Shown: positions 1 to 64,000 of the stretch, piece by piece | Layout of the letters: every line of letters begins with the position of its first letter | How positions within the stretch are numbered: the stretch's first letter is position 1 | Source: a virus | Strand: one strand, 5' to 3' | DNA: 64,000 nucleotides | Virus record (IMG/VR): IMGVR_UViG_3300020170_000012 | Location: 1 to 64,000 of that record | The notes under the pieces: model-generated | The model's input: only the letters and a program-made list of their open reading frames with translations | The model's database searches: none | Told to the model about the DNA's origin: nothing | Position numbers and translations under genes: made by a program

Positions 1-1339
1 CCACTATTACAACACACAGGGGCCAGCGCAGCTCGGGGGTGCCTATGGGGCCGGACCTTATGGCGGGACGTCGTCAGGAACCTTGGCCGGTGGCGCTTAT
101 GGGCTCGGCACGCCGGCCGGTTCCGGGATGGGCACGCCGATCGTGGTCCTGGACTGGTCGCTGGACAATGTCGGCGAGATCATGATTGCGGTTCCCAGGA
201 ACGGGCCGCTCTATTACTGGTCTCCGGAAACCGGGTTGACGACCGCTCAAGTGGTGACGACGGGACCGCTGTTCAATACCGGCGGCTTCGTTTCGCAGCC
301 GCAGTCGATTGTCATGATGTTCGGGTCAACTGAAATATCGGGTCAGCAGGACCCGCTGGTCATGCGGTGGAGCGACTCGGGGGACTTCACCGAGTGGACC
401 GTCACGCCGACCACTATGGCGGGGTCTTTCCACATTCCGACGGGCTCGGCGCTGATCGGCGCCATCCAGGCGCCGCTGTTCGCGGTTGCATGGACCGACA
501 TCGACATGTGGACGATCTCATGGGCTGGTCAACCGCTGATCTGGGCTTTTCTGCGCGTGGGTACTGGCTGCGGTCTGATCGGGCAGCATGCGGCCGACGT
601 TATTGGCGGCACCGTGTTGTGGGCCGGTCAATTCAACTTCTTTACGCTACTTCCCGCCGGTGTCGAAGTGCTGCCATGCCCGGTGTGGGACTTCTTTTTT
701 CAGAATATCGATCGCGCCAATCAGAGCAAGGTTCGCGCCGCGTCCAACAGCGCATTCAACGAGGTTTCGTGGTTCTTCCCGGTTGCCGGCGGCTCCGGCG
801 AGAACACCGCATATGTCAAGGTCCACATTGGGGAGCCTGGAGAATACGAATGGGATTACGGCCTCCTCTCGCGCACCGCCTGGGTCGATATCACCGCGCT
901 TGGACCGCCGATCGCCGCTGATAATTTCGGCAACCTGCTTCAGCACGAGACATCTTTCGATGCCTCCGGCTCGGCCATCAACGCCTTTTTTGAGACCGGA
1001 TACTTTGCCATGGGGGATGGCACTGAGCTGACTGTCGTCGACTGGGTGCTCCCGGATATCCGATGGCAGTCGGGTTCCCTGGCAACAGCGACGGTGCCCG
1101 GAACATTACTATTCACCTTCTACACGACCGACTATCCTGCGGTTGAAGTCCCAGGCGGTTCCGGGGCGCGTCCGGGTGAACGAGTCTACGGGCCATTTAC
1201 GGTGACCCAGACGACGCAGTTCATCAACACCCGCATGCGAGGCCGCTTCTGGCGGTGCCGCATCGAGAGCAATGACCAGGGGACTTTCTGGCGGCTGGGC
1301 AAGATCAAGTTCAGATGGGGACCTTCGGGGAGACGTTAG
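1..1339 (+). CDS. Tail hub / packaged-DNA stabilisation protein (P22 gp10-like), 5'-partial
   Basis: The reading frame is open from base 2, so the gene starts upstream of the window. The visible part is about 445 residues. It opens with Gly/Tyr-rich repeats (GGAYGxG) and continues as a beta-rich protein with repeated Trp/Gly blades (PLYYWSPETG, DPLVMRWSDSG, FTEWTV). It ends in an Arg-rich tail (RMRGRFWRCRIES, WRLGKIKFRWGPSGRR). This ending and the propeller-like blade spacing are typical of the podoviral head-tail closure proteins related to P22 gp10. The TAG stop abuts the next ATG directly, so the two genes are probably co-translated. Assignment is by recalled family resemblance; a generic tail protein is the alternative. 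Confidence 0.55.
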   Translation, partial: HYYNTQGPAQLGGAYGAGPYGGTSSGTLAGGAYGLGTPAGSGMGTPIVVLDWSLDNVGEIMIAVPRNGPLYYWSPETGLTTAQVVTTGPLFNTGGFVSQPQSIVMMFGSTEISGQQDPLVMRWSDSGDFTEWTVTPTTMAGSFHIPTGSALIGAIQAPLFAVAWTDIDMWTISWAGQPLIWAFLRVGTGCGLIGQHAADVIGGTVLWAGQFNFFTLLPAGVEVLPCPVWDFFFQNIDRANQSKVRAASNSAFNEVSWFFPVAGGSGENTAYVKVHIGEPGEYEWDYGLLSRTAWVDITALGPPIAADNFGNLLQHETSFDASGSAINAFFETGYFAMGDGTELTVVDWVLPDIRWQSGSLATATVPGTLLFTFYTTDYPAVEVPGGSGARPGERVYGPFTVTQTTQFINTRMRGRFWRCRIESNDQGTFWRLGKIKFRWGPSGRR

Positions 1340-2113
1340 ATGCCCGCAATAGAACCTGTACGTGGCTTGACCGTTCCCACAGTTGCCGGAGATGTCGGCA
1401 TCTGGGGCGGCGAGCTGAACACCACGATCAACAGCCTTGCAGCCATCCTGGGGACGCAGATTTCACTATCGTCGTCCACCGTAGGTCTGAACGTCACCCT
1501 GACATCGTCGCAAGCTCAAAGCGCTCGCGTGCTGGTTAACAACACATCGTCGCAACCATTTCAATTGAACATGCCTGCGTCGAATTTTGCGAGTGGCGAG
1601 TATTCGATCGGCTACATTTCTTCACAGCTCCAGGCTCTGACGGTCACTGCGGGTTCTTCCGGTTCCGGTCAGACCGCACAGATCGCCGGCTCGTCGAGCG
1701 GCATCAACCGCCAAGTCTACAACGATGGCGTCAACGTCTTTTTCAACGATGTGCAGACCTTCTCAGCATTGCCGCTGCAAGCCGGCCTCGCGTTCGGTTT
1801 TGATGGTTCCTCCCTGGCACCTGCAACTGGCACCAAGCCCGGCATCGTCATGCCGTTCTCGATCACGATCGCGTCGTGGGAGGTGGTTGCCTGGGATGTC
1901 GCCGGTTCGATGGCGGTGGATTTCATTGCCAACGGTGTCTTGGCATCGAGCCACAATACGCCGACGCTGACCAGCTCGTTCATCGCGACAGGATCGGCGT
2001 CCGGATGGGCGCTCAACAGTTACACCTCTGGGACAACCCTCGCCCCGTTCGTGAACTCGGCATCGAGCGCAACAAAGTTTTCAGTGACTCTGTTCGGGAA
2101 TCGGACGACTTAA
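1340..2113 (+). CDS. Putative tail structural protein
   Basis: A 257-residue Ser/Thr/Gly-rich beta protein whose ATG directly follows the TAG of the upstream tail gene. The N-terminus (VPTVAGDVGIWGGELNTTIN) matches the recurrent phage tail pattern in which a short segment with G-x-W-G-x-x-LN precedes a repetitive beta domain, as in fibre-anchoring or baseplate-type proteins. The C-terminal half looks like a small jelly-roll (SMAVDFIANG, GWALNSYTSGTTLAPFV). No enzymatic motif is visible. Its stop overlaps the convergent end of the minus-strand glycine-rich gene by four bases. Confidence 0.6.
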   Translation: MPAIEPVRGLTVPTVAGDVGIWGGELNTTINSLAAILGTQISLSSSTVGLNVTLTSSQAQSARVLVNNTSSQPFQLNMPASNFASGEYSIGYISSQLQALTVTAGSSGSGQTAQIAGSSSGINRQVYNDGVNVFFNDVQTFSALPLQAGLAFGFDGSSLAPATGTKPGIVMPFSITIASWEVVAWDVAGSMAVDFIANGVLASSHNTPTLTSSFIATGSASGWALNSYTSGTTLAPFVNSASSATKFSVTLFGNRTT

Positions 2114-2826
2114 GTAATTATGAACGTTGACGATTGCCCCCTGGCTGCCGCCGCGGCGGCTGAATTATAGGCGATCCCGATGATGCCCTGAAAGGCGTTG
2201 CCAGCGTTACCGCCAGCCCCGCCTGGATTGGGAGCGCCGGAAGCGCCTCCTTCACCGCCGCCACCACCTCCACCCCCACCGCCGTATTTACCGCCAGTGC
2301 CGCCAGCACCGCCGGCTTGACCGCCGAATCCGGAATTCCCGCCGTTGCCGCCAGCCGCGCCGCCACCGGCTCCATGCGTGGCGTCAAACTGAGCACCGTT
2401 GCCACCGTTGCCGCCGGTACCCCCAGGTGATCCGGATGGGGAACCGCCCGCCGTAGTATTGGCATCGGCATTGCCGCCGCCGCCGCCAGTAGGAGTGCCG
2501 CCAGCGGCTCCGGGGCTGCCGTTGCCATGGGTGCCTCCGGCTCCCCCGCCCCCACCGCCGCCACCCCCGATGGGGCCGGAGCCTGGAGCACTGAGGGCGC
2601 CATTGCCACCGTTACGTTTGACGCTTCCGACCGACGCGGCGGCTGTCCCCCCGGTGGTTCCGCTTGCGGATTGCGCCAAGACAGTCCCGGAGGTGTCAAA
2701 GAAGACGTTGCCGGAGAAGTTGACATTGACGACCGCGCCGGGGCCGTGCGCCGAATAGTTGGTGATTTGGGCAAATGCACCGCCAGCACCGCCATTTCCA
2801 CCCGTACCGCCAGTTCCAGCAGGCAT
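2110..2826 (-). CDS. Glycine-rich adhesin-like protein, downstream part
   Basis: A 238-residue protein with extreme glycine content: runs of GGGGG, GGNGG and GGTGG between a short beta segment (GGAFAQITNYSAHGPGAVVN) and a C-terminal tail ending STFIIT. This is the pattern of glycine-rich phage fibre-tip adhesins (polyglycine-II type). It lies in the same frame as the upstream 115-residue gene and is separated from it only by TAA-GTC before its ATG, so the two look like halves of one adhesin. No good ribosome site lies immediately upstream. The gene runs against its neighbours at 1340-2113 and 3557-5036. Confidence 0.6.
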   Translation of the reverse strand: MPAGTGGTGGNGGAGGAFAQITNYSAHGPGAVVNVNFSGNVFFDTSGTVLAQSASGTTGGTAAASVGSVKRNGGNGALSAPGSGPIGGGGGGGGGAGGTHGNGSPGAAGGTPTGGGGGNADANTTAGGSPSGSPGGTGGNGGNGAQFDATHGAGGGAAGGNGGNSGFGGQAGGAGGTGGKYGGGGGGGGGGEGGASGAPNPGGAGGNAGNAFQGIIGIAYNSAAAAAARGQSSTFIIT

Positions 2827-2829
2827 GAC

Positions 2830-3177
2830 TTAGCACCCGCTGGCGGAACCGCCGCAACAAGCAGACCCAGCCGAACCGCCGCTGCCGGGTTGTCCGGCAG
2901 AGCCGTTGCCGATGACGTTGATGGAGTTGTCGGCGATGTTGAAGTCAGACGGCAGTGTCGTTGTCGTGCCACTGGTCACAAAAAACCAGATCAGGCAAAA
3001 GACGACGTCCTTGCGGGCCGTCAGCTCATTCCAGACAGACTTTTCGATTGTGTCCTCGATAATGTATTGATCGGGCTCGAACGGATTCTTTGGGGGCTCG
3101 ATGCCGTGCTCGGCGAGCCACAGGAGCGCGCCGGCACCAAGCAGAAGCGAGGCGTACCGTCCGCCGTTACGAATCAT
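2830..3177 (-). CDS. N-terminal part of glycine-rich adhesin (ends at in-frame TAA)
   Basis: A 115-residue protein. It has a short hydrophobic N-terminus (YASLLLGAGALLWLAEHG), then a middle segment with a second hydrophobic stretch (VVFCLIWFFVTSG). Next comes the start of a glycine-rich adhesin domain (TLPSDFNIADNSINVIGNG), followed by GGSAGSACCGG. In comparable phage proteins the motif xVPSDxN...IEVIGGG runs straight into the polyglycine region, so stopping here is unexpected. The next in-frame ATG is two codons after the stop. The start overlaps the end of the cupin gene by 11 bases, consistent with one transcript. Confidence 0.5.
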   Translation of the reverse strand: MIRNGGRYASLLLGAGALLWLAEHGIEPPKNPFEPDQYIIEDTIEKSVWNELTARKDVVFCLIWFFVTSGTTTTLPSDFNIADNSINVIGNGSAGQPGSGGSAGSACCGGSASGC

Positions 3178-3523
3178 GAATCACCTCCCCGGTATCTAGC
3201 ATCAGGCCGCCGGTCTTGCCTGTCTCCCCCCGCGGCCGTGCTCTCTCTCGCGATAGATTTACGATGACCGTTCCGTCTTTGATTGCCTCGATCTCATGCT
3301 CGACGAGTGGGTCGAAAGCAATGTCTTGGTCACCCGGATTCATTTCCCAAGAGCTGTGGAAATAACCATGATCGCCAAACAGCGTGACTCGCGTTCTGCC
3401 GCGCACCACACCAGTCGAGTGCATGAACTCGTGTTTGTGCCGCGCGATTTTCTCACCGCTGTCGAGCGTCCACACATCGGCCTGGATGCCGCCCCAGTGG
3501 TGAACGGAGACTGATCTTGCCAT
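3167..3523 (-). CDS. Small cupin-like protein
   Basis: A 118-residue protein with a single beta-barrel (cupin/RmlC-like) pattern. His-rich metal-site residues lie around positions 29-35 (RHKHEFMHSTGVVRG), followed by a Gly turn, and a second half contains PGDQDIAFDPLVEHEIEAI. An upstream GTG at 3553 would add ten residues, but the ATG at 3521-3523 has AGGA about nine bases upstream and is preferred. It is the first gene of the minus-strand cassette inside the plus-strand tail block. Substrate is not predictable; cupins of this size in phages may be structural or act on sugars. Confidence 0.55.
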   Translation of the reverse strand: MARSVSVHHWGGIQADVWTLDSGEKIARHKHEFMHSTGVVRGRTRVTLFGDHGYFHSSWEMNPGDQDIAFDPLVEHEIEAIKDGTVIVNLSRERARPRGETGKTGGLMLDTGEVIHDS

Positions 3524-3556
3524 GACAAATCCTACAGGATTGATTATTATCACGAA

Positions 3557-3940
3557 ATGGCGAATTCACTCCAGGACGTCTACAACGCTCTCCAGACGTT
3601 GAATCAGTCGATCAACGCCGCCACGACCGCCGTTCCGCGCACCGGCGGCAATTTCACGCCGATCAATAATCTGTCGTCGGCCGCCTTCGTCCAGATCATC
3701 CCGCCTAACCCCAAGCGAAACAATATCACCTTTCACAATCCTGGCGCCAACACTGTCATCGTAGCGCCCCTCACGGTGGGATCAAGCCAGGGGACATTCA
3801 AACCGACAACGACTCAGCTAGGCGGTACCTTCGGAGTCGCTCCGCTTGACTGGGTGACACTCACCGGGTTGTGCCAGCAAGGCTACCAAGCGATGGCGAC
3901 CGTCGGCTCGTCGCAGCCGTTCACGGTACTGGACCAGTAA
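3557..3940 (+). CDS. Small tail/virion structural protein
   Basis: A 127-residue protein starting divergently from the cupin gene. The N-terminus is helical (SLQDVYNALQTLNQSIN). It is followed by a compact beta domain containing RNNITFHNPGANTVIV, a recurrent pattern in small phage virion proteins associated with tails. It has no signal peptide or membrane segment. It is followed after four bases by the glycine-rich fibre gene and probably shares its transcript. Function beyond structural is not assigned. Confidence 0.55.
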   Translation: MANSLQDVYNALQTLNQSINAATTAVPRTGGNFTPINNLSSAAFVQIIPPNPKRNNITFHNPGANTVIVAPLTVGSSQGTFKPTTTQLGGTFGVAPLDWVTLTGLCQQGYQAMATVGSSQPFTVLDQ

Positions 3941-3944
3941 GGCC

Positions 3945-5036
3945 ATGTCCCTTACCGGCAGCGCGATGGATCACCCAAACCGCGTCGGTGTCACGGCGCC
4001 GCCGGGCGACAGCAGTTCAAGGCTCGCGACGACGGCATTCATCCAGACTGCAATTGCCGGAATCAACATTGGTTCCTTGGTGCCGAGCGGAATCCGTGCG
4101 CCGGGGACAGGTGCTTATGCCCTGGTAGAGTCCGACTTTCTTTCGACGATAACGTCAGGAAGCGCCGGGGGCGTACTCACTATCACGGTTCCAAATACCA
4201 TCTCTCCGGGGTTCATGTTTTGGGCTTTTCGTAATACAAATGATATTGTCGTACAGGTTTCAGGTGGCAATATCGCATGGCCTGACGGGAACTTCACCAG
4301 CAACTTCACCATCTCTAAACAGTTCAAATTGGTCGGGTTCGTTTTCGATTCCGCCAATCTCTATGTCATCAGCGGTCAAATTCCGCAGACAAAAATTCAG
4401 GTCTTCAACGCGAGCGGCACCTACACGCCGACCGTTGGAATGCAGACCGCCATCATCGAGGCTGTTGGTGGAGGTGGTGCTGGGGGTGGCGTGGTCGGTG
4501 CAGCATCGCGCTTCGTCGGTGGTGGTGGGGGCGGCGCCGGATCATGGTCCAAGGCCAGTGTCACCGCGGCGCAGATCGGTGCTTCCCAGGTTGTCACCAT
4601 TGGTCCGGGCGGCACCGGGTCGTCTGGAGCGGCTGGTGGCAACGGGACGGATACCAGCGTCGGATCGCTCTGCATCGGCAAAGGCGGAACTGGTGGCGGG
4701 TTTAACAACGCCTCCACGAATTTTGGCGCTCCTGGCGCGGGTGGCGTTGCTGGAACTGGTGATCACACTACCGTCGGTAATCCCGGCGGTCAGGGGGAGA
4801 CAACCGCCCTGGCTAGTATAACGGCGGGCTCATTGAGCGGTTACGGCGGTCAATCCTTGTTTGGGGGAGCTGCGGCTGCCACTTTGAACGGCGGTGGGAC
4901 ATCGGCGGGGAATGCCGCTGCGGCGAATTCAGGTTCCGGAGGCAGCGGAGCAACGTCAGGTAACACAGCCAGTAACGCAGCGGGTGGTAACGGTGGTTCT
5001 GGCAAGGTGGTGATTACTGAGTACATATTCACATAG
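3945..5036 (+). CDS. Glycine-rich tail fibre protein
   Basis: A 363-residue protein. Residues about 1-35 carry the fibre-anchor pattern PPGDSSSRLATTAFIQTAI, common at the start of receptor-binding fibre domains. Residues about 50-145 form a beta-rich shaft. From about 165 it is a polyglycine domain (VGGGGAGGG, VGGGGGGAG, GGNGGSG) ending in KVVITEYIFT, the usual terminal strand of glycine-rich fibre adhesins. It is the sense-strand counterpart of the antisense adhesin at 2110-3177. Likely role: host recognition at the tail tip. Confidence 0.7.
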   Translation: MSLTGSAMDHPNRVGVTAPPGDSSSRLATTAFIQTAIAGINIGSLVPSGIRAPGTGAYALVESDFLSTITSGSAGGVLTITVPNTISPGFMFWAFRNTNDIVVQVSGGNIAWPDGNFTSNFTISKQFKLVGFVFDSANLYVISGQIPQTKIQVFNASGTYTPTVGMQTAIIEAVGGGGAGGGVVGAASRFVGGGGGGAGSWSKASVTAAQIGASQVVTIGPGGTGSSGAAGGNGTDTSVGSLCIGKGGTGGGFNNASTNFGAPGAGGVAGTGDHTTVGNPGGQGETTALASITAGSLSGYGGQSLFGGAAAATLNGGGTSAGNAAAANSGSGGSGATSGNTASNAAGGNGGSGKVVITEYIFT

Positions 5037-5045
5037 GAGGTACCC

Positions 5046-5723
5046 ATGCCCCTTGCGCACGGAAAATCTCGCGCCGTCGTCAGTGGAAACATCCATGAAA
5101 TGATGGCATCGGGTCACCCGCAAAAACAGGCTGTGGCTGCGGCGCTCAGCACCGCCCGCCGGTCCAACCAGGAGCGCAAGCCGGCGCAGTCCGGACGCGC
5201 GCTGCCGCTTCAGGGGTCGCCGGGAGAAGGAGCACAAGACAATGTTTATGCTGGGCCGCTGCATAGCCATGTTCCTGGACGGACTGACAAGATCAATCTC
5301 AACGTCAAGCCGGGGTCGTATGTTGTCCCGGCCGACGTTGTCTCCATCCTGGGAGAAGGAAACACGCTTGCCGGAACTGTGGTCCTGCGTGCCATGTTTG
5401 GACAAAGTGGTCTCACCGGGAAAGTCAAGCCGCCGGAAGGCCGCCCGAACCTGATGGAGCGCCGCATGGAGCGTCGCGAGATGCTGCCGCCGCACATGGC
5501 CGGGGTCACCAGCGGCTATGCCGAGGGTGGTGACGCTGATCCCAGAACACAGGGTGCGGCTCCCGTCGTGGTGGCCGGCGGCGAGCACATCATCGATCCG
5601 GAGTTCATCAAGGCCAAGTACGGCGATCTCGCGCATGGGCACAAGTCGCTCGACCAGTTCGTGCTCGCTGCCCGCGCCTACGAAATCAAGAGGTTGAAGA
5701 ATGCCCCTCCACCAAAGAAATAA
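5046..5723 (+). CDS. Phage virion-associated protein with DUF6496-like N-terminus
   Basis: A 225-residue protein with a strong ribosome site (AGGAGG, six bases before ATG). The N-terminus (HGKSRAVVSGNIHEMMASG, then HPQKQAVAAAL) is the recurrent podovirus motif K-x-x-I-x-x-N-I-x-E-L...P-x-K-Q-A-V-A-I-A. The C-terminus contains APVVVAGGEHIIDPEFIKA and GHKSLDQFVLAARA, also recurrent in podoviral genomes next to an acetyltransferase. It overlaps the downstream GNAT gene by 23 bases. The role is probably structural or maturation-related; no enzymatic motif was seen. Confidence 0.55.
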   Translation: MPLAHGKSRAVVSGNIHEMMASGHPQKQAVAAALSTARRSNQERKPAQSGRALPLQGSPGEGAQDNVYAGPLHSHVPGRTDKINLNVKPGSYVVPADVVSILGEGNTLAGTVVLRAMFGQSGLTGKVKPPEGRPNLMERRMERREMLPPHMAGVTSGYAEGGDADPRTQGAAPVVVAGGEHIIDPEFIKAKYGDLAHGHKSLDQFVLAARAYEIKRLKNAPPPKK

Positions 5724-6282
5724 CGTCATCCCGCTCAATGCCAACCCGGTGCGGTTCGCTGAACCAATCGACGAGATGGAGATCAGGATGCTCCTTCTCC
5801 TCGGTCACGCCGAGAACTCGATCTTCAAGTGGGACCTGGGAAAGTCGGAATTCATCATCAGGCGTCTGCTGTTCACGCCATGGCTGCCGAAGGAGGATAC
5901 CGGCTTGCGCGGATGCTTTGGCGTGATCGGGCCGCGGGGCGGCACCCTTCAGGGCTTGGCGATGCTCGCGGTGTCGACGCAGTGGTACACGCAGCAATGC
6001 ATGCTGGAGGAGTTCATCGTCTACGTCCACCCGGACTTCCGCCGGCACAACCACGCTGCAAATTTGCTCGACTGGATGATCGCGAGAAGCGACCAGCTCG
6101 GAATCCCGCTTCTGACCGGCGTCATCTCGATGGACCGCATGGAGGCGAAGTGCCGGCTCTACAAGCGCAAGCTCACGCCGGTCGGCCAGTTTTTCATGCA
6201 CATGCCGAAGAACACTGACTGGGAATCCACGCTTGAGCAGAAGCGGATGCGGCTCTCCGTGATATCATCGTCGGCGGCTTAG
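5701..6282 (+). CDS. GNAT-family acetyltransferase
   Basis: A 193-residue GNAT-fold protein. The central strand and acetyl-CoA loop region is FIVYVHPDFRRHNHAANLLDW, where RRHNHA stands in for the canonical Q/R-x-x-G-x-G/A, so the loop is degenerate. The following helix (MIARSDQLGIPLLTG) and C-terminal strands fit the fold. Phages often carry such a GNAT in the tail region after the DUF6496-like gene, as here. The substrate is unknown; the altered loop leaves activity uncertain. Confidence 0.6.
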   Translation: MPLHQRNNVIPLNANPVRFAEPIDEMEIRMLLLLGHAENSIFKWDLGKSEFIIRRLLFTPWLPKEDTGLRGCFGVIGPRGGTLQGLAMLAVSTQWYTQQCMLEEFIVYVHPDFRRHNHAANLLDWMIARSDQLGIPLLTGVISMDRMEAKCRLYKRKLTPVGQFFMHMPKNTDWESTLEQKRMRLSVISSSAA

Positions 6283-6548
6283 AGTCTTCCGTTATTTTGT
6301 CCGTTGGCAATTTCTTTGCCGGCCTCGACGCCAACGTCGTGAACTTTCTGCACCACTTCGGCATTGACCGCTGTGGCTGCCACCTTCACTTCCGCCACCG
6401 CCGTCGCCGCCTTATCGATTTTCCTGTCGACCTTGTCGATCTTCCTTCGATTCAGCATTGAATTGATCGCAGTGAGGATCACTCCGATCGCTGTGACTAT
6501 CTGTGTTACGTTATTGAAAGTGTTCGGCGATACTTCCGGGATATCCAT
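6279..6548 (-). CDS. Small membrane protein with coiled-coil tail (holin/spanin candidate)
   Basis: An 89-residue protein with one membrane segment (TQIVTAIGVILTAINSML). A charged heptad-like helix follows (RRKIDKVDRKIDKAATAVAEV, with Ala/Val periodicity) and continues to about residue 80. The ATG at 6546-6548 is preferred over a TTG four codons upstream that sits inside the porin terminator. One membrane span followed by a coiled coil is compatible with a class III holin or an inner-membrane spanin, but also with other phage membrane proteins. The endolysin lies far away at 18.7 kb. Confidence 0.45.
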   Translation of the reverse strand: MDIPEVSPNTFNNVTQIVTAIGVILTAINSMLNRRKIDKVDRKIDKAATAVAEVKVAATAVNAEVVQKVHDVGVEAGKEIANGQNNGRL

Positions 6549-6558
6549 TTCACTACCC

Positions 6559-6586
6559 AAAAAAATGGCGGCTGTTCGTTGCCGCC
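6559..6586 (-). terminator. Rho-independent terminator of the porin gene
   Basis: On the minus strand GGCGGC (6586-6581) pairs with GCCGCC (6572-6567) across an eight-base loop, followed by A and a run of seven T (6565-6559). It lies 68 bases after the porin stop, so the porin message ends before the small membrane protein gene. Confidence 0.8.
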
Positions 6587-6653
6587 GAACGCTGGCACTA
6601 ATTTTCTCCAGGCGCCACCGCAGTTGAGGATTGCGGCTCCTACCCCCAGCAGA

Positions 6654-7397
6654 TCAGAACTTGTAGCTAATGCCCGCGCGAGCGACGCCGATGTTGTGCT
6701 TGACGTCGGCGCCAATTGGGATGACCCCTGTGCATTCGCTGGTGCAAACCACTCCGGTCGTAGCCGCGTGAAGATCGCCAAGGAAATAGTGGAGATACTC
6801 GACGCGCAATCCCCAGTTCGGGGTCAGCGCGTATTCGAGGCCAGCACCAGCCACCGCGCCATTGAGTGTCGGATTGGTCGAGAACTGCGAACCGTCGGTC
6901 CCGGTGACGGTGAATTCGGTCCCTGACCAGCCCCAGCCGGCCGTACCGAAGGCCATGAGGTTGGGTGCTAGGATGACACCAAACCGGCCGCGCAGCGACG
7001 CCAGCCATCGGCTTTTCGAGTTGATGTTGCCGATGAAGCCTGGGTTCTGAACGGTGCCGTCCATCGTAGCAATGTCGCCATCGCCCTCAATGCCGAGATA
7101 GAAATTGCCGCCGAAACGAGAGCCAAGGCCGGCATGCAGACCACCGACAGCGCCGAACGGAGCAGTGTCGAAGCCCATGGTGCCAAATGGGTCGGAGGCT
7201 GTGCCGGCACCGCGATCCCAGCCGACGCCGCCGTGGGCGCCGATGTAGAAGCCATCCCAATAGCTCATGTAGACTTCGGCGGGCGCCTTGGTCACAAGCG
7301 GCCGTACCGGCATATCGGCGCCGTGGGCAATCCCGAGCTGCGACCACAGAAAACCGCCGACGGCGGCAATAACCGTGGCGTACATGACTTTTTTCAT
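6654..7397 (-). CDS. Outer-membrane beta-barrel porin-family protein
   Basis: A 247-residue protein with a signal peptide (MKKVMYATVIAAVGGFLWS...AHGA). Alternating beta-barrel strands follow (YWDGFYIGAHGGVGWDRG, FYLGIEGDGDIA, WLASLRGRFGVIL, NWGLRVEYLHYFLGD), and it ends in the aromatic outer-membrane signature SYKF. This is the OMP_b-brl/Omp25-Omp31 layout that is abundant in Rhizobiales. It has a strong ribosome site (AAGGAGG), its own candidate promoter upstream and its own terminator, so it is an independent unit like a lysogenic-conversion or superinfection-exclusion gene. It is unlikely to be a virion protein; recent acquisition from the host is inferred. Confidence 0.85.
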   Translation of the reverse strand: MKKVMYATVIAAVGGFLWSQLGIAHGADMPVRPLVTKAPAEVYMSYWDGFYIGAHGGVGWDRGAGTASDPFGTMGFDTAPFGAVGGLHAGLGSRFGGNFYLGIEGDGDIATMDGTVQNPGFIGNINSKSRWLASLRGRFGVILAPNLMAFGTAGWGWSGTEFTVTGTDGSQFSTNPTLNGAVAGAGLEYALTPNWGLRVEYLHYFLGDLHAATTGVVCTSECTGVIPIGADVKHNIGVARAGISYKF

Positions 7398-7426
7398 CCA
7401 ATCCTCCTTTTCGTCATCTGAAAATC

Positions 7427-7454
7427 AGCATAGAGACTTGACCCTACGCGGCAA
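7427..7454 (-). promoter_or_regulatory. Candidate sigma70-type promoter for the porin gene
   Basis: On the minus strand TTGCCG (7454-7449) and TATGCT (7432-7427) are separated by 16 bp, about 30 bp before the porin ATG. The -35 overlaps the end of the upstream virion gene. Together with the terminator at 6559-6586 it marks the porin as a self-contained transcription unit. Confidence 0.45.
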
Positions 7455-9213
7455 CCCCGCGGCGAGATTTTGTCAGCCGTAGTGCTTTCCGGGACACACT
7501 GCCTTTGATCTTGCCGCCTTTGCGGTGGCCGTACATCTCGTGACTCTTTTTGAGCATATGTTCAACAGCTTCGTGCTTTTCGTGCTCTTTCTCCTCGGCC
7601 CCCTTTTTCATCTCTTCCGGAGCATGGGCGGGATCGCGCGCCAGCTCTCCGCGTTCGAGCATCCTGATCATTTTTTCGCCAGCACCGAGGAGCTTTGCCA
7701 GCTTGGCGAGCGGCAGGTTCCACAAGACGCTCTCGCTGATGTCGTGCATTTTATGCGCATGCTCGTGCTCGCGTTCGATGTCGCTCGTGCCGTAGCCACC
7801 TGAGAACCATGCCTGATTCGGATAGGACTGATTATTGACCGGCGGGCGCACATTGCCGGCGCCGATCTGACCGGCGAACTCGAACGGATTCTCTGGCGGC
7901 GTCGCCATGCGGGCCACATTCCGCGCGGCGGGCGAGGCAGCTTGGCTCGGCGAGATGAAGGGGTTGATCTGCTGTTGCTTGTAATCGACCTGCTGTTCGA
8001 ATGGCAGGCGGCTTGTGACATCGGGAGATGGCGGCGGCGTGCCACCGTCCTGGCGGCGCGCCACCCGTAGCGCGCGCCCAGCCTTACCGCCGCGGCGAAG
8101 GTGAAAGCCGCCAGCTACGCCTGGCCCCCCCACGGTGGGAGCGGCTTGGGTTATGCTGCCGACCGCTCCGGGCGCGCCGAAGCCGCCAGCGACCCCCGGC
8201 CCGGCCGCAGGAGGCGGCGCGGCAGCTGGCGGTGGGGTGACAGCGGGTGGCGGCGCTGTGGTGTTACCGCCGGTTAGGTTGTTGCCGAATCCACCTAAGC
8301 CCCGCAGGAATCCTGAAGAACCTCCCGCGCGAGTGAGCATGTTCATGAGGTTGGACATGCCTTGAGGTTGAGCGCCGGTGGGTGCAGCCCCCATAGCTGA
8401 CGCGGCCGGAGGCCGAGCGGCTGCAAGGGCTGAGGTTATGGTGGGAGGCAACACACCACCGCTGCCGGTCCCGCCACCGGCACCCCCCGAACCGCCGACC
8501 CCTGTGCTATCGCCGCCACCGCCACCTCCCGTTTGGCCGCCAGTCTGCCCGCCAGTCTGCCCGCCGGTTTGGCCTCCCGTTTGGCCGCCAGTCTGCCCGC
8601 CGCCACCAAGGTCTCCGGTTATCGCTCCAAGTCCGAGCCCGGCGCCGGAATTGACTGAATCCGCCATCCAGCCGGCAGCCTGCTCCGGGGATGCTGGATT
8701 CGCTTCGGACACGAAAGAACCTGCGTTGGGATCGCTTATCCCCAATGCCCCAGCCCATCCCGGTGTCGAATTAAAAGCGTCGAATACAGAGTTAAAATTC
8801 GGGGCATTAAAAGATTCCGGACTCAACCCTGAAGTTGGCCCGGTATAGCTGAAACCACCCATAGCATCGGCAGGGCCAAAACCACCCTCGGTACCAGGAC
8901 CACCCTGACCAGGGCTACCTCCTTCGTCGCCGGGGCCTGGACCACCACCTCCTTCCTCACCTTCACCGCCGCCACCCTCGCCGCCACCTTCTCCAGCACT
9001 GCCGCCGCCCTCACCCTCGGTGCCGCCGCTATCGCCGCTTATGCCCCCCTCCCCACCGCTCTCACCACTGCTACCACCGTCTTCACCGCCGTCCCCACCA
9101 TCCCCACCGTCACCGCCGTCCCCACCATCCCCACCGTCCTGGAGGTAGCGTTTCTTGCCGCCTTTCTTGTAGCGGCGAGCGACGTTCAGAGCCCGCGCCA
9201 GTTTTGCGCTCAT
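7444..9213 (-). CDS. Large low-complexity Gly-rich virion protein
   Basis: A 589-residue protein. The ATG at 9211-9213 has AAGGAG about seven bases upstream and overlaps the stop of the preceding gene (ATGA), so it is preferred to an ATG 36 codons further upstream. The sequence begins with RALNVARRYKKGGK, continues through an acidic Gly region with GGD tandem units and a block of GGQT repeats, then Pro/Ala linkers, and repeats the basic module GGKAGRALRVARRQDGG near residue 400. The C-terminal third is a charged helical domain (EREHEHAHKMHD, KEHEKHEAVEHMLKKSHEM). It is the last of three large minus-strand genes that probably encode internal or ejected virion proteins. Specific function unknown. 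Confidence 0.6.
   Translation of the reverse strand: MSAKLARALNVARRYKKGGKKRYLQDGGDGGDGGDGGDGGDGGEDGGSSGESGGEGGISGDSGGTEGEGGGSAGEGGGEGGGGEGEEGGGGPGPGDEGGSPGQGGPGTEGGFGPADAMGGFSYTGPTSGLSPESFNAPNFNSVFDAFNSTPGWAGALGISDPNAGSFVSEANPASPEQAAGWMADSVNSGAGLGLGAITGDLGGGGQTGGQTGGQTGGQTGGQTGGQTGGGGGGDSTGVGGSGGAGGGTGSGGVLPPTITSALAAARPPAASAMGAAPTGAQPQGMSNLMNMLTRAGGSSGFLRGLGGFGNNLTGGNTTAPPPAVTPPPAAAPPPAAGPGVAGGFGAPGAVGSITQAAPTVGGPGVAGGFHLRRGGKAGRALRVARRQDGGTPPPSPDVTSRLPFEQQVDYKQQQINPFISPSQAASPAARNVARMATPPENPFEFAGQIGAGNVRPPVNNQSYPNQAWFSGGYGTSDIEREHEHAHKMHDISESVLWNLPLAKLAKLLGAGEKMIRMLERGELARDPAHAPEEMKKGAEEKEHEKHEAVEHMLKKSHEMYGHRKGGKIKGSVSRKALRLTKSRRGVAA
8528..8602 (-). repeat. Tandem 12-bp repeat encoding GGQT units
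   Basis: On the coding (minus) strand about six consecutive copies of a 12-bp unit encode Gly-Gly-Gln-Thr. Copies differ mainly at third positions (both CAAACG-like and CAGACT-like versions), so they are not freshly duplicated but remain prone to slippage. Confidence 0.75.
9076..9139 (-). repeat. Tandem 9-bp repeat encoding GGD units
   Basis: On the coding strand about seven imperfect copies of a 9-bp unit encode Gly-Asp-Gly or Gly-Gly-Asp near residues 25-45 of the 589-residue virion protein. The result is an acidic, flexible segment next to a strongly basic N-terminal motif. Confidence 0.65.
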
Positions 9214-12200
9214 GCTGCTCTCCTTGCGACGGCCAGCGCGCGACCAATCTTGCCGCCGCGCCGCCTGACCGGACGGCCGCCGGTGATCTGAAGCTCGCGT
9301 GTCACATCCTCGGTCTCCCACGGTGGATTCTCTTGCATGTACCGGCGCGCGGCTTCGTCACCTTCGCGGTCGCGAATCGAATTGTACTTCTCCTCACGGC
9401 GCTCTGCGTTGCGCGCGATCACTTCCGAGACCGAGCGCCTGTAGCGCTGGTACTCTGTCGCTCCCCGCGCTGCCGCCAGATGCTCGGATGGAATTCCTGT
9501 GGGTTTCCTCACTCCTGGAGCTTTCGGGTCCGACAGCGGGTCTGATACCTTATGGCCGAACTTTTCCAGTTCCCCCTTGAAGAACTTCCAGAGCGGGTCA
9601 TCGGGGGTGAGCCCTTTCATCCCCTTCTCGTACCACTCCTCGTCGCCACCTGGATGTTCCAGCATCCTTGATGGATGATCGATCGCATGCTGGGTTTCGT
9701 GCCATATCGTATTGCGCATCGGATAACTAAGTTTGTTCTCCGGTCGCACCCAAAATGAACGGGAGTTCGGATCATACGAACCGAGAGTCGATTCTGGTTG
9801 GCCTTCGGGTTGCGCGATCGTCATCGGTAGCCGCTCCATGAACGGCGCCTCCCTATAAAGATGCGGCATATCGACGACGCCGGCCAGCGTCGACTTGATC
9901 GGTTGGCCTTTGTACTGCTCCGGTCCGATTCTCTGTCTCGTCGGTCCGGTCACTTCCTGGCGCCAATTGCCGGCGGCATCTTGAAAGATTCCGTATTGGT
10001 CCCAGACTTCCCTTGCGGTCTGGCCGAGTTTGAGCATCTTGGCGGCCCGCTCCGCAGCATAGGCGGGGGCCGGCAGGAACATGCCCTTGAGCGCGCCGGC
10101 CGCCTTGCCTGCGGGAACGAGGCCGGAAGCGACGTCGCCAGCAAATCCGCCCATTTGCTCTACGGTCGTTGGTGGTCCCGATGGTGGCCCGATTTTGCCG
10201 GCGGGAGCAAATGGGTTGGCGAGCGCGGCGTCGGCTTGCGGTGATGACGGAGTGTCCTGAAGATAGGAAGGCGTGAGCGCGTTCTTTAAGATGTCAGCGC
10301 GGTTCTCCCGCCGCTCCGGCCCTTGTGCTTCGAGCGCCTGCTTGAACAGCGGGTCGTCGAATGGCGTGCCCCCGCCTTCGGTTGGTGTATCGACGCCCTC
10401 GACATCACCGCCGTCTTGGAAACCTCGATACGACTGACCGATGTCGTAGCGGCCCATGTCCTGTTCCAAAGAGCCTCTCGGCTGTTTAGGTCTTGTCGCA
10501 AAAGAATCGCTGACGCTGTCCGACGGAATCCAATAAGGGTCGGTCCGATCTTCGATCTTGCCGGGTTCCTGTGAACCGCGAGAGTAGAGCCTGTCCCTGA
10601 ACGTCAGCCTCGGCACCGGCATGTCCGCGCTGCTGCCGTCGGCCGCACCACCTTCGGCAAATGGCTGTTGCTGCGGCTGCGGCGTTACCGGGCCGACGAA
10701 TGGCGAGAAGTCTTGTCTGGTCCGGCCTATGACGCCGGGGGTCTTGGGGATGTTCCCCGTCGGCGCATGGCGGATGATGTTGCTGACGCCTTCCCCTGTT
10801 CGCTCCAGCGGTTTGTTGACATGCCGACTGATCAGCTCGGCGCCGACGGGAGCGACCAGCCCCATAGGTCCGGAGAAGTGATGGAGCAGGAAGTCGGTAA
10901 TCAGGCCAGTCGCCGAATGCGGCGAGAACCACTTGGTGTAGCGGTTGACCGAATCCAGAAAACCTTTCTTCAGCGAATCCCGCATCAGCTCGATGGCTTC
11001 CGGAGGATACTGCCAATGGAGCTTGGGGTTGTTGACGATGCGCTGGATTTCCTGGCGGCGCTTGGTCTCCGGGTTCGTTGCGTTGTCGATGCGGTCCTGG
11101 ACAGCATCCCATGCCTTCATCGCCTTGCTGGCGTGCCAATAGGAACGCGCCTGTTCGGCCTTTTGTGAAAGCTGTGCGGCAACGTTGGGATCGAGGCCAG
11201 CACGCTCCTGCTTTTGAGCATCACCGATCCACGCATCGAGCCCGTTGATCGCCTCCCTCGCTAGACGCCTGACGTTCGGCTCGTTGGCCGACAAGTAGCC
11301 GTTGAGCATCTTGCGAACATTGTCGACGTGGCTGAAGTCGATCGTCTTGCCGGGCTCGGCCGGTTGGTTTAATTCGTCGACGACATCAAAGACGCCTTTG
11401 CCGAGCATGTCATGCCGCGGATTGCCGCCGGCATCGATAAGCGATTTTTTGATATCCTTCTGGACTTTTTGCAGCTCGGCTGGGTTGGTGTAGTCGGTCT
11501 TCAACCCATCGATCTCGTTGTAATGATCGTTGGCGACATGCTCCAGGTCGGTCGCGGTGAAACTGCCCTGCTTTTTCGCAAGCGCCTGGGCGGCTGTGTC
11601 GCCTTTGCCAAAGGCTTTGCCGACAGCCTTGGCGCCGGCTATCGGCAGTGCGCTACCAACGGCACCTTCGACGTAGGATTGACCGGCGCCCTGAAGGGCA
11701 GGCTCGTCGTGGGCGACGTTCTCGGTCGCCTGATGGGCGACGGCGAGCCCAGGCTGCACCCCGAAAATCTGAAAGGCGGCGTTCTTGAGCGGCCCCTCGA
11801 AGAACTTTGCGGGGAACAGCGCCCAGGCGGCGCCGGAGAAGGCGCCGGAAGTGGCGGCGCTCTTGAGCGCACGCGTCCAAGCGCCGTCAGGATCGCCGGG
11901 GTTGGCCTCCAGCTCGCGCTGGAACACCGGACCGAGTGTCTGGAGAGCCGAGCCCGCCGCGGCTCCTAGCGCCCCGCTGCCGAGGCCAACGAGGGGGTTG
12001 CCGGTTGCTGCTGTGCCTACGGCGCCAGCACCAACCCCGCCTGCGATCGTCGGCGAGCCTTCGCCTATGCGATAGGCGAATTTCGAGAGACCGGAGCCTG
12101 GATGGGTGATGTCGGACAGAGCGAACGGCCTAGCGGCGGGATGCGTCTCGCTCGTAGATGGATGCTGGCCGAACGTCTGTCCGACCTGTCCAATGCCACT

Positions 12201-12407
12201 GCGCACCCCCGCGGTCAAGGCGCCAGGGATGTCGGAAAAGCCAAGGTCTTTTTCTGATGCACCCTCTCGACCCTCCCCCGCGGAGGAGGGTCGAGGGGTT
12301 GCATCTGGTGCGGTCAACCAGTTGTCGCCGCTGGGCGGCGGGGACATAACCTCCCCGGGTCCCGCAAGTTTTGTCCCGGCGTCTGGTGCATTTAACCAGT
12401 CGGTCAT
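9210..12407 (-). CDS. Large internal-virion-type polyprotein with HExxH motif
   Basis: A 1065-residue protein whose ATG overlaps the stop of the 1610-residue gene. An N-terminal duplicated segment (WLNAPDAG, WLTAPDAT) is followed by Ala/Gly-rich stretches about residues 110-180 that look like membrane-active helices (AGGVGAGAVGTAATG, LGSGALGAAAGSALQ). A helical middle follows to about residue 560, then low-complexity linkers. Near the C-terminus NTIWHETQHAIDH holds H903-E-T-Q-H907, the HExxH arrangement seen in large polyvalent phage proteins with a metallopeptidase-like domain. It ends in the shared basic module GGKIGRALAVARRAA. The likely role is an ejected protein with a protease-like domain; catalysis is unproven. 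Confidence 0.65.
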   Translation of the reverse strand: MTDWLNAPDAGTKLAGPGEVMSPPPSGDNWLTAPDATPRPSSAGEGREGASEKDLGFSDIPGALTAGVRSGIGQVGQTFGQHPSTSETHPAARPFALSDITHPGSGLSKFAYRIGEGSPTIAGGVGAGAVGTAATGNPLVGLGSGALGAAAGSALQTLGPVFQRELEANPGDPDGAWTRALKSAATSGAFSGAAWALFPAKFFEGPLKNAAFQIFGVQPGLAVAHQATENVAHDEPALQGAGQSYVEGAVGSALPIAGAKAVGKAFGKGDTAAQALAKKQGSFTATDLEHVANDHYNEIDGLKTDYTNPAELQKVQKDIKKSLIDAGGNPRHDMLGKGVFDVVDELNQPAEPGKTIDFSHVDNVRKMLNGYLSANEPNVRRLAREAINGLDAWIGDAQKQERAGLDPNVAAQLSQKAEQARSYWHASKAMKAWDAVQDRIDNATNPETKRRQEIQRIVNNPKLHWQYPPEAIELMRDSLKKGFLDSVNRYTKWFSPHSATGLITDFLLHHFSGPMGLVAPVGAELISRHVNKPLERTGEGVSNIIRHAPTGNIPKTPGVIGRTRQDFSPFVGPVTPQPQQQPFAEGGAADGSSADMPVPRLTFRDRLYSRGSQEPGKIEDRTDPYWIPSDSVSDSFATRPKQPRGSLEQDMGRYDIGQSYRGFQDGGDVEGVDTPTEGGGTPFDDPLFKQALEAQGPERRENRADILKNALTPSYLQDTPSSPQADAALANPFAPAGKIGPPSGPPTTVEQMGGFAGDVASGLVPAGKAAGALKGMFLPAPAYAAERAAKMLKLGQTAREVWDQYGIFQDAAGNWRQEVTGPTRQRIGPEQYKGQPIKSTLAGVVDMPHLYREAPFMERLPMTIAQPEGQPESTLGSYDPNSRSFWVRPENKLSYPMRNTIWHETQHAIDHPSRMLEHPGGDEEWYEKGMKGLTPDDPLWKFFKGELEKFGHKVSDPLSDPKAPGVRKPTGIPSEHLAAARGATEYQRYRRSVSEVIARNAERREEKYNSIRDREGDEAARRYMQENPPWETEDVTRELQITGGRPVRRRGGKIGRALAVARRAA
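12256..12305. repeat. REP-like palindrome inside coding sequence
   Basis: A near-perfect 50-bp inverted repeat. Outer arms GATGCA/TGCATC enclose CCCTCTCGACCCTCC paired with GGAGGGTCGAGGGG around a short CG-rich centre. It lies in frame in the N-terminal region of the 1065-residue protein, where it is read as PRPSSAGEGREGAS. This is the type of peptide that coding REP palindromes give in Rhizobiales. Confidence 0.65.
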
Positions 12408-15400
12408 GGTGCCCCCATCTGCCGTTCGAGGTAGTAGCGCCCCAGCCCTGGCGTGTGAAAATGCTCCTCGAACTTCTGATACTTGTCCGGGTTGGCCTTC
12501 AGGAGATCGAGCGCCTCACGGTCGATCGGCTTGTCGTTGTCATCGCGCGCGGCCAGCGCTGAAGCCCGCATCGCGTACATTGTTGATGGATGTGTTGCGG
12601 TAAACCAATCGTCGAACCCCTTGATGGAGTTGCCATACATCAGGTTGGACGACGACCAGTTTTGCAGGCCGTTGAAATAGTCGCGGTCCATCGCGATGCC
12701 GGCCCGCAGGTTTTGCAGGATGTAGCGCGCGCCGGCCGGCGAGACGTCCGCCGACGGCACCGAGTTGCGGGCTTGCTGGACGATCTGCACGGCTTCGCGG
12801 GAACCGAGCGTCCGCGCCAGAGCGAAAGCCAAAGTATTAGCGAGCTTGTTGATCTGTTCGACGCTACCGACGGTGGCGGGGGCGACCTGGGGAAGGGCAT
12901 CCTTACCGAGTGCAGGCGCTGTGATGCGCGCCAGATCATTGTAAGTGCCAATGATATGGTTGCGGATTTGCATCGTCGGTCCAGGTGCTAGAACACCTGT
13001 CTTGGGCAACTTCTCCAGATTCTCCTCGATTTCGGAAAGCATGACATCGGCCTGGCGGTCGGCATCGAGGTGCCCGCGCGCATCTTTGACGGCCTGTTGT
13101 GCCTCCTCTTTGATCATCGCTTGCCCATTCGGCGTCCAGGCGCGCTCATCGCGCGCATAGGCGTTTGCCGTCGGGTCGTTGAACATTTCGGCAGAGGAGC
13201 GCGGCGCCTGCGCGATCGGCTGGAATGCCGGGTCCTGATGGATAGCGGCTGCCGCAGGCGTGGCGCCCGGCGGTGGACGCGGTTCGGCTCCGGTGGGGAG
13301 AGGGGTTGGCCTGCCGCCCGCAGGAGGCGCTGGAGGTGAAACGCTGGCCGGAGCGCCCATTGGTCCCGGCTCTGGTGCGGTTGGTCCGACCCCGGCTCCC
13401 ATGGTTCCGGGAGCCGGAGGGGGTAATACACCTGGAAGTCGAGGTGCACCCGGGGTCAGCGGTTCGACCGCGCCTCTTGTTGGATCATAGCGTCCCGGAC
13501 CCATGCCGGGGATGATGACCGGCCCCGCCTCTTTCGCCGCCTTGATGCGCGCGTCGATAGTTTGGGCATCGACCATGCCGCGCTGAGCCAATCCGTTGAG
13601 AATACTGTTGCCGAGCGCGACGCCTCCAGGATTGCCGCTGGAAAGCAGCTTGAGTCCTTTCTGGAGCGCAACTTCTGTTGCAGGCGGCAAGGGTGGAGCG
13701 CCGGCCGGTATGCTCGGGGTACCAGCCGGCGCCCCCGCCGCGCTCCCACCGGATGGGACATCGCCCGCGGGGGACACCCTGGCACCCGCAGGAGACTTTC
13801 CAGTGGCCGCGGCATGGGAAATCGTTCCGGGCTCGCCGGCTTCCTCCGGAGCGCCGCCCGCGGCACCGAGGAGCTTTCCGGTAGCGAGCCCTTCCTTAAG
13901 AGCATGCTCTCCAGCGGCTGCCGGCGTCATCGAGCCATACTGCGCGTCGCGCAGCGTGTCCCAATTCGCAAGCTGCTGGTAGAGCCCCAGCTCCATCGCT
14001 TTCTCGCGCAACGCCAGCGTGGCACCTTCGGCCCCGTAGGCGAGCTGGTAGAGGAACTTGCGCGCCGGTGATGGCATCTGCGCGCCCGGCGGCGGACCGT
14101 AGCGCCCTGGCGTTCCTTCGGCCGGTGTTTCACGTGAAACGGCCTCTGGCGCCGCCGCGGTCCTCGTTGGTGTTTCCGGAGGCTCTCCAGCTTTGCCATA
14201 GAGGAACTTGTCGCCGGGGCCGTAGCTGTCACGCGTTATGTTGGCGAGGTGCTTGGGAAGATCGCCGTTGATATCGCGCGCGGCCCAGCGCGGCTCGCCG
14301 CGGGCATCGAGCGAACCGGCATTGATGATCGAGTAGGCGCGCGGCAGATCGTTGGGGGCAAAGACGCCCGGCTTCCAGCCACGATCGAGCATGTACTTCT
14401 CGACCTGGGGCATTTGCTCAGCGATTGTTTTCTTAGGCTCGCCGTATTTCTGGACATTCTCAGGGTCGAAGCCGATCAACCCGCGGACAGGATACCCCTT
14501 TCCGCTGGTGTTGACGTTGGTTGGGTTGAACCGCGACTCGTAGTGCAGGATCGCCGCCCACATGCGCGGGTCCATCTTCAGCCGCGCGGCTGAGTCGATG
14601 ATGGCCTGGGCGTCGGCGTTGCGACCCTGTGTTTGCGGCGAAGGCTGGGCCTGAGTCTGAGGCTGCAGCGCCTTCTGCAAATCTTGTTGCGTAATACCGG
14701 CTTGCGACAAGTATGGCGTGAATTTAGCTGCAAGGTCCGGATGTGCCTTGATCCAGTCACCGAGCGGCAAATTCTGGTCCGGAATCATGTTCGAAAACGG
14801 CTGAAGCGCCGGGAATTGCTTCAGCAAAGCTGAAACCGGCTGCTTCACGAGCTGCTGGGCTTTAGCCGCCCCCGCCGCCGAGGGAGGGGGAGTGGATGGC
14901 GGCGGCGAGGGCGTTCCGCCCGGTGCTTGCGGGGCTATACCGGGTGGTGTCGGTTGAGCGGGTGAAGGCGTCGGCTTCGCGAGCGTTTGTACGTCGCGGA
15001 TGCTTTGCTGTTCGCGGTCCTTGTCGCTGGTAATTGGGGTCGACGGCGGTGTCGGTGCCGTCTGTTCGAACGGGGATGGGGCTGGCTGTGTCGGGCGATT
15101 GGAAGGCTGGCCGGCGCCTGGCCGGAACGGGTTCGTCATCTCGAACGGCGGCTTGAAGCCGGTCGGCTGCTGGCCGACGGCGCCATTGAGCTGTGTCCCC
15201 GGATAGGGAGAGGGCAGCGTCGGCGAGCCTGGGCTCCCCATTCCGCCGGGTGGGGCTTGGGACGCAGGGGTTGGGGTGCCAGCCGCCGTAGGATCAAAGG
15301 GGGTGGCCGGCTGCTGTTTCTCGCCCTGCATGTCCGGCGGCAGCGTCAGGGCGGCCGTCTGCTGCGGTTGCTGACCGTAGAGCTTGTCCGCAATGCCGCG

Positions 15401-17236
15401 CTGGACTTGGGTGGTCACCTCGCCCTTGGGTGTGAATGGCGTGTCGGGCTCCAGCCCCAATGTCGACGGATCGCCGCCATCCTGCATATGGACCGGCCAC
15501 CCGGTGATGGCACCTCCCGGCGCGTAGTCAGGGACACCGAGATCGGGGACGCTCATGTCCGTCGGCAGGTCGGCCGTGTCCGCCAGAGGCGGTTGGACTT
15601 TGCCGCCGGTCCCAGGCGCGGCGAAAGGGTCGGTCGATGTCGTCGACTGCGGCGACGGCACCGGAGGCATGTCCTGAGTCTCTCTCGGAGTGAATATGTT
15701 CTTGATATCTTGGGATGATCCAGAACTTCCAATCTGCTGTGACCCGATCGGCGGCGAGAGCTTCATCGGATCGGGCTGACGATTCGTCATCAGCTCCTTC
15801 ATCATCGGCGATGGCCGACCCGACACTGAAGTCTGGGGAATCACGGTCTTGTCGCCGACCGCCGGCACGCCCGACCTTGACCTGCCGAGAAGCGGTCCGA
15901 CTTGGTCTCCGGAGGATTTGTCCTGTTTCTTGTGTGGGGTGGTGTCGTCCTGGCCCAGCTCGACTTCACCGCCCTCGGCGTGCCCTGCCCACCCCGCGCC
16001 CGGCAGCGCCGGCATCCAACCGGGCATGCCGCCAGGGGCTCCGGATGCGCCTCCGGCGAGGCCCATCAGGTCTTGGCGCTCCTGCATCAGACCCTTGAGA
16101 ATGCCGTCGAAGGGGGTTCCTTTGCCTTGGCCCTGATCCTCCTGGAAGGCGCCGTGGGCGGCTCCCTTGAGGTTGAGGTTCTCGGTACCGCCGGCCGTCG
16201 TTGGAAAGTGGAAGTCGCCCGCGTGGATGTTTGGCGGCGGCTGTCCGCGCCCACCAGTGAGCGTAAGCGGCTGCGGGCCGCCGAAGTCGGGACCGTAAGG
16301 CACCATGATAGTGCCTCCGGTCATCGGCGATTCGCCGCCGCCGCCTTGTCCTTGCTGGAACGAGGCCAAAAACCCGCCGGACATATCCGGTATCCGCTCG
16401 CCATTGGCGCCGTGGAGGAAGACGCTGTCGAGCGACGGACTGCCGCCGTCCTGGAATGCTGACGGTCCACCGACGGTGAGGGGTTCCTGGTGGCCCATCG
16501 CGACCTGGAGCGGGTCGACCGCGCCGCCGGTGTCGTAACCGGAGATGTCGTCGGGGACCGTGGCCGGGCTGTCGATGAAAGGCACGCCGCCGCCCTGGCC
16601 CATCTTGCCGCCGAGCGCGCCGAGGCCCTTGCCGACCCCCGACGTGTTCATCATGGAGGATTTGGTGTTGCCGCTGGTGATACCGGAACCGCCCATCGCG
16701 GGCGTGACGCCCGCCGACATCGAGCCGAGGTATTGATTGGTCTGGAACGGCCAAGAAATCTGCTGGAGGATGTTCTCGTATTGGGCGTTCTGTTGGTTCT
16801 GAAGCTGCTGTTGCGAGAGCGTGCCAGCTTGCAGCTCGGCGGTGGCGCCTTGCAACGTCGCGGCCTGTGATCCGGTTCCGAGCTGAGCGAGATTCATGCC
16901 GGCCTGCTGTTCGAGCCCGGCCCCGGCCTGGGACTGGCTGACGGCGTTTTGCATGATCTGCGAGAGCGTCTGGCCAGCGGCGAGGCCCTGCTGGTTGGCA
17001 AGCTCGGACTGCGCGACCGCGATGCGGTCGGCACCTACGCCTCCGGCCTGCTGTTGCCAGTTGCCGGTGGCCTGCGACATCTGCTGGCCGAAGATATTTT
17101 CGAGCTGAGGGACGACGCCGGCACTTTCAGCGCCGTAGTATTGGGAGATGTTCGGATTGGCGCCCGCAATGTCGAGCGCAGTGGCGCCCTGATAGAAGGG
17201 GTTGGTCATCCCCTGGACGTTTTCGACGGTCTGCAT
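12404..17236 (-). CDS. Giant internal virion protein with lytic-transglycosylase-like domain
   Basis: At 1610 residues it is the largest gene here. The N-terminal quarter is Gln/Ala/Gly-rich helix (QQAGGVGADRIAVAQSELA), followed by long Pro/Gly linkers with repeated QDGG/MQDGGDP elements. Around residues 880-1010 lies a soluble transglycosylase-like domain: ILHYESRFNP gives the catalytic-type Glu at residue 900, with GLIGFDPENV after it and a downstream AYSIINAGS. The C-terminal 240 residues form a helical domain (DPTANAYARDERAW to YYLERQMGAP). The architecture resembles T7 gp16-type ejected proteins that open peptidoglycan. The first in-frame ATG is at 17236, but coding-like sequence extends upstream (see 17353-17461), so the true N-terminus is uncertain. 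Confidence 0.7.
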   Translation of the reverse strand: MQTVENVQGMTNPFYQGATALDIAGANPNISQYYGAESAGVVPQLENIFGQQMSQATGNWQQQAGGVGADRIAVAQSELANQQGLAAGQTLSQIMQNAVSQSQAGAGLEQQAGMNLAQLGTGSQAATLQGATAELQAGTLSQQQLQNQQNAQYENILQQISWPFQTNQYLGSMSAGVTPAMGGSGITSGNTKSSMMNTSGVGKGLGALGGKMGQGGGVPFIDSPATVPDDISGYDTGGAVDPLQVAMGHQEPLTVGGPSAFQDGGSPSLDSVFLHGANGERIPDMSGGFLASFQQGQGGGGESPMTGGTIMVPYGPDFGGPQPLTLTGGRGQPPPNIHAGDFHFPTTAGGTENLNLKGAAHGAFQEDQGQGKGTPFDGILKGLMQERQDLMGLAGGASGAPGGMPGWMPALPGAGWAGHAEGGEVELGQDDTTPHKKQDKSSGDQVGPLLGRSRSGVPAVGDKTVIPQTSVSGRPSPMMKELMTNRQPDPMKLSPPIGSQQIGSSGSSQDIKNIFTPRETQDMPPVPSPQSTTSTDPFAAPGTGGKVQPPLADTADLPTDMSVPDLGVPDYAPGGAITGWPVHMQDGGDPSTLGLEPDTPFTPKGEVTTQVQRGIADKLYGQQPQQTAALTLPPDMQGEKQQPATPFDPTAAGTPTPASQAPPGGMGSPGSPTLPSPYPGTQLNGAVGQQPTGFKPPFEMTNPFRPGAGQPSNRPTQPAPSPFEQTAPTPPSTPITSDKDREQQSIRDVQTLAKPTPSPAQPTPPGIAPQAPGGTPSPPPSTPPPSAAGAAKAQQLVKQPVSALLKQFPALQPFSNMIPDQNLPLGDWIKAHPDLAAKFTPYLSQAGITQQDLQKALQPQTQAQPSPQTQGRNADAQAIIDSAARLKMDPRMWAAILHYESRFNPTNVNTSGKGYPVRGLIGFDPENVQKYGEPKKTIAEQMPQVEKYMLDRGWKPGVFAPNDLPRAYSIINAGSLDARGEPRWAARDINGDLPKHLANITRDSYGPGDKFLYGKAGEPPETPTRTAAAPEAVSRETPAEGTPGRYGPPPGAQMPSPARKFLYQLAYGAEGATLALREKAMELGLYQQLANWDTLRDAQYGSMTPAAAGEHALKEGLATGKLLGAAGGAPEEAGEPGTISHAAATGKSPAGARVSPAGDVPSGGSAAGAPAGTPSIPAGAPPLPPATEVALQKGLKLLSSGNPGGVALGNSILNGLAQRGMVDAQTIDARIKAAKEAGPVIIPGMGPGRYDPTRGAVEPLTPGAPRLPGVLPPPAPGTMGAGVGPTAPEPGPMGAPASVSPPAPPAGGRPTPLPTGAEPRPPPGATPAAAAIHQDPAFQPIAQAPRSSAEMFNDPTANAYARDERAWTPNGQAMIKEEAQQAVKDARGHLDADRQADVMLSEIEENLEKLPKTGVLAPGPTMQIRNHIIGTYNDLARITAPALGKDALPQVAPATVGSVEQINKLANTLAFALARTLGSREAVQIVQQARNSVPSADVSPAGARYILQNLRAGIAMDRDYFNGLQNWSSSNLMYGNSIKGFDDWFTATHPSTMYAMRASALAARDDNDKPIDREALDLLKANPDKYQKFEEHFHTPGLGRYYLERQMGAP

Positions 17237-17352
17237 TGCCTCCTGTTGCTGGGAGGAGAGGCCAGCAATTGGCTGTACCGGAATCTCAAACGGAGTTTGA
17301 GCCAGTTGTTGAGCAGTTTCAACGCTCTGTTGACCGCCGGCTAACTAGTTTG

Positions 17353-17421
17353 CTACAACGCCCAAGGTGGGGGCGTAAATGAACTAGATTGCTGACTCGA
17401 ACCTTTACCGCCTCCACCCAT
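17353..17421 (-). other. Short ORF resembling the missing N-terminus of the 1610-aa protein
   Basis: Twenty-two codons reading M-GGGG-KGSSQQSSSFTPPPWAL then TAG. Ser/Gln-rich starts ending in PPW-A are typical for the N-termini of this kind of virion protein. Downstream, the frame of the big gene reads QQLAQTPFEIPVQPIAGLSS before its first ATG, which also looks coding but has no ATG, GTG or TTG start. The pieces suggest a 5' end disrupted by a frameshift and stop codons, or a sequencing error. Confidence 0.4.
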
Positions 17422-17461
17422 GGGCGTTGCGCATCACCATGCCGTCATCCATCGGGTTCAT
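17405..17461 (-). CDS. Possible 18-aa leader ORF with strong ribosome site
   Basis: The ATG at 17459-17461 is preceded by AAGGAGGTGG about ten bases upstream, the best Shine-Dalgarno in this 300-bp stretch. It encodes MNPMDDGMVMRNAHGWRR and stops at TAA inside the next short ORF, in another frame. It could be a translational leader for the virion operon or a remnant of a disrupted gene. The rest of 17237-17538 shows no other gene. Confidence 0.3.
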   Translation of the reverse strand: MNPMDDGMVMRNAHGWRR

Positions 17462-17538
17462 GGCTGGCTACCACCTCCTTCCGCGCCAAATTCAAGCGCG
17501 CCGGTAGAGCCGCGCGATGGAGACGCGCGCGCAAGGCG

Positions 17539-18057
17539 TTACTTTGGCCTATAGAATTTACCGTGAATGCGCTGCGCTGCCAAGCAGGCGGCTTCGTGGG
17601 CTTCCTCTGCTGTTTTGAAGCCGTTCACACGGATGCCAAAATTCTTGCCATGTTTATAGACCCACTTGAGGCCGATCTTGTTCGATCGCTTCAATTTTGT
17701 GTTGTGATTTTGCTGACTTTGAGAGGCGATTCTAAGATTCGAAAAACGGTTATCGAGCGCATCGCAATTGACATGATCGATTGTTTCCTTTGGGAAGTCT
17801 GGCCAATGTTCGGTGGCATAGAACCAAATGATCCAATGCTCTCGGATGCTGGTTTTGATTCCTTCGTAGAGAAAAAATTCAATGATGCGTTCTTTACCGC
17901 CACGTCTACGTTGTTTGATCCAACCGGCACGCTTGCCGTTGCGGGATCGTAAATGACCCTTTCCAGACTGATGTTTTAGAAAAATTTCTCCAGTGTCGAT
18001 TTTGATATCAAAAATTCTGTCCAACTGTTCGCGGGTAGGTAGCGGTCGTTTTCTCAT
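17539..18057 (-). CDS. HNH homing-type endonuclease with AP2-like C-terminus
   Basis: A 172-residue protein. The HNH core is IDHVNCDALDNRFSNLRIA followed by SQQNHN (residues about 93-119), with His95 and the Asn-rich helix conserved. The C-terminal 45 residues (GLKWVYKHGKNFGIRVNG, FKTAEEAHEAACLAA) resemble an AP2/NUMOD DNA-binding unit. This domain order is typical of free-standing phage homing endonucleases. The gene lies just upstream of the giant virion gene with the damaged-looking 5' end, and its ATG overlaps the stop of the preceding small gene (ATGA). Confidence 0.85.
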   Translation of the reverse strand: MRKRPLPTREQLDRIFDIKIDTGEIFLKHQSGKGHLRSRNGKRAGWIKQRRRGGKERIIEFFLYEGIKTSIREHWIIWFYATEHWPDFPKETIDHVNCDALDNRFSNLRIASQSQQNHNTKLKRSNKIGLKWVYKHGKNFGIRVNGFKTAEEAHEAACLAAQRIHGKFYRPK

Positions 18058-18230
18058 TTCTTGATGCTGACGGTGTGCGTCCCCTCCACCCGCCGCTTGC
18101 GCTGAAGATTGTGACGAGCGCGCCCCGCCCGCGCCAGCGCAACCTTGCGCTCGATGTATTTCCGATGGAGCGTCAAGTTGCGCCGGGCGGCGCGGTAGGT
18201 GTGAGCCTTTCTGATCTTCCTCCTTGCCAT
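18054..18230 (-). CDS. 58-aa Arg/Lys-rich small protein
   Basis: The ATG at 18228-18230 follows the TAA of the upstream gene with no gap, and its TGA overlaps the HNH start codon, so it is tightly coupled on both sides. The product is very basic (RRKIRKAHTYRAARRNLTL, RKYIERKVALARAGRAR) and largely helical. It may bind nucleic acid. No family was recognised. Confidence 0.5.
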   Translation of the reverse strand: MARRKIRKAHTYRAARRNLTLHRKYIERKVALARAGRARHNLQRKRRVEGTHTVSIKK

Positions 18231-18659
18231 TTAGCGGGCAGCCCCGAACTTCCTGACGTCCTTGGTGATGTGGTACGGCCGCGGGCGCTTTTTTCTAAGC
18301 TTGTGTGGTTTGTCGGGAGAGCTGGACTGCTTCTTGCCGAATCTGGCCCTATGTGCCGCGCAAAGCGGTGTGAGAATGTGCTCACTCTCCACAAACCTAC
18401 CGCCGCGGTCGAAAGCGGTCAGCTCAAGATTAAGAGATTTAGGTGTCTCAAGACGAACCCAATGGTCGCTATCTGCCGTAAGCAGATAGGTCCTTACTTT
18501 GTGGACCCTGGCGGCAATGCAATGCCCCTCGCGAACAGCCGCACGAGCTGCGGCGCATCCGCCAGGGTCCTTTACCGAACCGCCCTTGATGTCTTCTTTG
18601 GTGACGTGAATGACGATCTTCTTAGTCCCATTCACGACTTTCTTGCCGTTGATCTCCAT
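18231..18659 (-). CDS. Conserved phage hypothetical protein
   Basis: A 142-residue protein, first gene after the promoter at 18695-18723, with GGAGAAAG upstream of the ATG. It contains KDPGGCAAARAAVREGHCIAA, then ARVHKVRTYL and ELTAFDRGGRF. The D-P-x-x-C-A-A-A...A-R-V-H pattern recurs in small proteins of alphaproteobacterial phages, as far as can be recalled. The C-terminus is basic (KPHKLRKKRPRP). Function is unknown. Confidence 0.6.
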   Translation of the reverse strand: MEINGKKVVNGTKKIVIHVTKEDIKGGSVKDPGGCAAARAAVREGHCIAARVHKVRTYLLTADSDHWVRLETPKSLNLELTAFDRGGRFVESEHILTPLCAAHRARFGKKQSSSPDKPHKLRKKRPRPYHITKDVRKFGAAR

Positions 18660-18694
18660 GTTTTCTTTCTCCGTTGGTGACCAGCACCTACGGT

Positions 18695-18723
18695 GATTTA
18701 GTTTTTGTCACCGCAAAAGTCAA
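18695..18723 (-). promoter_or_regulatory. Promoter of the shared phage family (TTGACT-17-TAAATC)
   Basis: On the minus strand TTGACT (18723-18718), a 17-bp spacer containing GTGACA, and TAAATC (18700-18695). It sits about 35 bp upstream of the 142-residue gene and would drive that gene, the small basic gene, HNH and perhaps the large virion genes. Confidence 0.7.
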
Positions 18724-18747
18724 CTATCTCTTTCTTTGATCCATGGG

Positions 18748-19341
18748 TCAAGCGGTGACGAAGCCTTGTCCAATTTCTGAGTCGAGTTCCGCAATCGCTC
18801 TGGCGAGGATGACTGTTCCAAGTTGGTGATCCCAAGTTCCGCGGCTCCAGCCTCCTGGCCCGTCATGCACAAATTTCCCACCTCGGTATATGCTGGTCCC
18901 TGACCAAGGATACCCGCTTGGGCGGCTATGCTCTCTTGGGCCGAAACCGTTCCACTTCTCCCACTCATAGACGGCAAATTCCCAGGTGTGCGGGTTCCTG
19001 TTAAACGCCGCCACCACGTGATCAAGGTCGAGAGCATCGGTAACTCCTTCCTCCCAGGTTGCGAACGGCCCGCGGTTGCGGGGCCAGTCCGTGGTTTTCT
19101 TGTCGGTCCCGATGATGCGGTCACCATTGCCGAAGTAGGCATCGAAGCGTGGGTTCTCGCGCTCGAACACCGGCATCGTCCAGAGCGCCGGCACGCCGCA
19201 GTCTTTTTGCACCGCAAGAAAGCGGTCCCGGTGCGCCAGGAGCTGCTTTGCGGCGGTCGTCGCCTCCGTCATCCGCAGGAACTTCATGGCAGCAAGGTCT
19301 TGCTTGTATTCCGGTTCCAAGGCTTCAAACGTCAGGTCCAT
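18748..19341 (-). CDS. Endolysin (phage lysozyme-like)
   Basis: A 197-residue protein with the conserved pattern of phage lysozyme-like endolysins: PVFERENPRFDAYFGNG (ERE motif with a likely catalytic Glu), RGPFATWEEGVTDAL, then YEWEKWNGFG, PSGYPWSGT and GGKFVHDG. There is no signal peptide, so release would need a holin. It overlaps the end of the upstream GNAT gene by 17 bases, placing lysis at the end of the glycan-gene operon. The family is confidently a lysin; the exact bond cleaved (muramidase is likely) is inferred. Confidence 0.75.
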   Translation of the reverse strand: MDLTFEALEPEYKQDLAAMKFLRMTEATTAAKQLLAHRDRFLAVQKDCGVPALWTMPVFERENPRFDAYFGNGDRIIGTDKKTTDWPRNRGPFATWEEGVTDALDLDHVVAAFNRNPHTWEFAVYEWEKWNGFGPREHSRPSGYPWSGTSIYRGGKFVHDGPGGWSRGTWDHQLGTVILARAIAELDSEIGQGFVTA

Positions 19342-19777
19342 CTGACTTCTCCATTAGTGTGACACTATGCCTCAGTGTAACCTGAAAATCAACGAACCCG
19401 ATCGAGCGGAACATTTCGAGTGACGTGGTGTTTTTTGGGTTGATGTTGGCGATAAACTTGTTGGGGATAGGATGGCGCCGCATCAGCTCCTTCACGGCCC
19501 ACGCTCCGTATCCCTTCCGCTGGTCGCTTTTCCGGATATCAATCCCAATCTCCTCACGATTGGTGATGTAGGCCGAACCGACGCGCACGTCATCAGCCAT
19601 GACGATGAACCACCCGCGGTACGGCTTCGAACGGTAGAACTCGATGTGGTCAGCGACCGTCGGCATGACACGGTGGCTGAGCGAAACCGTGTCGATGTCG
19701 CGCTGTCGGAGTAGTTCATAGAGGAACGGGATGGCGTTGAGATCGCAATAGACGTCGACAAGCGCCATGTTAGCCAC
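19325..19777 (-). CDS. GNAT acetyltransferase, PseH-like
   Basis: A 150-residue GNAT. The GTG at 19777 has AGGAG seven bases upstream and lies inside the end of the synthase gene (8-base overlap). Core features are WFIVMADDVRVGSAYI, IGIDIRKSDQRKGYG (acetyl-CoA loop Q-R-K-G-Y-G, residues 86-91) and the C-terminal FIANINPKNTTSLEMFRSIGF. The NP-x-N-x-x-S...F-x-x-x-GF ending is that of RimJ/PseH-type sugar or peptide N-acetyltransferases. Next to NeuB-, DegT- and PseB-like genes, the best guess is acetylation of an amino-sugar intermediate. Confidence 0.7.
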   Translation of the reverse strand: MANMALVDVYCDLNAIPFLYELLRQRDIDTVSLSHRVMPTVADHIEFYRSKPYRGWFIVMADDVRVGSAYITNREEIGIDIRKSDQRKGYGAWAVKELMRRHPIPNKFIANINPKNTTSLEMFRSIGFVDFQVTLRHSVTLMEKSDGPDV

Positions 19778-20528
19778 GAAGAATCTCCTCGATTTCGCGA
19801 ATGCGCTTGGTTTTCATGCTGAATACCTGCCATGTCCATGAAAAAGCATCGTCGGGAGTGCTGACACCTGGAAGTTTGAGATGCCACTCGATCATCGTGG
19901 CACCGTAGGTGGCGGCAATATCACCGGCGTGGTGGTCGGTCGTGTGGTCGGACAATCCCCAGAGCCATTGCTTGCTGGGCCACCTCTTATCTACCCATGC
20001 CCACTGCCGCAGGCGAGCGAGATTGGCGGCACGCGCCGATACCGCATAGTCGGTCGCGTGCAGAACCGTCAGCTTGGAATAATTTGGTGGGAAGACATCT
20101 TCGCCCTGGTTGGCAGACATGATCAGCGGTTTTCCCGTTTTCATTGCCGCGCCGATCAACAAGCTGTAGTAAGCCTCAAAACTGGATATCTTGTAGCGTG
20201 GACAGCCTAGCGTCTCCAGGAACGCCACGTCGTCAGGATCGAACACAGAGGCGTGCCACGTCAGGCCGCCCTCGTTGGCGAACCCGATCAGCTCCGGAAA
20301 CCATTCGCGTGGGGTGTGGGTCTGCACATAGAGCTGGGCGAGCGCGGCGTGGCTGTACGCATTCTTTATCCGTGGATGGGAGCTGCGCTTCCCGGCAAGC
20401 AATGTCGGCTGAAAGCACTGAAACTTGACGCCGGTCGCACCGGCGATACACGCCTCGACGATCAACTTCTTGGCGTTCTCCAGACTGCCGCCGTGGCAGC
20501 CAGAGATTTCTGCGATGATCTCGATCAC
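19770..20528 (-). CDS. NeuB/PseI-family nonulosonate synthase-like protein (no SAF domain)
   Basis: A 252-residue TIM-barrel protein matching the catalytic domain of sialic/pseudaminic/legionaminic acid synthases: IIAEISGCHGGSLENAKKLI, GVKFQCFQP (residues 34-41), RYKISSFE, PLIMSAN, LHATDYAV, GLSDHT (191-196) and IEWHLKLPG in place of IEKHF. Canonical enzymes (about 340 residues) add a C-terminal SAF/antifreeze-like domain that is absent here; the protein ends just after the barrel. The usual AEIGxNHxG is altered to AEISGCHGG. Family condensation is PEP plus a 6-carbon amino sugar to give a 9-carbon acid. Coupled by ATGA to the upstream aminotransferase. Confidence 0.75.
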   Translation of the reverse strand: MIEIIAEISGCHGGSLENAKKLIVEACIAGATGVKFQCFQPTLLAGKRSSHPRIKNAYSHAALAQLYVQTHTPREWFPELIGFANEGGLTWHASVFDPDDVAFLETLGCPRYKISSFEAYYSLLIGAAMKTGKPLIMSANQGEDVFPPNYSKLTVLHATDYAVSARAANLARLRQWAWVDKRWPSKQWLWGLSDHTTDHHAGDIAATYGATMIEWHLKLPGVSTPDDAFSWTWQVFSMKTKRIREIEEILRG

Positions 20529-21604
20529 AGCTTCGCCGCCTTCCTCAATGCATTGCCGACCTGGATGAGATCATTCTCATACATCCACGCGCACAGCTCG
20601 AAGACGATGGTGGTCTTGGAGATGTGCTCAGCGATCGGCCCGTCGAACCGCGTCGTGTCCTGGAACGCCGGCAAGTGGGAGAGAGGGCGATACATGGGTG
20701 CCGCAGGCACCCCATCTTGTGTAAGCGATTGGATGATGGCATCACGCTTATCCGCCGGAACCTGGAAAGCATAGCAATAGCGCGCTGACTTGGTGCCGGG
20801 ACGGGGACTGATTGGCACGAAAGCCGACGGCATATGATCATCGAGACGCTTGGCGAGCCAATTCAGGTCGTAGATCGTCCCGTCGATCCGCGCCATCTGC
20901 GATAGCACGAGGATCGCGCTGATCTCCGTTGGCCGTAGGTTAAGTCCGATACTGGCATGAATTGCCGCCTCAGCATTTTCGCCGTGATTGATGAACATTC
21001 GCATCGCGTCGGCAAGGTGAGCATCATCGCAGGAGATAATCCCCATCTCGCCGGCGTTGATCTGCTTGTGGACATTGAAACTTGTCACACAGATATGTGC
21101 GATGTTCTCTGACCACGTGCCTTGACCATAGTTCGAAAGGATGCCTTGGGCGTTGTCGAGAATCAGAGCGTCGATGTCTCCCCACTGCGAGTCGATCGGG
21201 TGGCCCCATAGCGATGTCCCGATTACGACGTCCATCGGCAAACAGTTTGAGGCAGCCTTGTAGCTGATGCCGCCGTGTGCGTCGACATCGAGGAACTCCA
21301 ACGTCGCATCGCAATAGAGCGGAACAGCAGCGGTCGCGGACATGGACAATTCTGGTACACCGACACGCATCGTCGGACCGATATCCATCGCAACGCAAGC
21401 TGCGTGCAGCCCCGATGTCGCGCTGTTGCAGCAGATTGCGTGCTTCCGATTGAATTTTGTGCACCACATTTCCTCAAGACGCTGCACCGCGGCGCCGCCC
21501 CATGGATTGCCGGCGAGGTAGCCGGACAGCGGCGAGCCCATCTCAAGGAACCTTGTAACCGCTTTGATATCGTCCTGGGTTATTGACTGGCGGATGGGGA
21601 TCAT
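20525..21604 (-). CDS. DegT/DnrJ/EryC1-family sugar aminotransferase (PseC-like)
   Basis: A 359-residue PLP-dependent fold-type I aminotransferase: CNSATSGLHAAC (cofactor phosphate site), ILDNAQGI (Asp contacting the ring), and SFNVHKQINAGEMG with the Schiff-base Lys at residue 180. Length and motif order fit the nucleotide-sugar C4 aminotransferases that act after a 4,6-dehydratase such as PseB. It overlaps the synthase downstream (ATGA) and a small membrane ORF upstream. Neighbours support the second step of a nonulosonate-like pathway. Confidence 0.85.
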   Translation of the reverse strand: MIPIRQSITQDDIKAVTRFLEMGSPLSGYLAGNPWGGAAVQRLEEMWCTKFNRKHAICCNSATSGLHAACVAMDIGPTMRVGVPELSMSATAAVPLYCDATLEFLDVDAHGGISYKAASNCLPMDVVIGTSLWGHPIDSQWGDIDALILDNAQGILSNYGQGTWSENIAHICVTSFNVHKQINAGEMGIISCDDAHLADAMRMFINHGENAEAAIHASIGLNLRPTEISAILVLSQMARIDGTIYDLNWLAKRLDDHMPSAFVPISPRPGTKSARYCYAFQVPADKRDAIIQSLTQDGVPAAPMYRPLSHLPAFQDTTRFDGPIAEHISKTTIVFELCAWMYENDLIQVGNALRKAAKL

Positions 21605-21698
21605 GAGCGTTGCTCCAGAAAAATAATGCGAGGATGCACAGGCAGAAGATGGCGAACACGATGAAGACAGCGCGCTCTTGGTCGTCGGGGTGCATCAT
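21543..21698 (-). CDS. 51-aa single-span membrane protein (holin-like candidate)
   Basis: The ATG at 21696-21698 overlaps the stop of the MazG gene (ATGA). The protein reads MMHPDDQERAVFIVFAIFCL then continues hydrophobic to ALFFW, giving one membrane span with an acidic N-terminus and short soluble tail. Its last 62 bases overlap the aminotransferase start in another frame. Because the endolysin is at the end of the same operon, a holin or antiholin role is conceivable but unproven. Confidence 0.45.
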   Translation of the reverse strand: MMHPDDQERAVFIVFAIFCLCILALFFWSNAHDPHPPVNNPGRYQSGYKVP

Positions 21699-22015
21699 TT
21701 GATGAACGTTTTGAAGCCGTGGTCCTTGGATGTCTTGTTGAACTTTTCTGCAATCGCCGACGGAAGATCAATTCCTTCCATGGTTGCGATCATGTCAACG
21801 ACGATGACGATATCAGCTAATTCTTCAGCCAACCGTTCCACCGTGGAGCGGCTACCAACAATGCCTAGCCGCTCCCGTTCAAGCTTCTTGGCGATATTGC
21901 ACGCCTCTCCGGTTTCTCCGGCAAGCTCGCAACCAAAGAATGATAGACCAAGCTTGCCGTTCGGGTCCCACTCCTTAGAGCGGCGCGCGTTCGCTTGTCT
22001 CAGTTTTTCGAGCAT
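21695..22015 (-). CDS. MazG-like nucleotide pyrophosphohydrolase
   Basis: A 106-residue all-alpha NTP-PPase. GCELAGETGEACNIAKKLERE supplies the E-x-x-E-x-x-E pattern and VERLAEELADIVIVVDMIA supplies the downstream E-x-x-D metal site, as in the MazG and dCTPase families. A single short domain like this is common in phages, where it trims nucleotide pools or (p)ppGpp-related signals. It lies between the PseB-like gene (stop/start overlap) and the small membrane ORF within the glycan operon, but probably acts in nucleotide metabolism. Confidence 0.8.
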   Translation of the reverse strand: MLEKLRQANARRSKEWDPNGKLGLSFFGCELAGETGEACNIAKKLERERLGIVGSRSTVERLAEELADIVIVVDMIATMEGIDLPSAIAEKFNKTSKDHGFKTFIK

Positions 22016-22878
22016 TACAGGCTCCTCAGCTCCTCGCGCAATTCCTCAACCGACATCCGCCGCGCATCCGCGCTCGACACGCAGGGGACGATCTCCTCGT
22101 GCTGTTTCTCCCACGGTCCGAGCCCGACCACGGTGCCAGCTTCGAGCCCCATGGCCGTGAGCAGGTCGCCGAGGCGGTAGGCCGGCATGCCACGCGACCA
22201 GATGAACCGATCAGCACCATCAAAATCAAACAGCCGATGGCTGACCAGGTCGACTGCCTGATCGATTCGCATGAAAAAACGCGTGGCGTTAAGATCGGTA
22301 ACCATCACCCGTTTCATCATTCCGCCGGCCGACGCAGCTTGCCAAGTGCGCACGACAGACCCTCTCGACCCAAAGATGTTGCCGTAACGCACGACCGAAA
22401 ACTTCATCCTACCGCCGGCCAGGATGTTGGCCGCCAGCATCAGGCGTTCGGCGGTGAGCTTGGTGGCGCCGTAGAGGTTGACCGGGTTGCACGCCTTGTC
22501 GGTCGAGAGCCCCACCATATGCTTGGCGGTCGGGGTCCGTAGCGCCGCGTGGATGACGTTGGCGGTCCCTTCGACGTTGGTCCGTACCGCCTCGATAGGA
22601 TCGTTCTCGCACTTTTCGATGCGTTTGAGAGCCGCCGCATGCACAATATGCGAAATGTTATGCATCGCCATTTCAAGGCGACGCTCGTCACGGATATCCC
22701 CAAGATAAAACCGAAGACGATCAGCGCCAAGGTGTCCATCGAACTCCCTTTCCATCTCGGCCTGCTTCAGCTCGTCGCGCGACAGGACAACGATGCGCTC
22801 GACGCCGATGCGAAGCATCTCAGGAACGAAGGCGTGCCCGAAAGTTCCGGTTCCGCCTGAGATTAGAACGCCTCTCAC
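22015..22878 (-). CDS. UDP-GlcNAc 4,6-dehydratase-like SDR (PseB/CapD-like)
   Basis: A 287-residue extended SDR. The NAD-binding motif GGTGTFG is at residues 8-14, followed by DIRD (61-64), HAAALKRI, and LSTDKACNPVNLYGATK with Tyr136 and Lys140 of YxxxK. The T-D-K-A-x-x-P x-N-x-Y-G-A-T-K string is diagnostic of the PseB/FlaA1/CapD short dehydratases. Expected reaction: dehydration of a UDP-N-acetylhexosamine to the 4-keto-6-deoxy sugar. It lies next to MazG and is ATGA-coupled to a DNA-binding-type gene upstream. Length is slightly below the usual about 330 residues, mostly at the C-terminus. Confidence 0.85.
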   Translation of the reverse strand: MRGVLISGGTGTFGHAFVPEMLRIGVERIVVLSRDELKQAEMEREFDGHLGADRLRFYLGDIRDERRLEMAMHNISHIVHAAALKRIEKCENDPIEAVRTNVEGTANVIHAALRTPTAKHMVGLSTDKACNPVNLYGATKLTAERLMLAANILAGGRMKFSVVRYGNIFGSRGSVVRTWQAASAGGMMKRVMVTDLNATRFFMRIDQAVDLVSHRLFDFDGADRFIWSRGMPAYRLGDLLTAMGLEAGTVVGLGPWEKQHEEIVPCVSSADARRMSVEELREELRSL

Positions 22879-23102
22879 TGCACCCCCTCAATGATATCGT
22901 CCGGAAGGCTGATGCCTTCATTGACAAGCGCCATGACCAGGAGGCGGCGGACCGCGCCGGAGCTGGTCAGCACCGGATTGTCGATGCGGGTGTGCTGCCA
23001 CACGTCGATCGCCTTCCAGATGGCGGGCGACAGGCGAACGGAGCGGGCAGGAGTGACGCCGGTCGGAGGACGACCTAGCGGACGCTTTGGCTTTTTCTGC
23101 AT
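22875..23102 (-). CDS. Small ribbon-helix-helix-like protein
   Basis: A 75-residue basic protein: KKPKRPLGRPPTGVTPARSV, then RLSPAIWKAIDVWQ, and a second helix (GAVRRLLVMALVNEG). A strand followed by two helices is the RHH/CopG-type layout. It is the first gene of the minus operon and faces the divergent DUF932 gene across a promoter region rich in TGTCAC motifs, so it could regulate that region. DNA binding is inferred from shape only. Confidence 0.55.
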   Translation of the reverse strand: MQKKPKRPLGRPPTGVTPARSVRLSPAIWKAIDVWQHTRIDNPVLTSSGAVRRLLVMALVNEGISLPDDIIEGVQ

Positions 23103-23130
23103 GATTTATTTTCTGTCACACGATTAAGTC

Positions 23131-23161
23131 TTGACTTTCGAATTCCTGTCACTCATATACT
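23131..23161 (+). promoter_or_regulatory. Promoter of the shared family upstream of the DUF932 gene
   Basis: TTGACT (23131-23136), 19-bp spacer carrying TGTCAC, TATACT (23156-23161), 87 bp upstream of the DUF932 start. A second TGTCAC (23113-23119) lies just outside, toward the divergent minus-strand gene. The spacer is two bases longer than in the other family members. Confidence 0.55.
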
Positions 23162-23247
23162 CGTTTGGTGGTCGATGGCAAGGGGCCTTCCAGGGTTTCG
23201 TCCCAAAAAGGTTGACCCGAACCGGAAGACACCAAAAGGAGCACATC

Positions 23248-24324
23248 ATGCAAACCGGCCTATCTCTCCGTGATCTCGCCGCAAAGCTTGAGACGGAGAA
23301 GCACCAGAAAAAGGACATGATTGTCAATACCGGCTCGACTGAGCTGGTGGTGTTCAACGGCGACCTGCATCTGGACACCCAGGACAATGGCGGCGGTCTC
23401 TATCCGCTTCGTCCGTTGGCCCACAACCAGCTCGCCGACCATACCGGCGTTCCCCTGAAATACTACAAAAGAATGCACCAGGACGCGCCAGACCTTCTCG
23501 CCAAGAACGTCAATACATGGCTCCATCGCAATCCTGAACCTCGGATGTTCCGGACCATGGCCGGCAAAGGCCGGGCGTGGCTTTCGAACCGCTACTTGCG
23601 GATTGAGAACGAGCTGATCGCCGAGGTGGCGCTCAATGCCCTGATGGCCAGCGGCATGCGACCGAATCAGGTCGTGTCCTGCAACGTCACCGAAACCAAG
23701 CTCTACATCCAGGCGGTGATGCCGAACCTGGAGGCCCAGGTCAAGGGCTCGCGCCGGGTCGGCGACATCATCCAAGGCGGTGTCGTCATCACCAACTCGG
23801 AAGTCGGCAAGGGCCGGATCGATGTCAGCGAGTTCGACCACGCCCTGGTCTGCCTCAATGGCATGGTTGGACAGTCCCTGTTCAAGAAAACCCACCTTGG
23901 CGGCGCCCTGGATAGCGACGAGGCGCTCTTGCAGGACGACACTAAGCGGACTATGGACGACGCCCTTATCCTGCAAATCCGCGACATGATCGCCGCGGCA
24001 ATCGATCCGATCCGGTTCCGCAACCGCCTTGAGCGGATGGAAACCCTCACCCGCAAGGAAATCGAGGGCAATCCGGCCGAAAGCGTCAAGGTTCTGACCA
24101 AGGTTCTTGGTCCTGCCGTCGGCTTGACTGAAAAGGAGGAGGGGTCGATCCTCAATGCCCTGATCCGTGGCGGCGACGTGTCGGCCTGGGGTCTCCTCAA
24201 TGCCGTGACGTTCCAGGCCAACGCCGAGACGAACTACGACCGCGCTGTTGAGCTGGAAGCGGCCGGCGGCAAGCTCCTCGCCCTCCCGGCGCCGGAGTGG
24301 TCGAAAATCCTCAAGGCTGAATAG
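23248..24324 (+). CDS. DUF932-family phage/plasmid protein
   Basis: A 358-residue protein. The ATG at 23248 has AAAAGGAG just upstream, so it is preferred over an in-frame ATG 39 codons earlier that overlaps the promoter. The sequence LSLRDLAAKLETEK, YPLRPLAHNQLADHTGVP, KYYKRM and KGRAWLSNRYLRIEN follows the DUF932 (phage/plasmid-like TIGR03299) pattern. Proteins of this family are common early genes on phages and plasmids and are of unknown biochemical function. A terminator follows directly, so the gene is probably monocistronic. Confidence 0.75.
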   Translation: MQTGLSLRDLAAKLETEKHQKKDMIVNTGSTELVVFNGDLHLDTQDNGGGLYPLRPLAHNQLADHTGVPLKYYKRMHQDAPDLLAKNVNTWLHRNPEPRMFRTMAGKGRAWLSNRYLRIENELIAEVALNALMASGMRPNQVVSCNVTETKLYIQAVMPNLEAQVKGSRRVGDIIQGGVVITNSEVGKGRIDVSEFDHALVCLNGMVGQSLFKKTHLGGALDSDEALLQDDTKRTMDDALILQIRDMIAAAIDPIRFRNRLERMETLTRKEIEGNPAESVKVLTKVLGPAVGLTEKEEGSILNALIRGGDVSAWGLLNAVTFQANAETNYDRAVELEAAGGKLLALPAPEWSKILKAE

Positions 24325-24338
24325 GTTCCTCCCCACTG

Positions 24339-24367
24339 GCCGGGCGCAAATGCCCGGCTGTTTTTTT
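24339..24367 (+). terminator. Rho-independent terminator after the DUF932 gene
   Basis: Stem GCCGGGC (24339-24345) and GCCCGGC (24352-24358) with a six-base loop, then TG and seven T (24361-24367). It is 15 bases after the DUF932 stop. Confidence 0.9.
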
Positions 24368-24377
24368 AGGAATCCAC

Positions 24378-24527
24378 ATGATCACCGGAATTGTTCTTTT
24401 CGTCATCGGCGCGATTATGTATTTCACCGGCGTATTCCGGTGGAACTTTGGCCTCATGGCCGCCGGTTTCGTCATCGGGATGAGTGGGTTTGTCGTGTTT
24501 GTGTCGAATGCAGTCCAGCTACCATGA
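24378..24527 (+). CDS. 49-aa two-span membrane protein
   Basis: Reads MITGIVLFVIGAIMYFTGVF, then RWNFGLMAAGFVIGMSGFVV, giving two short hydrophobic helices with a basic turn. The TGA overlaps the next ATG (ATGA). It follows the terminator by only ten bases, so its promoter is unclear. Function is unknown. Confidence 0.5.
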   Translation: MITGIVLFVIGAIMYFTGVFRWNFGLMAAGFVIGMSGFVVFVSNAVQLP

Positions 24528-25027
24528 CCGACGACTATGACCCGGTGGACGATTGCTACAAGTCCGTCGCCGAAGCCCAGCGTATCATTCGCGCGCGCAT
24601 GCTGGCCGGCGGACCGGGCTGGACGCCACACAAATATCATCCGCTATGCAACGGATGTTGCAAGCCTCTTGACTTTATGTCACACAATAACTATATTAAT
24701 GGTAGGTCGGCAGCGATACGAGACGGCCTAGGCCGGGCTTCCCCAAGAAGCATTACTGCCGACCGACTAACCTTTGCAGAAGGCCGCGACATGAATGACC
24801 CATTCCCCTTCGACCTTCCGGTCGATGACGATCCAATTCCCGCATTCCTGCGGTTGACCGCCGAGGAGCGCACCGAGGCTTGGAAGGGCCGCAAGCTCAC
24901 CAAGCCAAGCGGCGACACCAAGCAGGACTATTCCGTGCCGCGGTCTCTTGATGCCGCCGGTAGGGCTATCCTAAAAGAGAAAGACAAGGCCGAGGCTGCC
25001 CGGCTGAAAGCCTTGCGGAAGCGGTAG
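24524..25027 (+). CDS. Hypothetical protein; possibly two genes fused in one open frame
   Basis: The frame starting MTDDYDPVDDCYKSVAEAQ at 24524 runs 167 residues without a stop. The N-terminal part has a Cys/His cluster (HKYHPLCNGCCKPLD). The C-terminal part from ATG 24791 (MNDPFPFDLPVDDDPIPAFL, LTAEERTEAWKGRKLTKP) resembles a separate small phage protein type. A promoter at 24669-24697 lies inside the frame, and 24700-24790 shows no recognisable domain. The probable reality is an upstream gene whose stop is missing or unrecognised plus an independent 78-residue gene at 24791-25027. Confidence 0.5.
   Translation: MTDDYDPVDDCYKSVAEAQRIIRARMLAGGPGWTPHKYHPLCNGCCKPLDFMSHNNYINGRSAAIRDGLGRASPRSITADRLTFAEGRDMNDPFPFDLPVDDDPIPAFLRLTAEERTEAWKGRKLTKPSGDTKQDYSVPRSLDAAGRAILKEKDKAEAARLKALRKR
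24669..24697 (+). promoter_or_regulatory. Promoter of the shared family (TTGACT-17-TATATT)
   Basis: TTGACT (24669-24674), a 17-bp spacer with TGTCAC, TATATT (24692-24697): the best sigma70 match of the family. It would drive the protein starting at ATG 24791 and the following genes. Confidence 0.75.
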
Positions 25028-25036
25028 GAGAACAAG

Positions 25037-25375
25037 ATGGACGATCAGGAATTCAATGAACAAGTCATCAATTCCTACGAAATCATGTACATGGTCGAAA
25101 CGTTTCTGGCCGCGAGTTGCAGCCAGCACCTCACCGCCACCGGAGTCCTGGTTGGCCTCTTGAGGATCGCGGCCCGATGCGCCAAGGCTGCAGACAACGA
25201 AGAAAACCGTGACGCATTCATGTCGCTGGCTGAGGAAATCTCCAGGCGTGAACCGTCCGGACTGTGCGGTTGCACTGATTGCATCACAGCACGCGCTGCG
25301 GCACGCAACCGCGTCAAGGAGAACTGGGATATGGAAATCCCGACCGAGTTTCCACCAACGGTAGGGAACGCGTGA
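25037..25375 (+). CDS. Hypothetical helical protein
   Basis: A 112-residue protein with AGGAG six bases before the ATG. It is mainly helical (FNEQVINSYEIMYMVETFLA, TGVLVGLLRIAARCAKAAD) with a Cys pair near residue 78 (CGCTDC). No family is recognised. The stop overlaps the next start (TGATG). Confidence 0.55.
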   Translation: MDDQEFNEQVINSYEIMYMVETFLAASCSQHLTATGVLVGLLRIAARCAKAADNEENRDAFMSLAEEISRREPSGLCGCTDCITARAAARNRVKENWDMEIPTEFPPTVGNA

Positions 25376-25851
25376 TGAATGCCCTGTCCGCAATTCTTGT
25401 TGGCATTGGTATCGCCATCATCGTCCTGCTTGCATTGTGCGTCAGGAGCCGCGCCGAATGCCTTCACTCTGCCCAGGCTGTTTGGGATGCCCATGATGGC
25501 GCCCACGCCACATGGTCGATGCGCCGCGGCGAGAAGTGCTGGTATGCCCGCGGCCAACGGAACAAGGCCGAGGCCGCGGGGGAGATCATCCCGTTGCCTC
25601 GGCCTGCGAAGCGAGTAGGGCCGATAACCCTAGTGACGGGCTCGGACCTACTCCTTTCGACTCCGCAAGTGATAATCGCGGCTGAGCACGACCAATTCAG
25701 AACTTGGTCGACAGACTCTGCTCTCGATACTGACGTTTCAGCACTTTTGTTTTTGCAGGACCGGATGATTTCTGCCGGCTTGCGGCTGTGGTTACAGGCG
25801 AGCGTCGAAAGAGCCCGGCTCGTGCAAGCCCGGCTTCTACCATCTCCGTGA
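25375..25851 (+). CDS. Membrane-anchored protein of a Bradyrhizobium-like type
   Basis: A 158-residue protein with an N-terminal membrane segment (SAILVGIGIAIIVLLALCV). The segment after it (AECLHSAQAVWDAHDGAHA, TWSMRRGEKCWYARG) has the pattern S-A-x-x-V-W...H-A-T-W...K-C-W, recalled from many small secreted proteins of Bradyrhizobium and relatives. The last 155 bases overlap the convergent gene at 25697-26026, and codons there look less convincing, so the natural end may have moved. A periplasmic or inner-membrane location is inferred. Confidence 0.5.
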   Translation: MNALSAILVGIGIAIIVLLALCVRSRAECLHSAQAVWDAHDGAHATWSMRRGEKCWYARGQRNKAEAAGEIIPLPRPAKRVGPITLVTGSDLLLSTPQVIIAAEHDQFRTWSTDSALDTDVSALLFLQDRMISAGLRLWLQASVERARLVQARLLPSP

Positions 25852-26026
25852 CCGCCCTCGGCCGCGACACGATCCGATGGGATAGACACCACCGATCGAG
25901 GGCTATCAAAACCGTCGGAGGAAACCTCGTCAGAACCCCCGTCGGACGCTTACTATGAGGCGTTCGTGGACGCCCGCGCTTGGTGCGCGCCTTGACCCCG
26001 CGCGCAGAGGGTTTTGCTTTCTTCAT
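25697..26026 (-). CDS. Small basic RHH-like DNA-binding protein
   Basis: A 109-residue basic protein: KKAKPSARGVKARTKRGRPR, then TGVLTRFPPTVLIALDRWCL and AVTEMVEAGLARAGLF. The strand-helix-helix layout resembles ribbon-helix-helix proteins and is similar in plan to the one at 22875-23102. ATG at 26024-26026 is preferred to the TTG upstream. A TTGACTTTTATT element lies about 35 bp upstream (26058-26063). Convergent with, and overlapping, the membrane-protein gene. Confidence 0.5.
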   Translation of the reverse strand: MKKAKPSARGVKARTKRGRPRTPHSKRPTGVLTRFPPTVLIALDRWCLSHRIVSRPRAVTEMVEAGLARAGLFRRSPVTTAASRQKSSGPAKTKVLKRQYREQSLSTKF

Positions 26027-26111
26027 GGCAGGCTGAACCAAGCACAGAAAAAATAAAAGTCAAGCCCGTCTTGCGGTTAAAACGATATCATGTCATACAG
26101 AAAAGCTTAAC

Positions 26112-26672
26112 ATGAGGGCACATATGTCAATCGTCGCCATGGACATCTCAACCACGAGATTGGTGCTTATTGCCTCCTATAAAGCCGTGCAGGAGCACGT
26201 CGAGTGGCTCAACGACAAGAAGCTCATGAGGTGGTCGGAGCAGAGGTACAATACTCACAATCTTTTCACTCAACAGTATTTCCTTGACAAGGCTGCTGCC
26301 GACGGCAATCCGCTGGTGTGGGACATTCTTAGATATGAAGACTTGGATGGGCGCCCAAATTACATTGGTCGCATCATCGGCAGCCTGCACGCCTACTGTA
26401 ACGAGCGCCACAGGAGAGTCGACATGGGCATCATGCTGGGACCGCAGTATCACGGCAACGGCTACGCCGCCGAAGCTTGGGACGCCGCCTGCAAGTATCT
26501 CGCCGCCAAGCATGGCATGCGCAAGTTCGAGGCTGGCTTCGCCGACGGCAACGTGCCGATCCTGAAAATGCTGACGCGCCTCGGCTGGGCACCGGAATGC
26601 CGGCGGGAAAACCACTTCATCATCGACGGCGAATCCTACGGGCTCGTCCAGTTCGGCAAGGTGTATCGATGA
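26112..26672 (+). CDS. GNAT acetyltransferase (RimJ/RimL-like)
   Basis: A 186-residue GNAT; a second ATG at 26124 (MSIVAMDIS) is better placed after GAGGG and may be the true start. Features: VEWLNDKKLMRWSEQR (typical RimJ/RimL N-terminus), YIGRIIGSL, VDMGIMLGPQYHGNGYAAEAW with acetyl-CoA loop H-G-N-G-Y-A, and a C-terminal GNVPILKMLTRLGW. It heads a plus-strand run with an oxidoreductase and a cytidylyltransferase fusion, so an amino-sugar acceptor is plausible. PseH and LegH belong to the same broad family. Confidence 0.75.
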   Translation: MRAHMSIVAMDISTTRLVLIASYKAVQEHVEWLNDKKLMRWSEQRYNTHNLFTQQYFLDKAAADGNPLVWDILRYEDLDGRPNYIGRIIGSLHAYCNERHRRVDMGIMLGPQYHGNGYAAEAWDAACKYLAAKHGMRKFEAGFADGNVPILKMLTRLGWAPECRRENHFIIDGESYGLVQFGKVYR

Positions 26673-26866
26673 AGTCGCCCGGACATCCGGACAATGATGA
26701 GGGGCCGGGGTGCCTGGGAATAATCATGCTCCTGGTCGTGTTCGTTTTTTTTGGACCACCCCTAGTGTCGGTGGCCATTGAGTTCTGGATACAGCTCGGA
26801 TGTATGAAGGGCTGGGGAGAGGCGCATGCGTGCGGAAAGCACATGATTGAGTGGAACCTGCAATGA
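26669..26866 (+). CDS. 65-aa single-span membrane protein
   Basis: Starts at an ATGA overlap with the GNAT stop and ends at an ATGA overlap with the oxidoreductase start. One membrane segment (GIIMLLVVFVFFGPPLVSVAI), then a short tail with two Cys (GCMKGWGEAHACGKHM). Tight coupling argues for a real gene; role unknown. Confidence 0.5.
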   Translation: MKSPGHPDNDEGPGCLGIIMLLVVFVFFGPPLVSVAIEFWIQLGCMKGWGEAHACGKHMIEWNLQ

Positions 26867-27741
26867 GATTCATGGTTTTAGGCGCCGCCGGCCGCATGGG
26901 GAGCATGCACGCGCGGCATCTGATGGAGCTGGGACACGAGGTTGTCCAAGTTGATCCTGCATTACCGCCTCTGATGGACAATAACGAGAACTGGTGGGTG
27001 CTCCCTGCCGACGGTGTCGTCATCGCCACGCCCGCCGAGCTGCATGCCGAGCACCTCATGAAGGCGATCAAGCACGATTTTCACGTCTTCATCGAAAAGC
27101 CGATCTGCCTGATTCCGCACTTGCCTGATGCTCGGCGCGCGGTGCAGACAGCGATGGAAAAGCGCCTCGTTGTGTCCGTTGGTTACAATCTGCGCTTCCA
27201 CCCGCTGGTGGTCATGGAGCGGCAGCGCATCGTCAGCCGGGCAATGTCGCCTTTGTGGGGGAGCTTCGTATTGCGGCAAAACATGACGCGGCACGTCAAC
27301 TTTCTCGAAGAATGGGCAAGCCACGAAATCGATCTGGCGCTGCATTTGTTTGGCCGCCACTGGCAGGATATCAAGACGTTGACCCGTAGCGATCTGCCGG
27401 GCGTCGAACAAATTCAAATTATGATTCGCCACCAGGACGGCGAAAACCCCGTCAGCTTTATCCACGTCGACGGCTGGAAGACCGAACCGTTTCGGCGCTC
27501 CTTCACCATCGTCGACCAGGACGGCGTTTCGCGTCACCACGATATCGAGACGAACCATGTTCATCCAGATCACTACAAGACCGAACTCAAGGACTGGATA
27601 GCAAAAATAGAGGGAAACGATTTCAACTTGCGCCTCGCTACCGGAGCTGATGGGATTGCTGTGATCGATCTTCTCCAACGTGTGATGGTCAAAAATGGTG
27701 TTAGGAAATCCGCGGTTGACAGATCGCCAGCCGGAATATGA
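26863..27741 (+). CDS. Gfo/Idh/MocA-family sugar oxidoreductase
   Basis: A 292-residue NAD(P)-dependent oxidoreductase. The Rossmann motif MVLGAAGRMGSMHARHL lies at the N-terminus, the family E-K-P motif (FIEKPICL) at about residue 78, and WASHEIDLALHLFG in the catalytic region gives the substrate-side His. Family members oxidise or reduce sugars or nucleotide sugars. In nonulosonate and flagellin-glycan loci such a gene often accompanies the aminotransferase and CMP-transferase, as here. The start at 26863 overlaps the upstream stop and is preferred to an ATG four codons earlier. Confidence 0.8.
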   Translation: MRFMVLGAAGRMGSMHARHLMELGHEVVQVDPALPPLMDNNENWWVLPADGVVIATPAELHAEHLMKAIKHDFHVFIEKPICLIPHLPDARRAVQTAMEKRLVVSVGYNLRFHPLVVMERQRIVSRAMSPLWGSFVLRQNMTRHVNFLEEWASHEIDLALHLFGRHWQDIKTLTRSDLPGVEQIQIMIRHQDGENPVSFIHVDGWKTEPFRRSFTIVDQDGVSRHHDIETNHVHPDHYKTELKDWIAKIEGNDFNLRLATGADGIAVIDLLQRVMVKNGVRKSAVDRSPAGI

Positions 27742-27931
27742 GAAGACACTCCCCGGCATGGCGCACTGGGCCGGCACTGGGCCGCCTGGGACGACCTGCG
27801 GCGGCTGCCGGTTTTATAGAGGATGGTGCCAGCAATTCCGTAAGATGCTGCATCATAAAACTCGCGCCCAACTTCAGCTCCCGCCCGCCACTCCATCCTG
27901 TAAATACTTCGAACCAAAGGTGAAGCGATGA
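27695..27931 (+). CDS. Cys-rich small protein
   Basis: A 78-residue protein overlapping the end of the oxidoreductase gene by 47 bases. It has HWAGTGPPGTTCGGCRFYRG, WCQQF and TPSCKYFEPKVKR: four Cys in a C-x-x-C...C...C pattern that recurs in small phage and alphaproteobacterial proteins and suggests a metal site. Its TGA overlaps the next ATG. Possibly a structural or regulatory Zn/Fe protein; function is unknown. Confidence 0.6.
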   Translation: MVLGNPRLTDRQPEYEKTLPGMAHWAGTGPPGTTCGGCRFYRGWCQQFRKMLHHKTRAQLQLPPATPSCKYFEPKVKR

Positions 27932-29967
27932 AAACTGGAATCATTATCCAGGCGCGGATGGGCTCAACCCGCTTGCCCGGCAAAGTTCTGATGAAGCTGC
28001 CGAAGGAGAATCCGCAGCGGCGCGCGCTCGATTGGACGATTGAAGCTTGTGGCAAGACGGATTTTCCTGTCTATGTCGCCACCTCAACCAATCAAGAGGA
28101 TAATGAGATTGTCGAGTATCTGGAAGGCAGATACAGCTCCCTCGGTATCTTCCGCGGCTCACCCGACGACGTGCTCGACCGCCTCTACCAATGCGCCAAG
28201 CTCCATCAGCTCGACATCATCGTCCGCGTCACCGGCGACTGTCCGTTCATAGACCCGGAGGTACTTAAGCAGGTAGTTTACCTGCGCGAGCTTACCGGGT
28301 CAGACTACGCTTCCAACGTCGACCCCCCCATGTGGCCGGACGGCCTCGACGTGCAATGCGTCACCTTGCCCGCTCTTGAGCGGGCTCACTTGTTGGCGAC
28401 AGACCCGTCCGATCGCGACACCGTCCTGCAATATATCGTTCACCGCCGCAATGAGTTCAGCGTGGCCATCCTGCCGTGCCAGCTGCCAGGCATGGCCGTT
28501 CATCGCTGGGTTCTTGACCATGCGGCGGACTACGACCTTTGTTCGCTGATCGCAACCCGTCTCCTGGTCGCTGGCAAAGGGCCTGGAGCGAGCTTCGCCG
28601 ATGTCCTGGCGGTGGCGCCGGAACCGCAGGATAGGTCTTTGCTTGGACGCAATGAGCGTTACAACACCCAGCGGACCGCAGAGCTAAAGGCGGATAGCTT
28701 TGCCATCAGCACCGCTCGGCTGCCGGTGGCATTAGCGAGACAGCCATACGGGGCGTCGACCTACAGCAAGAGCCATGTCGCCTGGGGGCGTGACGCGCCG
28801 CTGTTCCTCACGCACTCGCAGGGCTCGCGTGTGTTCGATGTCGACGGCAACGAGTTCATTGACATGACGGCCGCGCTGGGGACGACGATCCTGGGTTACT
28901 GCGATCCTTACGTCAGGGAAGCGATCGAGCGGCAGCTCGACCTTGGCATCGCCTTTCCGCTGGCATTTCATGACGAGACCATCGTTGCCAACGCGCTGAT
29001 CCACCGGCTGTTCCCAGACCATCCGTTTGGCGACCACAAGGTCGTTTTCGGCAAGAACGGCTCTGACGTCACCAGCGCCGCGGTGCGGCTGGCGCGGGTT
29101 GCCACCGGGCGCCTGCCGGTGGTCAAGCTGTACGGTGGATATCACGGATGGCACGATTGGACGGTCGCTGACAGCCCGCGCGGAGATGGCTGCATACCGC
29201 TCAACGCCGTCTTCAAGATACGAGACGATTTCACCGACGGGCAGAACGTCATCAAAGCGATCGAGGGCAACCTGATCCTTAAAACCGCCGCCTGCCTGAT
29301 CCTGGAACCCGACATGGTGCCGCCGGAGTGCCTGGGCCGCATCATCGATATTTGCCACCGCAGCGGAACCCTGGTGATCTTCGACGAGATGGTGACGGCG
29401 TTCCGATATCCGGGTGCGACCGTAGCTTCCAGCTACAGGCTACACCCCGATCTTCTCTGCTTAGGCAAAGCCTTGGGAAATGGCATGCCGATCACGGCAT
29501 TGGTCGGTAGTGCCGAGCTGATGGACAAGTTTGTCACGGGCGCCGAAGGCGCCCCCTACGCCTTCTATTCCGGAACTCACTTCGGTGAGACGTTGTCGCT
29601 TGCGGCTGCCGGCGCCGTTCTTGATCGCATGGGGCCTTATGAGCAGAGACAAATCTGCGGGATGGCCGCATACCTCTCCTCGCATGTTCATGATCTTTTA
29701 AGACATGAAATCGACGACAATCTCGCCTCGTTCAAAGGCGGCTGCATCCCTAAGCTGATGTTCCACGATCCGGATGTCGCCGCCAAGTTCCGCCGGGAGA
29801 TGGCCCACAACGGTGTGCTGTTCTACACGGCGTTCCTGCCGACCCTGATGCACACGCAAAAGGAGCTGGAGCACGTGCTCGGTGCCGTCGAGGATTCCTT
29901 GCTGGCAATCAGGAACGGCAAGGCGCGCGGTGAGGCGGTCGGCGGCAGCCGGATCATGCGCTCTTAA
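27928..29967 (+). CDS. Cytidylyltransferase (SpsF/NeuA-like)-class III aminotransferase fusion
   Basis: A 679-residue two-domain protein. Residues 1-235 are a cytidylyltransferase: IIIQARMGSTRLPGKVL (nucleotide-binding start), VRVTGDCPFIDPE, SNVDPPMWPDGLDVQ. Residues about 270-670 are a glutamate-1-semialdehyde-aminomutase-like class III aminotransferase: VFDVDGNEFIDM, FGKNGSDVTSAAVRLAR, YGGYHGWHDW, VIFDEMVTAFR and LCLGKALGNGMPI with PLP Lys514. Both halves keep their main motifs. SpsF/PseF-type domains activate acidic sugars with CTP; the second half would move or transfer an amino group on the same metabolite. It is the last gene of the plus-strand glycan run and meets the convergent gene stop-to-stop. 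Confidence 0.8.
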   Translation: MKTGIIIQARMGSTRLPGKVLMKLPKENPQRRALDWTIEACGKTDFPVYVATSTNQEDNEIVEYLEGRYSSLGIFRGSPDDVLDRLYQCAKLHQLDIIVRVTGDCPFIDPEVLKQVVYLRELTGSDYASNVDPPMWPDGLDVQCVTLPALERAHLLATDPSDRDTVLQYIVHRRNEFSVAILPCQLPGMAVHRWVLDHAADYDLCSLIATRLLVAGKGPGASFADVLAVAPEPQDRSLLGRNERYNTQRTAELKADSFAISTARLPVALARQPYGASTYSKSHVAWGRDAPLFLTHSQGSRVFDVDGNEFIDMTAALGTTILGYCDPYVREAIERQLDLGIAFPLAFHDETIVANALIHRLFPDHPFGDHKVVFGKNGSDVTSAAVRLARVATGRLPVVKLYGGYHGWHDWTVADSPRGDGCIPLNAVFKIRDDFTDGQNVIKAIEGNLILKTAACLILEPDMVPPECLGRIIDICHRSGTLVIFDEMVTAFRYPGATVASSYRLHPDLLCLGKALGNGMPITALVGSAELMDKFVTGAEGAPYAFYSGTHFGETLSLAAAGAVLDRMGPYEQRQICGMAAYLSSHVHDLLRHEIDDNLASFKGGCIPKLMFHDPDVAAKFRREMAHNGVLFYTAFLPTLMHTQKELEHVLGAVEDSLLAIRNGKARGEAVGGSRIMRS

Positions 29968-30281
29968 ATCTCCTGAATCGGTCCGGCGTACCGGACAAGG
30001 ATTTCATAGTCCTTGTCCGGCGTCGGGAAGACGTCAAGAATGAAGCCATTGACCGAGTCAAAAGAAACCGAGATCGCCTTGGGCGCCCCCTTGGCGGTTT
30101 CTTCGTTTACCCACGACGAGACGTGCCGTCTCCGTATAGTTTCAACGTCAACAACCTCAAGCCGTAAACGATACGAATTTGGATTCGTTCTCGGATCGCC
30201 GTCAGTGAAAGCAACGGCGGACTCGATGAGACTATGCGGCGGAATTTGGTAGTTGGTCGCTTGACCTTTTACGAGCTTCAC
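29964..30281 (-). CDS. Hypothetical beta-rich protein
   Basis: A 105-residue protein. GTG at 30281 is preceded by AGGAG at good spacing; an ATG further upstream would overlap the previous gene by over 100 bases. Content is mainly beta (NPNSYRLRLEVVDVETIRR, KAISVSFDSVNGFILDVF). Its stop shares bases with the stop of the convergent fusion gene. No family is recognised. Confidence 0.5.
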   Translation of the reverse strand: MKLVKGQATNYQIPPHSLIESAVAFTDGDPRTNPNSYRLRLEVVDVETIRRRHVSSWVNEETAKGAPKAISVSFDSVNGFILDVFPTPDKDYEILVRYAGPIQEI

Positions 30282-30447
30282 GTTTTCTGCTCCTGAATAG
30301 CTTGCGGCCTCGGTAACCGAGAACCCGCCGCACATAGTTTGCCTCGACGCCGCACAGCGTTGCGATCTGGTAGCTCGACAAGGTCGGATTCAGGTCGAAC
30401 ACCATGACGATGCGAGATGCGATGGAGTTCGGATTCGGCGTTCTCAT
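30232..30447 (-). CDS. Small helix-turn-helix-like protein
   Basis: A 71-residue protein with TLSSYQIATLCGVEANYVRR, then VLGYRGRKLFRSRKR: a helix-turn-helix-like pair followed by a basic tail. The ATG overlaps the RecT stop (ATGA). A regulatory role in the recombination operon is possible. Confidence 0.5.
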   Translation of the reverse strand: MRTPNPNSIASRIVMVFDLNPTLSSYQIATLCGVEANYVRRVLGYRGRKLFRSRKREARKRSSDQLPNSAA

Positions 30448-31940
30448 GCCGGTTGAACCCTCCTCATCTTGTCAGCCATCGCCTTGGCGTCTGCCTGGGT
30501 GACGTTAAACTGAGTCCTGGTGCCGCCGGTCAGCCCCCACCATTGCCGCAGCGCCTCGACCTTGTCGTCGGTGTCCGCGTACTCCCACTTGGTCGTCACC
30601 CAGGCGATGTATTCCTCGCGGTTGCTGGGCTGCTGGCTGTCCATCAGCTCCCGCATCGCGGCCATGACGCCCTGCTGGGGAGCGGCGCCTCCTGTGACCG
30701 CCTTAGCGGCCGCCGCCTCCCTAGATTCGTTTCTGGCCCTGTCCGCTTTCTCCAAGTCGGATTGTCGAAGGGCTTCGTCCGCAGGGCCGTCTGCCTTCGC
30801 CCTCCCATACTCGATGATCTCGCCAGTGTCCTTGTAGTAGGTGGTGCCGTCGGGATCGCGAAGGATGATGCGGTCGTTGCCGTTTGTGTCGCTGCTGGCG
30901 CCACTACCACTGGCCGTACCTTCGTGGGCGCCGCCACCAGCAGCGCCAGCGCCCGCAGGCGTATAGGTGATGCCGAAGCCACTGGCACCGCCGGCCGGCG
31001 CCGGGTTTTGCTGCGCTGCACCTTCGGTCGCCGGTTCCTGACGCCTTCGGCGCCGGGTTGCCGGCTGCTGGACAGGCTCGCCCCTGGCCATGGCGCCCAC
31101 GACGGCATCCACGCTGCGAGCGGGCGCGGTGGAGAGGTTTTCCATGGGAGAAGCTGGATTATAGACCAGCTCAGCCATCGGCTCATCGGTGACCACGGCT
31201 CGCGGCGCCCTGGTCTCCGCGCCATCCAGCAGCTCACCACCGCGCTCGATCGTCCGGCGGGCCTTAGATGATAGCGGCAGCGCCTTGGAGTGGTGGTGGA
31301 CGACCGTCTTGACCGCCATTTCGGGGTAGAAGACCGGATCGTTCCAGGGACCGCTGTTGCCGGCTTGACTCTTGCTGCGGACTTGCTCGATCTCCTCCTT
31401 CCACATCCAATCCCAATCTCGGCGCCCGTCGGGGAACTTGGCGATGGAGTAGACAGCGATGATGTCGCTGGCGCTCCGGGGACCAGGAAGCGGCCTGTGG
31501 AAAATCGGGTTTTCAACGAGGCCCTCCTGGTAGTCGTATTCGTCGCGGGCGTAGACGACCTTGGTGTGAAGGATGATGCCGGCGGACTCCCACAGCATCT
31601 TGCGGACGCCCTCAACCATAGGGAGCCATTGGACGATCCAGATTTCCTCCCAACGGTCGCCGACCTTGACGTTTTTTTTGTAGGGGACGAGCGCTCCTTC
31701 GCGGCCGTCGGGGAGCAGTCCATCCTCGGCGGCCTGCATGATGGCGATCAGAAGCGACTGCCGATCGGCCTTGAGCAGGCTAGGCTTGTTCTGGATGGCG
31801 GTGATCGCCACCCGCGCGAACATCTCCGGCGTGATGCCGGGCGGCAGCACCTTGGAATATTCGCCGGCCCTGGAGTTGAGATCGTTGCGCAGGATGACGA
31901 GAGGATGTTCTTGCTTAGGCTGTTGGACTTGGGTGTTCAC
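30444..31940 (-). CDS. recT: RecT-family single-strand annealing protein
   Basis: A 498-residue protein from a GTG at 31940 preceded by CGGAG; the 32 codons upstream of it look non-coding. The RecT core spans about residues 25-240: ITPEMFARVAITAIQNKPSL, SLLIAIMQAAEDGLLPDGREGALVPY, WEEIWIVQWLPMVEGVRKML, FYPEMAVKTVVHHHSKALP. A long Pro/Ala/Gly-rich tail follows, ending in a small helical domain. With the upstream YqaJ exonuclease it forms a RecE/RecT-type pair for annealing-based recombination of phage DNA. The tail is unusually long compared with about 270-330 residues for most RecT proteins. Confidence 0.88.
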   Translation of the reverse strand: MNTQVQQPKQEHPLVILRNDLNSRAGEYSKVLPPGITPEMFARVAITAIQNKPSLLKADRQSLLIAIMQAAEDGLLPDGREGALVPYKKNVKVGDRWEEIWIVQWLPMVEGVRKMLWESAGIILHTKVVYARDEYDYQEGLVENPIFHRPLPGPRSASDIIAVYSIAKFPDGRRDWDWMWKEEIEQVRSKSQAGNSGPWNDPVFYPEMAVKTVVHHHSKALPLSSKARRTIERGGELLDGAETRAPRAVVTDEPMAELVYNPASPMENLSTAPARSVDAVVGAMARGEPVQQPATRRRRRQEPATEGAAQQNPAPAGGASGFGITYTPAGAGAAGGGAHEGTASGSGASSDTNGNDRIILRDPDGTTYYKDTGEIIEYGRAKADGPADEALRQSDLEKADRARNESREAAAAKAVTGGAAPQQGVMAAMRELMDSQQPSNREEYIAWVTTKWEYADTDDKVEALRQWWGLTGGTRTQFNVTQADAKAMADKMRRVQPA

Positions 31941-32041
31941 TTTGGTTGCTCCGTTGGTAGTGGACGAATCTGTGCCAGCTCTCGCTCGGCTGCTCGGTTC
32001 ACGCTCGCATGACAGGGTGGACCGCATTTCGGCCAATGAAA

Positions 32042-32060
32042 CTCTGGGAAAAACCCAGAG
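32042..32060 (-). promoter_or_regulatory. Hairpin between exonuclease and recT genes
   Basis: A perfect 7-bp stem CTCTGGG/CCCAGAG around a five-base loop (T5 on the minus strand), then TTTCATT. It lies in the 187-bp gap between the exonuclease stop and the recT GTG. A weak terminator, pause or attenuator that would lower recT expression is possible. Confidence 0.4.
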
Positions 32061-32127
32061 GCCAGCCCACCGATGCGGTCTCTTTTATTACACTGACGCC
32101 CTGCCCCGCCTGTGAACTCCGGGCCGG

Positions 32128-33144
32128 CTACTCTAGTCCTTCAATCCGGCGCTGCTTGGCGCCGTGCTGCTTTGCTCTCAGCACGCGGAAGCTCGAAGCC
32201 TTGGAGACGAACTCCTTGCGGTGCTGCTCCTTGAGGCTGACGTCCCAGCCGTCGGCGAGCGCAACTTCGAACTCGCCGATGCGGGCGCGGATATTGGCGG
32301 CCATCGCTTCCTTGCGCTCCTTGGCGAATTTCTCCTCGTCGGAATACTTGGCGTGGAACGCCAGCAGCTCGGTGAACTCCTGGTCGCCGCGGTAATCGAT
32401 GGTCGAGCCCGGCTTGACGTTGGCGTACATCGCCTTGATGACGTCCATGTCTTTTTCGAAGTTGAACTTTGGTTCGATTCCCTCGTCGATATCCTCCCAG
32501 AAGCGGTTGGTGCGCGCGATGATCTGAGCGATGGCGTCGTCGTTGCGGTCGACGTCGACGATGTGCACCTCCATCGGGTCCCACTCGCCAACTGGAAGAA
32601 CAGCGACTTTACCGTAGGCGGCTCCGGTCAGGTAGATATAGGTCATAATCTGGAGGAGCTGCCACGGCTCCGGGACGATCAATCCTTCAGGATCGCCGCC
32701 GCGCCAGATGCGGATGAAGTCGGAGCGGCCGACGGTTTTGATTTCCAGGACGCCTTTGCCGATGGAGTCGCTTTCCTTGTCGAAAAAGATGAAGTCAGGC
32801 GTGCCGCCGAGGCGGTGCTCGACGTCGCGATAGTAGTGCGTCGCCTTGGCGATCGACCAGCTCGGGTTTTTGGCAGCCACCTCGCTGGCGACGAAGGATT
32901 CGAGCTTCACTCCCCTGCTCATTACTCCGTCGGTCTTTTCTTCCTCGACTATAGCTCCTGACTTCAGGGCGTAGAGCTTGGCCGGCGTGAGGTAGCGATG
33001 CACGTCGAATAGCGCTCCCACCTCTGAACCTGTGACGTCGTTCTTGCGCAGGTCGAGCCATTGCTGGCGGTCGTCGATGGGGAATTTCTGGATGCCCGCT
33101 CTTGCGGGCGGTTGAGTAGAGGTGGCACTGCTATTCGTATTCAA
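32128..33144 (-). CDS. YqaJ-like viral exonuclease
   Basis: A 338-residue nuclease. TTG at 33144 overlaps the upstream stop (TTGA) and has AAGGAG before it; an ATG 11 codons earlier lies inside the upstream gene. Motifs: WLDLRKNDVTGSEVGALF, HRLGGTPDFIFF (metal-binding Asp about residue 117) and GKGVLEIKTV (E-x-K about residues 134-136), which together form the PD-(D/E)xK core of lambda-exonuclease/YqaJ enzymes. It resects double-stranded DNA for the RecT partner downstream. Confidence 0.88.
   Translation of the reverse strand: MNTNSSATSTQPPARAGIQKFPIDDRQQWLDLRKNDVTGSEVGALFDVHRYLTPAKLYALKSGAIVEEEKTDGVMSRGVKLESFVASEVAAKNPSWSIAKATHYYRDVEHRLGGTPDFIFFDKESDSIGKGVLEIKTVGRSDFIRIWRGGDPEGLIVPEPWQLLQIMTYIYLTGAAYGKVAVLPVGEWDPMEVHIVDVDRNDDAIAQIIARTNRFWEDIDEGIEPKFNFEKDMDVIKAMYANVKPGSTIDYRGDQEFTELLAFHAKYSDEEKFAKERKEAMAANIRARIGEFEVALADGWDVSLKEQHRKEFVSKASSFRVLRAKQHGAKQRRIEGLE
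33091..33121. repeat. Dispersed hairpin repeat, coding copy
   Basis: Same GCCCGCTCTTGCGGGC hairpin followed by GGTTGAGTAGAG, in the N-terminal coding part of the exonuclease (read as QPPARAGI on the minus strand). Shares 22 identical bases with the copy at 35616. Confidence 0.6.
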
Positions 33145-33422
33145 TTTACCTTCTCCTTGCTCGGCGGTGCCGTCCACCCGTTGTTGAACAGGTCTGTCAT
33201 GAATTCGAAAACGTCACCCATGATCACGATGCGCTGGTTGTCGTCGAGGCCATGGGCGTTGGCGAGCGCTGAGACGATGCATAGACACAAGGTTGCAAAG
33301 GCCGTCCCATAAGGATTGCCGGCGGGGTTGGTGTTGACATGCCCGGCGATCAAATTCTGCATCTTGTCGGCTAGATCGAAGTTAATCCAGTCGCGGTTTA
33401 GTCTTCCTTCTTTTTTTTCCAT
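33141..33422 (-). CDS. Small helical early protein
   Basis: A 93-residue protein from ATG 33420-33422 with GGAG eight bases upstream. Helical content: NFDLADKMQNLIAGHV, TLCLCIVSALANAHG, RIVIMGDVFEFMTDLFNNG. It overlaps the preceding gene by 41 bases and the exonuclease by 4. Possibly a small accessory of the recombination module; no known family. Confidence 0.55.
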   Translation of the reverse strand: MEKKEGRLNRDWINFDLADKMQNLIAGHVNTNPAGNPYGTAFATLCLCIVSALANAHGLDDNQRIVIMGDVFEFMTDLFNNGWTAPPSKEKVN

Positions 33423-33693
33423 GGTCGCACTCCATTTCGCCGCAGATTTCGCAGGCGTTGCGTTGCTTGCGTGTCGCCCGAATATTATCCCGGAGGGCGG
33501 CCAGCCATGCGTCGACCGTCGATGGCGGCGCATGAATCCAGGGACGTCCGAGACTATCCACGGCCATGTGGTTGTCGGGGTCTGGCTTGCGGCAGCCCGG
33601 GATGACGCCACGCTCGCGCTCGGTGACTTTGGCGCGTGCTCTGTTCCAGCGTTCGGCGCGGAATTCGGCGATTTTCTCACTGGAAGTTTTCAT
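33382..33693 (-). CDS. Small zinc-ribbon-like protein
   Basis: A 103-residue basic protein: KIAEFRAERWNRARAKVTER, then a C-terminal CEICGEMECDHGKK with C-x-x-C and C-x-H that could bind Zn. It is the first gene downstream of the promoter at 33727-33755. Function is unknown. Confidence 0.6.
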   Translation of the reverse strand: MKTSSEKIAEFRAERWNRARAKVTERERGVIPGCRKPDPDNHMAVDSLGRPWIHAPPSTVDAWLAALRDNIRATRKQRNACEICGEMECDHGKKRRKTKPRLD

Positions 33694-33726
33694 TTCTAAG
33701 TTCCTTTTTATTTCCGTCGGTTCTCC

Positions 33727-33755
33727 TACTTAGTTTTTGGATGACAGAAAGTCAA
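33727..33755 (-). promoter_or_regulatory. Promoter of the shared family (TTGACT-17-TAAGTA)
   Basis: On the minus strand TTGACT (33755-33750), spacer with TGTCAT, TAAGTA (33732-33727). The -35 and spacer are also the last codons of the 72-residue gene, so coding sequence and promoter overlap. It would drive the zinc-ribbon, exonuclease and recT genes. Confidence 0.65.
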
Positions 33756-33948
33756 CCAAATCGTTGACAATTTCGTCGTCAGTCTTGCCGAAGGCCCTTT
33801 CCATCTCCTTCGTCACCGGGGTACAGACGGGCGTGCAGGGATACTGCCGGTCAGCAGTGTGATCTGTGTGTTTCGCGCCTTGTTTTGCCGTCACCAACAT
33901 GATGCCGACGGCAATAATGGCGATAATCAAGTACATCATTCGTCCCAT
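33730..33948 (-). CDS. 72-aa membrane or secreted small protein
   Basis: N-terminal hydrophobic helix (RMMYLIIAIIAVGIMLVTA), then a Cys pair (YPCTPVCTP) and an acidic helix (DDEIVNDLVDFLSS). Signal-anchor or cleaved signal are both possible. Its 3' end contains the next promoter. Function unknown. Confidence 0.5.
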   Translation of the reverse strand: MGRMMYLIIAIIAVGIMLVTAKQGAKHTDHTADRQYPCTPVCTPVTKEMERAFGKTDDEIVNDLVDFLSSKN

Positions 33949-34262
33949 CGGGGTCTCCTTTGAGGGTAAACCGGCATCCGGCGGTAGCGGTGAAACTCGT
34001 CAAGTAGTTCGTTGCCGCGGTAGCGCGGCGGCGGTTCCTCGACCGGCATGTCGACGCCGGGGCCGTAGCGGCGCTGGAACCGCAGCGGCGGATAGTCGTA
34101 GAGGTACGGCGACCGCGGCAGCGGCATCATGGCGCCGGGGCCACAGGCCGGCGGGCAGCCCGGGAAGCCTTGGCCGAAGGCAGCCCAGGCAAAGAAAACG
34201 ATACTGAGCGCAAATATGCCGACGGCAAATATCAGAAGCCATCTTTGGTTCCTTTGGTTCAT
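33936..34262 (-). CDS. Small membrane-anchored Pro/Arg-rich protein
   Basis: A 108-residue protein: basic N-terminus, membrane helix (WLLIFAVGIFALSIVFFAW), then GQGFPGCPPACGPGAMM and a Pro/Tyr/Arg-rich tail (SPYLYDYPPLRFQRR). Coupled by overlap to genes on both sides. Likely anchored in the inner membrane with a periplasmic tail; role unknown. Confidence 0.5.
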   Translation of the reverse strand: MNQRNQRWLLIFAVGIFALSIVFFAWAAFGQGFPGCPPACGPGAMMPLPRSPYLYDYPPLRFQRRYGPGVDMPVEEPPPRYRGNELLDEFHRYRRMPVYPQRRPRWDE

Positions 34263-34600
34263 CGTTCGATCTCCTGTTTGAGCGGCGTGGCGACGAGCTG
34301 CATGAAAAGATTCTCAGCGTTGCTGGTATCCTTCTGGGTGAGCATGTTTCGCTTCCCGTTGTCGATGCGGGACATGTAGATGATCTGCATCGCGATCGAG
34401 GCAAGAACCTGCTCCGGAGGAGCAAGACCGAGAAGCTCCCGCAGGAACGGCGTCATGCCGGCGCGGACAATGTTGACGGCGCCGTCCGCAAGCTGATCTT
34501 TCGGCACCGTTGTCGCGTACAGCTCAAGCACGCGGTGGAGCGCACTTTTTGCGTCATCGTTGAGCTTGGTCATCAGGTCTTTGATCAGAGTTTCGTTCAT
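34259..34600 (-). CDS. Hypothetical helical protein
   Basis: A 113-residue protein starting MNETLIKDLMTKLNDDAKSA and continuing LHRVLELYATTVPKDQL. The ATG overlaps the upstream TGA. Amphipathic helices throughout; no family recognised. A longer in-frame start exists but would overlap the previous gene in an alternative frame. Confidence 0.55.
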   Translation of the reverse strand: MNETLIKDLMTKLNDDAKSALHRVLELYATTVPKDQLADGAVNIVRAGMTPFLRELLGLAPPEQVLASIAMQIIYMSRIDNGKRNMLTQKDTSNAENLFMQLVATPLKQEIER

Positions 34601-34764
34601 TTTTGCCGTTCCTTCCACACTTTGCGAACCGCCTCGGCCATGTCGGGGAGAGGTTCGCCTTGCCGCCATCGCCCAAGCAACATGGCGTAGGTTTCCTTGG
34701 CGCCATCCTCGTCATTGTCGAGAATGTTCTCAACGAGTTTCTCGGCAAGCTCTTGCAAGTCCAT
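34597..34764 (-). CDS. 55-aa hypothetical protein
   Basis: ATG at 34762-34764, TGA overlapping the next ATG. It reads MDLQELAEKLVENILDNDED then GAKETYAMLLGRWRQGEPLP, a clearly protein-like helical sequence that is a better candidate than the longer out-of-phase frame over the same bases. Confidence 0.55.
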   Translation of the reverse strand: MDLQELAEKLVENILDNDEDGAKETYAMLLGRWRQGEPLPDMAEAVRKVWKERQK

Positions 34765-34767
34765 AGG

Positions 34768-35268
34768 TCACTTCGACTCCATCTTGATGGCAAGCTTCAG
34801 TTTTTCGTCATACTCCACCTTCAGCCTATCGATCTTCTCAATGAGCTTCTCGACGGTAGCGATGCGACCATAACCACGGTTGGTACTGATCTGCACTGGA
34901 TAGATACGTTTGTTGATTTCGCTGACTTCAGCCTCCAGCTTGGCGCGGCGTATCAGCAGATTGCGTACACCGGGGGCGATGGGATACACGGTATCCCAAT
35001 CTTTTTCAGGTTTATCGACGAACAACAGACGTGACGTGTTGCTGTGAATGCCCTTGATGTGCAATGTGCCGTTGCCATCTTCGGGGATGACGCTGAGCAT
35101 CATGTTTGGCACGCCATTCTTAGCTTCGAGCTTTTTGCTGGCGTCGATTGCGTCGATGGCTTGCTGGTAGGTATCGAAGACCTTGAAATGCTCGAACATC
35201 GGCCCGGTGACCAGGAATCGGCAATTGGAATCGAGCGAGATTTCGTGGCCGAGATATTCTTTTTTCAT
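34768..35268 (-). CDS. Hypothetical early protein with C-terminal coiled coil
   Basis: A 166-residue protein from ATG 35268 with AAAGGA upstream. An N-terminal domain of about 90 residues (EISLDSNCRFLVTGPMFEHF) is followed by a charged helix (RNLLIRRAKLEAEVSEINKR) and a second helix (VEKLIEKIDRLKVEYDEKLK). The coiled coil suggests oligomerisation. Not assigned. Confidence 0.55.
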   Translation of the reverse strand: MKKEYLGHEISLDSNCRFLVTGPMFEHFKVFDTYQQAIDAIDASKKLEAKNGVPNMMLSVIPEDGNGTLHIKGIHSNTSRLLFVDKPEKDWDTVYPIAPGVRNLLIRRAKLEAEVSEINKRIYPVQISTNRGYGRIATVEKLIEKIDRLKVEYDEKLKLAIKMESK

Positions 35269-35313
35269 GAACCGTAGGTCCTTTCTTGTTAACAGAGTGA
35301 GGGCCAAGAGGCC

Positions 35314-35511
35314 CTAAATCTCCAATTCCAGCCCGGCCTCGGCGATGCCGTCGGCCAGCGCGTGGGCGTAGCGGCGGTCGACCCACAAGGTCGTGCCCAG
35401 CCATTGCCAGCCGTCGGCGCCGACGTTGGTCTCGAACCACTGGCGGGCTGCGAGCGTGTGCAGCGTGAAACCGATAAGACTGCCTTCGGCAGTCATGGTG
35501 ATATCGGTCAT
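35314..35511 (-). CDS. 65-aa conserved small protein
   Basis: Contains LHTLAARQWFETNVGADGWQ then TTLWVDRRYAHALADGI. The E-T-N-V...W-Q-W-L-G...R-Y-A pattern is recalled from short early proteins in other phages. No signal or membrane segment. Function unknown. Confidence 0.55.
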   Translation of the reverse strand: MTDITMTAEGSLIGFTLHTLAARQWFETNVGADGWQWLGTTLWVDRRYAHALADGIAEAGLELEI

Positions 35512-35600
35512 TTTCCTCTCCCGAATATTTTGCCGATAGCGTAGCCGAGCGCAAAGGCGCCGACGAGGCCGATGAGGGCGAATAGGGTTTCGAGTTCCAT
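35508..35600 (-). CDS. 30-aa membrane peptide
   Basis: Reads MELETLFALIGLVGAFALGY then AIGKIFGRGK: one hydrophobic helix with a basic end. The TGA overlaps the next ATG. An in-frame ATG at 35609 would add three residues. Small coupled membrane peptides recur in this phage. Confidence 0.4.
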   Translation of the reverse strand: MELETLFALIGLVGAFALGYAIGKIFGRGK

Positions 35601-35615
35601 TTCTTTCATTCCATT

Positions 35616-35645
35616 GATGCCCGCTCTTGCGGGCGGTCGAGCAAG
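35616..35645. repeat. Dispersed hairpin repeat, intergenic copy
   Basis: GCCCGCTCTTGCGGGC hairpin followed by GGTCGAGCAAG. The 22 bases from GATGCCC through GCGGGCGGT are identical to 33091-33112, which lies inside the exonuclease gene. Here it lies between the promoter at 35695-35723 and the next minus-strand gene. Confidence 0.6.
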
Positions 35646-35694
35646 CCGGGGCACAATGCCTTGTCGTTACTTATTACCGGCCTGCTCTATCCAC

Positions 35695-35723
35695 TAGATA
35701 TTTATTGAGTGACAGAAAGTCAA
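35695..35723 (-). promoter_or_regulatory. Promoter of the shared family (TTGACT-17-TATCTA)
   Basis: On the minus strand TTGACT (35723-35718), spacer with TGTCAC at the same offset as in the 24669 and 33727 promoters, and TATCTA (35700-35695). The -35 overlaps the stop of the upstream gene. It precedes the hairpin repeat and the 30-residue membrane peptide. Confidence 0.65.
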
Positions 35724-35917
35724 GTGGATTTCTTAGTCTTGCGTTTGAGCCTCCAGGTGTATTTCGACCAGCGGTAATCGACGAATAGGTCGATGTCCCG
35801 CAAGTCGTTGAAGAACCTGACCGGGGTGAAGATGTATTTCCCGTTGCAGCGCGCATTCTCTAATGCGGCGCGTTTACGGGCGCCTTCTGCCGTCTTGAAG
35901 ACCTGCTTCAAAATCAT
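35720..35917 (-). CDS. 65-aa basic hypothetical protein
   Basis: Reads ILKQVFKTAEGARKRAALEN and then FTPVRFFNDLRDIDLFVDYR, ending in a Lys/Arg/Thr tail. Compact alpha/beta appearance, no recognised family. Its last codons overlap the next promoter -35. Confidence 0.5.
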   Translation of the reverse strand: MILKQVFKTAEGARKRAALENARCNGKYIFTPVRFFNDLRDIDLFVDYRWSKYTWRLKRKTKKST

Positions 35918-35919
35918 GG

Positions 35920-36099
35920 CTACACCTCAATGATGGGGTTCTGCGACCTTGGATCGATGAACATCGAGCTTTCGTTGTGCTTCTCGATCTTACGGCCGGT
36001 GATTTCCTCGATGCCTGCGATCATCTGAGCATCGGTGATGACACCGTCGGTCGCCAGCAGGACGCCTTCCTTGATCTGTTCCCATTGCTTGTCGGTCAT
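35920..36099 (-). CDS. 59-aa hypothetical protein
   Basis: From ATG 36097-36099, just after the upstream stop: MTDKQWEQIKEGVLLATDGV, then AQMIAGIEEITGRKIEK. Acidic, helical; an alternative start five codons upstream overlaps the previous gene. Unknown function. Confidence 0.5.
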   Translation of the reverse strand: MTDKQWEQIKEGVLLATDGVITDAQMIAGIEEITGRKIEKHNESSMFIDPRSQNPIIEV

Positions 36100-36100
36100 T

Positions 36101-36253
36101 TTAACACCACACAAGATCGCGGTCGGTCGCGATTACGTCGTGCATGATTTTGTAGCACTCATCGTAACCGTTGCGGTGCCGGATGCTTTCGTGATCTTCC
36201 GTCATCAAGTGCAGTATCCGGGCATATAACTGCCAATTTCTCGTCTTGTTCAT
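36101..36253 (-). CDS. 50-aa early protein
   Basis: From ATG 36253 with GGAGAC upstream, about 25 bp after the -10 of the promoter at 36279-36307. Reads MNKTRNWQLYARILHLMTED then a His/Tyr-rich segment. It is the first gene of the minus-strand early run. Unknown function. Confidence 0.5.
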   Translation of the reverse strand: MNKTRNWQLYARILHLMTEDHESIRHRNGYDECYKIMHDVIATDRDLVWC

Positions 36254-36278
36254 AAGTTGTCTCCTCTCGTGTGGAGCA

Positions 36279-36307
36279 CATTTAGTTATTGTCACTCAGA
36301 AAGTCAA
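36279..36307 (-). promoter_or_regulatory. Promoter of the shared family (TTGACT-17-TAAATG)
   Basis: On the minus strand TTGACT (36307-36302), spacer with GTGACA, TAAATG (36284-36279). It closely matches the 18695-18723 promoter (GTGACA at the same offset and ...AAC before the -10). Confidence 0.7.
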
Positions 36308-36312
36308 GCACG

Positions 36313-36351
36313 AAAAAACCGCCACCCGGCATGCCAGTGCAGGGCGGCGGT
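36313..36351 (-). terminator. Rho-independent terminator
   Basis: On the minus strand ACCGCC (36351-36346) pairs with GGCGGT (36323-36318) through an imperfect GCCCTG/CCGGG inner stem, then a T run (36318-36313). It ends the transcript of the gene at 36387-36794 right before the next promoter. Confidence 0.7.
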
Positions 36352-36386
36352 GCGAGCGCAGCGAGCGGTCGAGCAGGTGCTGCCGC

Positions 36387-36794
36387 TTAGTTCCCGACTT
36401 GTTCAGATCGCCGTTGGTATTGGGCGATCAGGTTGCGGTGCGGTGGAGGTGTTCGCCGGATGACTTCGGCGATACGATCGGGCTTGCTCTGTGCCCGCGC
36501 TCGCTCGACCGCTCGCTCCGCTCGCCCGTATACCGGCGAGTTCCGAGCGACGAACATGTCCTGCCACGTCGGCGCCCAACGGCCGTATGCGATCTGCATG
36601 CCGCCGGAGGCTTGCATATCGGCGGTGGTCTGGTGGACGAGCACTGGAGTGTTGGTGCTGTTGCCGCCGTCGCTGACGCCGTTGTGGTCGTAGCTGAGCG
36701 TGACGCGTTCGCGTGTCAGGTAGGTGGCGCCAGAGGTAACCCCAGCAGCGACCAGGGCGGCGCAAGTGGCGAGCGTAATGCTTGTGATTTTCAT
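36387..36794 (-). CDS. Secreted or membrane-anchored hypothetical protein
   Basis: A 135-residue protein from ATG 36794 with AGGAC upstream: MKITSITLATCAALVAAGVT looks like a signal peptide or anchor. A beta segment follows (RERVTLSYDHNGVSDGG), then a basic Arg/Ala helix (RAERAVERARAQSKPDRIAE) that contains a copy of the AGCGAGCGGTCGAGCGAG repeat at the DNA level. Followed by a terminator. Unknown function, probably periplasmic. Confidence 0.55.
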   Translation of the reverse strand: MKITSITLATCAALVAAGVTSGATYLTRERVTLSYDHNGVSDGGNSTNTPVLVHQTTADMQASGGMQIAYGRWAPTWQDMFVARNSPVYGRAERAVERARAQSKPDRIAEVIRRTPPPHRNLIAQYQRRSEQVGN

Positions 36795-37039
36795 AATTGT
36801 CCTTTGGGGTTTTGGAGGAATGTCTGTCGGACGAGGGGCTTCAACGAGACCGACCGGAGGGGCGTGGGGAAGGTAGGTCTTCACGTTCACGCATTGCCAA
36901 GCCCGACAGACCAGCGAGATATAGGCCCGTCTTCAGTTCCCGTCAACCACCGATTGATATCAAAAAATCAGACTTGCCCGTGAAGCGGGCGGCCGAGTAG
37001 AGTTGGAGACTTTTCCTCCTTTTGAGATTCGGGGCGTGA
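36795..37039. other. Divergent intergenic region before the replication gene
   Basis: 245 bp between the minus-strand secreted protein and the primase-helicase. It contains another copy of the hairpin repeat at 36976-37002 (GCCCG-TGAAG-CGGGC followed by GGCCGAGTAGAG). No convincing -35/-10 pair for the plus strand was found, and no gene of normal size. Confidence 0.4.
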
Positions 37040-39175
37040 ATGACAATAGAACAAGTCACACAACTGCGCTTGCGCTTGCGCCATTCCGGATATTCTCCAT
37101 TACCGCTGATGGGGAAGGCCCCACAATTAAGGTCGTGGCAGGAGAAAATTCAGAGCAACGACGAGGAGATAAGACTTTGGGCCAAGCTGTTCGAGCATTG
37201 CGAGAACACCGGCATCCTGACGGCCTACACGCCGGCTTTTGATATTGACATCACTGACGGCCCAGCCGCAGGCGCGGTGGAGGCGTTCGTCCGGGAAACG
37301 ATCAAAGATGTTCCCGGCGTAGTCATGACGCGGGTGGGGAGGATTCCTAAGCGCGCCATCATGTTTCGTACCGAGGTGCCGTTTCGAAAAATTCAGATTC
37401 CGTTGCTGGATAAGGATGGAGCTGGCGGCCAAAAGCTGGAGTTCCTCGGGGACGGACAACAGATCGCCGCGTTCGGGATTCACCCGGATACCCAGGCCCC
37501 CTATACATGGTTTGGCGGTGAGCCGGGCGACGTCGCGCATGCGCAATTGCCGCTTATCACCGAAACGCAGGCGCGGTGGCTTGTCCAAAAGAGCGCCGAG
37601 CTTCTGATCGAGCGGTTTGGCTATAAGCCGAAAACTTCAGCCACTGTTGAGGTTAAGCAAGCCGGAAACGGGCATGACCCAGCGCCGGTGACGGTCATCG
37701 ATTCCAGACAGGCGCGAGAGTGGGCGGAAAACCTCGCCGGCATCACAGCCGGCACCGACCTGCATGATTCAATCGCGTCGATGGCGATGAAGCTCCTGCG
37801 GTCGGGGATGTCCGACGGGTCCGCAGTTAATTTCCTGCGGGCACACATGGAGGCGGCGCCGCTCGCGCGCAATGAGCGCTGGCAGGAGCGGTTCGACGAT
37901 ATCCCCCGTGCCGTAAGCACAGCCCGCGGCAAGCTCGTGAAAGAGGAAGCCAAGGCCGCGAGGCCGGCGCCGGAGTTGCCCTCAGAATGGTTGGCTGGGG
38001 CCAACATCGTCCGCGGTGACACTGGCAAGGCGCTCCCCGTTGTCGCCAATGCGATCATCGGCGTGCGGGCGCTCTATCCTGACCGTTTTGCGTTCGACGA
38101 GATGTTGCGGACGACAGTGTTTCGTGGGCTGCGGACGCCGATTACAGACAATGACGCGGTGCTGGTGCAGGAACGAATTCAGCATGAAGGATTGAAGCGC
38201 ATGGGGAAAGACACGGTGCAGGACGCGATCGAGGTGGTGGCACGGGAGAACGCATTCCATCCGGTGCGGCAATATCTCGAAGGGTTAGTGTGGGACGGCA
38301 CTGAGCGTGTGGCGTTTCTGTTTCCAAAGTATTTCGGAGCGCTCAACGGGCCTTACGAGCGCATCATCGGCGAGATGTTTTTGATCTCGATGGTGGCGCG
38401 CATCTTTGTACCAGGGTGCAAGGCGGACCACATGCCGGTGATCGAGGGGCCGCAAGGCGCGCTCAAGAGCACAGCTTGCAGGATATTGGGTGGGCAGTGG
38501 TACGCCGACGACATGCCCGACCTCGCCGACGGCGGCAAGGATGTGAAGCAGTACATCCGCGGCAAGTGGCTGATCGAGATTTCGGAAATGCACGCGATGT
38601 CGCGCGCCGACAACACGCTGCTTAAGACTTTCATTTCAGGACAGGAGGAGCGCTACCGCCCAAGTTTCGGGCGCCGGGAAGTGATCGAGCCGCGCATGTG
38701 CGTGTTCGTCGGCACCACCAACAAGGACACGTATCTGAAGGACGAAACCGGCGGCCGGCGGTTCTGGCCGGTCAAATCAGGGATCATCGACATCGTCGCC
38801 CTGGCAGCCGATCGCGACCAGCTCTTTGCTGAGGCCGTGCATCTCTACCGGGCCGGAAAGCTGTGGCATCCCGACAAGGAGTTCGAGCGGCAGTACATCA
38901 AGCCGCAGCAAGACGCGAGGTATGAGGATGACGCCTGGGAGACGGCAATCGCAGCTTTTTTGAAGTCCGACACAACCGCGGTGACGTCGGGTAAGACGAC
39001 GGTTTGGGCGGTCGCGAAATCGCTTGGATTTGAGACGTCCAGGCTCGGAACTGCGGACCAAAGACGCATCGCGGCGGCGCTTGTCAGGGTTGGATGGGAG
39101 AGGACAGGGAAACAGGATGATGATGGTCGCATCATGTTTGTGAACAGGAATGTTTATGGAAGACTTCCGAGATGA
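37040..39175 (+). CDS. Primase-helicase (prim-pol plus VapE/D5-type helicase)
   Basis: A 711-residue replication protein. The N-terminal 200 residues look like a bifunctional primase-polymerase: YSPLPLMGKAPQL, FDIDITDGPAAG (catalytic-type D-x-D about residues 68-70) and LEFLGDGQQIAAFGIHPDT. The C-terminal half is a virulence-associated-E (VapE) ATPase: VIEGPQGALKSTAC (P-loop about residue 470), KWLIEISEM, and GTTNKDTYLKDETGGRRFWP. It would prime and unwind phage DNA. No separate replicative polymerase was seen, so host polymerase is probably used. Confidence 0.88.
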   Translation: MTIEQVTQLRLRLRHSGYSPLPLMGKAPQLRSWQEKIQSNDEEIRLWAKLFEHCENTGILTAYTPAFDIDITDGPAAGAVEAFVRETIKDVPGVVMTRVGRIPKRAIMFRTEVPFRKIQIPLLDKDGAGGQKLEFLGDGQQIAAFGIHPDTQAPYTWFGGEPGDVAHAQLPLITETQARWLVQKSAELLIERFGYKPKTSATVEVKQAGNGHDPAPVTVIDSRQAREWAENLAGITAGTDLHDSIASMAMKLLRSGMSDGSAVNFLRAHMEAAPLARNERWQERFDDIPRAVSTARGKLVKEEAKAARPAPELPSEWLAGANIVRGDTGKALPVVANAIIGVRALYPDRFAFDEMLRTTVFRGLRTPITDNDAVLVQERIQHEGLKRMGKDTVQDAIEVVARENAFHPVRQYLEGLVWDGTERVAFLFPKYFGALNGPYERIIGEMFLISMVARIFVPGCKADHMPVIEGPQGALKSTACRILGGQWYADDMPDLADGGKDVKQYIRGKWLIEISEMHAMSRADNTLLKTFISGQEERYRPSFGRREVIEPRMCVFVGTTNKDTYLKDETGGRRFWPVKSGIIDIVALAADRDQLFAEAVHLYRAGKLWHPDKEFERQYIKPQQDARYEDDAWETAIAAFLKSDTTAVTSGKTTVWAVAKSLGFETSRLGTADQRRIAAALVRVGWERTGKQDDDGRIMFVNRNVYGRLPR

Positions 39176-39339
39176 TCTGTATGGTCTGTTTTTGTCTTAC
39201 TATACTACCTTTTTCAGACCATTCAGAGCACTCAGACCATTGACTCGTATAGGCAGTGTTTTGTAATTATCTCCTATATAGCAAAATGCTCTAGGTGCTC
39301 TATGTGATCTGTAGTTGAAAATTTTGTGAGGACAACCCG
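39176..39339. promoter_or_regulatory. AT-rich intergenic region with promoter and short repeats
   Basis: 164 bp, far more AT-rich than its surroundings, after the primase-helicase. TTGACT (39240-39245) and TAATTA (39264-39269) with 18 bp between them form a candidate plus-strand promoter. The element CAGACCATT occurs twice (about 39216 and 39233), with related TGGTCTG at 39183. Its position beside the replication gene makes an origin possible, but no diagnostic DnaA boxes were recognised. Confidence 0.45.
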
Positions 39340-39852
39340 ATGCCACTTTCCATGTCGTTCAGCGTGCTTCGAGCGAGTGTTGCCAAGAGGGTCGACAGGA
39401 CTAATAATGGTATCCTAGTGAGGATAGACAAACACAACTCAGAATCTTGCAAATCACGCATAGATTGTGAGGTGATCGAAGTGGTGACGGCCAACCTGGC
39501 GCCGCAAATCCGCGTTCGGTGCGGGTGTGGTCGCAGGATGGATTGCGTGCTGCCGCGCAAGTGGTTTACGCCTGCTCAAATCGATCAGATGGAAAAGCTG
39601 CGGTTGGAACCTGGGCAAGCTGTCGAATGCCAGAGGTGCCATGTTTTTACGATCAATGTCGAACAGCACCATGTGGCGCCGAGGCAGTTCTTCGAGGATT
39701 CGGATGAATGGCCGACGATTGCGCTGTGTCAGTGCTGCCATGTACGTTGGCATCAGGTTATGAACGCTCGCGTCTCCACCCCCCCTCAGACTCCCCAAAA
39801 AACGCTCTCCAGAGGCTCCCCAGACGCTTGGGAACCACGTCGTGGGCGGTAG
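39340..39852 (+). CDS. HNH-type zinc-binding endonuclease
   Basis: A 170-residue protein. Cys pairs (RCGCGRRMDC, ECQRC at residues 97-100, LCQCC at 130-133) surround an HNH-like core EQHHVAPRQFF (His110/111) and CHVRWHQVM (His134/138). The H-H...W...L-C-x-x-C-H-x-x-W-H layout fits phage HNH nucleases that act in packaging or recombination. Pro/Thr-rich tail. It follows the AT-rich region and begins the plus-strand middle gene run. Confidence 0.7.
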   Translation: MPLSMSFSVLRASVAKRVDRTNNGILVRIDKHNSESCKSRIDCEVIEVVTANLAPQIRVRCGCGRRMDCVLPRKWFTPAQIDQMEKLRLEPGQAVECQRCHVFTINVEQHHVAPRQFFEDSDEWPTIALCQCCHVRWHQVMNARVSTPPQTPQKTLSRGSPDAWEPRRGR

Positions 39853-40075
39853 ACGGTCTAAGGGAGTTCAAGTCGAGAGAGACATCCGCCGTTGGCGTAT
39901 TGCCGAGCTGCGTGTCCAAGGTAAGAGTTGGGCTGAGATTGGCCGTATCGTCGGGATGGATCGTTCCGACGCTCACAAAATGCTGAACCGAGTGCGAAAA
40001 AGGAATCCCTATGGACAATCAGACGCCAAAACCGATGTGGGGACCGTGGTCGACAGAGTTGAGAGACCCGGCTGA
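39842..40075 (+). CDS. Small helix-turn-helix DNA-binding protein
   Basis: A 77-residue protein from GTG 39842, overlapping the HNH gene. VERDIRRWRIAELRVQGKSW, then AEIGRIVGMDRSDAHKMLNR form a clear helix-turn-helix. Could be a small regulator; no effector domain. Confidence 0.6.
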   Translation: MGGRRSKGVQVERDIRRWRIAELRVQGKSWAEIGRIVGMDRSDAHKMLNRVRKRNPYGQSDAKTDVGTVVDRVERPG

Positions 40076-40349
40076 GCAGTTCGCTCAACTGCGCTGCCTG
40101 CGGACGCTCATCCATGTGCTCGTCGGTGATCGGAGAAGCGACTATAGCGACAGCGTCAAGCATTTAGAGCGGGCGCTCCAAGCAGCAGAAGATCACATTC
40201 GACTTCATGGGTTCTGGTTTGCCGACGAGAACATGGCGCTCGCCGACGCTCGTGCGCTGTTCGATGCGCTCCCGGCCGCGCGTCAGCGCGACATCATCGC
40301 GACATTCGCGGTGCTCCACAAACCTGTTGCGCCCCCGAAAGAGGAATGA
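40011..40349 (+). CDS. Hypothetical helical protein
   Basis: A 112-residue protein with AAGGAA upstream, overlapping the HTH gene by 65 bases. Helices: DPAEQFAQLRCLRTLIHVL, DSVKHLERALQAAEDHI, NMALADARALFDALPAARQ. No family recognised. Confidence 0.5.
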   Translation: MDNQTPKPMWGPWSTELRDPAEQFAQLRCLRTLIHVLVGDRRSDYSDSVKHLERALQAAEDHIRLHGFWFADENMALADARALFDALPAARQRDIIATFAVLHKPVAPPKEE

Positions 40350-40361
40350 TATCAAAAATTC

Positions 40362-40436
40362 ATGTGGACGGTTTTCATCGTGGTCATCTTCGGAATCTCG
40401 TTTGCATATTTGGCCTGGGAGCTGACAAAGTCATGA
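40362..40436 (+). CDS. 24-aa membrane peptide
   Basis: Reads MWTVFIVVIFGISFAYLAWE then LTKS: one hydrophobic helix. The TGA overlaps the next ATG (ATGA). Real expression is uncertain because of its size, but similar coupled peptides occur at several places in this phage. Confidence 0.35.
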   Translation: MWTVFIVVIFGISFAYLAWELTKS

Positions 40437-40891
40437 GACGCCAGCGTCGCACCTCCGTCGGTCGCATGGAGGCCAACAAGATCAAGCGCAGCGCTGAGCA
40501 GCGCGCCAGAGACACGCATAAGCAGGTCCAGGACCTGATCACGTCTGTCAATGAGAGCGTCAAGGGTCGCGGAGACGAATACGGCGTTCCAGACGCGATG
40601 CTGGAACTTGATGCTGCTCTACGCCTTGCCATGCTCACCGGCCACGCTGGCGCCGCCGTGTCGGCTATCATGGGTAAGTGCAAGCTCCAAGGGCTGATCA
40701 TTGATCGCTCCGTTTCGGCCATTGGCAAGCCAGGGGATTTTTCTCAACCGCAGACCATCGACGATCTCGTTGAGGATATGCGGGAGAATCTTGGGTCACG
40801 GACGGCTGAGAGGTTCATCGATCTTCTCCGTGGTTTGGGAATAGAATGCCAAGGGGACGAACAGGTGATTGATGGGCAAGCGCAAGAGTAA
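40433..40891 (+). CDS. Putative terminase small subunit
   Basis: A 152-residue protein from ATG 40433; a start 29 codons earlier would overlap the membrane peptide. Basic helical N-terminus (MEANKIKRSAEQRARDTHK), then LRLAMLTGHAGAAVSAIMGK, CKLQGLIIDRS and a helical tail. The A-A-x-x-A-x-M-x-K-x-K-L-x-G-L pattern resembles DNA-binding small terminase subunits. The large subunit lies 3 kb downstream on the same strand. Confidence 0.45.
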   Translation: MRRQRRTSVGRMEANKIKRSAEQRARDTHKQVQDLITSVNESVKGRGDEYGVPDAMLELDAALRLAMLTGHAGAAVSAIMGKCKLQGLIIDRSVSAIGKPGDFSQPQTIDDLVEDMRENLGSRTAERFIDLLRGLGIECQGDEQVIDGQAQE

Positions 40892-41534
40892 ACAGCCTAT
40901 CGATGATGAGAGGTTGAAAAAAATTTGGCCAACAGACATCCCCGATGAGGAAATGGCCAGGCGACTTGGTCATCATCGTGGAGTTCTGAGACGGCGTGCT
41001 CAATTTTTGGGTTTACCGCTACGCCGTGCAGCAAGAGGCAGATTTATGGACAAACCGAAAAGGATTAACGTCACACAAGTGCGATATCGTGAAGCGCTAC
41101 AAAAGATCGCCAATGGCGTTACCGATCCTGTCGAAGTGGCGCGTGAGGCGATACGTGAGCATCGGGCTGAGCGGCGCCGTAGTCTCGTTGGTATCCGCTT
41201 CACACGTCTGAAGGTGATATTCTATGCCGGCATGAGGCAACGTCCAGATGGCAAGGTTCTGCGCAAGCGGGCGACATGGCTTTGCATGTGCGATTGCGGT
41301 ACGCTTTGCCGTATCGAGGGCAACACTCTCTTAGCCGGGAGTACCAAGTCGTGCGGTTGTCTGCGCTCCGACCAGATGCAGCGGTTCTACAAGCACGGCC
41401 GCTACGCCAAGAGGCTGATGCCGCCGGTTCAGATCGAGGTGCTCCATGATTCCGTTTCAAGAGTACAAAAAGTTGGAGATCAGGGACAAGCTGAAATTCT
41501 GGATGGACCTGCCGCAAGGCGCGACGCTGCCTGA
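40872..41534 (+). CDS. DNA-binding-type protein with Cys cluster (NUMOD/AP2-associated type)
   Basis: A 220-residue protein. The N-terminus is helix-turn-helix-like (DEEMARRLGHHRGVLRRRAQ, FLGLPLRR). The centre reads LVGIRFTRLKVIFYAG, WLCMCDCGTLCRIEGNTLL and AGSTKSCGCL. The G-x-x-F-x-R-L-x-V...W-x-C-x-C-D-C-G...S-C-G-C-L pattern is common in phage proteins often linked to AP2/HNH domains and likely binds Zn. The stretch after residue 190 overlaps the next gene. Confidence 0.6.
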   Translation: MGKRKSKQPIDDERLKKIWPTDIPDEEMARRLGHHRGVLRRRAQFLGLPLRRAARGRFMDKPKRINVTQVRYREALQKIANGVTDPVEVAREAIREHRAERRRSLVGIRFTRLKVIFYAGMRQRPDGKVLRKRATWLCMCDCGTLCRIEGNTLLAGSTKSCGCLRSDQMQRFYKHGRYAKRLMPPVQIEVLHDSVSRVQKVGDQGQAEILDGPAARRDAA

Positions 41535-41682
41535 CGACTGGCCGAACGTCGGTGAGTGGCATTTCCACATCCGCGACGTTTGTAAGGAGGCGTTTGAGGA
41601 GATCACATTCCTGCGGTCCGTTGCCGGTGCTGTCAGTCAGGGGCGGAATTTCGAGGAGTTGAGGAAAGCGAGCCGACGGTGA
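41446..41682 (+). CDS. 78-aa hypothetical protein
   Basis: Reads IPFQEYKKLEIRDKLKFWMD, then PDDWPNVGEWHFHIRDVCKE. Overlaps the previous gene by 89 bases in another frame. Helical, acidic. Unknown function. Confidence 0.45.
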   Translation: MIPFQEYKKLEIRDKLKFWMDLPQGATLPDDWPNVGEWHFHIRDVCKEAFEEITFLRSVAGAVSQGRNFEELRKASRR

Positions 41683-41698
41683 TGGCTGTATTTCTGCG

Positions 41699-42328
41699 AT
41701 GTTAGAGAGACTGTCCAGCTCTGATATCCTGCCACCCTGGCATCCATTTGGTGGTCTGCGCGAGCACGGCTACGGCGCCATACTCGCCGATCCGCCGTGG
41801 CGTTTCAAAACCTACAGCGAGAAAGGTCGCAACCGATGTCCGGACTGGACAGGGGATTTGAAGAACTTAAAGGGTTCTCCGTGCAGGCATTACGAGACGA
41901 TGACTCTGCCGACAATAAAGTTTATTCCGGTATCACAACTTGCGCTGCCCAACTGCGCCTTATTCCTCTGGGGTTGCTGGGCCACACTTCCACAGACGAT
42001 GGAAGTTATCGATGCGTGGGGCTTCACATACAAGACGGCAGCGTTCGTGTGGTGCAAGTCTGGCCGAATGGGGCTTGGGTACTGGACGAGGCAAAATACC
42101 GAATTCTGCTTACTCGCGACGAAGGGAAAACCGCAACGGATATCCAAGGCAGTCGTCCAGGGGATTATAGCGCCGCGCCGGCTTCACAGCCAAAAGCCTG
42201 ACGAAGTCCGCGAGCGCATTGAACAACTTGTCGCCGGTCCGTATATTGAACTGTTCGCGCGCAGCTCGCGTCCTGGCTGGGATAGCTGGGGTGATCAGGA
42301 TGGAGAATTAAATGTCACCCACAAATGA
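41699..42328 (+). CDS. MT-A70-family DNA adenine N6-methyltransferase
   Basis: A 209-residue methyltransferase with the D-P-P-W catalytic motif at residues 31-34 (GAILADPPWRF), then NCALFLWGCWATLPQ, KTAAFVWCK and GLGYWTRQNTEFCLLATKG, the standard MT-A70 order. Phage MT-A70 enzymes methylate DNA adenines and can protect it from host restriction. No cognate nuclease lies next to it. It overlaps the following gene by 17 bases. Confidence 0.88.
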   Translation: MLERLSSSDILPPWHPFGGLREHGYGAILADPPWRFKTYSEKGRNRCPDWTGDLKNLKGSPCRHYETMTLPTIKFIPVSQLALPNCALFLWGCWATLPQTMEVIDAWGFTYKTAAFVWCKSGRMGLGYWTRQNTEFCLLATKGKPQRISKAVVQGIIAPRRLHSQKPDEVRERIEQLVAGPYIELFARSSRPGWDSWGDQDGELNVTHK

Positions 42329-42644
42329 GACCATGACGACGGCACGGGACGTGATCGCAGAATGGATCGTCAACCGGGGCTTTGCGCCGCCGCACCAAGC
42401 ATTGCGCCACGCTGACAAGTTGATTGACCGCTTTCTCGCTGAAAGCTCCGTCCATCAAGAGTTGGCAGCGCTGCTCAATCCGTGGCGGCCGATGAATACA
42501 TTCCCCAAAGATTCTTGGTTTCTTGTGTGTGACAAGAAAAAGGAATGCGAGATCGTACATTCAACGGCTGTGGAGGCGGTTGGCATCAAAACATGGATTG
42601 GTTGGCTCCCTCTCCCTGCCCCGCCATCGGAAGACAAGACATGA
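42312..42644 (+). CDS. DUF551-like protein
   Basis: A 110-residue protein. The C-terminal half (NPWRPMNTFPKDSWFLVCD, AVGIKTWIGWLPLPAPP) matches the short DUF551 pattern of phage proteins with W-x-P-M...G...W-x-P-L-P. Helical N-terminus. Function unknown; coupled to the next gene by ATGA. Confidence 0.65.
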   Translation: MSPTNETMTTARDVIAEWIVNRGFAPPHQALRHADKLIDRFLAESSVHQELAALLNPWRPMNTFPKDSWFLVCDKKKECEIVHSTAVEAVGIKTWIGWLPLPAPPSEDKT

Positions 42645-43405
42645 GCGACGACATCCAACGAGCGTTTGAAAGCGGTGATTGGCAACCGGACGAACGAGAA
42701 GGTTTCGTCACTGACGATATCGCCGCGCTGATCGCTGAGCTTAAAGCCCGCGCGCACGAACGGGCTGGTAAGAACTCTATGGTGGAAGTCGAACAATTGC
42801 TGGAATGGCAAGCCGCCGATGCTCTCTTCCGCCTCACCGCTCCACCACTGCTGGCTTTCGATGGAGCCCCGGCTAAATTTGACGATCCACGATGGGTTGA
42901 AAATGCCCAGCCGCTTCCGGAGGAACCGACAATTCCGGCTATGATCACAGTCGGTCGTGGGCGTTTTCATGCTGGCGTCAAAGTGAGCACCGTACAAGGT
43001 GCGATCGATCGGCTGGTTGACCATGTCAAAGAACAACCGCTGCCGGAGGAGATCGCAGGGCTGATCGAGAGATTGCATCGACACCCGAATCTGGCCTGCA
43101 TGGAAGCCATTAAACTCCTCCGCGCGCAGGCGCAGGAGATCAAGAGGCTGAAGGACGAGCGGAACGACCTTGAGAGCGACTATCTGCGACGGCACAGAGA
43201 CGCCTGCGACCGCCAGGAACGCATCCGCGAACTCGAAGCCGAGCGCGACGATTTGGTAGCGCAGCTTCATGTCGCCCTTGCTTCGGTAGGGTACAATCAA
43301 GGCGTGGCCGCCGCCATCCGGGCGAAGACGATCAAGGAATTAATCGCGCTCATGGACAAGTCAAAGACATGGGGCGATTTTGAAAGAGCTATGAAGTTGT
43401 TGTGA
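42641..43405 (+). CDS. Coiled-coil hypothetical protein
   Basis: A 254-residue protein from the ATG overlapping the upstream stop. An N-terminal acidic part (FVTDDIAALIAELKARAHER) is followed by a long coiled coil (AQEIKRLKDERNDLESDYLR, RIRELEAERDDLVAQLHVAL). Similar phage proteins of mixed composition are annotated as ead/Ea22-like, but no firm family is claimed. Confidence 0.5.
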   Translation: MSDDIQRAFESGDWQPDEREGFVTDDIAALIAELKARAHERAGKNSMVEVEQLLEWQAADALFRLTAPPLLAFDGAPAKFDDPRWVENAQPLPEEPTIPAMITVGRGRFHAGVKVSTVQGAIDRLVDHVKEQPLPEEIAGLIERLHRHPNLACMEAIKLLRAQAQEIKRLKDERNDLESDYLRRHRDACDRQERIRELEAERDDLVAQLHVALASVGYNQGVAAAIRAKTIKELIALMDKSKTWGDFERAMKLL

Positions 43406-43599
43406 TGGTCATCCTCGATGCCTTCCCCGCCGATACCGCCGTCGGTCCGGCGGTCGGCGGAATGTCGAAGGCTGAAGTGATGGTCGAGCTGCAACGTTAC
43501 AAGCCGCTCACCGCCAAGGATGTGCGCACCGACGAGCCATGGCTGGAGCGGCGCCGCCGCTTGTGGAGGCGATTGGATGCTTGGACGACTACTCGGTAG
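43405..43599 (+). CDS. 64-aa basic hypothetical protein
   Basis: From the ATG sharing bases with the previous stop. Reads VILDAFPADTAVGPAVGGMS, ending WLERRRRLWRRLDAWTTTR. The Trp/Arg-rich end could contact nucleic acid. Slightly overlaps the 3' end of the minus-strand gene at 43589. Confidence 0.45.
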   Translation: MVILDAFPADTAVGPAVGGMSKAEVMVELQRYKPLTAKDVRTDEPWLERRRRLWRRLDAWTTTR

Positions 43600-43828
43600 C
43601 TTGGGTCTTAAGCCGCTCGACCAGCGTCCGCATCGCGACGAGCTGGAACTCCATCAGCAACAGTGTGACCTTGGACAGCTCGATGATAGCTGAGGCTGAG
43701 GTGTCGTATTCGCCCAGGCGCTCGCGCTCTTTTACGAATCCGCGCATCTCCTTGAGGTAGGATTCGAGCTGCTCAATCATCGCGGGGAGTTGTGCGAGCG
43801 CATCGTTGGCGTCTATCTTCGAGTCCAT
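43589..43828 (-). CDS. Antisense small helical protein at the terL start
   Basis: A 79-residue protein on the minus strand with a strong ribosome site (AAAGGAG, seven bases before ATG). It is fully helical: DANDALAQLPAMIEQLESYL, KEMRGFVKERERLGEYD, SKVTLLLMEFQLVAMRTLVE. It is the only minus-strand gene recognised between 37 and 64 kb. Its ATG and the terL ATG share the palindrome CATG, so the two genes start back to back with overlapping start codons. Confidence 0.55.
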   Translation of the reverse strand: MDSKIDANDALAQLPAMIEQLESYLKEMRGFVKERERLGEYDTSASAIIELSKVTLLLMEFQLVAMRTLVERLKTQATE

Positions 43829-45578
43829 GCCATCTCCTTTCGAAATTGCTGTTCGCAACGCTGCCCTGGCCGCCGAGATGGGGACCAAGCAGCTTTGCGA
43901 GGAATCGCTGATCGAGCTGACTGCCTATCTGTGGGACGTCGCCGACCCTGGCGAGCCGCTGGTGGGCGGCTGGGCCATGGATGCCATAGCCGACCATCTG
44001 GAGGCAACCTTTTATGACCACATCAAACGGCTTCTTATCACTGTTCCGCCGGGGTTCTCGAAATCGTCACTCACAAATGTCTTTTTTCCGCTCTGGGTCT
44101 GGCTGCGAACACCACACGCCAGATTTATCGGGGCTAGCTACGAGTCCGGCATTCCGGAGCGCGACAATCTCAAGTGCCGTCGACTCATCCAACACGAGAA
44201 GTGGCAGCGATTTTGGGCAGATCGCTTTACGCTCATCGTCCCTACCACCGTTGAGCGCTTTGAGAACGACCGAACCGGATGGAAGATGGCCACCGCCGTC
44301 GGCGCTAAGCTCCTCGGCTATCGCGGCAACTACATCATCATCGACGACGCCAACGATCCCTCGATCGAACACCAGTCCGGCGCCAAGCGCATTCAAGCGG
44401 TTCGTTGGTTTCGCGAGGTGGTTCCGACAAGATTGAACAACATGAGCCGTGACAAGATCATCGCCATCCAGCAGCGTCTGCACATGGAAGACGTCGCCGG
44501 TACCGCTCTGAGCCTGGAACACGAGAACTACGTCCACCTCAACATTCCGATGGAATACGAGCCGCGGACCTACATCAACGCCTGGGCGCCGCCGGACTTG
44601 GATGATCCAGATGGTCCTGACCAGATCGTCACTCTGTTCGACGAAACTGCTGAGGCCGCGGTCGCGAGCGATCCTGACGCCATCTACTGGCAGGACCCGC
44701 GCACCGAACCCGGCGAGCTGGCGTGGCCTGAGCGGTTTACCGCCAAGATGGTGGCCGTGCTCAAGAAGACGCTGGGCAAGACCATGTCGTCAGCCCAGCT
44801 CCAACAGCGCCCGGTGCCGCGCGGCGGCAACATCATCAGAACCGAGAGTTGGAAGTTGTGGGATAAGGATATTTATCCTACGTTCTCCTACGTTCTTGCC
44901 ACACTCGACACCGCCTACACTGAGAAGACGTCGAACGATCCGTCGGGCATCACCATCTGGGGCTTGTTCTACGACAACACCGGAATGGTCGACGTCCGCC
45001 TTGTCGACCGCATGGGCAAGCAACTCCCGCTGATGGAGGAGGAAGGCAACCCCAAGGTCATGCTGATCTATGCCTGGACTGATAACCTGGAACTCAACGA
45101 CCTTGTCCGCCGGGTCCTGCATACCTGCACCAGGAATCAGCTCAATTACGGGGCCGACCTGCAAGGGCAGCCTCGCTTCCCGGTCGATACGCTCGTCATC
45201 GAGGGAAAGGCTTCCGGTCTAAGTGTCCAACAGGAGATCACCCGCCTGCTGACGCTCGGCCGCGGGCGCACGCTCAACGTCGAGATGCTGCCGGCAAAAT
45301 TGTTAAGGGATGACAAATTGTCGCGGCTGGTTTCTGTCTCACATCTGTTCGAAAACGAGGTGGTCTACGCTCCCGACAAGGAGTTCGCTGGCAAGGTGAT
45401 AGACCAAGTTGGAAATTTTCCTTACACCACCCACGACGAGTACGTCGACTGCACTTCGATGGCGATGCGTTGGTTCCGCGACCACGGCTTTGCACCGACT
45501 CGCGAGGAGCTGTTCGAGGAGGCCGACAACGCGGTCGCTTACAAGCCAAAGATGAAACCGCTCTATGGAGGAATTTGA
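43827..45578 (+). CDS. terL: Terminase large subunit
   Basis: A 583-residue packaging ATPase-nuclease. Walker A-like ITVPPGFSKSS (residues 71-81), Walker B NYIIIDDAND (168-176), and the nuclease-domain Asp in ATLDTAYTEKTSNDPSG (Asp361), followed by DTLVIEGKASG and TTHDEYVDCTSMAMRW. Length and motif spacing are normal. It cleaves and translocates DNA into the prohead bound to the portal. The ATG at 43827 has no visible Shine-Dalgarno; an upstream TTG at 43806 is possible. Confidence 0.95.
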   Translation: MPSPFEIAVRNAALAAEMGTKQLCEESLIELTAYLWDVADPGEPLVGGWAMDAIADHLEATFYDHIKRLLITVPPGFSKSSLTNVFFPLWVWLRTPHARFIGASYESGIPERDNLKCRRLIQHEKWQRFWADRFTLIVPTTVERFENDRTGWKMATAVGAKLLGYRGNYIIIDDANDPSIEHQSGAKRIQAVRWFREVVPTRLNNMSRDKIIAIQQRLHMEDVAGTALSLEHENYVHLNIPMEYEPRTYINAWAPPDLDDPDGPDQIVTLFDETAEAAVASDPDAIYWQDPRTEPGELAWPERFTAKMVAVLKKTLGKTMSSAQLQQRPVPRGGNIIRTESWKLWDKDIYPTFSYVLATLDTAYTEKTSNDPSGITIWGLFYDNTGMVDVRLVDRMGKQLPLMEEEGNPKVMLIYAWTDNLELNDLVRRVLHTCTRNQLNYGADLQGQPRFPVDTLVIEGKASGLSVQQEITRLLTLGRGRTLNVEMLPAKLLRDDKLSRLVSVSHLFENEVVYAPDKEFAGKVIDQVGNFPYTTHDEYVDCTSMAMRWFRDHGFAPTREELFEEADNAVAYKPKMKPLYGGI

Positions 45579-45621
45579 TGATTGACTAATTGTATTTCAA
45601 TTATTAAATAAATTCTCTCTG

Positions 45622-45821
45622 GGCTAGGCATGGCATGGCGAGTCCAGGCGCGGCTGGGAGCGGCGCGGCCAGGCGGGGCGAGGCGAGGCGGGGCGCGGCG
45701 CGGCACGGAACGGCCAGGCCCGGTTGGGCAAGGCACGGCGGGGCACGGCGCGGCCTGGCACGGCAGGGCAAGGCGCAGCACGGCAGGGACCGGCAAGGCG
45801 CGGCGAGGCAAGGCGAGGCTA
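45622..45821. repeat. (GGCNN)40 pentanucleotide array, upstream copy
   Basis: Forty consecutive 5-bp units with no length change, consensus GGC followed by two variable bases (mostly AA, AC, GC, GA, AT). A few units deviate in the GGC part (for example GTCCA, GGAGC, GGTTG). It begins 44 bases after the terL stop and ends 28 bases before the ATG of the next gene. All frames are open across it, so apparent proteins over it are repeat artefacts. Confidence 0.95.
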
Positions 45822-45848
45822 TCATGACACCAAGAAAGGGCACTAACG

Positions 45849-46454
45849 ATGAAACCAGTAGATGTGAAAATTGCGAAGCGGGTCGAATTAACAACGCGAA
45901 AGATCAGGTTGATCGGTCTGACCGACATCATGTTCGATCGATACCCTGGAGACAACAACACTCAGCTCGAACCGCACCAGAAATTGTACCTGGAACCCGG
46001 AGACTCGCGAATTATTGGTCTGCCCTCGATCAACATTATGAGCTTTCTTTCGGCCCACAACACAAATTCCGCACCGAAACGGCTACGCGACAAAAGAAAG
46101 TTTAAGGACATTGCCAACGCAATGCTGTCATTCGTTTCGATCAAGGAGTTGTTCATACCGCTGATACGTGACGGTAAGCCAATCGTGTTCGGAGGGTTCG
46201 ACGGTGATCGCGATCCACTGAGCGGAGCATACATCCACCGCGCGGTAGCCCGTCTCGACAAAGGGATTCCCAATCCGAAGGTTCGGCCTGTCGTTCCGTT
46301 GGATTGGAGCATCGAATTTACAATGGACATTTTTTCAAACCGTGAGATTCGGGAGGTGGACATTCAGAATTTGATCGAGGAAGGTGGCCGCGCTGTCGGT
46401 CTTGGCACTTGGCGTGGAGTCTTTGGCAAGTTTTTAGTTGACGCTTGGGATTGA
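45849..46454 (+). CDS. Unknown protein bracketed by pentanucleotide arrays
   Basis: A 201-residue protein. Beta-rich N-terminus (VKIAKRVELTTRKIRLIGLT), central helices (KRKFKDIANAMLSFVSIKEL), then GAYIHRAVARLDKGIPNPKV, RPVVPLDWSIEFTMDIFSN and a Gly-rich C-terminal loop (GGRAVGLGTWRGVFGKF). The ending resembles the glycine-rich loops of ferredoxin-fold RNA-binding (RAMP-like) proteins, but that is only a shape impression. Codon use is less GC-biased than its neighbours. It sits exactly between two GGCNN arrays, between terL and the structural genes, suggesting a unit inserted as a whole. Confidence 0.6.
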   Translation: MKPVDVKIAKRVELTTRKIRLIGLTDIMFDRYPGDNNTQLEPHQKLYLEPGDSRIIGLPSINIMSFLSAHNTNSAPKRLRDKRKFKDIANAMLSFVSIKELFIPLIRDGKPIVFGGFDGDRDPLSGAYIHRAVARLDKGIPNPKVRPVVPLDWSIEFTMDIFSNREIREVDIQNLIEEGGRAVGLGTWRGVFGKFLVDAWD

Positions 46455-46458
46455 ACGT

Positions 46459-46568
46459 GGCTGGGCACGGCATGGCTGGGCAAGGCCCGGCGAGGCATGG
46501 CGAGGCGAGTCCGGGCACGGCAAGGCTGGGTGCGGCAGGGTATGGCATGGCAAGGCAAGGCAAGGCAT
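46459..46568. repeat. (GGCNN)22 pentanucleotide array, downstream copy
   Basis: Twenty-two consecutive 5-bp units, perfectly in register, starting five bases after the stop of the bracketed gene and ending four bases before the next ATG. Same orientation and same unit type as the upstream array, but unit order is different, so the arrays are not simple recent copies of each other. Confidence 0.95.
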
Positions 46569-46571
46569 TTA

Positions 46572-46817
46572 ATGCAGAACAAATTGATCTGGGTGTACCA
46601 AAACGGCCGCATGTCGCCGCAGCTCTGTCACGACGCGCCAGATCACAAGACCGTCGGGATAGCCAAGGTCGTAGCCAAGTTCAACCTGACTGTCGATGAT
46701 CTCAAGCTGAGCTTCGACGAGCTGGTCGCCAAGTATCCGGCGCCGAGCGCGGTCGACGCCGAAGTTATTCCACCCCCGGCGCCTCTCCTTCGGCAGCCTG
46801 GATTTCCGCCGGAATGA
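46572..46817 (+). CDS. 81-aa hypothetical protein
   Basis: Starts at the ATG right after the repeat array: MQNKLIWVYQNGRMSPQLCH, then FNLTVDDLKLSFDELVAKYP and a Pro-rich end. Upstream in-frame starts lie within the array and are not used here. Unknown function, possibly a small head-region protein. Confidence 0.5.
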   Translation: MQNKLIWVYQNGRMSPQLCHDAPDHKTVGIAKVVAKFNLTVDDLKLSFDELVAKYPAPSAVDAEVIPPPAPLLRQPGFPPE

Positions 46818-46895
46818 ACGGGCGAATCGGTACCAGCTCTCGCTCGGCCGCTTCGCTATGCTATGCTCGAATTGCGCAAAGCGGAGAACCTGTAA

Positions 46896-47342
46896 ATGTT
46901 TAACTGGTGGCGCCGGCATCATCCTCCATCGAACTTCCCGCCGGCACCCGCTTTCATCAAGCGCCTGACGCTGCGCGTCAGCTACAATCCGAGGAGCAAA
47001 AAAGCCATGTCAACTGTACTTCTTGAATGGGATGACCCGACGGTCCGGACCGATACCCCGCCGACTGCCCTGCCGCCCGCCGAGATCATGGAGATCGATG
47101 TTTTCGATTTTCCTGACACTCCCGGTGTTCCTACGGTCAACACGCAGATCGGCACCGTTCCCGGTCCCGGGACGTCGTTTGCGACCGGGACTCTCGACGT
47201 TGGCGTCCATCGCTTTACTGTCGTGGTCCGTGACACCACTGGCCATGTCTCGGCGCCGTCGAACGTGGCGACCATTACCGTGCCGGCCACCCAGGCACCG
47301 CCGGCCGCCGTCACCAACCTGCGGGCTACCCTCCAGCCCTGA
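46896..47342 (+). CDS. Ig/fibronectin-III-like domain protein
   Basis: A 148-residue protein. After a basic N-terminus the rest is a beta sandwich: TVLLEWDDPTVRTDTP, then VGVHRFTVVVRDTTGHVSAP and SNVATITVPATQAPP. The pattern (V-x-x-x-D-x-x-G-x-x-S-x-P-S-x-x-x-x-V-x-V-P) is that of fibronectin type III/bacterial Ig-like domains on phage virions. An internal start MSTVLLEW (47007) would leave only the domain. Possibly a surface decoration. Confidence 0.6.
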   Translation: MFNWWRRHHPPSNFPPAPAFIKRLTLRVSYNPRSKKAMSTVLLEWDDPTVRTDTPPTALPPAEIMEIDVFDFPDTPGVPTVNTQIGTVPGPGTSFATGTLDVGVHRFTVVVRDTTGHVSAPSNVATITVPATQAPPAAVTNLRATLQP

Positions 47343-47376
47343 GCCATGTTAGCCTGCCGGGCTACTGGAGCGCACC

Positions 47377-49872
47377 ATGGCCCGGCAACCCAACGTCATC
47401 TCGCTAGAGGGCTACCAGAGCCGCCTGCGGCTGTCCCACGGCAAGCAGGATGCCGACGACGTTCGTCGGGACGAACACCGGCGCGCTCAAGGTCTCCCGA
47501 ACAAGACCGGCCGGGCGCTCAACGCCCGCGGCAAGGACTCCTTCACAAGCAAGGACGCTGCCGATATCGGCACCATGCGTCCCGACATGAATTCCCCCGC
47601 CAATGAGCCGATCGTCGGCGATTCGATCGTTGACATTGCCCAAGGCGTCGCGATGCCGGTCAATCGTGCCGGCGATGCCAAGTCGATCGAGCTGGGCGAC
47701 GGCAGCGTCATCATCGACTTAAATCCGTTTGCGTCCGCCGACATTGAGGAAGGCGACGACAAGAATCGCGATTTTTCTGACAACCTCGCCGACGATATCA
47801 ACGACATGGAGCTGGCGGCGATTTCCGCCGAAATCCTGGAAGGCATCAGGCAAGATGAAGAAAGCCGCCGCGATATACTTGAGACCCGTCAAAAGGGTAT
47901 CAAGTTACTTGGTTTACGGATCGAGGAGCCTCGCGGTGATGTTGGCACTTCGTCAGCTCCGCTGGAAGGCATGTCCACTGTGCGGCATACCCTTCTCCTC
48001 GAAGCATGCGCCAGCTTTCAAGCTGGTGCACGTGCAGAGTTGCTGCCATCGGAGGGGCCAGTCAAGGTTCGCGTCGATCTTCCGCCTGGAGCGCAGCCAG
48101 CACAGCCCGGTCAGACGCCGCAAGGTCTGGGGCAGCAGCCGCTCGACGAACTCGGCGAGGCCCTTCAGAAGGACATGAACCACTACCTGACGACGACCGC
48201 GTCAGAATACATTCCCGACACCGACCGCATGTTGTTTATCGTAGGATTCTCAGGTGATGGATTCAAAAAGCTATACCACGACCCGCTCAAGCAACGACCA
48301 ATGTCTGTCTCTGTTGACCCTGAAGACCTTATCGTTTCCAACATGGCGACTGATATCGAGAGCTGCGGACGAGTTACGCACCGTATGCGGATGCGACGTT
48401 CGCTCCTTCGACGAATGCAGATCATCGGAGCTTACCGCGACGTGCATATCCAACAAGCTGCGGTCGCGGACACGCCAGATGCGGTGAAGCAGGAAATCGC
48501 CGACGTCGTTGGCGCCAAGCCGGAGCCGATGCGGCCCAAGGACGTCGACTACACCCTCTACGAATGCTACTGCGAGCTGGACATCGACGCGTTCGCCCCC
48601 GAACAATTCAAGGGCAAGGCGCTGCCTTTGCCTTACCGCGTGACGATCGAGAAGGATTCGAAACAGGTTCTCGAAATCTCACGCAACTGGAAAAAGGATG
48701 ATCCGCTGTGTCAGACGAGGCAGACCTTCGTACAGTATCCGTTTATTCCCGCACTTGGGTTCTATTCCCTTGGGTTTCTGCATCTGCTTGGCAACACTAC
48801 ACTCGCACTTACTGCGGCTACGCGGGAGATGCTCGACGCCGGGATGTTCGCGAACTTTCCTGGTTTCGTATATGCGAAACAGGTTGGCCGCCAATTGACG
48901 AATCAATTTCGCTGTCCGCCGGGCGGCGGTGTTCCGATTGATCTTCCCGCCGGCATGACGGTGCAGCAGGTCGTGATGCCGCTGCCTTACAAGGAAGTCG
49001 GCCCGGCATTTCCTGCCTTCATTCAGCATGTCGAACAGAACGGCCGCCAGCTCGCGATGGTGTCGAATGCTCCGGTCGCCGAAGGCAAGCAGGATGCGCC
49101 GGTGGGCACCACGCTGGCGCTGATCGAACAGCAGACCAAGGTGCTGGGCTCGGCCTTCAAACGCCTGCATATCGCGCAAAGCCGCGAATTCAAGCTCCTC
49201 GTCGATCTGTTCAAGGAAGACCCGGAGGCAATGTGGCGCCACAACGAGCGCCCGCAGATGGCCTGGACGAAGAAACAGTTCCTCTCGGCCTTGAAGCGCT
49301 ACGAGTTGGTTCCGGTCGCTGATCCCAACAACCCGACCAGCCTGCATCGTATGGCCAAGGCAGCCATGCTCAAAACTCTCCAAGCCGCCAACCCCGGCAT
49401 CTACGATCCGATTGCGGTCGACCGTCGCGTGATGACCATGGCGGCGATCGATCCGGAGGGTCTGTTCAAGGGGCCGGCGCCAACGGCGCCCGATCCTATG
49501 ATGATGCTCCTGCAAGCCAAGATTCAGCTTGAGAATCTGAAATTGCAGCAGAAGGACAAGGAGCTTCAGCTCAAGGCCGCAACCGCGGCCATGCAGCAGC
49601 AGGGCAAGGCTGCCGACCGTTCGTCCCAGGAGCGCGTCGAGCTGCTCAAGCAGGACATCGTCAAAATGGAGCAGCAATCCCAACTCGTGCTGTCTGGGCT
49701 CAAGCACAACGCCGATATGATCATGCATGTGCACGGTCAGATGGCGAGCGCAGCGAGCGGCCGAGCGAGAGATGGTTCGGCTTTCCCAGGCAAGCCCGGC
49801 GGTGATGGCAGCTCGCCGGGGATGCAGAGCGAAGCCGAGCACAAGCCAACGTCAACAGGAGTTGTTGATTAA
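47377..49872 (+). CDS. Portal protein (podovirus type)
   Basis: An 831-residue protein. The core shows GIKLLGLRIEEPRG, MSTVRHTLLLEACASFQAGA, GFSGDGFKKLYHDPLKQRP, VDPEDLIVSNMATDIESC and TRQTFVQYPFIPALGFYSLG; it is followed by a helical crown region, PVGTTLALIEQQTKVLGSAF. The Gln-rich C-terminal coiled coil (LKLQQKDKELQLKAATAAM) would form the barrel. Such large portals are typical of podovirus-like phages. A REP-like repeat (AGCGAGCGGCCGAGCGAG) lies in the C-terminal coding part. The portal is the dodecameric channel that docks the terminase. Confidence 0.88.
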   Translation: MARQPNVISLEGYQSRLRLSHGKQDADDVRRDEHRRAQGLPNKTGRALNARGKDSFTSKDAADIGTMRPDMNSPANEPIVGDSIVDIAQGVAMPVNRAGDAKSIELGDGSVIIDLNPFASADIEEGDDKNRDFSDNLADDINDMELAAISAEILEGIRQDEESRRDILETRQKGIKLLGLRIEEPRGDVGTSSAPLEGMSTVRHTLLLEACASFQAGARAELLPSEGPVKVRVDLPPGAQPAQPGQTPQGLGQQPLDELGEALQKDMNHYLTTTASEYIPDTDRMLFIVGFSGDGFKKLYHDPLKQRPMSVSVDPEDLIVSNMATDIESCGRVTHRMRMRRSLLRRMQIIGAYRDVHIQQAAVADTPDAVKQEIADVVGAKPEPMRPKDVDYTLYECYCELDIDAFAPEQFKGKALPLPYRVTIEKDSKQVLEISRNWKKDDPLCQTRQTFVQYPFIPALGFYSLGFLHLLGNTTLALTAATREMLDAGMFANFPGFVYAKQVGRQLTNQFRCPPGGGVPIDLPAGMTVQQVVMPLPYKEVGPAFPAFIQHVEQNGRQLAMVSNAPVAEGKQDAPVGTTLALIEQQTKVLGSAFKRLHIAQSREFKLLVDLFKEDPEAMWRHNERPQMAWTKKQFLSALKRYELVPVADPNNPTSLHRMAKAAMLKTLQAANPGIYDPIAVDRRVMTMAAIDPEGLFKGPAPTAPDPMMMLLQAKIQLENLKLQQKDKELQLKAATAAMQQQGKAADRSSQERVELLKQDIVKMEQQSQLVLSGLKHNADMIMHVHGQMASAASGRARDGSAFPGKPGGDGSSPGMQSEAEHKPTSTGVVD

Positions 49873-49896
49873 ATTGTCTAATGCAAGGATCGAATC

Positions 49897-50226
49897 ATGG
49901 ACGAAGCGGGAACGGTACGTGAACAAATAATTTTGAGCTTACCACAGTGGCGCTCGCACAAGATCGTGCGCGCCGCGCCGATCCGGGCGGTTTATGCGAC
50001 TGAAGGCGACAATCCGCCGGGCTGGATTGTCTATCTCGACGGCGGCCCTGATCCTGATGGTTTTCCTTCGATTTACGTCAAGCCGGAGCTGTTCTCGCGC
50101 TACATGCCGAAACCGGGCGACTATTTCGTCGTCTACGACGACGGTTACGAGTCCGTGTCACCCAAAAAGGCTTTCGAGGAAGGCTATAGCTGCCTTGAAG
50201 GCAAACCGGCGGTAGGGGTAGTATGA
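49897..50226 (+). CDS. Hypothetical protein downstream of portal
   Basis: A 109-residue protein: LPQWRSHKIVRAAPIRAVYA, then NPPGWIVYLDGGPDPDGFPS and RYMPKPGDYFVVYDDGYESV. Compact beta-rich, similar in look to small phage proteins adjacent to the portal. Not assigned. Confidence 0.55.
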   Translation: MDEAGTVREQIILSLPQWRSHKIVRAAPIRAVYATEGDNPPGWIVYLDGGPDPDGFPSIYVKPELFSRYMPKPGDYFVVYDDGYESVSPKKAFEEGYSCLEGKPAVGVV

Positions 50227-50253
50227 CCACGAACAGAGCATAGGGGTTTCACC

Positions 50254-51450
50254 ATGTCGAACCACCCGATGAAGTCCCAGGCTCACGCGTCGAGTCGCGA
50301 CAAGTTCCGGGCCATCACCGGCCAGAGCGGTGGAGGGCATGCCTATGGCGGTAGCTCGCATCTCAAAAAAGCAGGCAAGGGCGGTGATCTCCAAACATGG
50401 TCCGGGCACCACAAGACGCACCGGAAAGCCGAAGAACGCGCCTGCGGCGGACGCGCCAAGCCCCGGGCCGATCGGCGCGCCCGTGGTGGCAAGGAGTTCA
50501 AGTCGGAGACTTACGGGCCGCCGGATTCCCGCGAAAGCTCCATCGATACCTCGAAACTGAAGGCTGGCAAGGGCAGGAATCCGCAGAACCAAGGGTCAGA
50601 GAACGTTGGGGAGGAGTGGTACAAGCGCCTTGCTGGCAGAGGCGAGAAAACCAAGTCCGGCATGTCTGATCAAGACCTGAAAGGTCTCGCCTACGGCAAG
50701 CGCGGCGGCAAGATGAAGCGCGGCGGCCGCGCGCTCGGCGGCGCCAAGAATCCCGATTGGGACGATGAGGATTCGACTCGCCAGACCATTCCGGTCAAGG
50801 AGAGGCCGGTGCAGTCATCGAAAGGTGACCCATCTAACCGCAAGCGTTGGACCTACGAGCCGCCGCAGTATGAGGATTGGGGCATGCACCCGGCGAGCGG
50901 GCGCAAGAAATATGCCCGCGGCGGCAAGGCTCCGGGCAAGGTCATCATCAACGTCAACGCGTCACAGCCCAGGCCAGCGGCACCACCGCCGCGGCCGGTG
51001 CCACCCCCAATGCCACCCGCCGGGGTGGGAGCCGGTCCGCCGCCTGCTCCTCCAGCCGGTGGCATGCCTCCTCCAGGGGGCGGCGGCCCGCCTGGGGGAG
51101 GCACCAACCCCCTGGCCGCGCTCAAGGGCGGCATGGGCTTCGCCCGGGGTGGCCGGGCCAAGGGGCAGCATCCAAACCCCGCTGGTGGGCCGCGTGGCGG
51201 CGATGCCAAATATGATCTCGCCGGCTGGCGCAAGTATGCTGCCACCGATCGCGAGAAGCGCATGTCGGGCAAGGCCGGAATGACGCAGGCTTACACCAAG
51301 AAGATTGGCGACGACGGCTCGCTCGATGTCCAGCCAGTGAAGCAGGGACGGACCAGTCGCGCCCACGGTGGCCGCATGACGGCCGGCGCTTTTTCCGGCG
51401 AGGGCCGTCTTGAGAAGGCCGCCATCTCGGCTAGGGACCGCCATCGGTGA
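50254..51450 (+). CDS. Basic Gly/Pro-rich virion-associated protein
   Basis: A 398-residue strongly basic protein with repeated RGGK/RGGR modules (GKRGGKMKRGGRALGG, KYARGGKAPGK, FARGGRAKGQ) and a central Pro-rich stretch. Similar low-complexity basic proteins lie next to portal genes in related phages and may bind DNA in the head. Both ends are polar; no membrane segment. The stop shares bases with the J-domain gene start. Confidence 0.55.
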   Translation: MSNHPMKSQAHASSRDKFRAITGQSGGGHAYGGSSHLKKAGKGGDLQTWSGHHKTHRKAEERACGGRAKPRADRRARGGKEFKSETYGPPDSRESSIDTSKLKAGKGRNPQNQGSENVGEEWYKRLAGRGEKTKSGMSDQDLKGLAYGKRGGKMKRGGRALGGAKNPDWDDEDSTRQTIPVKERPVQSSKGDPSNRKRWTYEPPQYEDWGMHPASGRKKYARGGKAPGKVIINVNASQPRPAAPPPRPVPPPMPPAGVGAGPPPAPPAGGMPPPGGGGPPGGGTNPLAALKGGMGFARGGRAKGQHPNPAGGPRGGDAKYDLAGWRKYAATDREKRMSGKAGMTQAYTKKIGDDGSLDVQPVKQGRTSRAHGGRMTAGAFSGEGRLEKAAISARDRHR

Positions 51451-51710
51451 TGGCCACTTATCACGCCAATCCGCCGCCTTGGTTGGGCAGTGGCCACGCC
51501 CAAAATCGCTACGCTCCACAGCAACGGCCACAACTCGCGCCAAGCTGGCCTGAAATTCTTGACGTTTCGCCGCTGGCCGACAGAGCGGCCATCAAGGCTG
51601 CGTTCCGCCGGAAGGCGCAGCAGTTCCATCCCGACCACGGCGGTACCGATTACCAGATGCGGTTGATCATCGGGGCCTACAAGGAAGCCTTGAGGGCTCG
51701 CCGTGCATAA
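51450..51710 (+). CDS. J-domain (DnaJ-like) co-chaperone
   Basis: An 86-residue protein. After a Pro-rich N-terminus, SWPEILDVSPLADRAAIKAA, FRRKAQQFHPDHGGTDYQM and LIIGAYKEALRARR form a J-domain with the H-P-D tripeptide in place. There is no zinc-finger or substrate domain. It would stimulate host DnaK, perhaps during head or connector assembly. A GroES-like gene lies 190 bases downstream. Confidence 0.85.
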   Translation: MATYHANPPPWLGSGHAQNRYAPQQRPQLAPSWPEILDVSPLADRAAIKAAFRRKAQQFHPDHGGTDYQMRLIIGAYKEALRARRA

Positions 51711-51918
51711 CATCTGGTACGGGAAGCTGCTTCGCCGGCTTGACGAGAGGCGTCAGGAGAGGGCTAAGTATCTCATTGACGGCGGCGCCCAGGACTATCC
51801 GTCATACAAATTCCAGGTTGGATATCTTCAGGGGCTCGCCGATGCTCTCCTTGAAGCCGAGGAGGTAGACCGCGAACAAATGGGAATGTCGCCTCATGCC
51901 CCTCGCCCTACCACATGA
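51703..51918 (+). CDS. 71-aa connector-region protein
   Basis: From GTG 51703, overlapping the J-domain gene by eight bases. Reads LRRLDERRQERAKYLIDGGA then YPSYKFQVGYLQGLADALLE. The L-x-x-G...D-Y-x-x-Y-x-x-x-x-G-x-x-x-G-L pattern recurs in small podovirus proteins between portal and scaffold. Structural or assembly role inferred. Confidence 0.6.
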   Translation: MHNIWYGKLLRRLDERRQERAKYLIDGGAQDYPSYKFQVGYLQGLADALLEAEEVDREQMGMSPHAPRPTT

Positions 51919-52318
51919 AGCCGTCAAGAAATACTCTCAGATCACCGATCTGAAACAGTACATTGCCGAAGTCTTCAAGCAGGTCATGCCAGACCTGATG
52001 GATATCACCCTCAACCGCGTCTTGTGTGCGGCCTACATCGCCAGCGAGAAGACGGCCGGTGGCATCATCAAGCCGCAAGACCTTGTCGCCGAGGATATCT
52101 GGCAAGGCAAAGCCGCGCTGGTGCTCAAGCCTGGACCGTCGGCGTTTCTCGATTCTCCCGAAGTCACCTTTCACGGATTTCTCGTCAATCCCGGAGACTG
52201 GGTGACATTCAAGGTCGGCAACTCGTCGCAGATCGAGATCAGGGGATACCCCTGCCGCATCGTCGCCGACCACTTCATCGAGTCCAGAGTTCTTGATCCG
52301 AGGGCAGTGACATCATGA
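51896..52318 (+). CDS. GroES-like (Cpn10-fold) phage chaperonin cofactor
   Basis: A 140-residue protein. The C-terminal 105 residues follow the Cpn10 pattern: TLNRVLCAAYIASEKTAGGI (R-V-L...K-T-A-G-G-I, mobile-loop position), DIWQGKAALVLKPGPSAF, NPGDWVTFKVGNS and a closing IVADHFIESRVL. Phages such as T4 (gp31) use their own GroES-like proteins to fold large capsid proteins. The N-terminal 35 residues are helical and additional. It is next to the J-domain gene and upstream of scaffold and capsid. Confidence 0.65.
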   Translation: MPLALPHEAVKKYSQITDLKQYIAEVFKQVMPDLMDITLNRVLCAAYIASEKTAGGIIKPQDLVAEDIWQGKAALVLKPGPSAFLDSPEVTFHGFLVNPGDWVTFKVGNSSQIEIRGYPCRIVADHFIESRVLDPRAVTS

Positions 52319-52488
52319 CGGCGCCATCAGAATTAAGGCAGACGCACACATACGTCCTAATGGACGTGCCGCCGGAGCTGTACGACATTGTCCGCCAGAA
52401 ACTCCTCGACGCCGGCTACGACCACGCGGTCGACGACAAGGAGGGCGAGCTGGATATGCACGGCATCGCGCTGGTGAAGTCGCCATGA
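52315..52488 (+). CDS. 57-aa hypothetical protein
   Basis: ATGA overlaps on both sides. Reads RQTHTYVLMDVPPELYDIVR then LLDAGYDHAVDD and MHGIALVKSP: an alpha/beta mini-protein recurrent in podoviral head operons. Unknown function. Confidence 0.6.
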   Translation: MTAPSELRQTHTYVLMDVPPELYDIVRQKLLDAGYDHAVDDKEGELDMHGIALVKSP

Positions 52489-52910
52489 CTACCAAAGACG
52501 CGCTGAAGCAGGGCTACGCCAAGGGCGCTGGCGCCAAGGTCAAGCGCGACGCCTTCCTTTACATCGACGGCAAGGGGGCGGATACCGGGCAGTGTTCCTC
52601 GTGCAAGCTGTGGGTCAAGGGAGCTGACATTTGCCTGATCCACGGCATGCACATCAAAATTAAGGGCACCGCTTCGTGTGGCCTCTACGTTCCCGGTAAG
52701 CCGGTATCATCCGGGCTGGCGCAGGAGCTGGTCACCCCAGAGGAGTCCGGCCTTGTCGAGCGCAAGGTCAGATGCGGGAATTGCAGGTTTTCCAAAAATG
52801 GTGCTACGGTATGCGGACTGTTTTGGTATGTGAATGATTGCATGCCGGAGATTTTCGATCTCGATATCAAGATCGAGCCGCAAGGGTGTTGTAACGCACA
52901 AATGCCATGA
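52485..52910 (+). CDS. Cys-rich (iron-sulfur-like) small protein
   Basis: A 141-residue protein with two half-repeats of Cys: GQCSSCKLW...CLIHG...SCGLYV and VRCGNCRFS...TVCGLF...NDC...GCC. The spacing resembles high-potential iron-sulfur (HiPIP-like) or Zn-binding phage proteins found between connector and scaffold genes. Metal identity is not known. Confidence 0.6.
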   Translation: MTTKDALKQGYAKGAGAKVKRDAFLYIDGKGADTGQCSSCKLWVKGADICLIHGMHIKIKGTASCGLYVPGKPVSSGLAQELVTPEESGLVERKVRCGNCRFSKNGATVCGLFWYVNDCMPEIFDLDIKIEPQGCCNAQMP

Positions 52911-52918
52911 GGTGACCC

Positions 52919-54022
52919 ATGCCGCGTCCAAGGCCGCTTCGTCAACCCGTCAATCCTAACCTCCCTGATACGGGAGCGGTGATGGTCGATCTCAACGCCG
53001 CCGGTCCTGAGCCGCCGGCCAGGATCGTCTACGGCTCGTCGGTGCCGGCCCTTGCCGGTTCCTCATCTGGTGCGCAGCCCGGCGTATTTGCGCACGGCGC
53101 CATCAATCCCGAGGTTACGGTCACCGCGCGCTCAGACGCAGCGGTTGCGCCACAGTCCGACGACGGCGACTACGATGATGCGGAGGAGCTGAAAAAGACC
53201 CGCGAGCGCGCCAAGGAGCGTGACCGCGCCAAGGCGTTGGAAGCTGATCACGCCAGGGTTACGCAGTGGGGTCAGGATCAAGCCAACCGTGCTGCGCTCG
53301 CGACCCACGCGCTCCAGGAATCCCAGCTCGACACCATCGAGACGGCAATCACCGCGGCCGAGGGTGAGGCGGAAGCCGCGACCAATAGCTGGGCTGAGGC
53401 CATGTCCAAAGGTGATTTTGTCACCGCCGGCCAGTCCCAGCGCAAGATGATGGCGGCCCAGAGCCGCATCGAGACGCTCAAGGCCGGCAAGGATGAGCTG
53501 GCGACTGAAGTTCGCAAGAAGCCCCAAGCCGCCGCGCCGCCGCCGCCCTCGATGATGAACAATGTCGAGGTTCAATTAGCGCGGATGCCGAATTTGATCG
53601 ACTCGGAGCGCCAGTGGATCAGGGATCACCCTGATTCGATGGAGAACCGGGAAAATCAACAGAGAATGCAGATTGCGTTTCTCGACGCGACCAAGCGCAA
53701 TCTTACGCGCGGGTCGCCGGAGTATTTTGCGTTCTTCAACGAGCGCATGGGCTACGACGATGATGGTGGGGATGGGGGTCAGGAGGAGCCGGTGGCGCAA
53801 CCGCAGCCTAGATCGAGGCAAAACGGAGGAGGCCCGCGCGTGTCAGCTCCTGTCGTTCGTTCCGGCGGCGGTACGCTGCGGCCGGGTCAATACCTACTGA
53901 CGGAAAAGCAGCGCGAAGCTGCGCGGATATCCGGGATCGACGAAATCACCTATGCGCGCGGATTGCAGCGCATGATGGAGGCGAAGTCGCAGGGCATGTA
54001 TGGGAGTTCTGAGCAGAAGTAA
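52919..54022 (+). CDS. Putative scaffolding protein
   Basis: A 367-residue protein placed between portal and capsid. Pro-rich N-terminus, then a long helical charged centre (EELKKTRERAKERDRAKALE, LESQLD-type heptads, GQSQRKMMAAQSRIETLKAG) and a C-terminal domain with NLIDSERQWIRDHPD and LTEKQREAARISGI. The K-x-x-A-x-x-x-G-I-x-x-x-x-Y-A ending is typical of capsid-assembly scaffolds that contact the coat. Scaffold function is inferred from position and composition. Confidence 0.6.
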   Translation: MPRPRPLRQPVNPNLPDTGAVMVDLNAAGPEPPARIVYGSSVPALAGSSSGAQPGVFAHGAINPEVTVTARSDAAVAPQSDDGDYDDAEELKKTRERAKERDRAKALEADHARVTQWGQDQANRAALATHALQESQLDTIETAITAAEGEAEAATNSWAEAMSKGDFVTAGQSQRKMMAAQSRIETLKAGKDELATEVRKKPQAAAPPPPSMMNNVEVQLARMPNLIDSERQWIRDHPDSMENRENQQRMQIAFLDATKRNLTRGSPEYFAFFNERMGYDDDGGDGGQEEPVAQPQPRSRQNGGGPRVSAPVVRSGGGTLRPGQYLLTEKQREAARISGIDEITYARGLQRMMEAKSQGMYGSSEQK

Positions 54023-54059
54023 CTATCTGAGCGGAAACGACCATGAAAGGATCGTCGCC

Positions 54060-54152
54060 ATGTTCTTCCCGCCCTGGGACTTAATTCTTGTAATCGTCTT
54101 AATCTGGATTTTCATACCGAAGTCCACTCCGCGTGGATGGGGTCCAGATTGA
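54060..54152 (+). CDS. 30-aa membrane peptide
   Basis: Reads MFFPPWDLILVIVLIWIFIP then KSTPRGWGPD, with AAAGGA upstream. One hydrophobic helix. It precedes the next gene by 13 bases. Possibly real; its size limits confidence. Confidence 0.4.
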   Translation: MFFPPWDLILVIVLIWIFIPKSTPRGWGPD

Positions 54153-54165
54153 ATAGGAGGTTGTG

Positions 54166-54726
54166 ATGGCACGAGACCCCACACCGTTCGATCCGATGGC
54201 TGCACCGCATATGCCGCCTACAGGAAAGCGCGCTCCTGAACCCGGCCCATCGCTGAAGCCACAGCGCCATGTTCTACGGCCGATCGAAGAATATGTCGAG
54301 TTCGAGGAGGAGGGCCAGCTCCGGATTCCACGCAATGAATGGCCGCCGGGTTTTGCGCTCAAATGGGTCACTTTTGCGGTGTGGGGTCAGCCGTTTCCGC
54401 AGGTCCGTGCGCGCAGTGAAAAAGCCGGCTGGGTTCCTGTCCACCAGGAGGATTTCGACGGCAGATACCGCGGCCGGTTCATGCCGGCAGAATTCAACGG
54501 CGAGATCGTCATCGACGGTCTTGTCCTGATGGCGCGGCCGCAGTCGTGGGATGACAAAGCGGATGCGCTCAACCGGCGTCGGGCAATGCAGCGCGTTCAG
54601 ATCAAGGAGATGCAGCTCCGCATGGGCGATCTTTCCGGTGTGACGCTGGCGTCCGACCATCCGACTGCGGTGCGCTCGAACATCGTCGAGCGCTCGGTCG
54701 AGGCTATTGCGGTGCCCCAGAAATGA
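54166..54726 (+). CDS. Hypothetical virion protein
   Basis: A 186-residue protein with AGGAGG upstream of ATG 54166. Pro-rich N-terminus, a beta-rich centre (GFALKWVTFAVWGQPFPQ, GWVPVHQEDFDGRYRGRF, GEIVIDGLVLMARPQS) and a basic helix (RRRAMQRVQIKEMQLRMGD). The G-L-x-L-x-x-R-P motif recurs in small phage head proteins. Probably structural. Confidence 0.55.
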   Translation: MARDPTPFDPMAAPHMPPTGKRAPEPGPSLKPQRHVLRPIEEYVEFEEEGQLRIPRNEWPPGFALKWVTFAVWGQPFPQVRARSEKAGWVPVHQEDFDGRYRGRFMPAEFNGEIVIDGLVLMARPQSWDDKADALNRRRAMQRVQIKEMQLRMGDLSGVTLASDHPTAVRSNIVERSVEAIAVPQK

Positions 54727-55040
54727 CGCTTCTGTTCCTCAAGAAAGATGACGACTCCGATCACCACGCTATCCTCAACACCAACACCATCTGCTTCATG
54801 GAGGGTGCTGATCCCACTGATGAGTGGCCCGGCGGCACTAAAACGAAGATTCTGTTTGGCGGCGGTGGTGTGATTCTCCACACGCCCTACAAGGTGATTG
54901 CCGACCAGATCGCCAAGGCGATTGAGCAGGGATACGTCTTGTCTGCGCAGCTTAACGAGGCCCATCGCAAGGCTGCCGTGGAGGATAACCGTAAAATGAT
55001 GATGGAAGTGATGGAGCCGTTCCACCACAATCACGATTGA
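54723..55040 (+). CDS. Hypothetical protein
   Basis: A 105-residue protein: MTLLFLKKDDDSDHHAILNT, then TKILFGGGGVILHTPYKVIA and DQIAKAIEQGYVLSAQLNEA. The middle resembles small beta proteins of phage head operons. ATGA-coupled. Not assigned. Confidence 0.5.
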   Translation: MTLLFLKKDDDSDHHAILNTNTICFMEGADPTDEWPGGTKTKILFGGGGVILHTPYKVIADQIAKAIEQGYVLSAQLNEAHRKAAVEDNRKMMMEVMEPFHHNHD

Positions 55041-55072
55041 CATTGCCGTCGGCATTGTGCGACAGAAATTAA

Positions 55073-55282
55073 ATGGCAAGCACTGAAACATCTGACGGCT
55101 ACGAATTCGAATGCGATACGTGCGGCAAAGTCATTGACCCGCCGAAGATGGGTCGTGGGTCTGATAAGCCGGATTTCTTGTTTTGCTGGGAGCGCGCCAA
55201 GGAGAAAGGCTGGCGGGCGCGCAGTGCCTTGAGTAAGGATCGCAGGACTACGTATTGGAGGCACATATGTCCGTTGTGTTAG
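55073..55282 (+). CDS. Zinc-ribbon small protein
   Basis: A 69-residue protein: FECDTCGKVIDPPKMGRGSD, then FLFCWERAKEKGWRAR and WRHICPLC. Two C-x-x-C pairs at the ends indicate a zinc ribbon of a kind common in alphaproteobacterial phages. Overlaps the next gene start. Confidence 0.65.
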   Translation: MASTETSDGYEFECDTCGKVIDPPKMGRGSDKPDFLFCWERAKEKGWRARSALSKDRRTTYWRHICPLC

Positions 55283-55476
55283 CGCGCATGAGCGATGTCC
55301 AAAAGCGGGATATGGCGATCGCCGCCCTGGAGCTTGTCGACGCGCTAGAAGACTATGCCTACACCCGCAAGGACGAAGACAAGAAGCGAGTCAGCGAGTG
55401 CCAGACCAGCCTTGTCATTATGGCGCGCAAGCTGAAGAAGGAGTTCGGCCTTGAAGACTCTCCAGGAAGTGGTTGA
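55267..55476 (+). CDS. 69-aa helical hypothetical protein
   Basis: From ATG 55267: SVVLARMSDVQKRDMAIAAL, then ELVDALEDYAYTRKDEDKKR. Entirely helical, acidic-basic mix. Overlaps zinc-ribbon gene and next gene. Unknown function. Confidence 0.5.
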   Translation: MSVVLARMSDVQKRDMAIAALELVDALEDYAYTRKDEDKKRVSECQTSLVIMARKLKKEFGLEDSPGSG

Positions 55477-55657
55477 CCGTAATCGGTATTACGTTCCCAA
55501 CGGCGTGACGCTGGCGGCTGACTACATCAACAATTGCGTTGCGGTCTACAAGGACGGCAAGTTCCTGTTTGCCATTACCCGCAGGGAGATCGACGACGAG
55601 CCCGGTCAGTCTGGCGACTTCCTGCACCTATTGACAGAACGTCTTGAGCAGAAATAG
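55451..55657 (+). CDS. 68-aa hypothetical protein
   Basis: From TTG 55451 inside the previous gene: KTLQEVVDRNRYYVPNGVTL, then YINNCVAVYKDGKFLFAITR. Alpha/beta. Followed by a terminator that ends the portal-to-scaffold transcript. Unknown function. Confidence 0.5.
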   Translation: MKTLQEVVDRNRYYVPNGVTLAADYINNCVAVYKDGKFLFAITRREIDDEPGQSGDFLHLLTERLEQK

Positions 55658-55720
55658 AATACTTTCCTAGACCGGGGTTGCGCCGCGTCGGCGTCAGCTC
55701 CCAATCCTTCTGAGCGTTTC

Positions 55721-55769
55721 AGACGGCGGTCGGCCCCTGCACAAGGGGACGCACCTTGCCGTCTTTTTT
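55721..55769 (+). terminator. Rho-independent terminator before the capsid genes
   Basis: GACGGC (55722-55727) pairs with GCCGTC (55758-55763), with an inner CCCCT/AGGGG stem, followed by six T (55764-55769). It separates the packaging and scaffold genes from the capsid operon. No clear promoter was seen in the 33 bp before the next GTG. Confidence 0.8.
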
Positions 55770-55801
55770 GTGCCCGGGCTGCCGTCAACGGAGGCCGTCC
55801 C

Positions 55802-56464
55802 GTGGTCAATCAGATTGCACCGTTTGGCGTTCAAGACTTGACCCGGCGCGAGGGGGCGTCGCCGCAGTTTGGTCTGTCCCGGGCCTTCATTTCATCGTCT
55901 GACCCGACACCGATTTTCAGCGGCGATCTGGTGCAATTGCTTGGTTCCGCGCCGGCCAGCGGCGGATTCGGCCCCTACATAACGCAGGCATCGTCTGGCT
56001 TGCTGTCCGGGAACAGCTTCTATCAAGGCGTTTTCCGCGGCTGCGAGTTCCTCAATCTTGCCGTTGGCAGAGTCGTGTGGTCGCCATTCTGGCCCGGCGC
56101 CAGCGTCGGCGGCCCCAGCTCTCAGGCCGATCCTGTCGCCTACTTCGTGGCTGATCCCGATCTTCAATTGATCGCTCAAGCGACGTCTGCTGCCGTTATC
56201 GGTTCCAGCAACATCGGCCAGAACATCAATGTGACGGCCACCTCGTCGCTCGGCAACACCATCAGCGGACAATCGGTCATCGCGTTGACGTCGAGCGCGA
56301 TTACGTCCAGCGCAGCACAACCTCTCAGGTTGATCGATTTCTATTCGAACTATGCGCCGCCCGGCGGTTTCGTGAACGGCACCGACAACACCGTTTCTGG
56401 ACAAATCATGGTCGTGGGTTTGAACAACATCATGGCCAACAACACGTTCGGATCGTCGCTGTAA
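55802..56464 (+). CDS. Capsid-associated (head decoration-like) protein
   Basis: A 220-residue protein from GTG 55802, directly before the major capsid gene. Beta-rich: SGDLVQLLGSAPASGGFGPY, GVFRGCEFLNLAVGRVVWSP, DPVAYFVADPDLQLIAQ and IGQNINVTATSSLGNTISGQ. This is the recurrent layout of small capsid-stabilising proteins that precede the coat gene in podovirus-like phages. Role inferred from position and composition. Confidence 0.6.
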   Translation: MVNQIAPFGVQDLTRREGASPQFGLSRAFISSSDPTPIFSGDLVQLLGSAPASGGFGPYITQASSGLLSGNSFYQGVFRGCEFLNLAVGRVVWSPFWPGASVGGPSSQADPVAYFVADPDLQLIAQATSAAVIGSSNIGQNINVTATSSLGNTISGQSVIALTSSAITSSAAQPLRLIDFYSNYAPPGGFVNGTDNTVSGQIMVVGLNNIMANNTFGSSL

Positions 56465-56475
56465 GGAGCTAATCC

Positions 56476-57393
56476 ATGCCTATTGCACTACCGGCAATCC
56501 GCGATTTGCTCCTGCCGGGGCTGTGGGGGATATCTGGTCGATATCCCATGATCGAGCGGCAGTGGACCGGCATTTATCGACAGACCGAGTCCGAGATGGC
56601 GCTCGAACGGCGCGCGGCCATGCGGTACATGGGCTACGCCCAGCTCAAGCAGGAAGGCGGGCCTACTGCTTTCGACAACCGCGCTGGGCAGCGCTTCATC
56701 TACAATGCCGAGCACTTCGAAATCGGCCTCGGCTACGCGATCACTCGCAAAGCGATTGATGATAACCTCTACAAAGCTGAGTTCGGGCCGAGCAACGACG
56801 GCCTCATGGAATCCTTCAAGGAGACCGAGGAAGTCTACGCCGCCAACGTCATCAATCTGGCGAACGTCTTCAACCCGACCGTCCTTGGTGACGGCGTCTC
56901 GTTGATCAGCGCGACCGGTCATCCGATCGACGGCGCCCTCATCGCCAACCAGCCGAGCCCGGACGTCGATCTCAACGAGACGTCCCTTCTCAATGCCTGT
57001 ATTCAAATACGATCGACTTGGAAGGACAACGCTGGCCTCAAAATCCACGCGCGCGGTCGCAAGCTGATCGTGCCACCGAACCTCGAACCGATCGCCGTTC
57101 GCCTGTTCCGTTCGGAGCTGCGTGTCGGCACCGGCAACAACGAAGTCAACGCGGTTCTGGGGATGGAGCAGTCCCTCAAGGACGGCTACATGGTGTATGA
57201 TTACCTCACCTCGCCGTTCGCGTGGTTCGTCCTGACGAACATTGACGGTCTGGTATTCTTCCACCGCAAGCACTTCGAGACCGACATGACTGTCGAGTTC
57301 TCGACCGACAACCTGCTGGTTAAAGGATACCAGCGTTACGTGCCGTCGTACTACGAGTGGAGAAGTATCTGGGGTACTTTCCCGCTGAGCTGA
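56476..57393 (+). CDS. Major capsid protein
   Basis: A 305-residue coat protein with AAGGAG before the ATG. HK97-fold-like order: FEIGLGYAITRKAIDDNLY (E-loop/N-arm region), FKETEEVYAANVINLANVF, ISATGHPIDGA, then HARGRKLIVPPNLEPIAVRL (P-domain helix) and YLTSPFAWFVLTNIDGLVFF. The ending (WRSIWGTFPLS) is normal. The L-I-V-P-x-N-L-E-P-x-A sequence is strongly characteristic of phage coat proteins of this class. Likely dominant virion protein. Confidence 0.9.
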   Translation: MPIALPAIRDLLLPGLWGISGRYPMIERQWTGIYRQTESEMALERRAAMRYMGYAQLKQEGGPTAFDNRAGQRFIYNAEHFEIGLGYAITRKAIDDNLYKAEFGPSNDGLMESFKETEEVYAANVINLANVFNPTVLGDGVSLISATGHPIDGALIANQPSPDVDLNETSLLNACIQIRSTWKDNAGLKIHARGRKLIVPPNLEPIAVRLFRSELRVGTGNNEVNAVLGMEQSLKDGYMVYDYLTSPFAWFVLTNIDGLVFFHRKHFETDMTVEFSTDNLLVKGYQRYVPSYYEWRSIWGTFPLS

Positions 57394-57400
57394 GGCAGAC

Positions 57401-57580
57401 ATGAGAATCAGAAAGCACAATAACAAAGGCGGCCAGCCGCCGATGGTCATCAACGGGACCGGGATTGAATCCGGCACCATCCCGCCGACCTTCGAGCAAA
57501 TTCAAACTGGTGCCGGTGCGGCCGGCACGACGGGCGCTGTTCTGGTCAATTTCATTTGGTCGACGCTGATCAACAAGTGA
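57401..57580 (+). CDS. 59-aa hypothetical virion-region protein
   Basis: ATG right after the capsid stop. Reads RIRKHNNKGGQPPMVINGTG, then FEQIQTGAGAAGTTGAVLVN. Gly/Thr-rich. Possibly a small head completion protein. Confidence 0.5.
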   Translation: MRIRKHNNKGGQPPMVINGTGIESGTIPPTFEQIQTGAGAAGTTGAVLVNFIWSTLINK

Positions 57581-57587
57581 GGCGGCT

Positions 57588-57989
57588 ATGAGCACACCGT
57601 GGGCACAAACGACGGTCTTGAGCACTGCGGCGCTGACATCGACGCCCATTGCGCTCGACCCGTTGGCGAAGATGACGGCCGTTCAGATTTCATTTTCATC
57701 GAGCGCGCAAACCGCCTCGATTGTTGTCCAGGCAACGCTCGACACGCCGGCTTTCCAATCCGGTGGCGCTGGCGGTGTTCTCCCACAGCCGCAACCGATC
57801 TGGTCACAGATTGGTCCGAACTCCTCGACTCAGCTTCTTCCGACGTCTTCCAATGGTCTTGTAAACATCGACAACACATTGATGTTTGTTGCGTTGCAGC
57901 CGCTCGCCGGATTGCGCATCAGCTCATCGACAGCACTTGGTGCGGGCCAGACCGTCACCCTCCGCGCCCTCCAATCCCCAGCCGCCTAA
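57588..57989 (+). CDS. Minor structural protein
   Basis: A 133-residue beta-rich protein: PLAKMTAVQISFSSSAQTAS, then IVVQATLDTPAF and NTLMFVALQPLAGLRISSST. This pattern (K-x-x-A-V-Q-I-S-F...V-x-V-Q-A-T-L-D) occurs in small tail- or head-associated phage proteins. Coupled to the capsid operon. Confidence 0.55.
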   Translation: MSTPWAQTTVLSTAALTSTPIALDPLAKMTAVQISFSSSAQTASIVVQATLDTPAFQSGGAGGVLPQPQPIWSQIGPNSSTQLLPTSSNGLVNIDNTLMFVALQPLAGLRISSSTALGAGQTVTLRALQSPAA

Positions 57990-58058
57990 CCGGGCATCCT
58001 GCCCCAAAAAACACCACCGGCCATGTAGCCGAGTAGGCAAACCGAACGGAGATGAGCG

Positions 58059-58691
58059 ATGGCACATCGCCACAAAGCCCACCGGCGCGCAGCCGGCGGC
58101 AACGCCATGAAGGGCCGCGAGTCCTTCGTCACCGCGCCGACCGAGCGCGAAGCCAAGTCAACCAAGGACAAGTTCAAGCATGGGGGCCTGAAGGCTCACG
58201 GTCACAAGTCCAAAGCTCGCGCCGACAAGAAGGCGCGCGGCGGCGCATCCGGATTCGCGAAAGGCGGTGCCTCCGGCTTTGCGCGAGGCGGCGCCACCAA
58301 GAGCCCTTTTAGCTCGGCAGCGAAGGGCAACGACAAGGGGCGCTTCCCGTCGGACGCCGACCGCCATCAGCCGCGCGCGGCAGGCGGCCGGGCATTCAAG
58401 CGCGGCGGCGGTGTGCGTCCAGCCGCCGGCCACAAGCACGAGTACAACTTCGGCGGCCACGGCGGGCTCGGTCATGAGGAAGGGCTCCAGCGCTCCCATC
58501 CGCCAGTCCACCACAAGCACGGCGGGCCGGAGGGCGTCGTAGGTCACGGCTCCAAGCACCATGCCGGCCATGGCGGCCACAAGGCCCACCACCCACACCA
58601 CGACGGCGCGCACCCCGCGCACGGTCATCACAGCCACAAAGCCAAGGGCAAGAAGCACCGTGCCCACGGCGGCAAAGTGGAGGATGACTGA
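58059..58691 (+). CDS. Very basic His/Gly-rich virion protein
   Basis: A 210-residue protein dominated by Lys, Arg, His, Gly and Ala: HRHKAHRRAAGGNAMKGRES, repeated GGASGFAKGGASGFARGGA, and a C-terminal third that is about 40% His (HHAGHGGHKAHHPHHDG). Such histone-like proteins may condense DNA in the head; the His tail could bind metal. A tiny acidic ORF overlaps its end. Confidence 0.55.
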   Translation: MAHRHKAHRRAAGGNAMKGRESFVTAPTEREAKSTKDKFKHGGLKAHGHKSKARADKKARGGASGFAKGGASGFARGGATKSPFSSAAKGNDKGRFPSDADRHQPRAAGGRAFKRGGGVRPAAGHKHEYNFGGHGGLGHEEGLQRSHPPVHHKHGGPEGVVGHGSKHHAGHGGHKAHHPHHDGAHPAHGHHSHKAKGKKHRAHGGKVEDD

Positions 58692-58773
58692 CGGCGAGGA
58701 AACCAAGCACGCCAGCAAGCGCGGCCGTGACGTCGACGACGATGTCGGCGATGAGGAAGATGACGAGGATTAG
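58684..58773 (+). CDS. 29-aa acidic peptide
   Basis: Starts inside the end of the His-rich gene. Reads MTDGEETKHASKRGRDVDDD then VGDEEDDED. Extreme acidity next to an extreme basic protein suggests a charge partner, but it may be a chance ORF. Confidence 0.3.
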   Translation: MTDGEETKHASKRGRDVDDDVGDEEDDED

Positions 58774-58775
58774 CC

Positions 58776-59210
58776 GTGCAGCCGTTTTACCTCACCGCAA
58801 AATCTTCCAGCGTTGCCGCGGCTAATTGGTTCGTTCTCGACGAAAAGCGCGACCCGATGAACACCGGCCTGTCGGTATCCGACCCCAGCGCCGCGGGATG
58901 GGTGCTGTCCGTTACGATGGACGATCCCGTCGGCTATCGCCCAAATCCGCAGCTCAATCCTGGCGCTCCAGGCGGCACCAGTGGCGGCGGTACGGTTGGC
59001 GGCAAGGTCGTGTCGATCTTCGGCTCGTCGCAGGTCGGCGGTTGGGGCAGCTCGACTACGTTCTGCTTCGGCGCCGGCACTGGCGCGGCCATCGGGGGGA
59101 TTTCTCAGCCGGTCTACGCGTTGCAATTGACATCGACTGCCAATGCTGTCGCCGGCACCACGTCATCCGGCATCCCGACCCTCACGATCCTCCAAGCTGG
59201 ACCGCGCTGA
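58776..59210 (+). CDS. Minor structural protein
   Basis: A 144-residue protein from GTG 58776. Beta and Gly-rich: SVAAANWFVLDEKRDPMNTG, AAGWVLSVTMDDP, then repeated S/T/G segments and LTSTANAVAGTTSSGIPTLT. Typical of small structural genes in the capsid operon. Not further assigned. Confidence 0.55.
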   Translation: MQPFYLTAKSSSVAAANWFVLDEKRDPMNTGLSVSDPSAAGWVLSVTMDDPVGYRPNPQLNPGAPGGTSGGGTVGGKVVSIFGSSQVGGWGSSTTFCFGAGTGAAIGGISQPVYALQLTSTANAVAGTTSSGIPTLTILQAGPR

Positions 59211-59220
59211 TATCCATGGT

Positions 59221-59239
59221 ATGGTGATATCCTCACCAT
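59221..59239. promoter_or_regulatory. Palindrome next to a ribosome site
   Basis: ATGGTGA-TATCC-TCACCAT forms a 7-bp hairpin two bases upstream of the AGGA ribosome site of the Rossmann-fold gene. GATATCC also occurs as a direct repeat (59209 and 59226). Operator or translation-control hairpin are both possible. Confidence 0.4.
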
Positions 59240-59250
59240 GAGGATACCCC

Positions 59251-60126
59251 ATGAATCAGCCGTCGTCCCCCAAACTCACCGAGCGCACCACCGACAAGCT
59301 CCTGTCGGGAGCCGCTTACGTCAATCCGATGTCGTTTTCTCCCTCGCCGCATGTTGCCGGCGGTCTTGCGGCCGCCATTCATGCCAATCGCGATCCGCTG
59401 CGGCCTGAGAAAGTGGCCATTTTGGGCACAGCACCATCTTCAAGGTTGCTGGCCCCATTCGGTGATCCGACCTATACGATCTGGGGCTCCTCACCGGGCA
59501 ATATGGGTGATCCGGGCTCGAACCCGGCAGCGCTGCCGCGGCTGCCCGATGCGTGGTTCGAAATCCATACCAATCTCCTTTGGCCGGAGTACATCAGCTA
59601 CGGCGGGCCTTACGTGAAGTGGCTCAACGAGAAAGAGTTCCCGCTGATGGCGATCGACAAGGTGTTGTTCCCGCGGGCGAACATGTTTCCATGGCGCGAG
59701 CTGGTGAAGGAGTTCGGACCCTATTTCTTCACCTCGACGTTTGCCTGGATGGCGGCCTTTGCGATCCACCAGGGCGTCAAGGAGATCGGTTTCTTCGGCG
59801 TCGACATGTCATCGAAGGACGAATATATCCTCCAGCGTCCCGGCGGCCATTACTTCATCACGATGGCCAAGCAGCGCGGCATCAAGATCAACATCCCCTA
59901 CGAGAGCGATCTGGTGCAGCCGCCGCCTCTCTACGGTATTTTCTCCTCCGGTCCGATGGGCCGCAAGCTCGCGGCGCGCCGCGCCGAGGTGCAGGGCCGC
60001 ATCCAGCAGGCGCAGATGCAGATTCAGCAGCTCCAAGGGCAGAACACCTACCTCAACGGTGCGCTGGAAGACATCGACTACTGGGAGAATATCTGGGGCG
60101 GCTCCGGGACTCCGATGGAGGGGTAG
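59251..60126 (+). CDS. Rossmann-fold protein of DUF115/sialyltransferase-like appearance
   Basis: A 291-residue protein. KVAILGTAPSSRLLAPFGDP, then YTIWGSSPGNMGDPG open a Rossmann-like fold; the middle has AWFEIHTNLLWPEYISYGGP, and EIGFFGVDMSSKDEY is the typical second-half strand-turn. It ends with a coiled-coil tail (IQQAQMQIQQLQGQNTYLNG). The G-x-A/G-P-S-S start and F-x-G-V-D-M-S-x-x-x-E-Y motif resemble DUF115 and CstII-like glycosyltransferases that use CMP-sugars, an impression not checked by search. It is followed by a methyltransferase and lies among virion genes, so it might act on, or be part of, the particle. Confidence 0.55.
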   Translation: MNQPSSPKLTERTTDKLLSGAAYVNPMSFSPSPHVAGGLAAAIHANRDPLRPEKVAILGTAPSSRLLAPFGDPTYTIWGSSPGNMGDPGSNPAALPRLPDAWFEIHTNLLWPEYISYGGPYVKWLNEKEFPLMAIDKVLFPRANMFPWRELVKEFGPYFFTSTFAWMAAFAIHQGVKEIGFFGVDMSSKDEYILQRPGGHYFITMAKQRGIKINIPYESDLVQPPPLYGIFSSGPMGRKLAARRAEVQGRIQQAQMQIQQLQGQNTYLNGALEDIDYWENIWGGSGTPMEG

Positions 60127-60129
60127 CTC

Positions 60130-60753
60130 ATGCAGCGTGACACCTTCGTCGAGGGGGAGGGCCAAGCATGGCTCTCCCGCAACCTCCACGATCTCGGCAA
60201 GCGTGATCCGGTTATGGAGGCGATGGAGCGATGGAATCTCGCCCCGCAGTCCATTCTCGAAATCGGTTGTTCTAACGGTTGGCGGGTCGAGCGCCTGATC
60301 GAACGTTACAACTGCAAGGTCAAGGGGATCGATCCAGTGGTCCCCAGGATGCCTCACCCGACCACATTCACCAATCTACACCACGGCCACGCGGCGGCGC
60401 TGTTTCATTACGGCAACGCAGAATTCGATACTGTCATCTATGGGTTCTGCCTCTACCTCTGCGACCCGCAGGACTATCCGTCGATCGTCAAGGAGTGTGA
60501 TCGCGTGCTCGCCGACGGCGGTGATATCATCATCCATGATTTTGTGGTGACGAATATCGGAGACCCTTGGCGGACCCCTTATAAGCACAAGGACGGAGTC
60601 TTTTCGCATCATGTCCAGTTCCAACGCTTGTGGACGGGGTTTCCGCAATATACACAGGTGGCGTGGTCGACGCCCGATAAGGAATTTGGTGATTACGTTG
60701 TTCTTCTCCACAAAGACCTGAACGGCGCCTTCATCGACAAACCCAACCCATAG
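60130..60753 (+). CDS. SAM-dependent methyltransferase
   Basis: A 207-residue class I methyltransferase. Motif I is SILEIGCSNGWRVERL (residues 42-57), then VKGIDPV, FDTVIYGFCLYLCDPQD (motif IV-like) and VLADGGDIIIHDFV. This is the methyltransferase type found in glycan or tail-modification contexts. Four bases after the Rossmann-fold gene. Substrate unknown (sugar, small molecule or protein). Confidence 0.8.
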   Translation: MQRDTFVEGEGQAWLSRNLHDLGKRDPVMEAMERWNLAPQSILEIGCSNGWRVERLIERYNCKVKGIDPVVPRMPHPTTFTNLHHGHAAALFHYGNAEFDTVIYGFCLYLCDPQDYPSIVKECDRVLADGGDIIIHDFVVTNIGDPWRTPYKHKDGVFSHHVQFQRLWTGFPQYTQVAWSTPDKEFGDYVVLLHKDLNGAFIDKPNP

Positions 60754-60762
60754 GAGATATCC

Positions 60763-60933
60763 ATGAGCTTTGCACAGTTGCTCCAGTTTCTTCTCATGAT
60801 TGCGCCGCAGCTCGAACAGGCGATCGAGACTGTGGCTCGCGCCAAGGGTCTGCCGGTGACCCACCCTGACGTCGCCGCTGTCGTCGCCCAGCATCTCACG
60901 CCTGGACAACCTAACGAGCCGTCGCTTTCGTAA
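60763..60933 (+). CDS. 56-aa hypothetical protein
   Basis: AGGAG upstream of the ATG. Reads SFAQLLQFLLMIAPQLEQAI, then VTHPDVAAVVAQHLTPGQ. Helical, possibly membrane-peripheral. Not assigned. Confidence 0.5.
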   Translation: MSFAQLLQFLLMIAPQLEQAIETVARAKGLPVTHPDVAAVVAQHLTPGQPNEPSLS

Positions 60934-60940
60934 GGCGACC

Positions 60941-61300
60941 ATGCCGGTCAATTATTCCCAGGCCACCATCAACGCACGCCTCAACGACGTCATTGCGCAG
61001 ATTGGCGGCACTGGGAATCTTGTTTTTTCTGATGCCGGTGGCGCCGTCCTGGTGTCGATTCCGCTGGCCTCTGGTGTTGGCATCGTGTCTTCAGGCGTGC
61101 TAGACTTTACGACGCCAGTGACAGGAATAGCCGTTCTTGGCGGCGTTCCCACGCAAGCAAAAATTACCTCCGGATCAAGCACTGTCATCAGCGGCTTGAC
61201 GGTGAGTTCTGGGGCCGGGTCGGACATCTTTCTGGCCCCCTTGCCGATCATAGTCGGGCAGGCGGTGACATTGAGCCTGGGGACCATCGTCGGTAGGTAG
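60941..61300 (+). CDS. Phage structural protein
   Basis: A 119-residue beta protein: MPVNYSQATINARLNDVIAQ, then VFSDAGGAVLVSIPLASGVG and LTVSSGAGSDIFLAPLPIIV. The A-T-I-N-A-R-L-x-x-V-I start and ...L-x-x-P-x-x-V-x-G-Q-x-V end recur in small structural proteins. Likely virion-associated. Confidence 0.55.
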   Translation: MPVNYSQATINARLNDVIAQIGGTGNLVFSDAGGAVLVSIPLASGVGIVSSGVLDFTTPVTGIAVLGGVPTQAKITSGSSTVISGLTVSSGAGSDIFLAPLPIIVGQAVTLSLGTIVGR

Positions 61301-61320
61301 GCGAAGCCTAGGAGGCTGTC

Positions 61321-61863
61321 GTGGGTCTTTACTCGATTTCCAACGGGTCATCGTCGGCCCTGCCTATCCAGCAAGCTATCGCAGCGGCCTACAAGACTCA
61401 GTTCGCGGTTGGAAACTCTACCGCGGCAATTCCGACGATCGGTGCCGGCTCACTGGTACGCAGCAAGATTTACGATCTGCTCATTGGAACTGTCGCTACG
61501 CCTGGAGACACCACAATCGAAAATGATATCGTCCGGGCGACGCTCGGCAGCACCCCGGCCGGGACGACTTCGATATCGAGTCTTTCGTCCACCTTCATGC
61601 TCGAACCCGGGCAATTGGGGTTCGTAGCTTATGCCTCCCTGAATTCGACTGCAGAGGTTGGCATAGGCGCCCTACTTGGCGAGCCGTTTTATTTTCCGCT
61701 CAATCAGCGTGCCAGCTATCGATGGGTCTGTAATCCAGGATCGGAAATCGTCATCGCGGCAGTGTCGTCGGGAACCGGCAACAATGGGGTGGCGATGCGG
61801 TCACGATCCGCGGCATACACCGGCACCATGGGCATTACCGGCTTTGTCAACGAAGGTTCGTGA
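61321..61863 (+). CDS. Phage structural protein
   Basis: A 180-residue protein from GTG 61321. Beta-rich with SNGSSSALPIQQAIAAAYKT, YDLLIGTVATPGDTTIE, FMLEPGQLGFVAYASLN and NQRASYRWVCNPGSEIVIAA. The Q-R-A-S-x-R-W-V-x-x-P-G segment is recurrent in phage minor virion proteins. Structural role inferred. Confidence 0.6.
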   Translation: MGLYSISNGSSSALPIQQAIAAAYKTQFAVGNSTAAIPTIGAGSLVRSKIYDLLIGTVATPGDTTIENDIVRATLGSTPAGTTSISSLSSTFMLEPGQLGFVAYASLNSTAEVGIGALLGEPFYFPLNQRASYRWVCNPGSEIVIAAVSSGTGNNGVAMRSRSAAYTGTMGITGFVNEGS

Positions 61864-61869
61864 TGCGTC

Positions 61870-62214
61870 ATGAGAAACCCTCACGGATACGCAACAGTCG
61901 TCAGCGACGGAAAGTGGTTTGCTAACGGTATCGATCACTGGAGATGCGAGGAGATTCCGAGCGGAACTTGGGAATCCGATACGGTTACCTGCGGACACTT
62001 CGTGGACTCTCCGGAGTACACAGGACCGTGCAGCCGCATCATCCATATCAAACCCAAGATGGACCCGGCCGACATGGGCGGTTTGTGCAAGCAGTGCATG
62101 AAATGGATTTGTCCGAGCTGCGTAGGTCGGGGTTGCACGCCGCTGGAGAAGGGGATCGAGGCGTGGGAAAGGAGACAGGCGGCTCTGAGATCGTATGTTG
62201 CCGCCGGGTCATGA
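61870..62214 (+). CDS. Cys/His zinc-binding phage protein
   Basis: A 114-residue protein: TCGHFVDSPEYTGPCS, PADMGGLCKQCMKWICPSCV and GRGCTPLEKGIEAWERRQAA. The Cys/His clusters suggest two zinc sites. The P-x-D-x-G-G-x-C...C-x-C-x-x-C...C-x-P-x-E-K motif is recalled from other phage structural operons. Function unknown. Confidence 0.65.
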   Translation: MRNPHGYATVVSDGKWFANGIDHWRCEEIPSGTWESDTVTCGHFVDSPEYTGPCSRIIHIKPKMDPADMGGLCKQCMKWICPSCVGRGCTPLEKGIEAWERRQAALRSYVAAGS

Positions 62215-62233
62215 TCTCTGAAGCGCTCATGAA

Positions 62234-62536
62234 ATGGCCGCCGCGACCAAACTTCTTGCAAAATCCGAGGTTGGAGTCGCAGTTCTAAATTACGACGATG
62301 CGACACTGTTGGCCTCCGGTGTGACTATCGCTAATATCGGGGCAACTTCAGCGATCACATTTTGGATCGTCGTCTCTGGCATCACTTCGTTTCGCACCGT
62401 GATTCCAGGTCAGACCGCCGTTCTCACCTTTGCATTGCCGTTGGTTGTTACCATTAACGGTCTTGGGCTGGTGGTGGCGGGAGTAACTGCTTACGGAATT
62501 GGAGTTGGAGTCGATACAGCCGCATTGGGTGGCTGA
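62234..62536 (+). CDS. 100-aa beta-rich phage protein
   Basis: Reads LLAKSEVGVAVLNYDDATLL, then FWIVVSGITSFRTVIPGQTA and LGLVVAGVTAYGIGVGVDTA. Hydrophobic beta protein with no clear signal. Its TGA overlaps the next ATG. Confidence 0.5.
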   Translation: MAAATKLLAKSEVGVAVLNYDDATLLASGVTIANIGATSAITFWIVVSGITSFRTVIPGQTAVLTFALPLVVTINGLGLVVAGVTAYGIGVGVDTAALGG

Positions 62537-64000
62537 TGGGTTTCGTCCAAGGTACTTCAGCCAATAACAATGCGAGCGGCGGTGCGCTGACCGCCACCTT
62601 CGGCGCTGGCGTAGGGGCCGGTAATTGCGTCTGGGGCTTGGCAACTTGGGGAGACGCAACTTCAACGCCGACTATCACGGTCGGCGGCGTCTCGGCAACA
62701 ATTCTCGATACCATCAGAGACGTTGGCAACGCCAGCAGCGCCTCGACCTTCATTTTAGGTAATATCTCCGGCGCGCCTACGTCAGTTGTCTTTACGCCGA
62801 GCGCGTCGGCCACCTTCAGGACCGTGGTCGCGATCGAGGAAAGCGGCTGTCTCGCAGTCGCTAATCCGACCGATGTTCACACCGGGCAGCTTCAGACTAC
62901 TCCGGGCACTGGCGCAAATATTCTCACTTCCGGCAACGCTACCACGACAGTCGCGAATGACATCATCGTCGGTGCGAGCACAAATGAGACAAGCGGCACC
63001 ACTGTCACCGCAGGCACCTCCCCGAACGCCTTCACGTTGCGAACGACGAACGCTGCGGGTATCCCAGTCTCCACTGAAGATGAAGTTATAAAAGCCGTTG
63101 CTGGCGCCGTCGCCGCAACGTTTGGCCAGACGGTAAATAACACCAACATCACCTTGATGATTGCGATCAAACCGTCTAGCGGAACGGTCGTTGTCAGCAA
63201 TTGGTTTGCGCCTCTCAGTGAGCCACCGCGGTCCAATCCGCGACTTCTGCCGTCACAGCAGCAGGCGATCGCGTTCCCTGTCAATTTCTCGATTCCGAGT
63301 CACGGTTGGTTTGCGCCGTTGAGCGAGCCGATCCGCCGCCAACCTCCGCGTCCGCCGACGCAGGACATATTCTTTCCTGTCAATTTCTCGATACCGAGCT
63401 TTGGTTGGTTTGAGCCTCTCAGCGAGCCCACCCGTCGGCCATTGCCTCGCCCGCCTCCTGTCGATGAGGGATTCGTCACTGTCATTACGCCAGCCGCGCC
63501 GTCTTTTGGCTGGTTTGCACCGCTGGCGGAACCTGCACGTCTACCGCCCAGGTCTCCCATCGGGGCTAGACCCGATCTGGCGTTCCCGGTCAATTTCTCG
63601 ATTCCGTCGTTCGGATGGTACGGCCCGCTATCTGAGCCGACACGCAGACCGCGATCGCCGGTCGGCTGGATGCCCGATCTGGCGTTTTCGGTTAATTTCT
63701 TCGTTCCGAGCTTTGGCTGGTTTGCCCCCTTGAGCGAGCCGCCACGGCCGCCGCCACGGCTCACAGAGCGTCAGTGGCTGGCCCTGCCGCCTTTCCCCAT
63801 CATTCCGTCGTTCGGATGGTACGGCCCCCTCAGCGAGCCCGTGAGGCCGCCTCCAAAGCTATTGGCGAGCCAACAGCAGACGCTGGCCTATGGGTGGTTC
63901 ACGCCGCCCACCACGGTCACCTTCGGGTGGTTTGTGCCATTGACGGAGCCTGTCAGGGCGCCGCGGAAGTTGCCGTCCGGGGCTCAACCCAATCTCGCGT
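62536..64000 (+). CDS. Virion protein with beta domain and GW-PLSEP tandem repeats, 3'-partial
   Basis: The frame is open to the end of the window (488 codons visible). The first 220 residues form a beta-rich domain (GTSANNNASGGALTATFGAG, ISGAPTSVVFTPSASATF, TLMIAIKPSSGTVVV). From 63208 the protein changes to tandem repeats of about 32-37 residues with the core (S/F)-G-W-(F/Y)-x-P-L-S-E-P-x-R and P-x-x-F-P-V-N-F-S-I-P-S-F spacers. This motif type is known from phage virion proteins as a Pro-rich repeat tail. The end lies beyond the window. Confidence 0.65.
   Translation, partial: MGFVQGTSANNNASGGALTATFGAGVGAGNCVWGLATWGDATSTPTITVGGVSATILDTIRDVGNASSASTFILGNISGAPTSVVFTPSASATFRTVVAIEESGCLAVANPTDVHTGQLQTTPGTGANILTSGNATTTVANDIIVGASTNETSGTTVTAGTSPNAFTLRTTNAAGIPVSTEDEVIKAVAGAVAATFGQTVNNTNITLMIAIKPSSGTVVVSNWFAPLSEPPRSNPRLLPSQQQAIAFPVNFSIPSHGWFAPLSEPIRRQPPRPPTQDIFFPVNFSIPSFGWFEPLSEPTRRPLPRPPPVDEGFVTVITPAAPSFGWFAPLAEPARLPPRSPIGARPDLAFPVNFSIPSFGWYGPLSEPTRRPRSPVGWMPDLAFSVNFFVPSFGWFAPLSEPPRPPPRLTERQWLALPPFPIIPSFGWYGPLSEPVRPPPKLLASQQQTLAYGWFTPPTTVTFGWFVPLTEPVRAPRKLPSGAQPNLA
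63208..64000 (+). repeat. GW(F/Y)xPLSEP tandem protein repeats
   Basis: Seven repeats with a full G-W-F/Y-x-P-L-x-E-P-x-R core (starting near 63208, 63310, 63409, 63508, 63610, 63715, 63817), a partial GWFTPPTT, then another full one, truncated by the window end. DNA identity is clear only over the GWF-PLSEP and VNFSIPSF codons, so repeats have diverged. Confidence 0.85.

Follow-up and report, generated by a model that had tools for sequence, protein, structure and literature searches.

The bacterial CMP-pseudaminic acid pathway comprises PseB, PseC, PseH, PseG, PseI and PseF, joined by Maf, and the Maf/GT42 superfamily includes known nonulosonic acid glycosyltransferases. Giant viruses (mimivirus and the chlorella viruses) have their own sugar-nucleotide pathways and decorate their virions; these are eukaryotic viruses and use other sugars. 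Maf enzymes, whose central domain resembles Cst-II, attach sugars by O-linkage to Ser/Thr residues of flagellin, and a laboratory E. coli strain that accumulates CMP-Neu5Ac has been used for Maf (PMC11339370). The legionaminic acid pathway of Bacillus subtilis consists of spsC, D, E, F, G and M (PMC7439481), and the decorated particle there is the spore. In mycobacteriophage Corndog, glycosyltransferases and an O-methyltransferase are encoded between the portal and protease genes (PMC4351075). Virion glycosylation in mycobacteriophages is the subject of Freeman et al. 2023, as cited in PMC12691614.

A soil-type phage and its relatives encode most of the bacterial pathway to an activated sialic-acid-like (pseudaminic-type) sugar. 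They also have a compact, previously unrecognized candidate transferase gene among the virion genes, and this combination suggests that the phages coat their own particles with sugar. Like the bacterial Pse system, the phage has PseB-, PseC- and PseI-type enzymes, a GNAT, a cytidylyltransferase and a putative Maf-superfamily transferase. It differs in lacking PseG, in its SAF-less NeuB and in a Gfo/Idh protein that replaces the aldo/keto reductase (AKR). The Maf-like protein has 291 residues instead of about 650–900, and its gene lies in the virion block. The SpsE/NeuB, SpsC/DegT, SpsD/GNAT and SpsF families are common to the phage and the B. subtilis sps system. However, SpsG is present there, while in the phage the dehydratase and DegT lean toward Pse, an aminotransferase is fused to the SpsF-type domain and the genes are phage-borne. 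Mycobacteriophages also carry glycosyltransferase and methyltransferase genes in the structural block; we know of no nonulosonate synthesis in their virion glycosylation.

Overall organization of the pathway genes

The window is the whole 64,000-nt stretch analyzed (positions 1–64,000 of IMG/VR record IMGVR_UViG_3300020170_000012). The record is 67,782 bp long and carries a 154-bp terminal direct repeat, which indicates a complete genome. A tRNA search found none. A close sibling contig (G069) has 82–93% DNA identity over aligned parts, but spans only 39.6–57.8 kb and is therefore uninformative on the nonulosonic acid genes. At protein identities of 57% or less, synonymous sites would be saturated.

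The first-pass annotation had proposed a nonulosonic acid-type pathway without PseG, split over two operons. The pathway without PseG is well supported, whereas the division into two operons is incomplete. All seven genes that it named are present with open frames in the ORF list, and Pfam and NCBIfam profile searches bear out their families, with PseB, DegT and NeuB nearest to Pse models. Both loci are real, but a third one (59251–60753), which lies inside the structural gene block and encodes a methyltransferase and a Maf/GT42-superfamily transferase candidate, had been overlooked, and the gene list lacked a MazG-like gene that sits inside the minus-strand operon. The features are summarized in Table 1.

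Table 1. Features of the three loci and adjoining genes, in window positions
Feature	Position	Strand	Basis
Ribbon-helix-helix (RHH)-like small ORF, 75 aa, possible regulator	22875..23102	-	ORF list; RHH assigned by eye
PseB-like UDP-GlcNAc 4,6-dehydratase (inverting type)	22015..22878	-	NCBIfam PseB 4.7e-82
MazG-like nucleotide pyrophosphohydrolase	21695..22015	-	PF03819 2.6e-4, just under cut-off
DegT/PseC-like PLP aminotransferase	20525..21604	-	PF01041 3e-39; Lys180 kept
NeuB/PseI-family synthase, catalytic TIM barrel only, 252 aa	19770..20528	-	PF03102 2e-31
GNAT acetyltransferase, candidate PseH-like step	19325..19777	-	PF13302 9.5e-6, weak
Second GNAT acetyltransferase, opens plus-strand operon	26112..26672	+	2e-14; syntenic in relatives
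Small hydrophobic ORF, 65 aa	26669..26866	+	ATGA overlaps with both neighbors
Gfo/Idh/MocA oxidoreductase	26863..27741	+	2e-14; equivalent position in relatives
Fusion of SpsF-type cytidylyltransferase (N) and class-III (GSA-type) aminotransferase (C)	27928..29967	+	Pfam
Compact Maf/GT42-superfamily protein, candidate CMP-nonulosonate O-glycosyltransferase	59251..60126	+	Profile, fold, profile–profile homology
SAM methyltransferase	60130..60753	+	33–43% identity to methyltransferases of relatives' cassettes
Ser/Thr-rich (21%) small protein, structural block, candidate acceptor	60941..61300	+	Adjoins Maf-like gene in relatives
Ser/Thr-rich (22%) beta-rich protein, candidate acceptor	61321..61863	+	Adjoins Maf-like gene in relatives

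Biosynthetic enzymes and the absent hydrolase

The 4,6-dehydratase, 4-aminotransferase, acetyltransferase, synthase and cytidylyltransferase families are all present, the acetyltransferase as a generic GNAT only; the PseH model has no match among the window GNATs. Pse models score higher than Leg or Nna models throughout: PseB 275 versus LegB 47 bits (LegB 2e-12), PseC 127 versus LegC 99 bits (8e-37 and 3e-28), and PseI, the best NCBIfam match of the synthase, 136 bits (1.4e-39) versus NnaB 98 bits. LegI is not among the NCBIfam matches. By these profile scores, PseB, DegT and NeuB lean toward the pseudaminic rather than the legionaminic type. The equivalog cut-offs are 408, 424 and 340 bits for PseB, PseC and PseI, and since all enzymes fall below such curated values, the exact sugar cannot be named.

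The PseB-like protein matches PDB entry 2gn4 at 1.4e-59 with the TDK and YGATK motifs aligned, and its start overlaps the RHH-like ORF by 4 bp. Catalytic residues are kept in NeuB and in both aminotransferases. The synthase (PF03102, 109.6 bits) retains the PEP, metal and sugar residues E7, K35, Q37, K113, S116, S193, D194, H195, E214, H216 and D226. It ends two residues after the barrel, so that the SAF (antifreeze-like) C-terminal domain is absent, and this domain has no match in the window ORFs scanned. In known dimeric NeuBs, the SAF domain adds to substrate binding. The adjacent GNAT overlaps NeuB by 8 bp, and its relatives adjoin NeuB in other phages.

The fusion protein matches CTP_transf_3 (4.5e-17) and class-III aminotransferase (2e-36) and keeps 73 of 77 conserved columns, PLP-binding Lys514 among them. 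Phage fusions form one clade (14/14, SH-aLRT 99), which groups with alphaproteobacterial fusions in a quick tree. A complete bacterial Pse locus (L110) encodes PseB, PseC, AKR, a fusion, PseG (2e-97), PseH (3e-37) and PseI. Because no separate cytidylyltransferase is seen in L110, the N-terminal half of the fusion is likely a CMP-sugar synthetase. Where the phages have Gfo/Idh, bacterial clusters have AKR (L110 and L080).

PseG is missing, as had been claimed: nothing in the 67,782-bp record matches it, nor does its model TIGR03590 match any of 30 other viral records (n = 31 with this one, G000), whereas it matches in 7 of 14 control genomes. The pathway is therefore incomplete unless the host helps. 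The MazG-like protein shares the operon but has no match among the fetched relatives, and was rejected as a general solution for the missing hydrolase.

Distribution among related phages

In related phages, a single cassette holds the GNAT, two methyltransferases, Gfo/Idh, the cytidylyltransferase–aminotransferase fusion, PseB, DegT and NeuB. About ten other phage contigs have these genes in conserved order, next to terminase and portal genes, so that chance does not explain the arrangement. In the window, the cassette is broken up over three separate places, and the biosynthetic genes sit outside the structural block. In a second phage group, portal, major head and SU10-type adaptor genes surround NeuB, PseB, AKR, an aminotransferase, a GNAT and SpsF. 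Relatives of the Maf-like protein and of terminase were found with alignment queries; single-sequence queries found almost none. In the terminase comparison, the nearest relatives are MW202675, Roseobacter phages CRP-901/902. The Maf-like gene occurs with NeuB in 16 of 18 records of at least 45 kb. In a terminase-selected set, seven records have both, one NeuB only, none the Maf-like gene only and six neither (Fisher p 0.0047, kinship ignored). Among 50,697 public phage records, only 1 to 3 have NeuB matches, one of them apparently bacterial.

The Maf-like protein and its Ser/Thr-rich neighbors

The Maf-like protein has no Pfam or PHROG family name. PF01973 (Maf/MptE-like) does not match it and gives weak matches in 4 of 60 relatives, with 0.027 as the best value. 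Conserved motifs of the protein are GxAPSS and WFEIH. In a PDB profile search, the nine best matches are all bacterial sialyltransferases, at weak E-values of 0.02–0.07. Foldseek aligns the model with CstII at E 7e-6 and probability 1.00, but the TM-scores are 0.38 and 0.47, below 0.5. In an alignment by eye with the CstII active site, TS of the TSG motif is kept, while an equivalent of catalytic His188 is not obvious. Maf was chosen for profile comparison, CST-I being too rare for a GT42 profile (1 of 299 sampled genomes). Local hhalign of the family against bacterial Maf gives a probability of 88% (E 3e-6) with controls at 1.6% or less; lineage-1 rows alone give only 5.7%. The protein thus resembles GT42 sialyltransferases and MptE-like/Maf proteins in fold and remote sequence similarity, and this fold is also common to MptE-type pyrophosphokinases. 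On these profile and fold comparisons, it is a member of the Maf/GT42 superfamily with a predicted homologous Rossmann-like core. The methyltransferase encoded next to it is about 31% identical to those in bacterial Pse loci.

In about 35 contigs of relatives, the Maf-like gene lies in the structural block between two Ser/Thr-rich genes. Ser plus Thr in the flanking genes is 21–24%, compared with a window mean of 12.4%. These neighbors are candidate virion proteins. For the larger one, a low-confidence model (pLDDT 69.5) gives insignificant jelly-roll matches.

Proposed function and alternative explanations

We infer the following route, including the identity of the sugar, the sequence of steps, the activity of the transferase and the virion as target. 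UDP-GlcNAc would be converted to a 2,4-diamino-2,4,6-trideoxyhexose by the PseB-like dehydratase, the PLP aminotransferase(s), the GNATs and Gfo/Idh. With no hydrolase found in the phage, host PseG would presumably free the sugar. Condensation with PEP would then fall to the minimal NeuB, and activation of the product with CMP to the SpsF-type half of the fusion. The Maf/GT42-type transferase, a compact protein whose gene lies among the virion genes, may O-link the sugar to the Ser/Thr-rich virion proteins, and the SAM methyltransferases may modify it. A phage-encoded CMP-nonulosonate (pseudaminic-type) pathway of this kind, with its own compact Maf-like transferase O-glycosylating virion proteins and a host hydrolase, is probably the correct explanation.

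The first-pass annotation had left two purposes side by side, remodeling of the host surface and decoration of the phage's own fibers. Under the former, receptors would be masked, either because phage CMP-nonulosonate feeds host glycosyltransferases or because the Maf-like enzyme modifies flagellin or some other protein at the surface. Maf enzymes are indeed known for flagellin (PMC11339370, PMC3426422), and the phage carries an outer-membrane beta-barrel gene (6654–7397; PF13505 1e-12) that is also present in a cassette contig (L002). However, the Maf-like gene is fixed in the structural block across those 35 or so contigs, a position that favors virion-protein decoration, and no other glycosyltransferase family is seen among the window ORFs. 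Nothing points to lysogenic conversion, since a search for an integrase found none, and superinfection exclusion found no direct support in this analysis. We consider host remodeling unlikely.

The enzymes might also make a different product: NeuB would take another aldose, and the fusion and Gfo/Idh would serve something like an acyl or amino modification unit. Every enzyme is far under the equivalog cut-offs, the textbook Pse pathway uses neither a class-III aminotransferase nor Gfo/Idh, and NeuB lacks SAF; yet the phage-type fusion also occurs in complete bacterial Pse loci (L110), and this reading seems quite doubtful to us. Bacterial contamination or decaying, functionless cargo is highly improbable. 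A study of cellular contamination in viral metagenomes does include virome neuB reads (PMC3877843), but here the pathway genes share one contig with terminase, portal, primase-helicase and exonuclease genes and with the terminal repeat, frames and catalytic residues are intact, and the genes are conserved across diverged phages. On the strength of hallmark genes, the repeat and conserved synteny, we reject prophage cargo or contamination.

Returning to virion glycosylation, we see roughly even chances that at least two phage lineages make a CMP-pseudaminic-like sugar with minimal enzymes and place it on Ser/Thr-rich virion proteins via a new family of compact Maf-like transferases, as a self-contained class of virion glycosylation. 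These would be the first nonulosonate-decorated phage particles; we found no earlier report of such a system in the literature. NeuB is almost absent from public phage genomes, yet here the pathway as a whole turns up repeatedly in environmental phages of diverse kinds and is linked to a candidate transferase of the structural block. Should the proposal prove correct, phages both synthesize acidic sialic-acid-like sugars and display them, with consequences for the charge of the particle, its adsorption and its stability, and the compact Maf-like enzymes would be useful in glycobiology.

Phage genome and biosynthetic genes

The full IMG/VR virus record is 67,782 bp long, of which the window covers 1-64000. 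Both ends share a 154-bp direct repeat (99.4% identity), so the phage genome is probably complete. It encodes a terminase, an SU10-like portal, a primase-helicase, a RecE/YqaJ exonuclease and RecT, and the GC content (59.5%) is roughly uniform over the region. No integrase family was found among the window ORFs searched, and the tRNA search found none. Terminase comparison puts MW202675 (37%) nearest among annotated phages, followed by the Roseobacter phages CRP-901/902 (32%). The two RHH-like ORFs near the nonulosonic acid (NulO) operons mirror each other and are a possible regulator pair.

The seven biosynthetic ORFs named in the first-pass annotation are all real and carry the expected domains, as judged by ORF check and domain profiles. 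The minus-strand genes are closely packed, with overlaps of 4 bp (NeuB/DegT), 8 bp (GNAT/NeuB) and 1 bp (MazG/PseB). Catalytic residues are present and not lost: the NeuB active site, the PLP lysines of both aminotransferases (Lys180 and Lys514) and 73 of 77 conserved columns of the fusion of an SpsF-type cytidylyltransferase with a class-III aminotransferase. The closest structures to PseB and NeuB are Helicobacter FlaA1/PseB (2gn4) and pseudaminic acid synthase 8h2c, respectively. Judged by sequence, the enzymes would act as a Pse-type pathway, yet they are not classifiable as curated Pse members, since none passes the equivalog cut-offs in an NCBIfam profile search.

The PseG hydrolase, which the first pass did not find either, has no TIGR03590 match in the window's genome or in any of 30 further viral records; the model does detect bacterial PseG (2e-97 in bacterial Pse locus L110). 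The simplest reading is that the host supplies this enzyme. The fusion of L110 stands within a full Pse locus in which no separate cytidylyltransferase was seen, and therefore the N-terminal half of the fusion is likely a CMP-sugar synthetase. In Bacillus, this role is assigned to SpsF (PMC7439481).

In the window NeuB, two residues remain after the barrel before the stop, and the protein lacks a SAF domain. The SAF domain is missing from 25 of 52 viral NeuB ORFs (duplicates counted, starts and ends called mechanically, some contigs taken without a viral hallmark check) versus 4 of 54 bacterial ones. This loss may be a sign of a different substrate-binding mode in phage NeuBs.

Features of the window and of related contigs (L-numbers)
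Feature	Location	Strand	Remark
PF13505 outer-membrane beta-barrel protein	6654-7397; L002:11213-12067 (cassette contig)	- (window)	possible surface effector
GNAT	19325-19777	-	
NeuB	19770-20528	-	
DegT	20525-21604	-	
MazG-like	21695-22015	-	inside minus operon
PseB	22015-22878	-	
RHH-like	22875-23102		precedes minus operon
phrog_1362 protein (7e-55)	23131-24324	+	between the two NulO operons
RHH-like, small	25697-26041	-	divergent from plus operon; assigned by eye
GNAT	26112-26672	+	
Gfo/Idh	26863-27741	+	
Fusion	27928-29967	+	
Maf-like	59251-60126	+	third locus
Methyltransferase	60130-60753		third locus
Candidate acceptors	60941-61300; 61321-61863	+	Ser/Thr-rich
SAF-less NeuB, examples	L026:7655-8473; L002:9992-10630		
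NNxxWMxILRIAL protein, 60-114 aa	L007:9955-10137; L011:14195-14410; L014:14677-14892; L002:3011-3355		small, conserved
DNA methylase (PF01555)	L004:1333-2343		upstream of the gene most like the fusion (57%); contig 5.3 kb
NeuB contig	L003:10645-13040		also HisF-like and PAPS-reductase/N-type-PPase-like proteins
Microcystis phage protein	L319 (PP496355.1 34781-35584)		annotated 'type 11 methyltransferase'

A third locus with a Maf-like protein

The pathway had been described as split over two operons. Both are present, and a third locus at 59251-60753 had been overlooked. Its methyltransferase is 33-43% identical to cassette methyltransferases and about 31% to those inside bacterial Pse loci (L069, L070, L084, L105, L107). 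The Maf-like protein, a candidate CMP-nonulosonate O-glycosyltransferase, has no Pfam or PHROG family, and its analyses are built on 60 relatives. The top nine matches of this family in a PDB profile search are GT42 sialyltransferases (E 0.017-0.07), and some relatives show weak CST-I and MptE-like Pfam matches. The AlphaFold model (pLDDT 86) is closest in Foldseek to CstII (E 7e-6, probability 1.00, TM 0.38/0.47), followed by MptE pyrophosphokinase and a Pasteurella sialyltransferase. Local hhalign against the bacterial Maf central domain gives 88% probability (E 3e-6, 157 columns), while controls (PseB, Gfo/Idh, NeuB, DegT, GNAT, methyltransferase, terminase and fusion) reach at most 1.6%. 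The Cst-II likeness of the Maf central domain is already known (PMC11339370). The L319 protein is also a relative of the Maf-like protein; its annotation may be wrong, or it may be a fusion protein.

Cassettes in relatives and precedents

A search with the fusion brought up 43 viral contigs. About ten (L005-L011, L013-L015) have the order GNAT, two methyltransferases, Gfo/Idh, fusion, PseB, DegT and NeuB, the terminal NeuB being seen only where the contig extends far enough. These cassettes lie near homologues of the window terminase. L002 keeps the order, with one methyltransferase found. The motif protein NNxxWMxILRIAL occurs near NeuB or the methyltransferase of cassettes. A quick tree, which carries a long-branch warning, joins all 14 phage fusions in a single clade (SH-aLRT 99) inside a group with alphaproteobacterial fusions; the branch leading to the window and L004 fusions is long. 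A second phage group (L019, L023-L031, L038, L041) carries NeuB, PseB, aminotransferase, GNAT and SpsF amid portal, head and adaptor genes, and also an aldo/keto reductase, like bacterial Pse loci. The HisF-like and N-type-PPase-like set of L003 recalls WbpG/PseA-type amidotransferases, makers of acetamidino sugars.

Among 50,697 phage records, protein searches match NeuB in 1 to 3 (one a Moritella viscosa contig), the Maf-like protein in one (a Microcystis phage protein that bears a methyltransferase annotation) and the whole fusion at 80% coverage in none. We found no report of a phage nonulosonate pathway in the open-licence literature, and known precedents are single genes only. Phage-encoded O-acetyltransferases modify host capsular non-ulosonic acids (PMC6586298), and a NeuB-like domain has been called in a lysis cassette (PMC6469090).

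Linkage and proposed target of glycosylation

Of 18 records that were chosen for the Maf-like gene and are no shorter than 45 kb, 16 carry NeuB. Fourteen records of that minimum length selected by terminase alone comprise seven with both genes, six with neither, one with NeuB only and none with the Maf-like gene only (Fisher p 0.0047), a small sample in which some records are perhaps fragments and the p value ignores kinship. In other lineages (L171, L173, L174), NeuB lies about 2 kb from the Maf-like gene.

Both candidate acceptor genes of the window are downstream of the Maf-like/methyltransferase pair, and in about 35 contigs their relatives flank the Maf-like gene in the structural block. 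Mean Ser plus Thr content is 21% for relatives of the first and 23.5% for those of the second, versus 12.4% for window proteins. Maf proteins act on Ser/Thr of cytoplasmic proteins. The structural block of phage Corndog includes glycosyltransferases and an O-methyltransferase (PMC4351075), and thus resembles the phages here in having modification genes inside that block. Because of the structural-block site between Ser/Thr-rich genes, the action of Maf on Ser/Thr and the Corndog precedent, our best guess is that the target would be the virion itself, by O-glycosylation.

Follow-up and report, generated by a model that had tools for sequence, protein, structure and literature searches.

The closest described counterpart of the locus analyzed here is VIPR, a phage-encoded combination of a minimal RAMP protein and guide RNAs (vrRNAs) of alternating GGY and NN, first reported in 2026 as RNA-guided DNA recognition that is older than CRISPR and uses a gapped code (PMC13142463). 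The NN dinucleotides of a vrRNA read DNA with a one-base skip, and RNA binding, the one-base skip and repression are known from work on SUSP1 and P. fulva (PMC13142463). VIPR is located mainly in viruses and proviruses, an accessory vap gene is typical of it and not universal, and the Vipr protein is characterized by an RRM core, a G-loop and a thumb domain contacting the guide (PMC13142463). Published vrRNAs comprise 9-16 repeats, and the main text of the report calls array architectures variable (PMC13142463). Among types I-VII, the SUSP1 system represents type II, its arrays are reported to be functional, and vrRNAs of the SUSP1 clade carry an invariant structured 3' tail (PMC13142463). In Escherichia phage SUSP1 (cited under accession KT454805 in PMC5241400), we found the gene at 28474-29061 to adjoin GGY arrays of 11, 15 and 14 units, and units in these arrays deviate from GGY too (AGT, TGT and GTT).

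We analyzed a stretch of 64,000 nucleotides, here called the window, that is part of a virus record of 67,782 bases. On its plus strand, two arrays of five-base units bracket a single gene, an upstream array of 40 units (A1, 45622..45821), 35 of which begin with GGY, and a downstream array of 22 units (A2, 46459..46568), 21 of which do so. Unit starts are GGC in 34 of 40 cases in A1, the rest being GTC, GGA (three times), GGT and AGC, and in 19 of 22 cases in A2, accompanied by two GGT and one GTC; when both arrays are pooled, GGY is present in 56/62 units and GGC in 53/62. The five-base register shows zero slips in either array, and an earlier note on this DNA, which had described 40 and 22 units in strict register around one gene, was right to the base. 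The last three units of A1 (GGCAA GGCGA GGCTA; 45807..45821, plus strand) form an A-rich end that is conserved across the clade described below, and A2 terminates with GGCAA GGCAA GGCAA GGCAT. Entropy amounts to 0.00-0.55 bits at unit positions 1-3 and to 1.60-1.95 bits at positions 4-5, where 12 and 9 of the 16 possible dinucleotides are present in the two arrays; the earlier view that the period does not reflect plain slippage agrees with these nearly fixed first three bases and variable NN. The arrays score 30 and 20, whereas the highest score was 5 among 40 Markov-1 simulated sequences of 64 kb and 6 among 40 simulations with the array's own composition. Clearly, the regularity of A1 and A2 is far beyond chance. 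Both are presumed to be vrRNA guide regions, A1 being a long one. The RNA of the window arrays folded no better than shuffled sequences (z-scores of -0.03 and 0.03), which speaks against the structured transcript considered in the earlier note, and scans for sigma-70 promoters and terminators gave nothing above shuffles, with no sigma-70 promoter match. Other tandem repeats in the window, at 8531-8602, 9083-9139 and 63277-63455 (periods of 36, 27 and 99), are unrelated to the arrays.

The bracketed gene, vipr (45849..46454, plus strand), encodes a protein of 201 amino acids that is identified by homology and fold as a Cas7-like RAMP. The window protein has zero family matches in Pfam; its C-terminal part matches PHROG family phrog_4652 (E 2e-7), of which SUSP1 Vipr is a full-length member (E 1.4e-96). 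A clade profile built from the window protein together with 13 relatives (14 sequences) had a sole sequence match in the PDB, 36pp_D, 'SUSP1 Vipr protein' (E 6.5e-5), and hhalign against SUSP1 Vipr gave an E-value of 1.7e-8. An AF2 model of the protein was obtained with a pLDDT of 79.8, confidence being 50-70 around residues 31-40 and 71-90, and a thumb domain was not assigned in it. Foldseek gave 20 matches for this model in the PDB at E<=0.001, each of them a chain from a CRISPR effector complex (Csm, Cmr, type VII or another class 1 effector), and VIA comparison of the model with Csm3/Cas7 yielded Z-scores of up to 11.4. In the alignment, the C-terminus EEGGRAVGLGTWRGVFGKF corresponds to the conserved glycine-rich loop of the RAMP fold (residues 179-193; 46383..46427, plus strand). 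The protein is thus Vipr, a minimal one-domain Cas7-like RAMP of the same family as SUSP1 Vipr. A tblastn search with the window protein against 50,697 phage records returned zero matches, and zero padloc models matched five Vipr proteins. Among the structural matches in BFVD is A0A8S5R426 (Siphoviridae sp. ctcMb1), which is named 'Cas system-associated RAMP superfamily protein'. In one relative (L009:5001-5589) the vipr frame is broken near the C-terminus, so that the glycine loop is lost from the translation; a second overlapping frame matches the Vipr profile too, as would result from a frameshift or a sequencing error.

The locus therefore shares with SUSP1 VIPR a RAMP of the phrog_4652/36pp family and GGY/NN arrays that flank the gene on either side and share its strand, within a phage genome, and we consider it very likely that it is a VIPR system, that is, a phage-borne RNA-guided DNA-binding system. 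The two loci differ in that SUSP1 has GGT-rich arrays of 11-15 units and is reported to possess a vap gene as well as a folded tail, whereas the window has GGC-rich arrays of 40 and 22 units and neither a conserved neighbour nor a conserved folded tail was seen. Like the RAMPs of class 1 CRISPR-Cas (Csm3, Cmr4 and type VII Cas7), with which fold comparison gives Z-scores of 9-11, Vipr possesses a C-terminal glycine loop, and repeated subunits along a guide RNA are the common working model for both. Unlike class 1 CRISPR-Cas, the locus has a single small protein and no repeat-spacer array, and guide information would reside in the last two bases of each five-base unit; the locus has 5-bp units and one RAMP gene in place of several cas genes and an array in which unrelated spacers separate long identical repeats.

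Arrays and vipr go together well beyond the window. Protein searches yielded Vipr relatives of 52-77% identity at 14 viral loci and two genome loci, so that 14 of the 16 relatives lie in viral contigs. GGCNN arrays adjoin vipr on the same strand in all 16, and an exact six-unit array pattern is present in 15/17 whole records, on a single strand in each; the two records that do not contain it (L012 and L013) have interrupted arrays. The arrays of three loci (L003, L004 and L005) are identical to one another. Counting 15 distinct loci including the window, arrays are placed on both sides of the gene in ten and downstream only in five. A protein-blind scan of viral contigs for nine GGY motifs at a 5-bp period gave at least 120 array loci. 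Among the matches listed, a Vipr profile that had been iterated and partly trained on matches in the first 80 array loci found Vipr at 89/120 of them, and the unrefined seed profile, made from the window clade and SUSP1, found it at 34/80; none of 27 control loci matched the Vipr profile. Among the same listed matches, vipr and the array nearest to it share a strand in 88 of 89 cases, lying a median of 38 bp apart and within 300 bp in 70. These figures answer the check proposed in the earlier note, whether such arrays flank one and the same gene family, in that the arrays belong to the family of the bracketed gene, and this protein-blind finding that viral GGYNN arrays travel with Vipr independently supports the 2026 report of VIPR. 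The 31/120 array loci that had no Vipr match among the matches listed include L053, L066, L074, L092, L105, L123 and L159; some are cut near the array, some are of low complexity (L159 is a low-complexity repeat) and some have possibly diverged.

By analogy with the described systems, it is very probable that A1 and A2 code for guide RNAs with which rival DNA is found and silenced. The phage would transcribe RNAs from both arrays, and Vipr would line up along the array RNA with one subunit per GGCNN unit, each subunit holding one GGC and leaving the NN exposed. The dinucleotides would then read double-stranded DNA as NN-x-NN-x, passing over one base in each unit, and would block transcription in a rival phage, prophage or satellite, such elements being the presumed targets. 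Each long array may act as one guide; following the rule given in PMC13142463, 40 units would span about 120 bp of target. Evidence for the identity of the locus as VIPR is strong, and its activity is proposed by analogy.

No target was found for any guide tested in the following searches. When 44 arrays of the clade and SUSP1 were compared with about 0.23 Mb of sequence at skips of 0-3, there was no excess, and in local scans matches at the one-base skip did not clearly outnumber those at the alternative skips of 0, 2 and 3 or those of shuffles. The top matches of 471 arrays against all collected loci were of low complexity, GC-rich or pre-selected (for example, L159 to L026 and L097 to L091). 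In viral contigs, nine-dinucleotide windows of W-A1, L002 and L003 had 0 matches each, and eight-dinucleotide windows had 26 matches for L006 and nine for W-A2, none of which extends past the seed; each of these collection scans was confined to a single window from a single array, and the targets may be absent from IMG/VR. In 237 genomes of the family of a Methylococcaceae MAG, the L016 and L007 guides matched once each, as compared with one and two matches for controls. We also tried to fit NN to codon positions 1-2, which was the best of six phases; the fit is weak and confounded by base composition, and it was rejected. The zero targets in these searches would suit a genuine cassette that has decayed, its arrays being relics whose guides have lost their function in this phage, and so would the non-GGY units in A1 (5/40) and A2 (1/22), given that L002 and L006 have almost exclusively GGY units in their arrays. 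However, the SUSP1 arrays, reported as functional (PMC13142463), deviate similarly, the vipr frame of the window is intact and keeps the invariant residues of the family, and the array register is perfect over 200 bp, so that we regard decay as unlikely.

The VIPR cassette behaves as a unit in the one close terL relative found, L166, which is 90% identical in terL at the nucleotide level. In the window, the flanking gene for the terminase large subunit (terL, 43806..45578, plus strand; phrog_38, E 2.5e-64) and a small flanking ORF (46572..46817, plus strand) lie outside the system. Between the same two flanking genes, L166 has a stretch of 883 bp that contains no arrays or vipr and instead carries a tyrosine recombinase gene (PF00589, E 1.5e-6; L166:6267-7157), exactly in the slot that array-vipr-array occupies between terL and portal in the window (45582..46570, plus strand). 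Homology between the window and L166 ends at 45581, just past the terL stop, and restarts at 46571, just ahead of the start codon of the small ORF. Since homology breaks on both cassette edges, the two arrays and vipr were exchanged together, and array-vipr-array is one exchangeable cassette. The earlier note had placed the arrays between terL and the portal operon; terL is indeed upstream and an SU10-type portal (PF23899) downstream, but two short ORFs, the small flanking one and a second at 46896..47342, intervene before the portal. Its proposal of a mobile unit holds for the block, which is exchanged whole, but not for arrays as the ends of that unit, given the downstream-only placement at 5/15 distinct loci. 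A search with terL in phages did not reveal the host.

Exchange as a block would also be expected if the arrays were duplex DNA sites, such as an operator, a packaging signal, an origin or a recombination site, bound by the bracketed protein. Yet RAMP is an RNA-binding fold in its solved relatives, such sites would need neither to keep to one strand with respect to the gene nor to contain two hypervariable bases per unit, and gene contexts differ among relatives: no vipr neighbour within 3 kb is shared, with one cross-locus homologous pair among 405 ORFs at 14 loci, and a conserved vap gene was likewise not found there. We consider DNA sites very unlikely, and the packaging signal of the earlier note in particular does not fit these differing neighbourhoods; its protein-binding array can be retained in a changed form, in which the protein most likely binds RNA derived from the array rather than the array as duplex DNA.

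In a Vipr tree of 105 sequences, the window protein falls into a clade apart from SUSP1. Arrays of this clade exceed 16 units in 25/41 cases (median 19, maximum 45), compared with 13% of 427 arrays (median 11) at array-found loci among the matches listed, a comparison that joins sets found by different routes. Array length is uneven inside the clade, with 7-13 units in L007 and L016 and 16-40 in L002, L006 and the window. A1 and A2, both uninterrupted, exceed the published range of 9-16 repeats; because PMC13142463 treats architecture as variable and does not define the family by that range, we take their length as a difference between variants. The second N is A in 36/40, 28/40 and 31/40 clade arrays at the last three units and in about a quarter further in. 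A GG-ATTT-like sequence occurs in part of the clade, and L002 and L006 have a short common AT-rich tail between successive arrays that the window does not have. Long arrays were also considered as chains of short guides, and this was rejected as they contain no internal copies of the A-rich end: internal A-ending runs are not enriched (four seen versus a shuffle mean of 5.6), so the long arrays bear no internal tail mark, which by itself does not prove them to be single guides. L010 and L011, which are near relatives, have a run of units in common and diverge in the 5' part, which shows that arrays change between such closely related loci. This difference in length and content is what neutral slippage near a gene by accident would also produce, but that explanation is contradicted by the family-wide association of arrays with Vipr and their strand agreement, as well as by the contrast within the unit, whose last two bases take most of their possible values and whose first three do not, and its probability is negligible.

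As an extension of the VIPR reading, we tentatively suggest, as possible rather than probable, that the clade represents a distinct long-guide, accessory-free type, in which an array of about 20-45 units would be one guide, read by a filament with one Vipr subunit for each array unit over up to roughly 120 bp of target, with a conserved A-rich end block instead of a folded tail and with the whole cassette traded between phages at gene junctions. Judged against the main text of PMC13142463, this architecture may be new; the supplement of that report may already cover it. A clade of single-gene cassettes whose guides are longer by a factor of two to three would be a test of code scaling and of the need for an accessory gene and, because near relatives differ in array length, of how guides grow. 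The dinucleotide CT is nearly absent at the variable positions, with 0.7% of 669 inner units in 41 clade arrays. On a separate branch of the tree, other VIPR loci likewise combine Vipr with GGYNN arrays, which are much longer and reach 140 and 173 units beside Vipr (L062:6311-7010 and L107:8059-8923, respectively).
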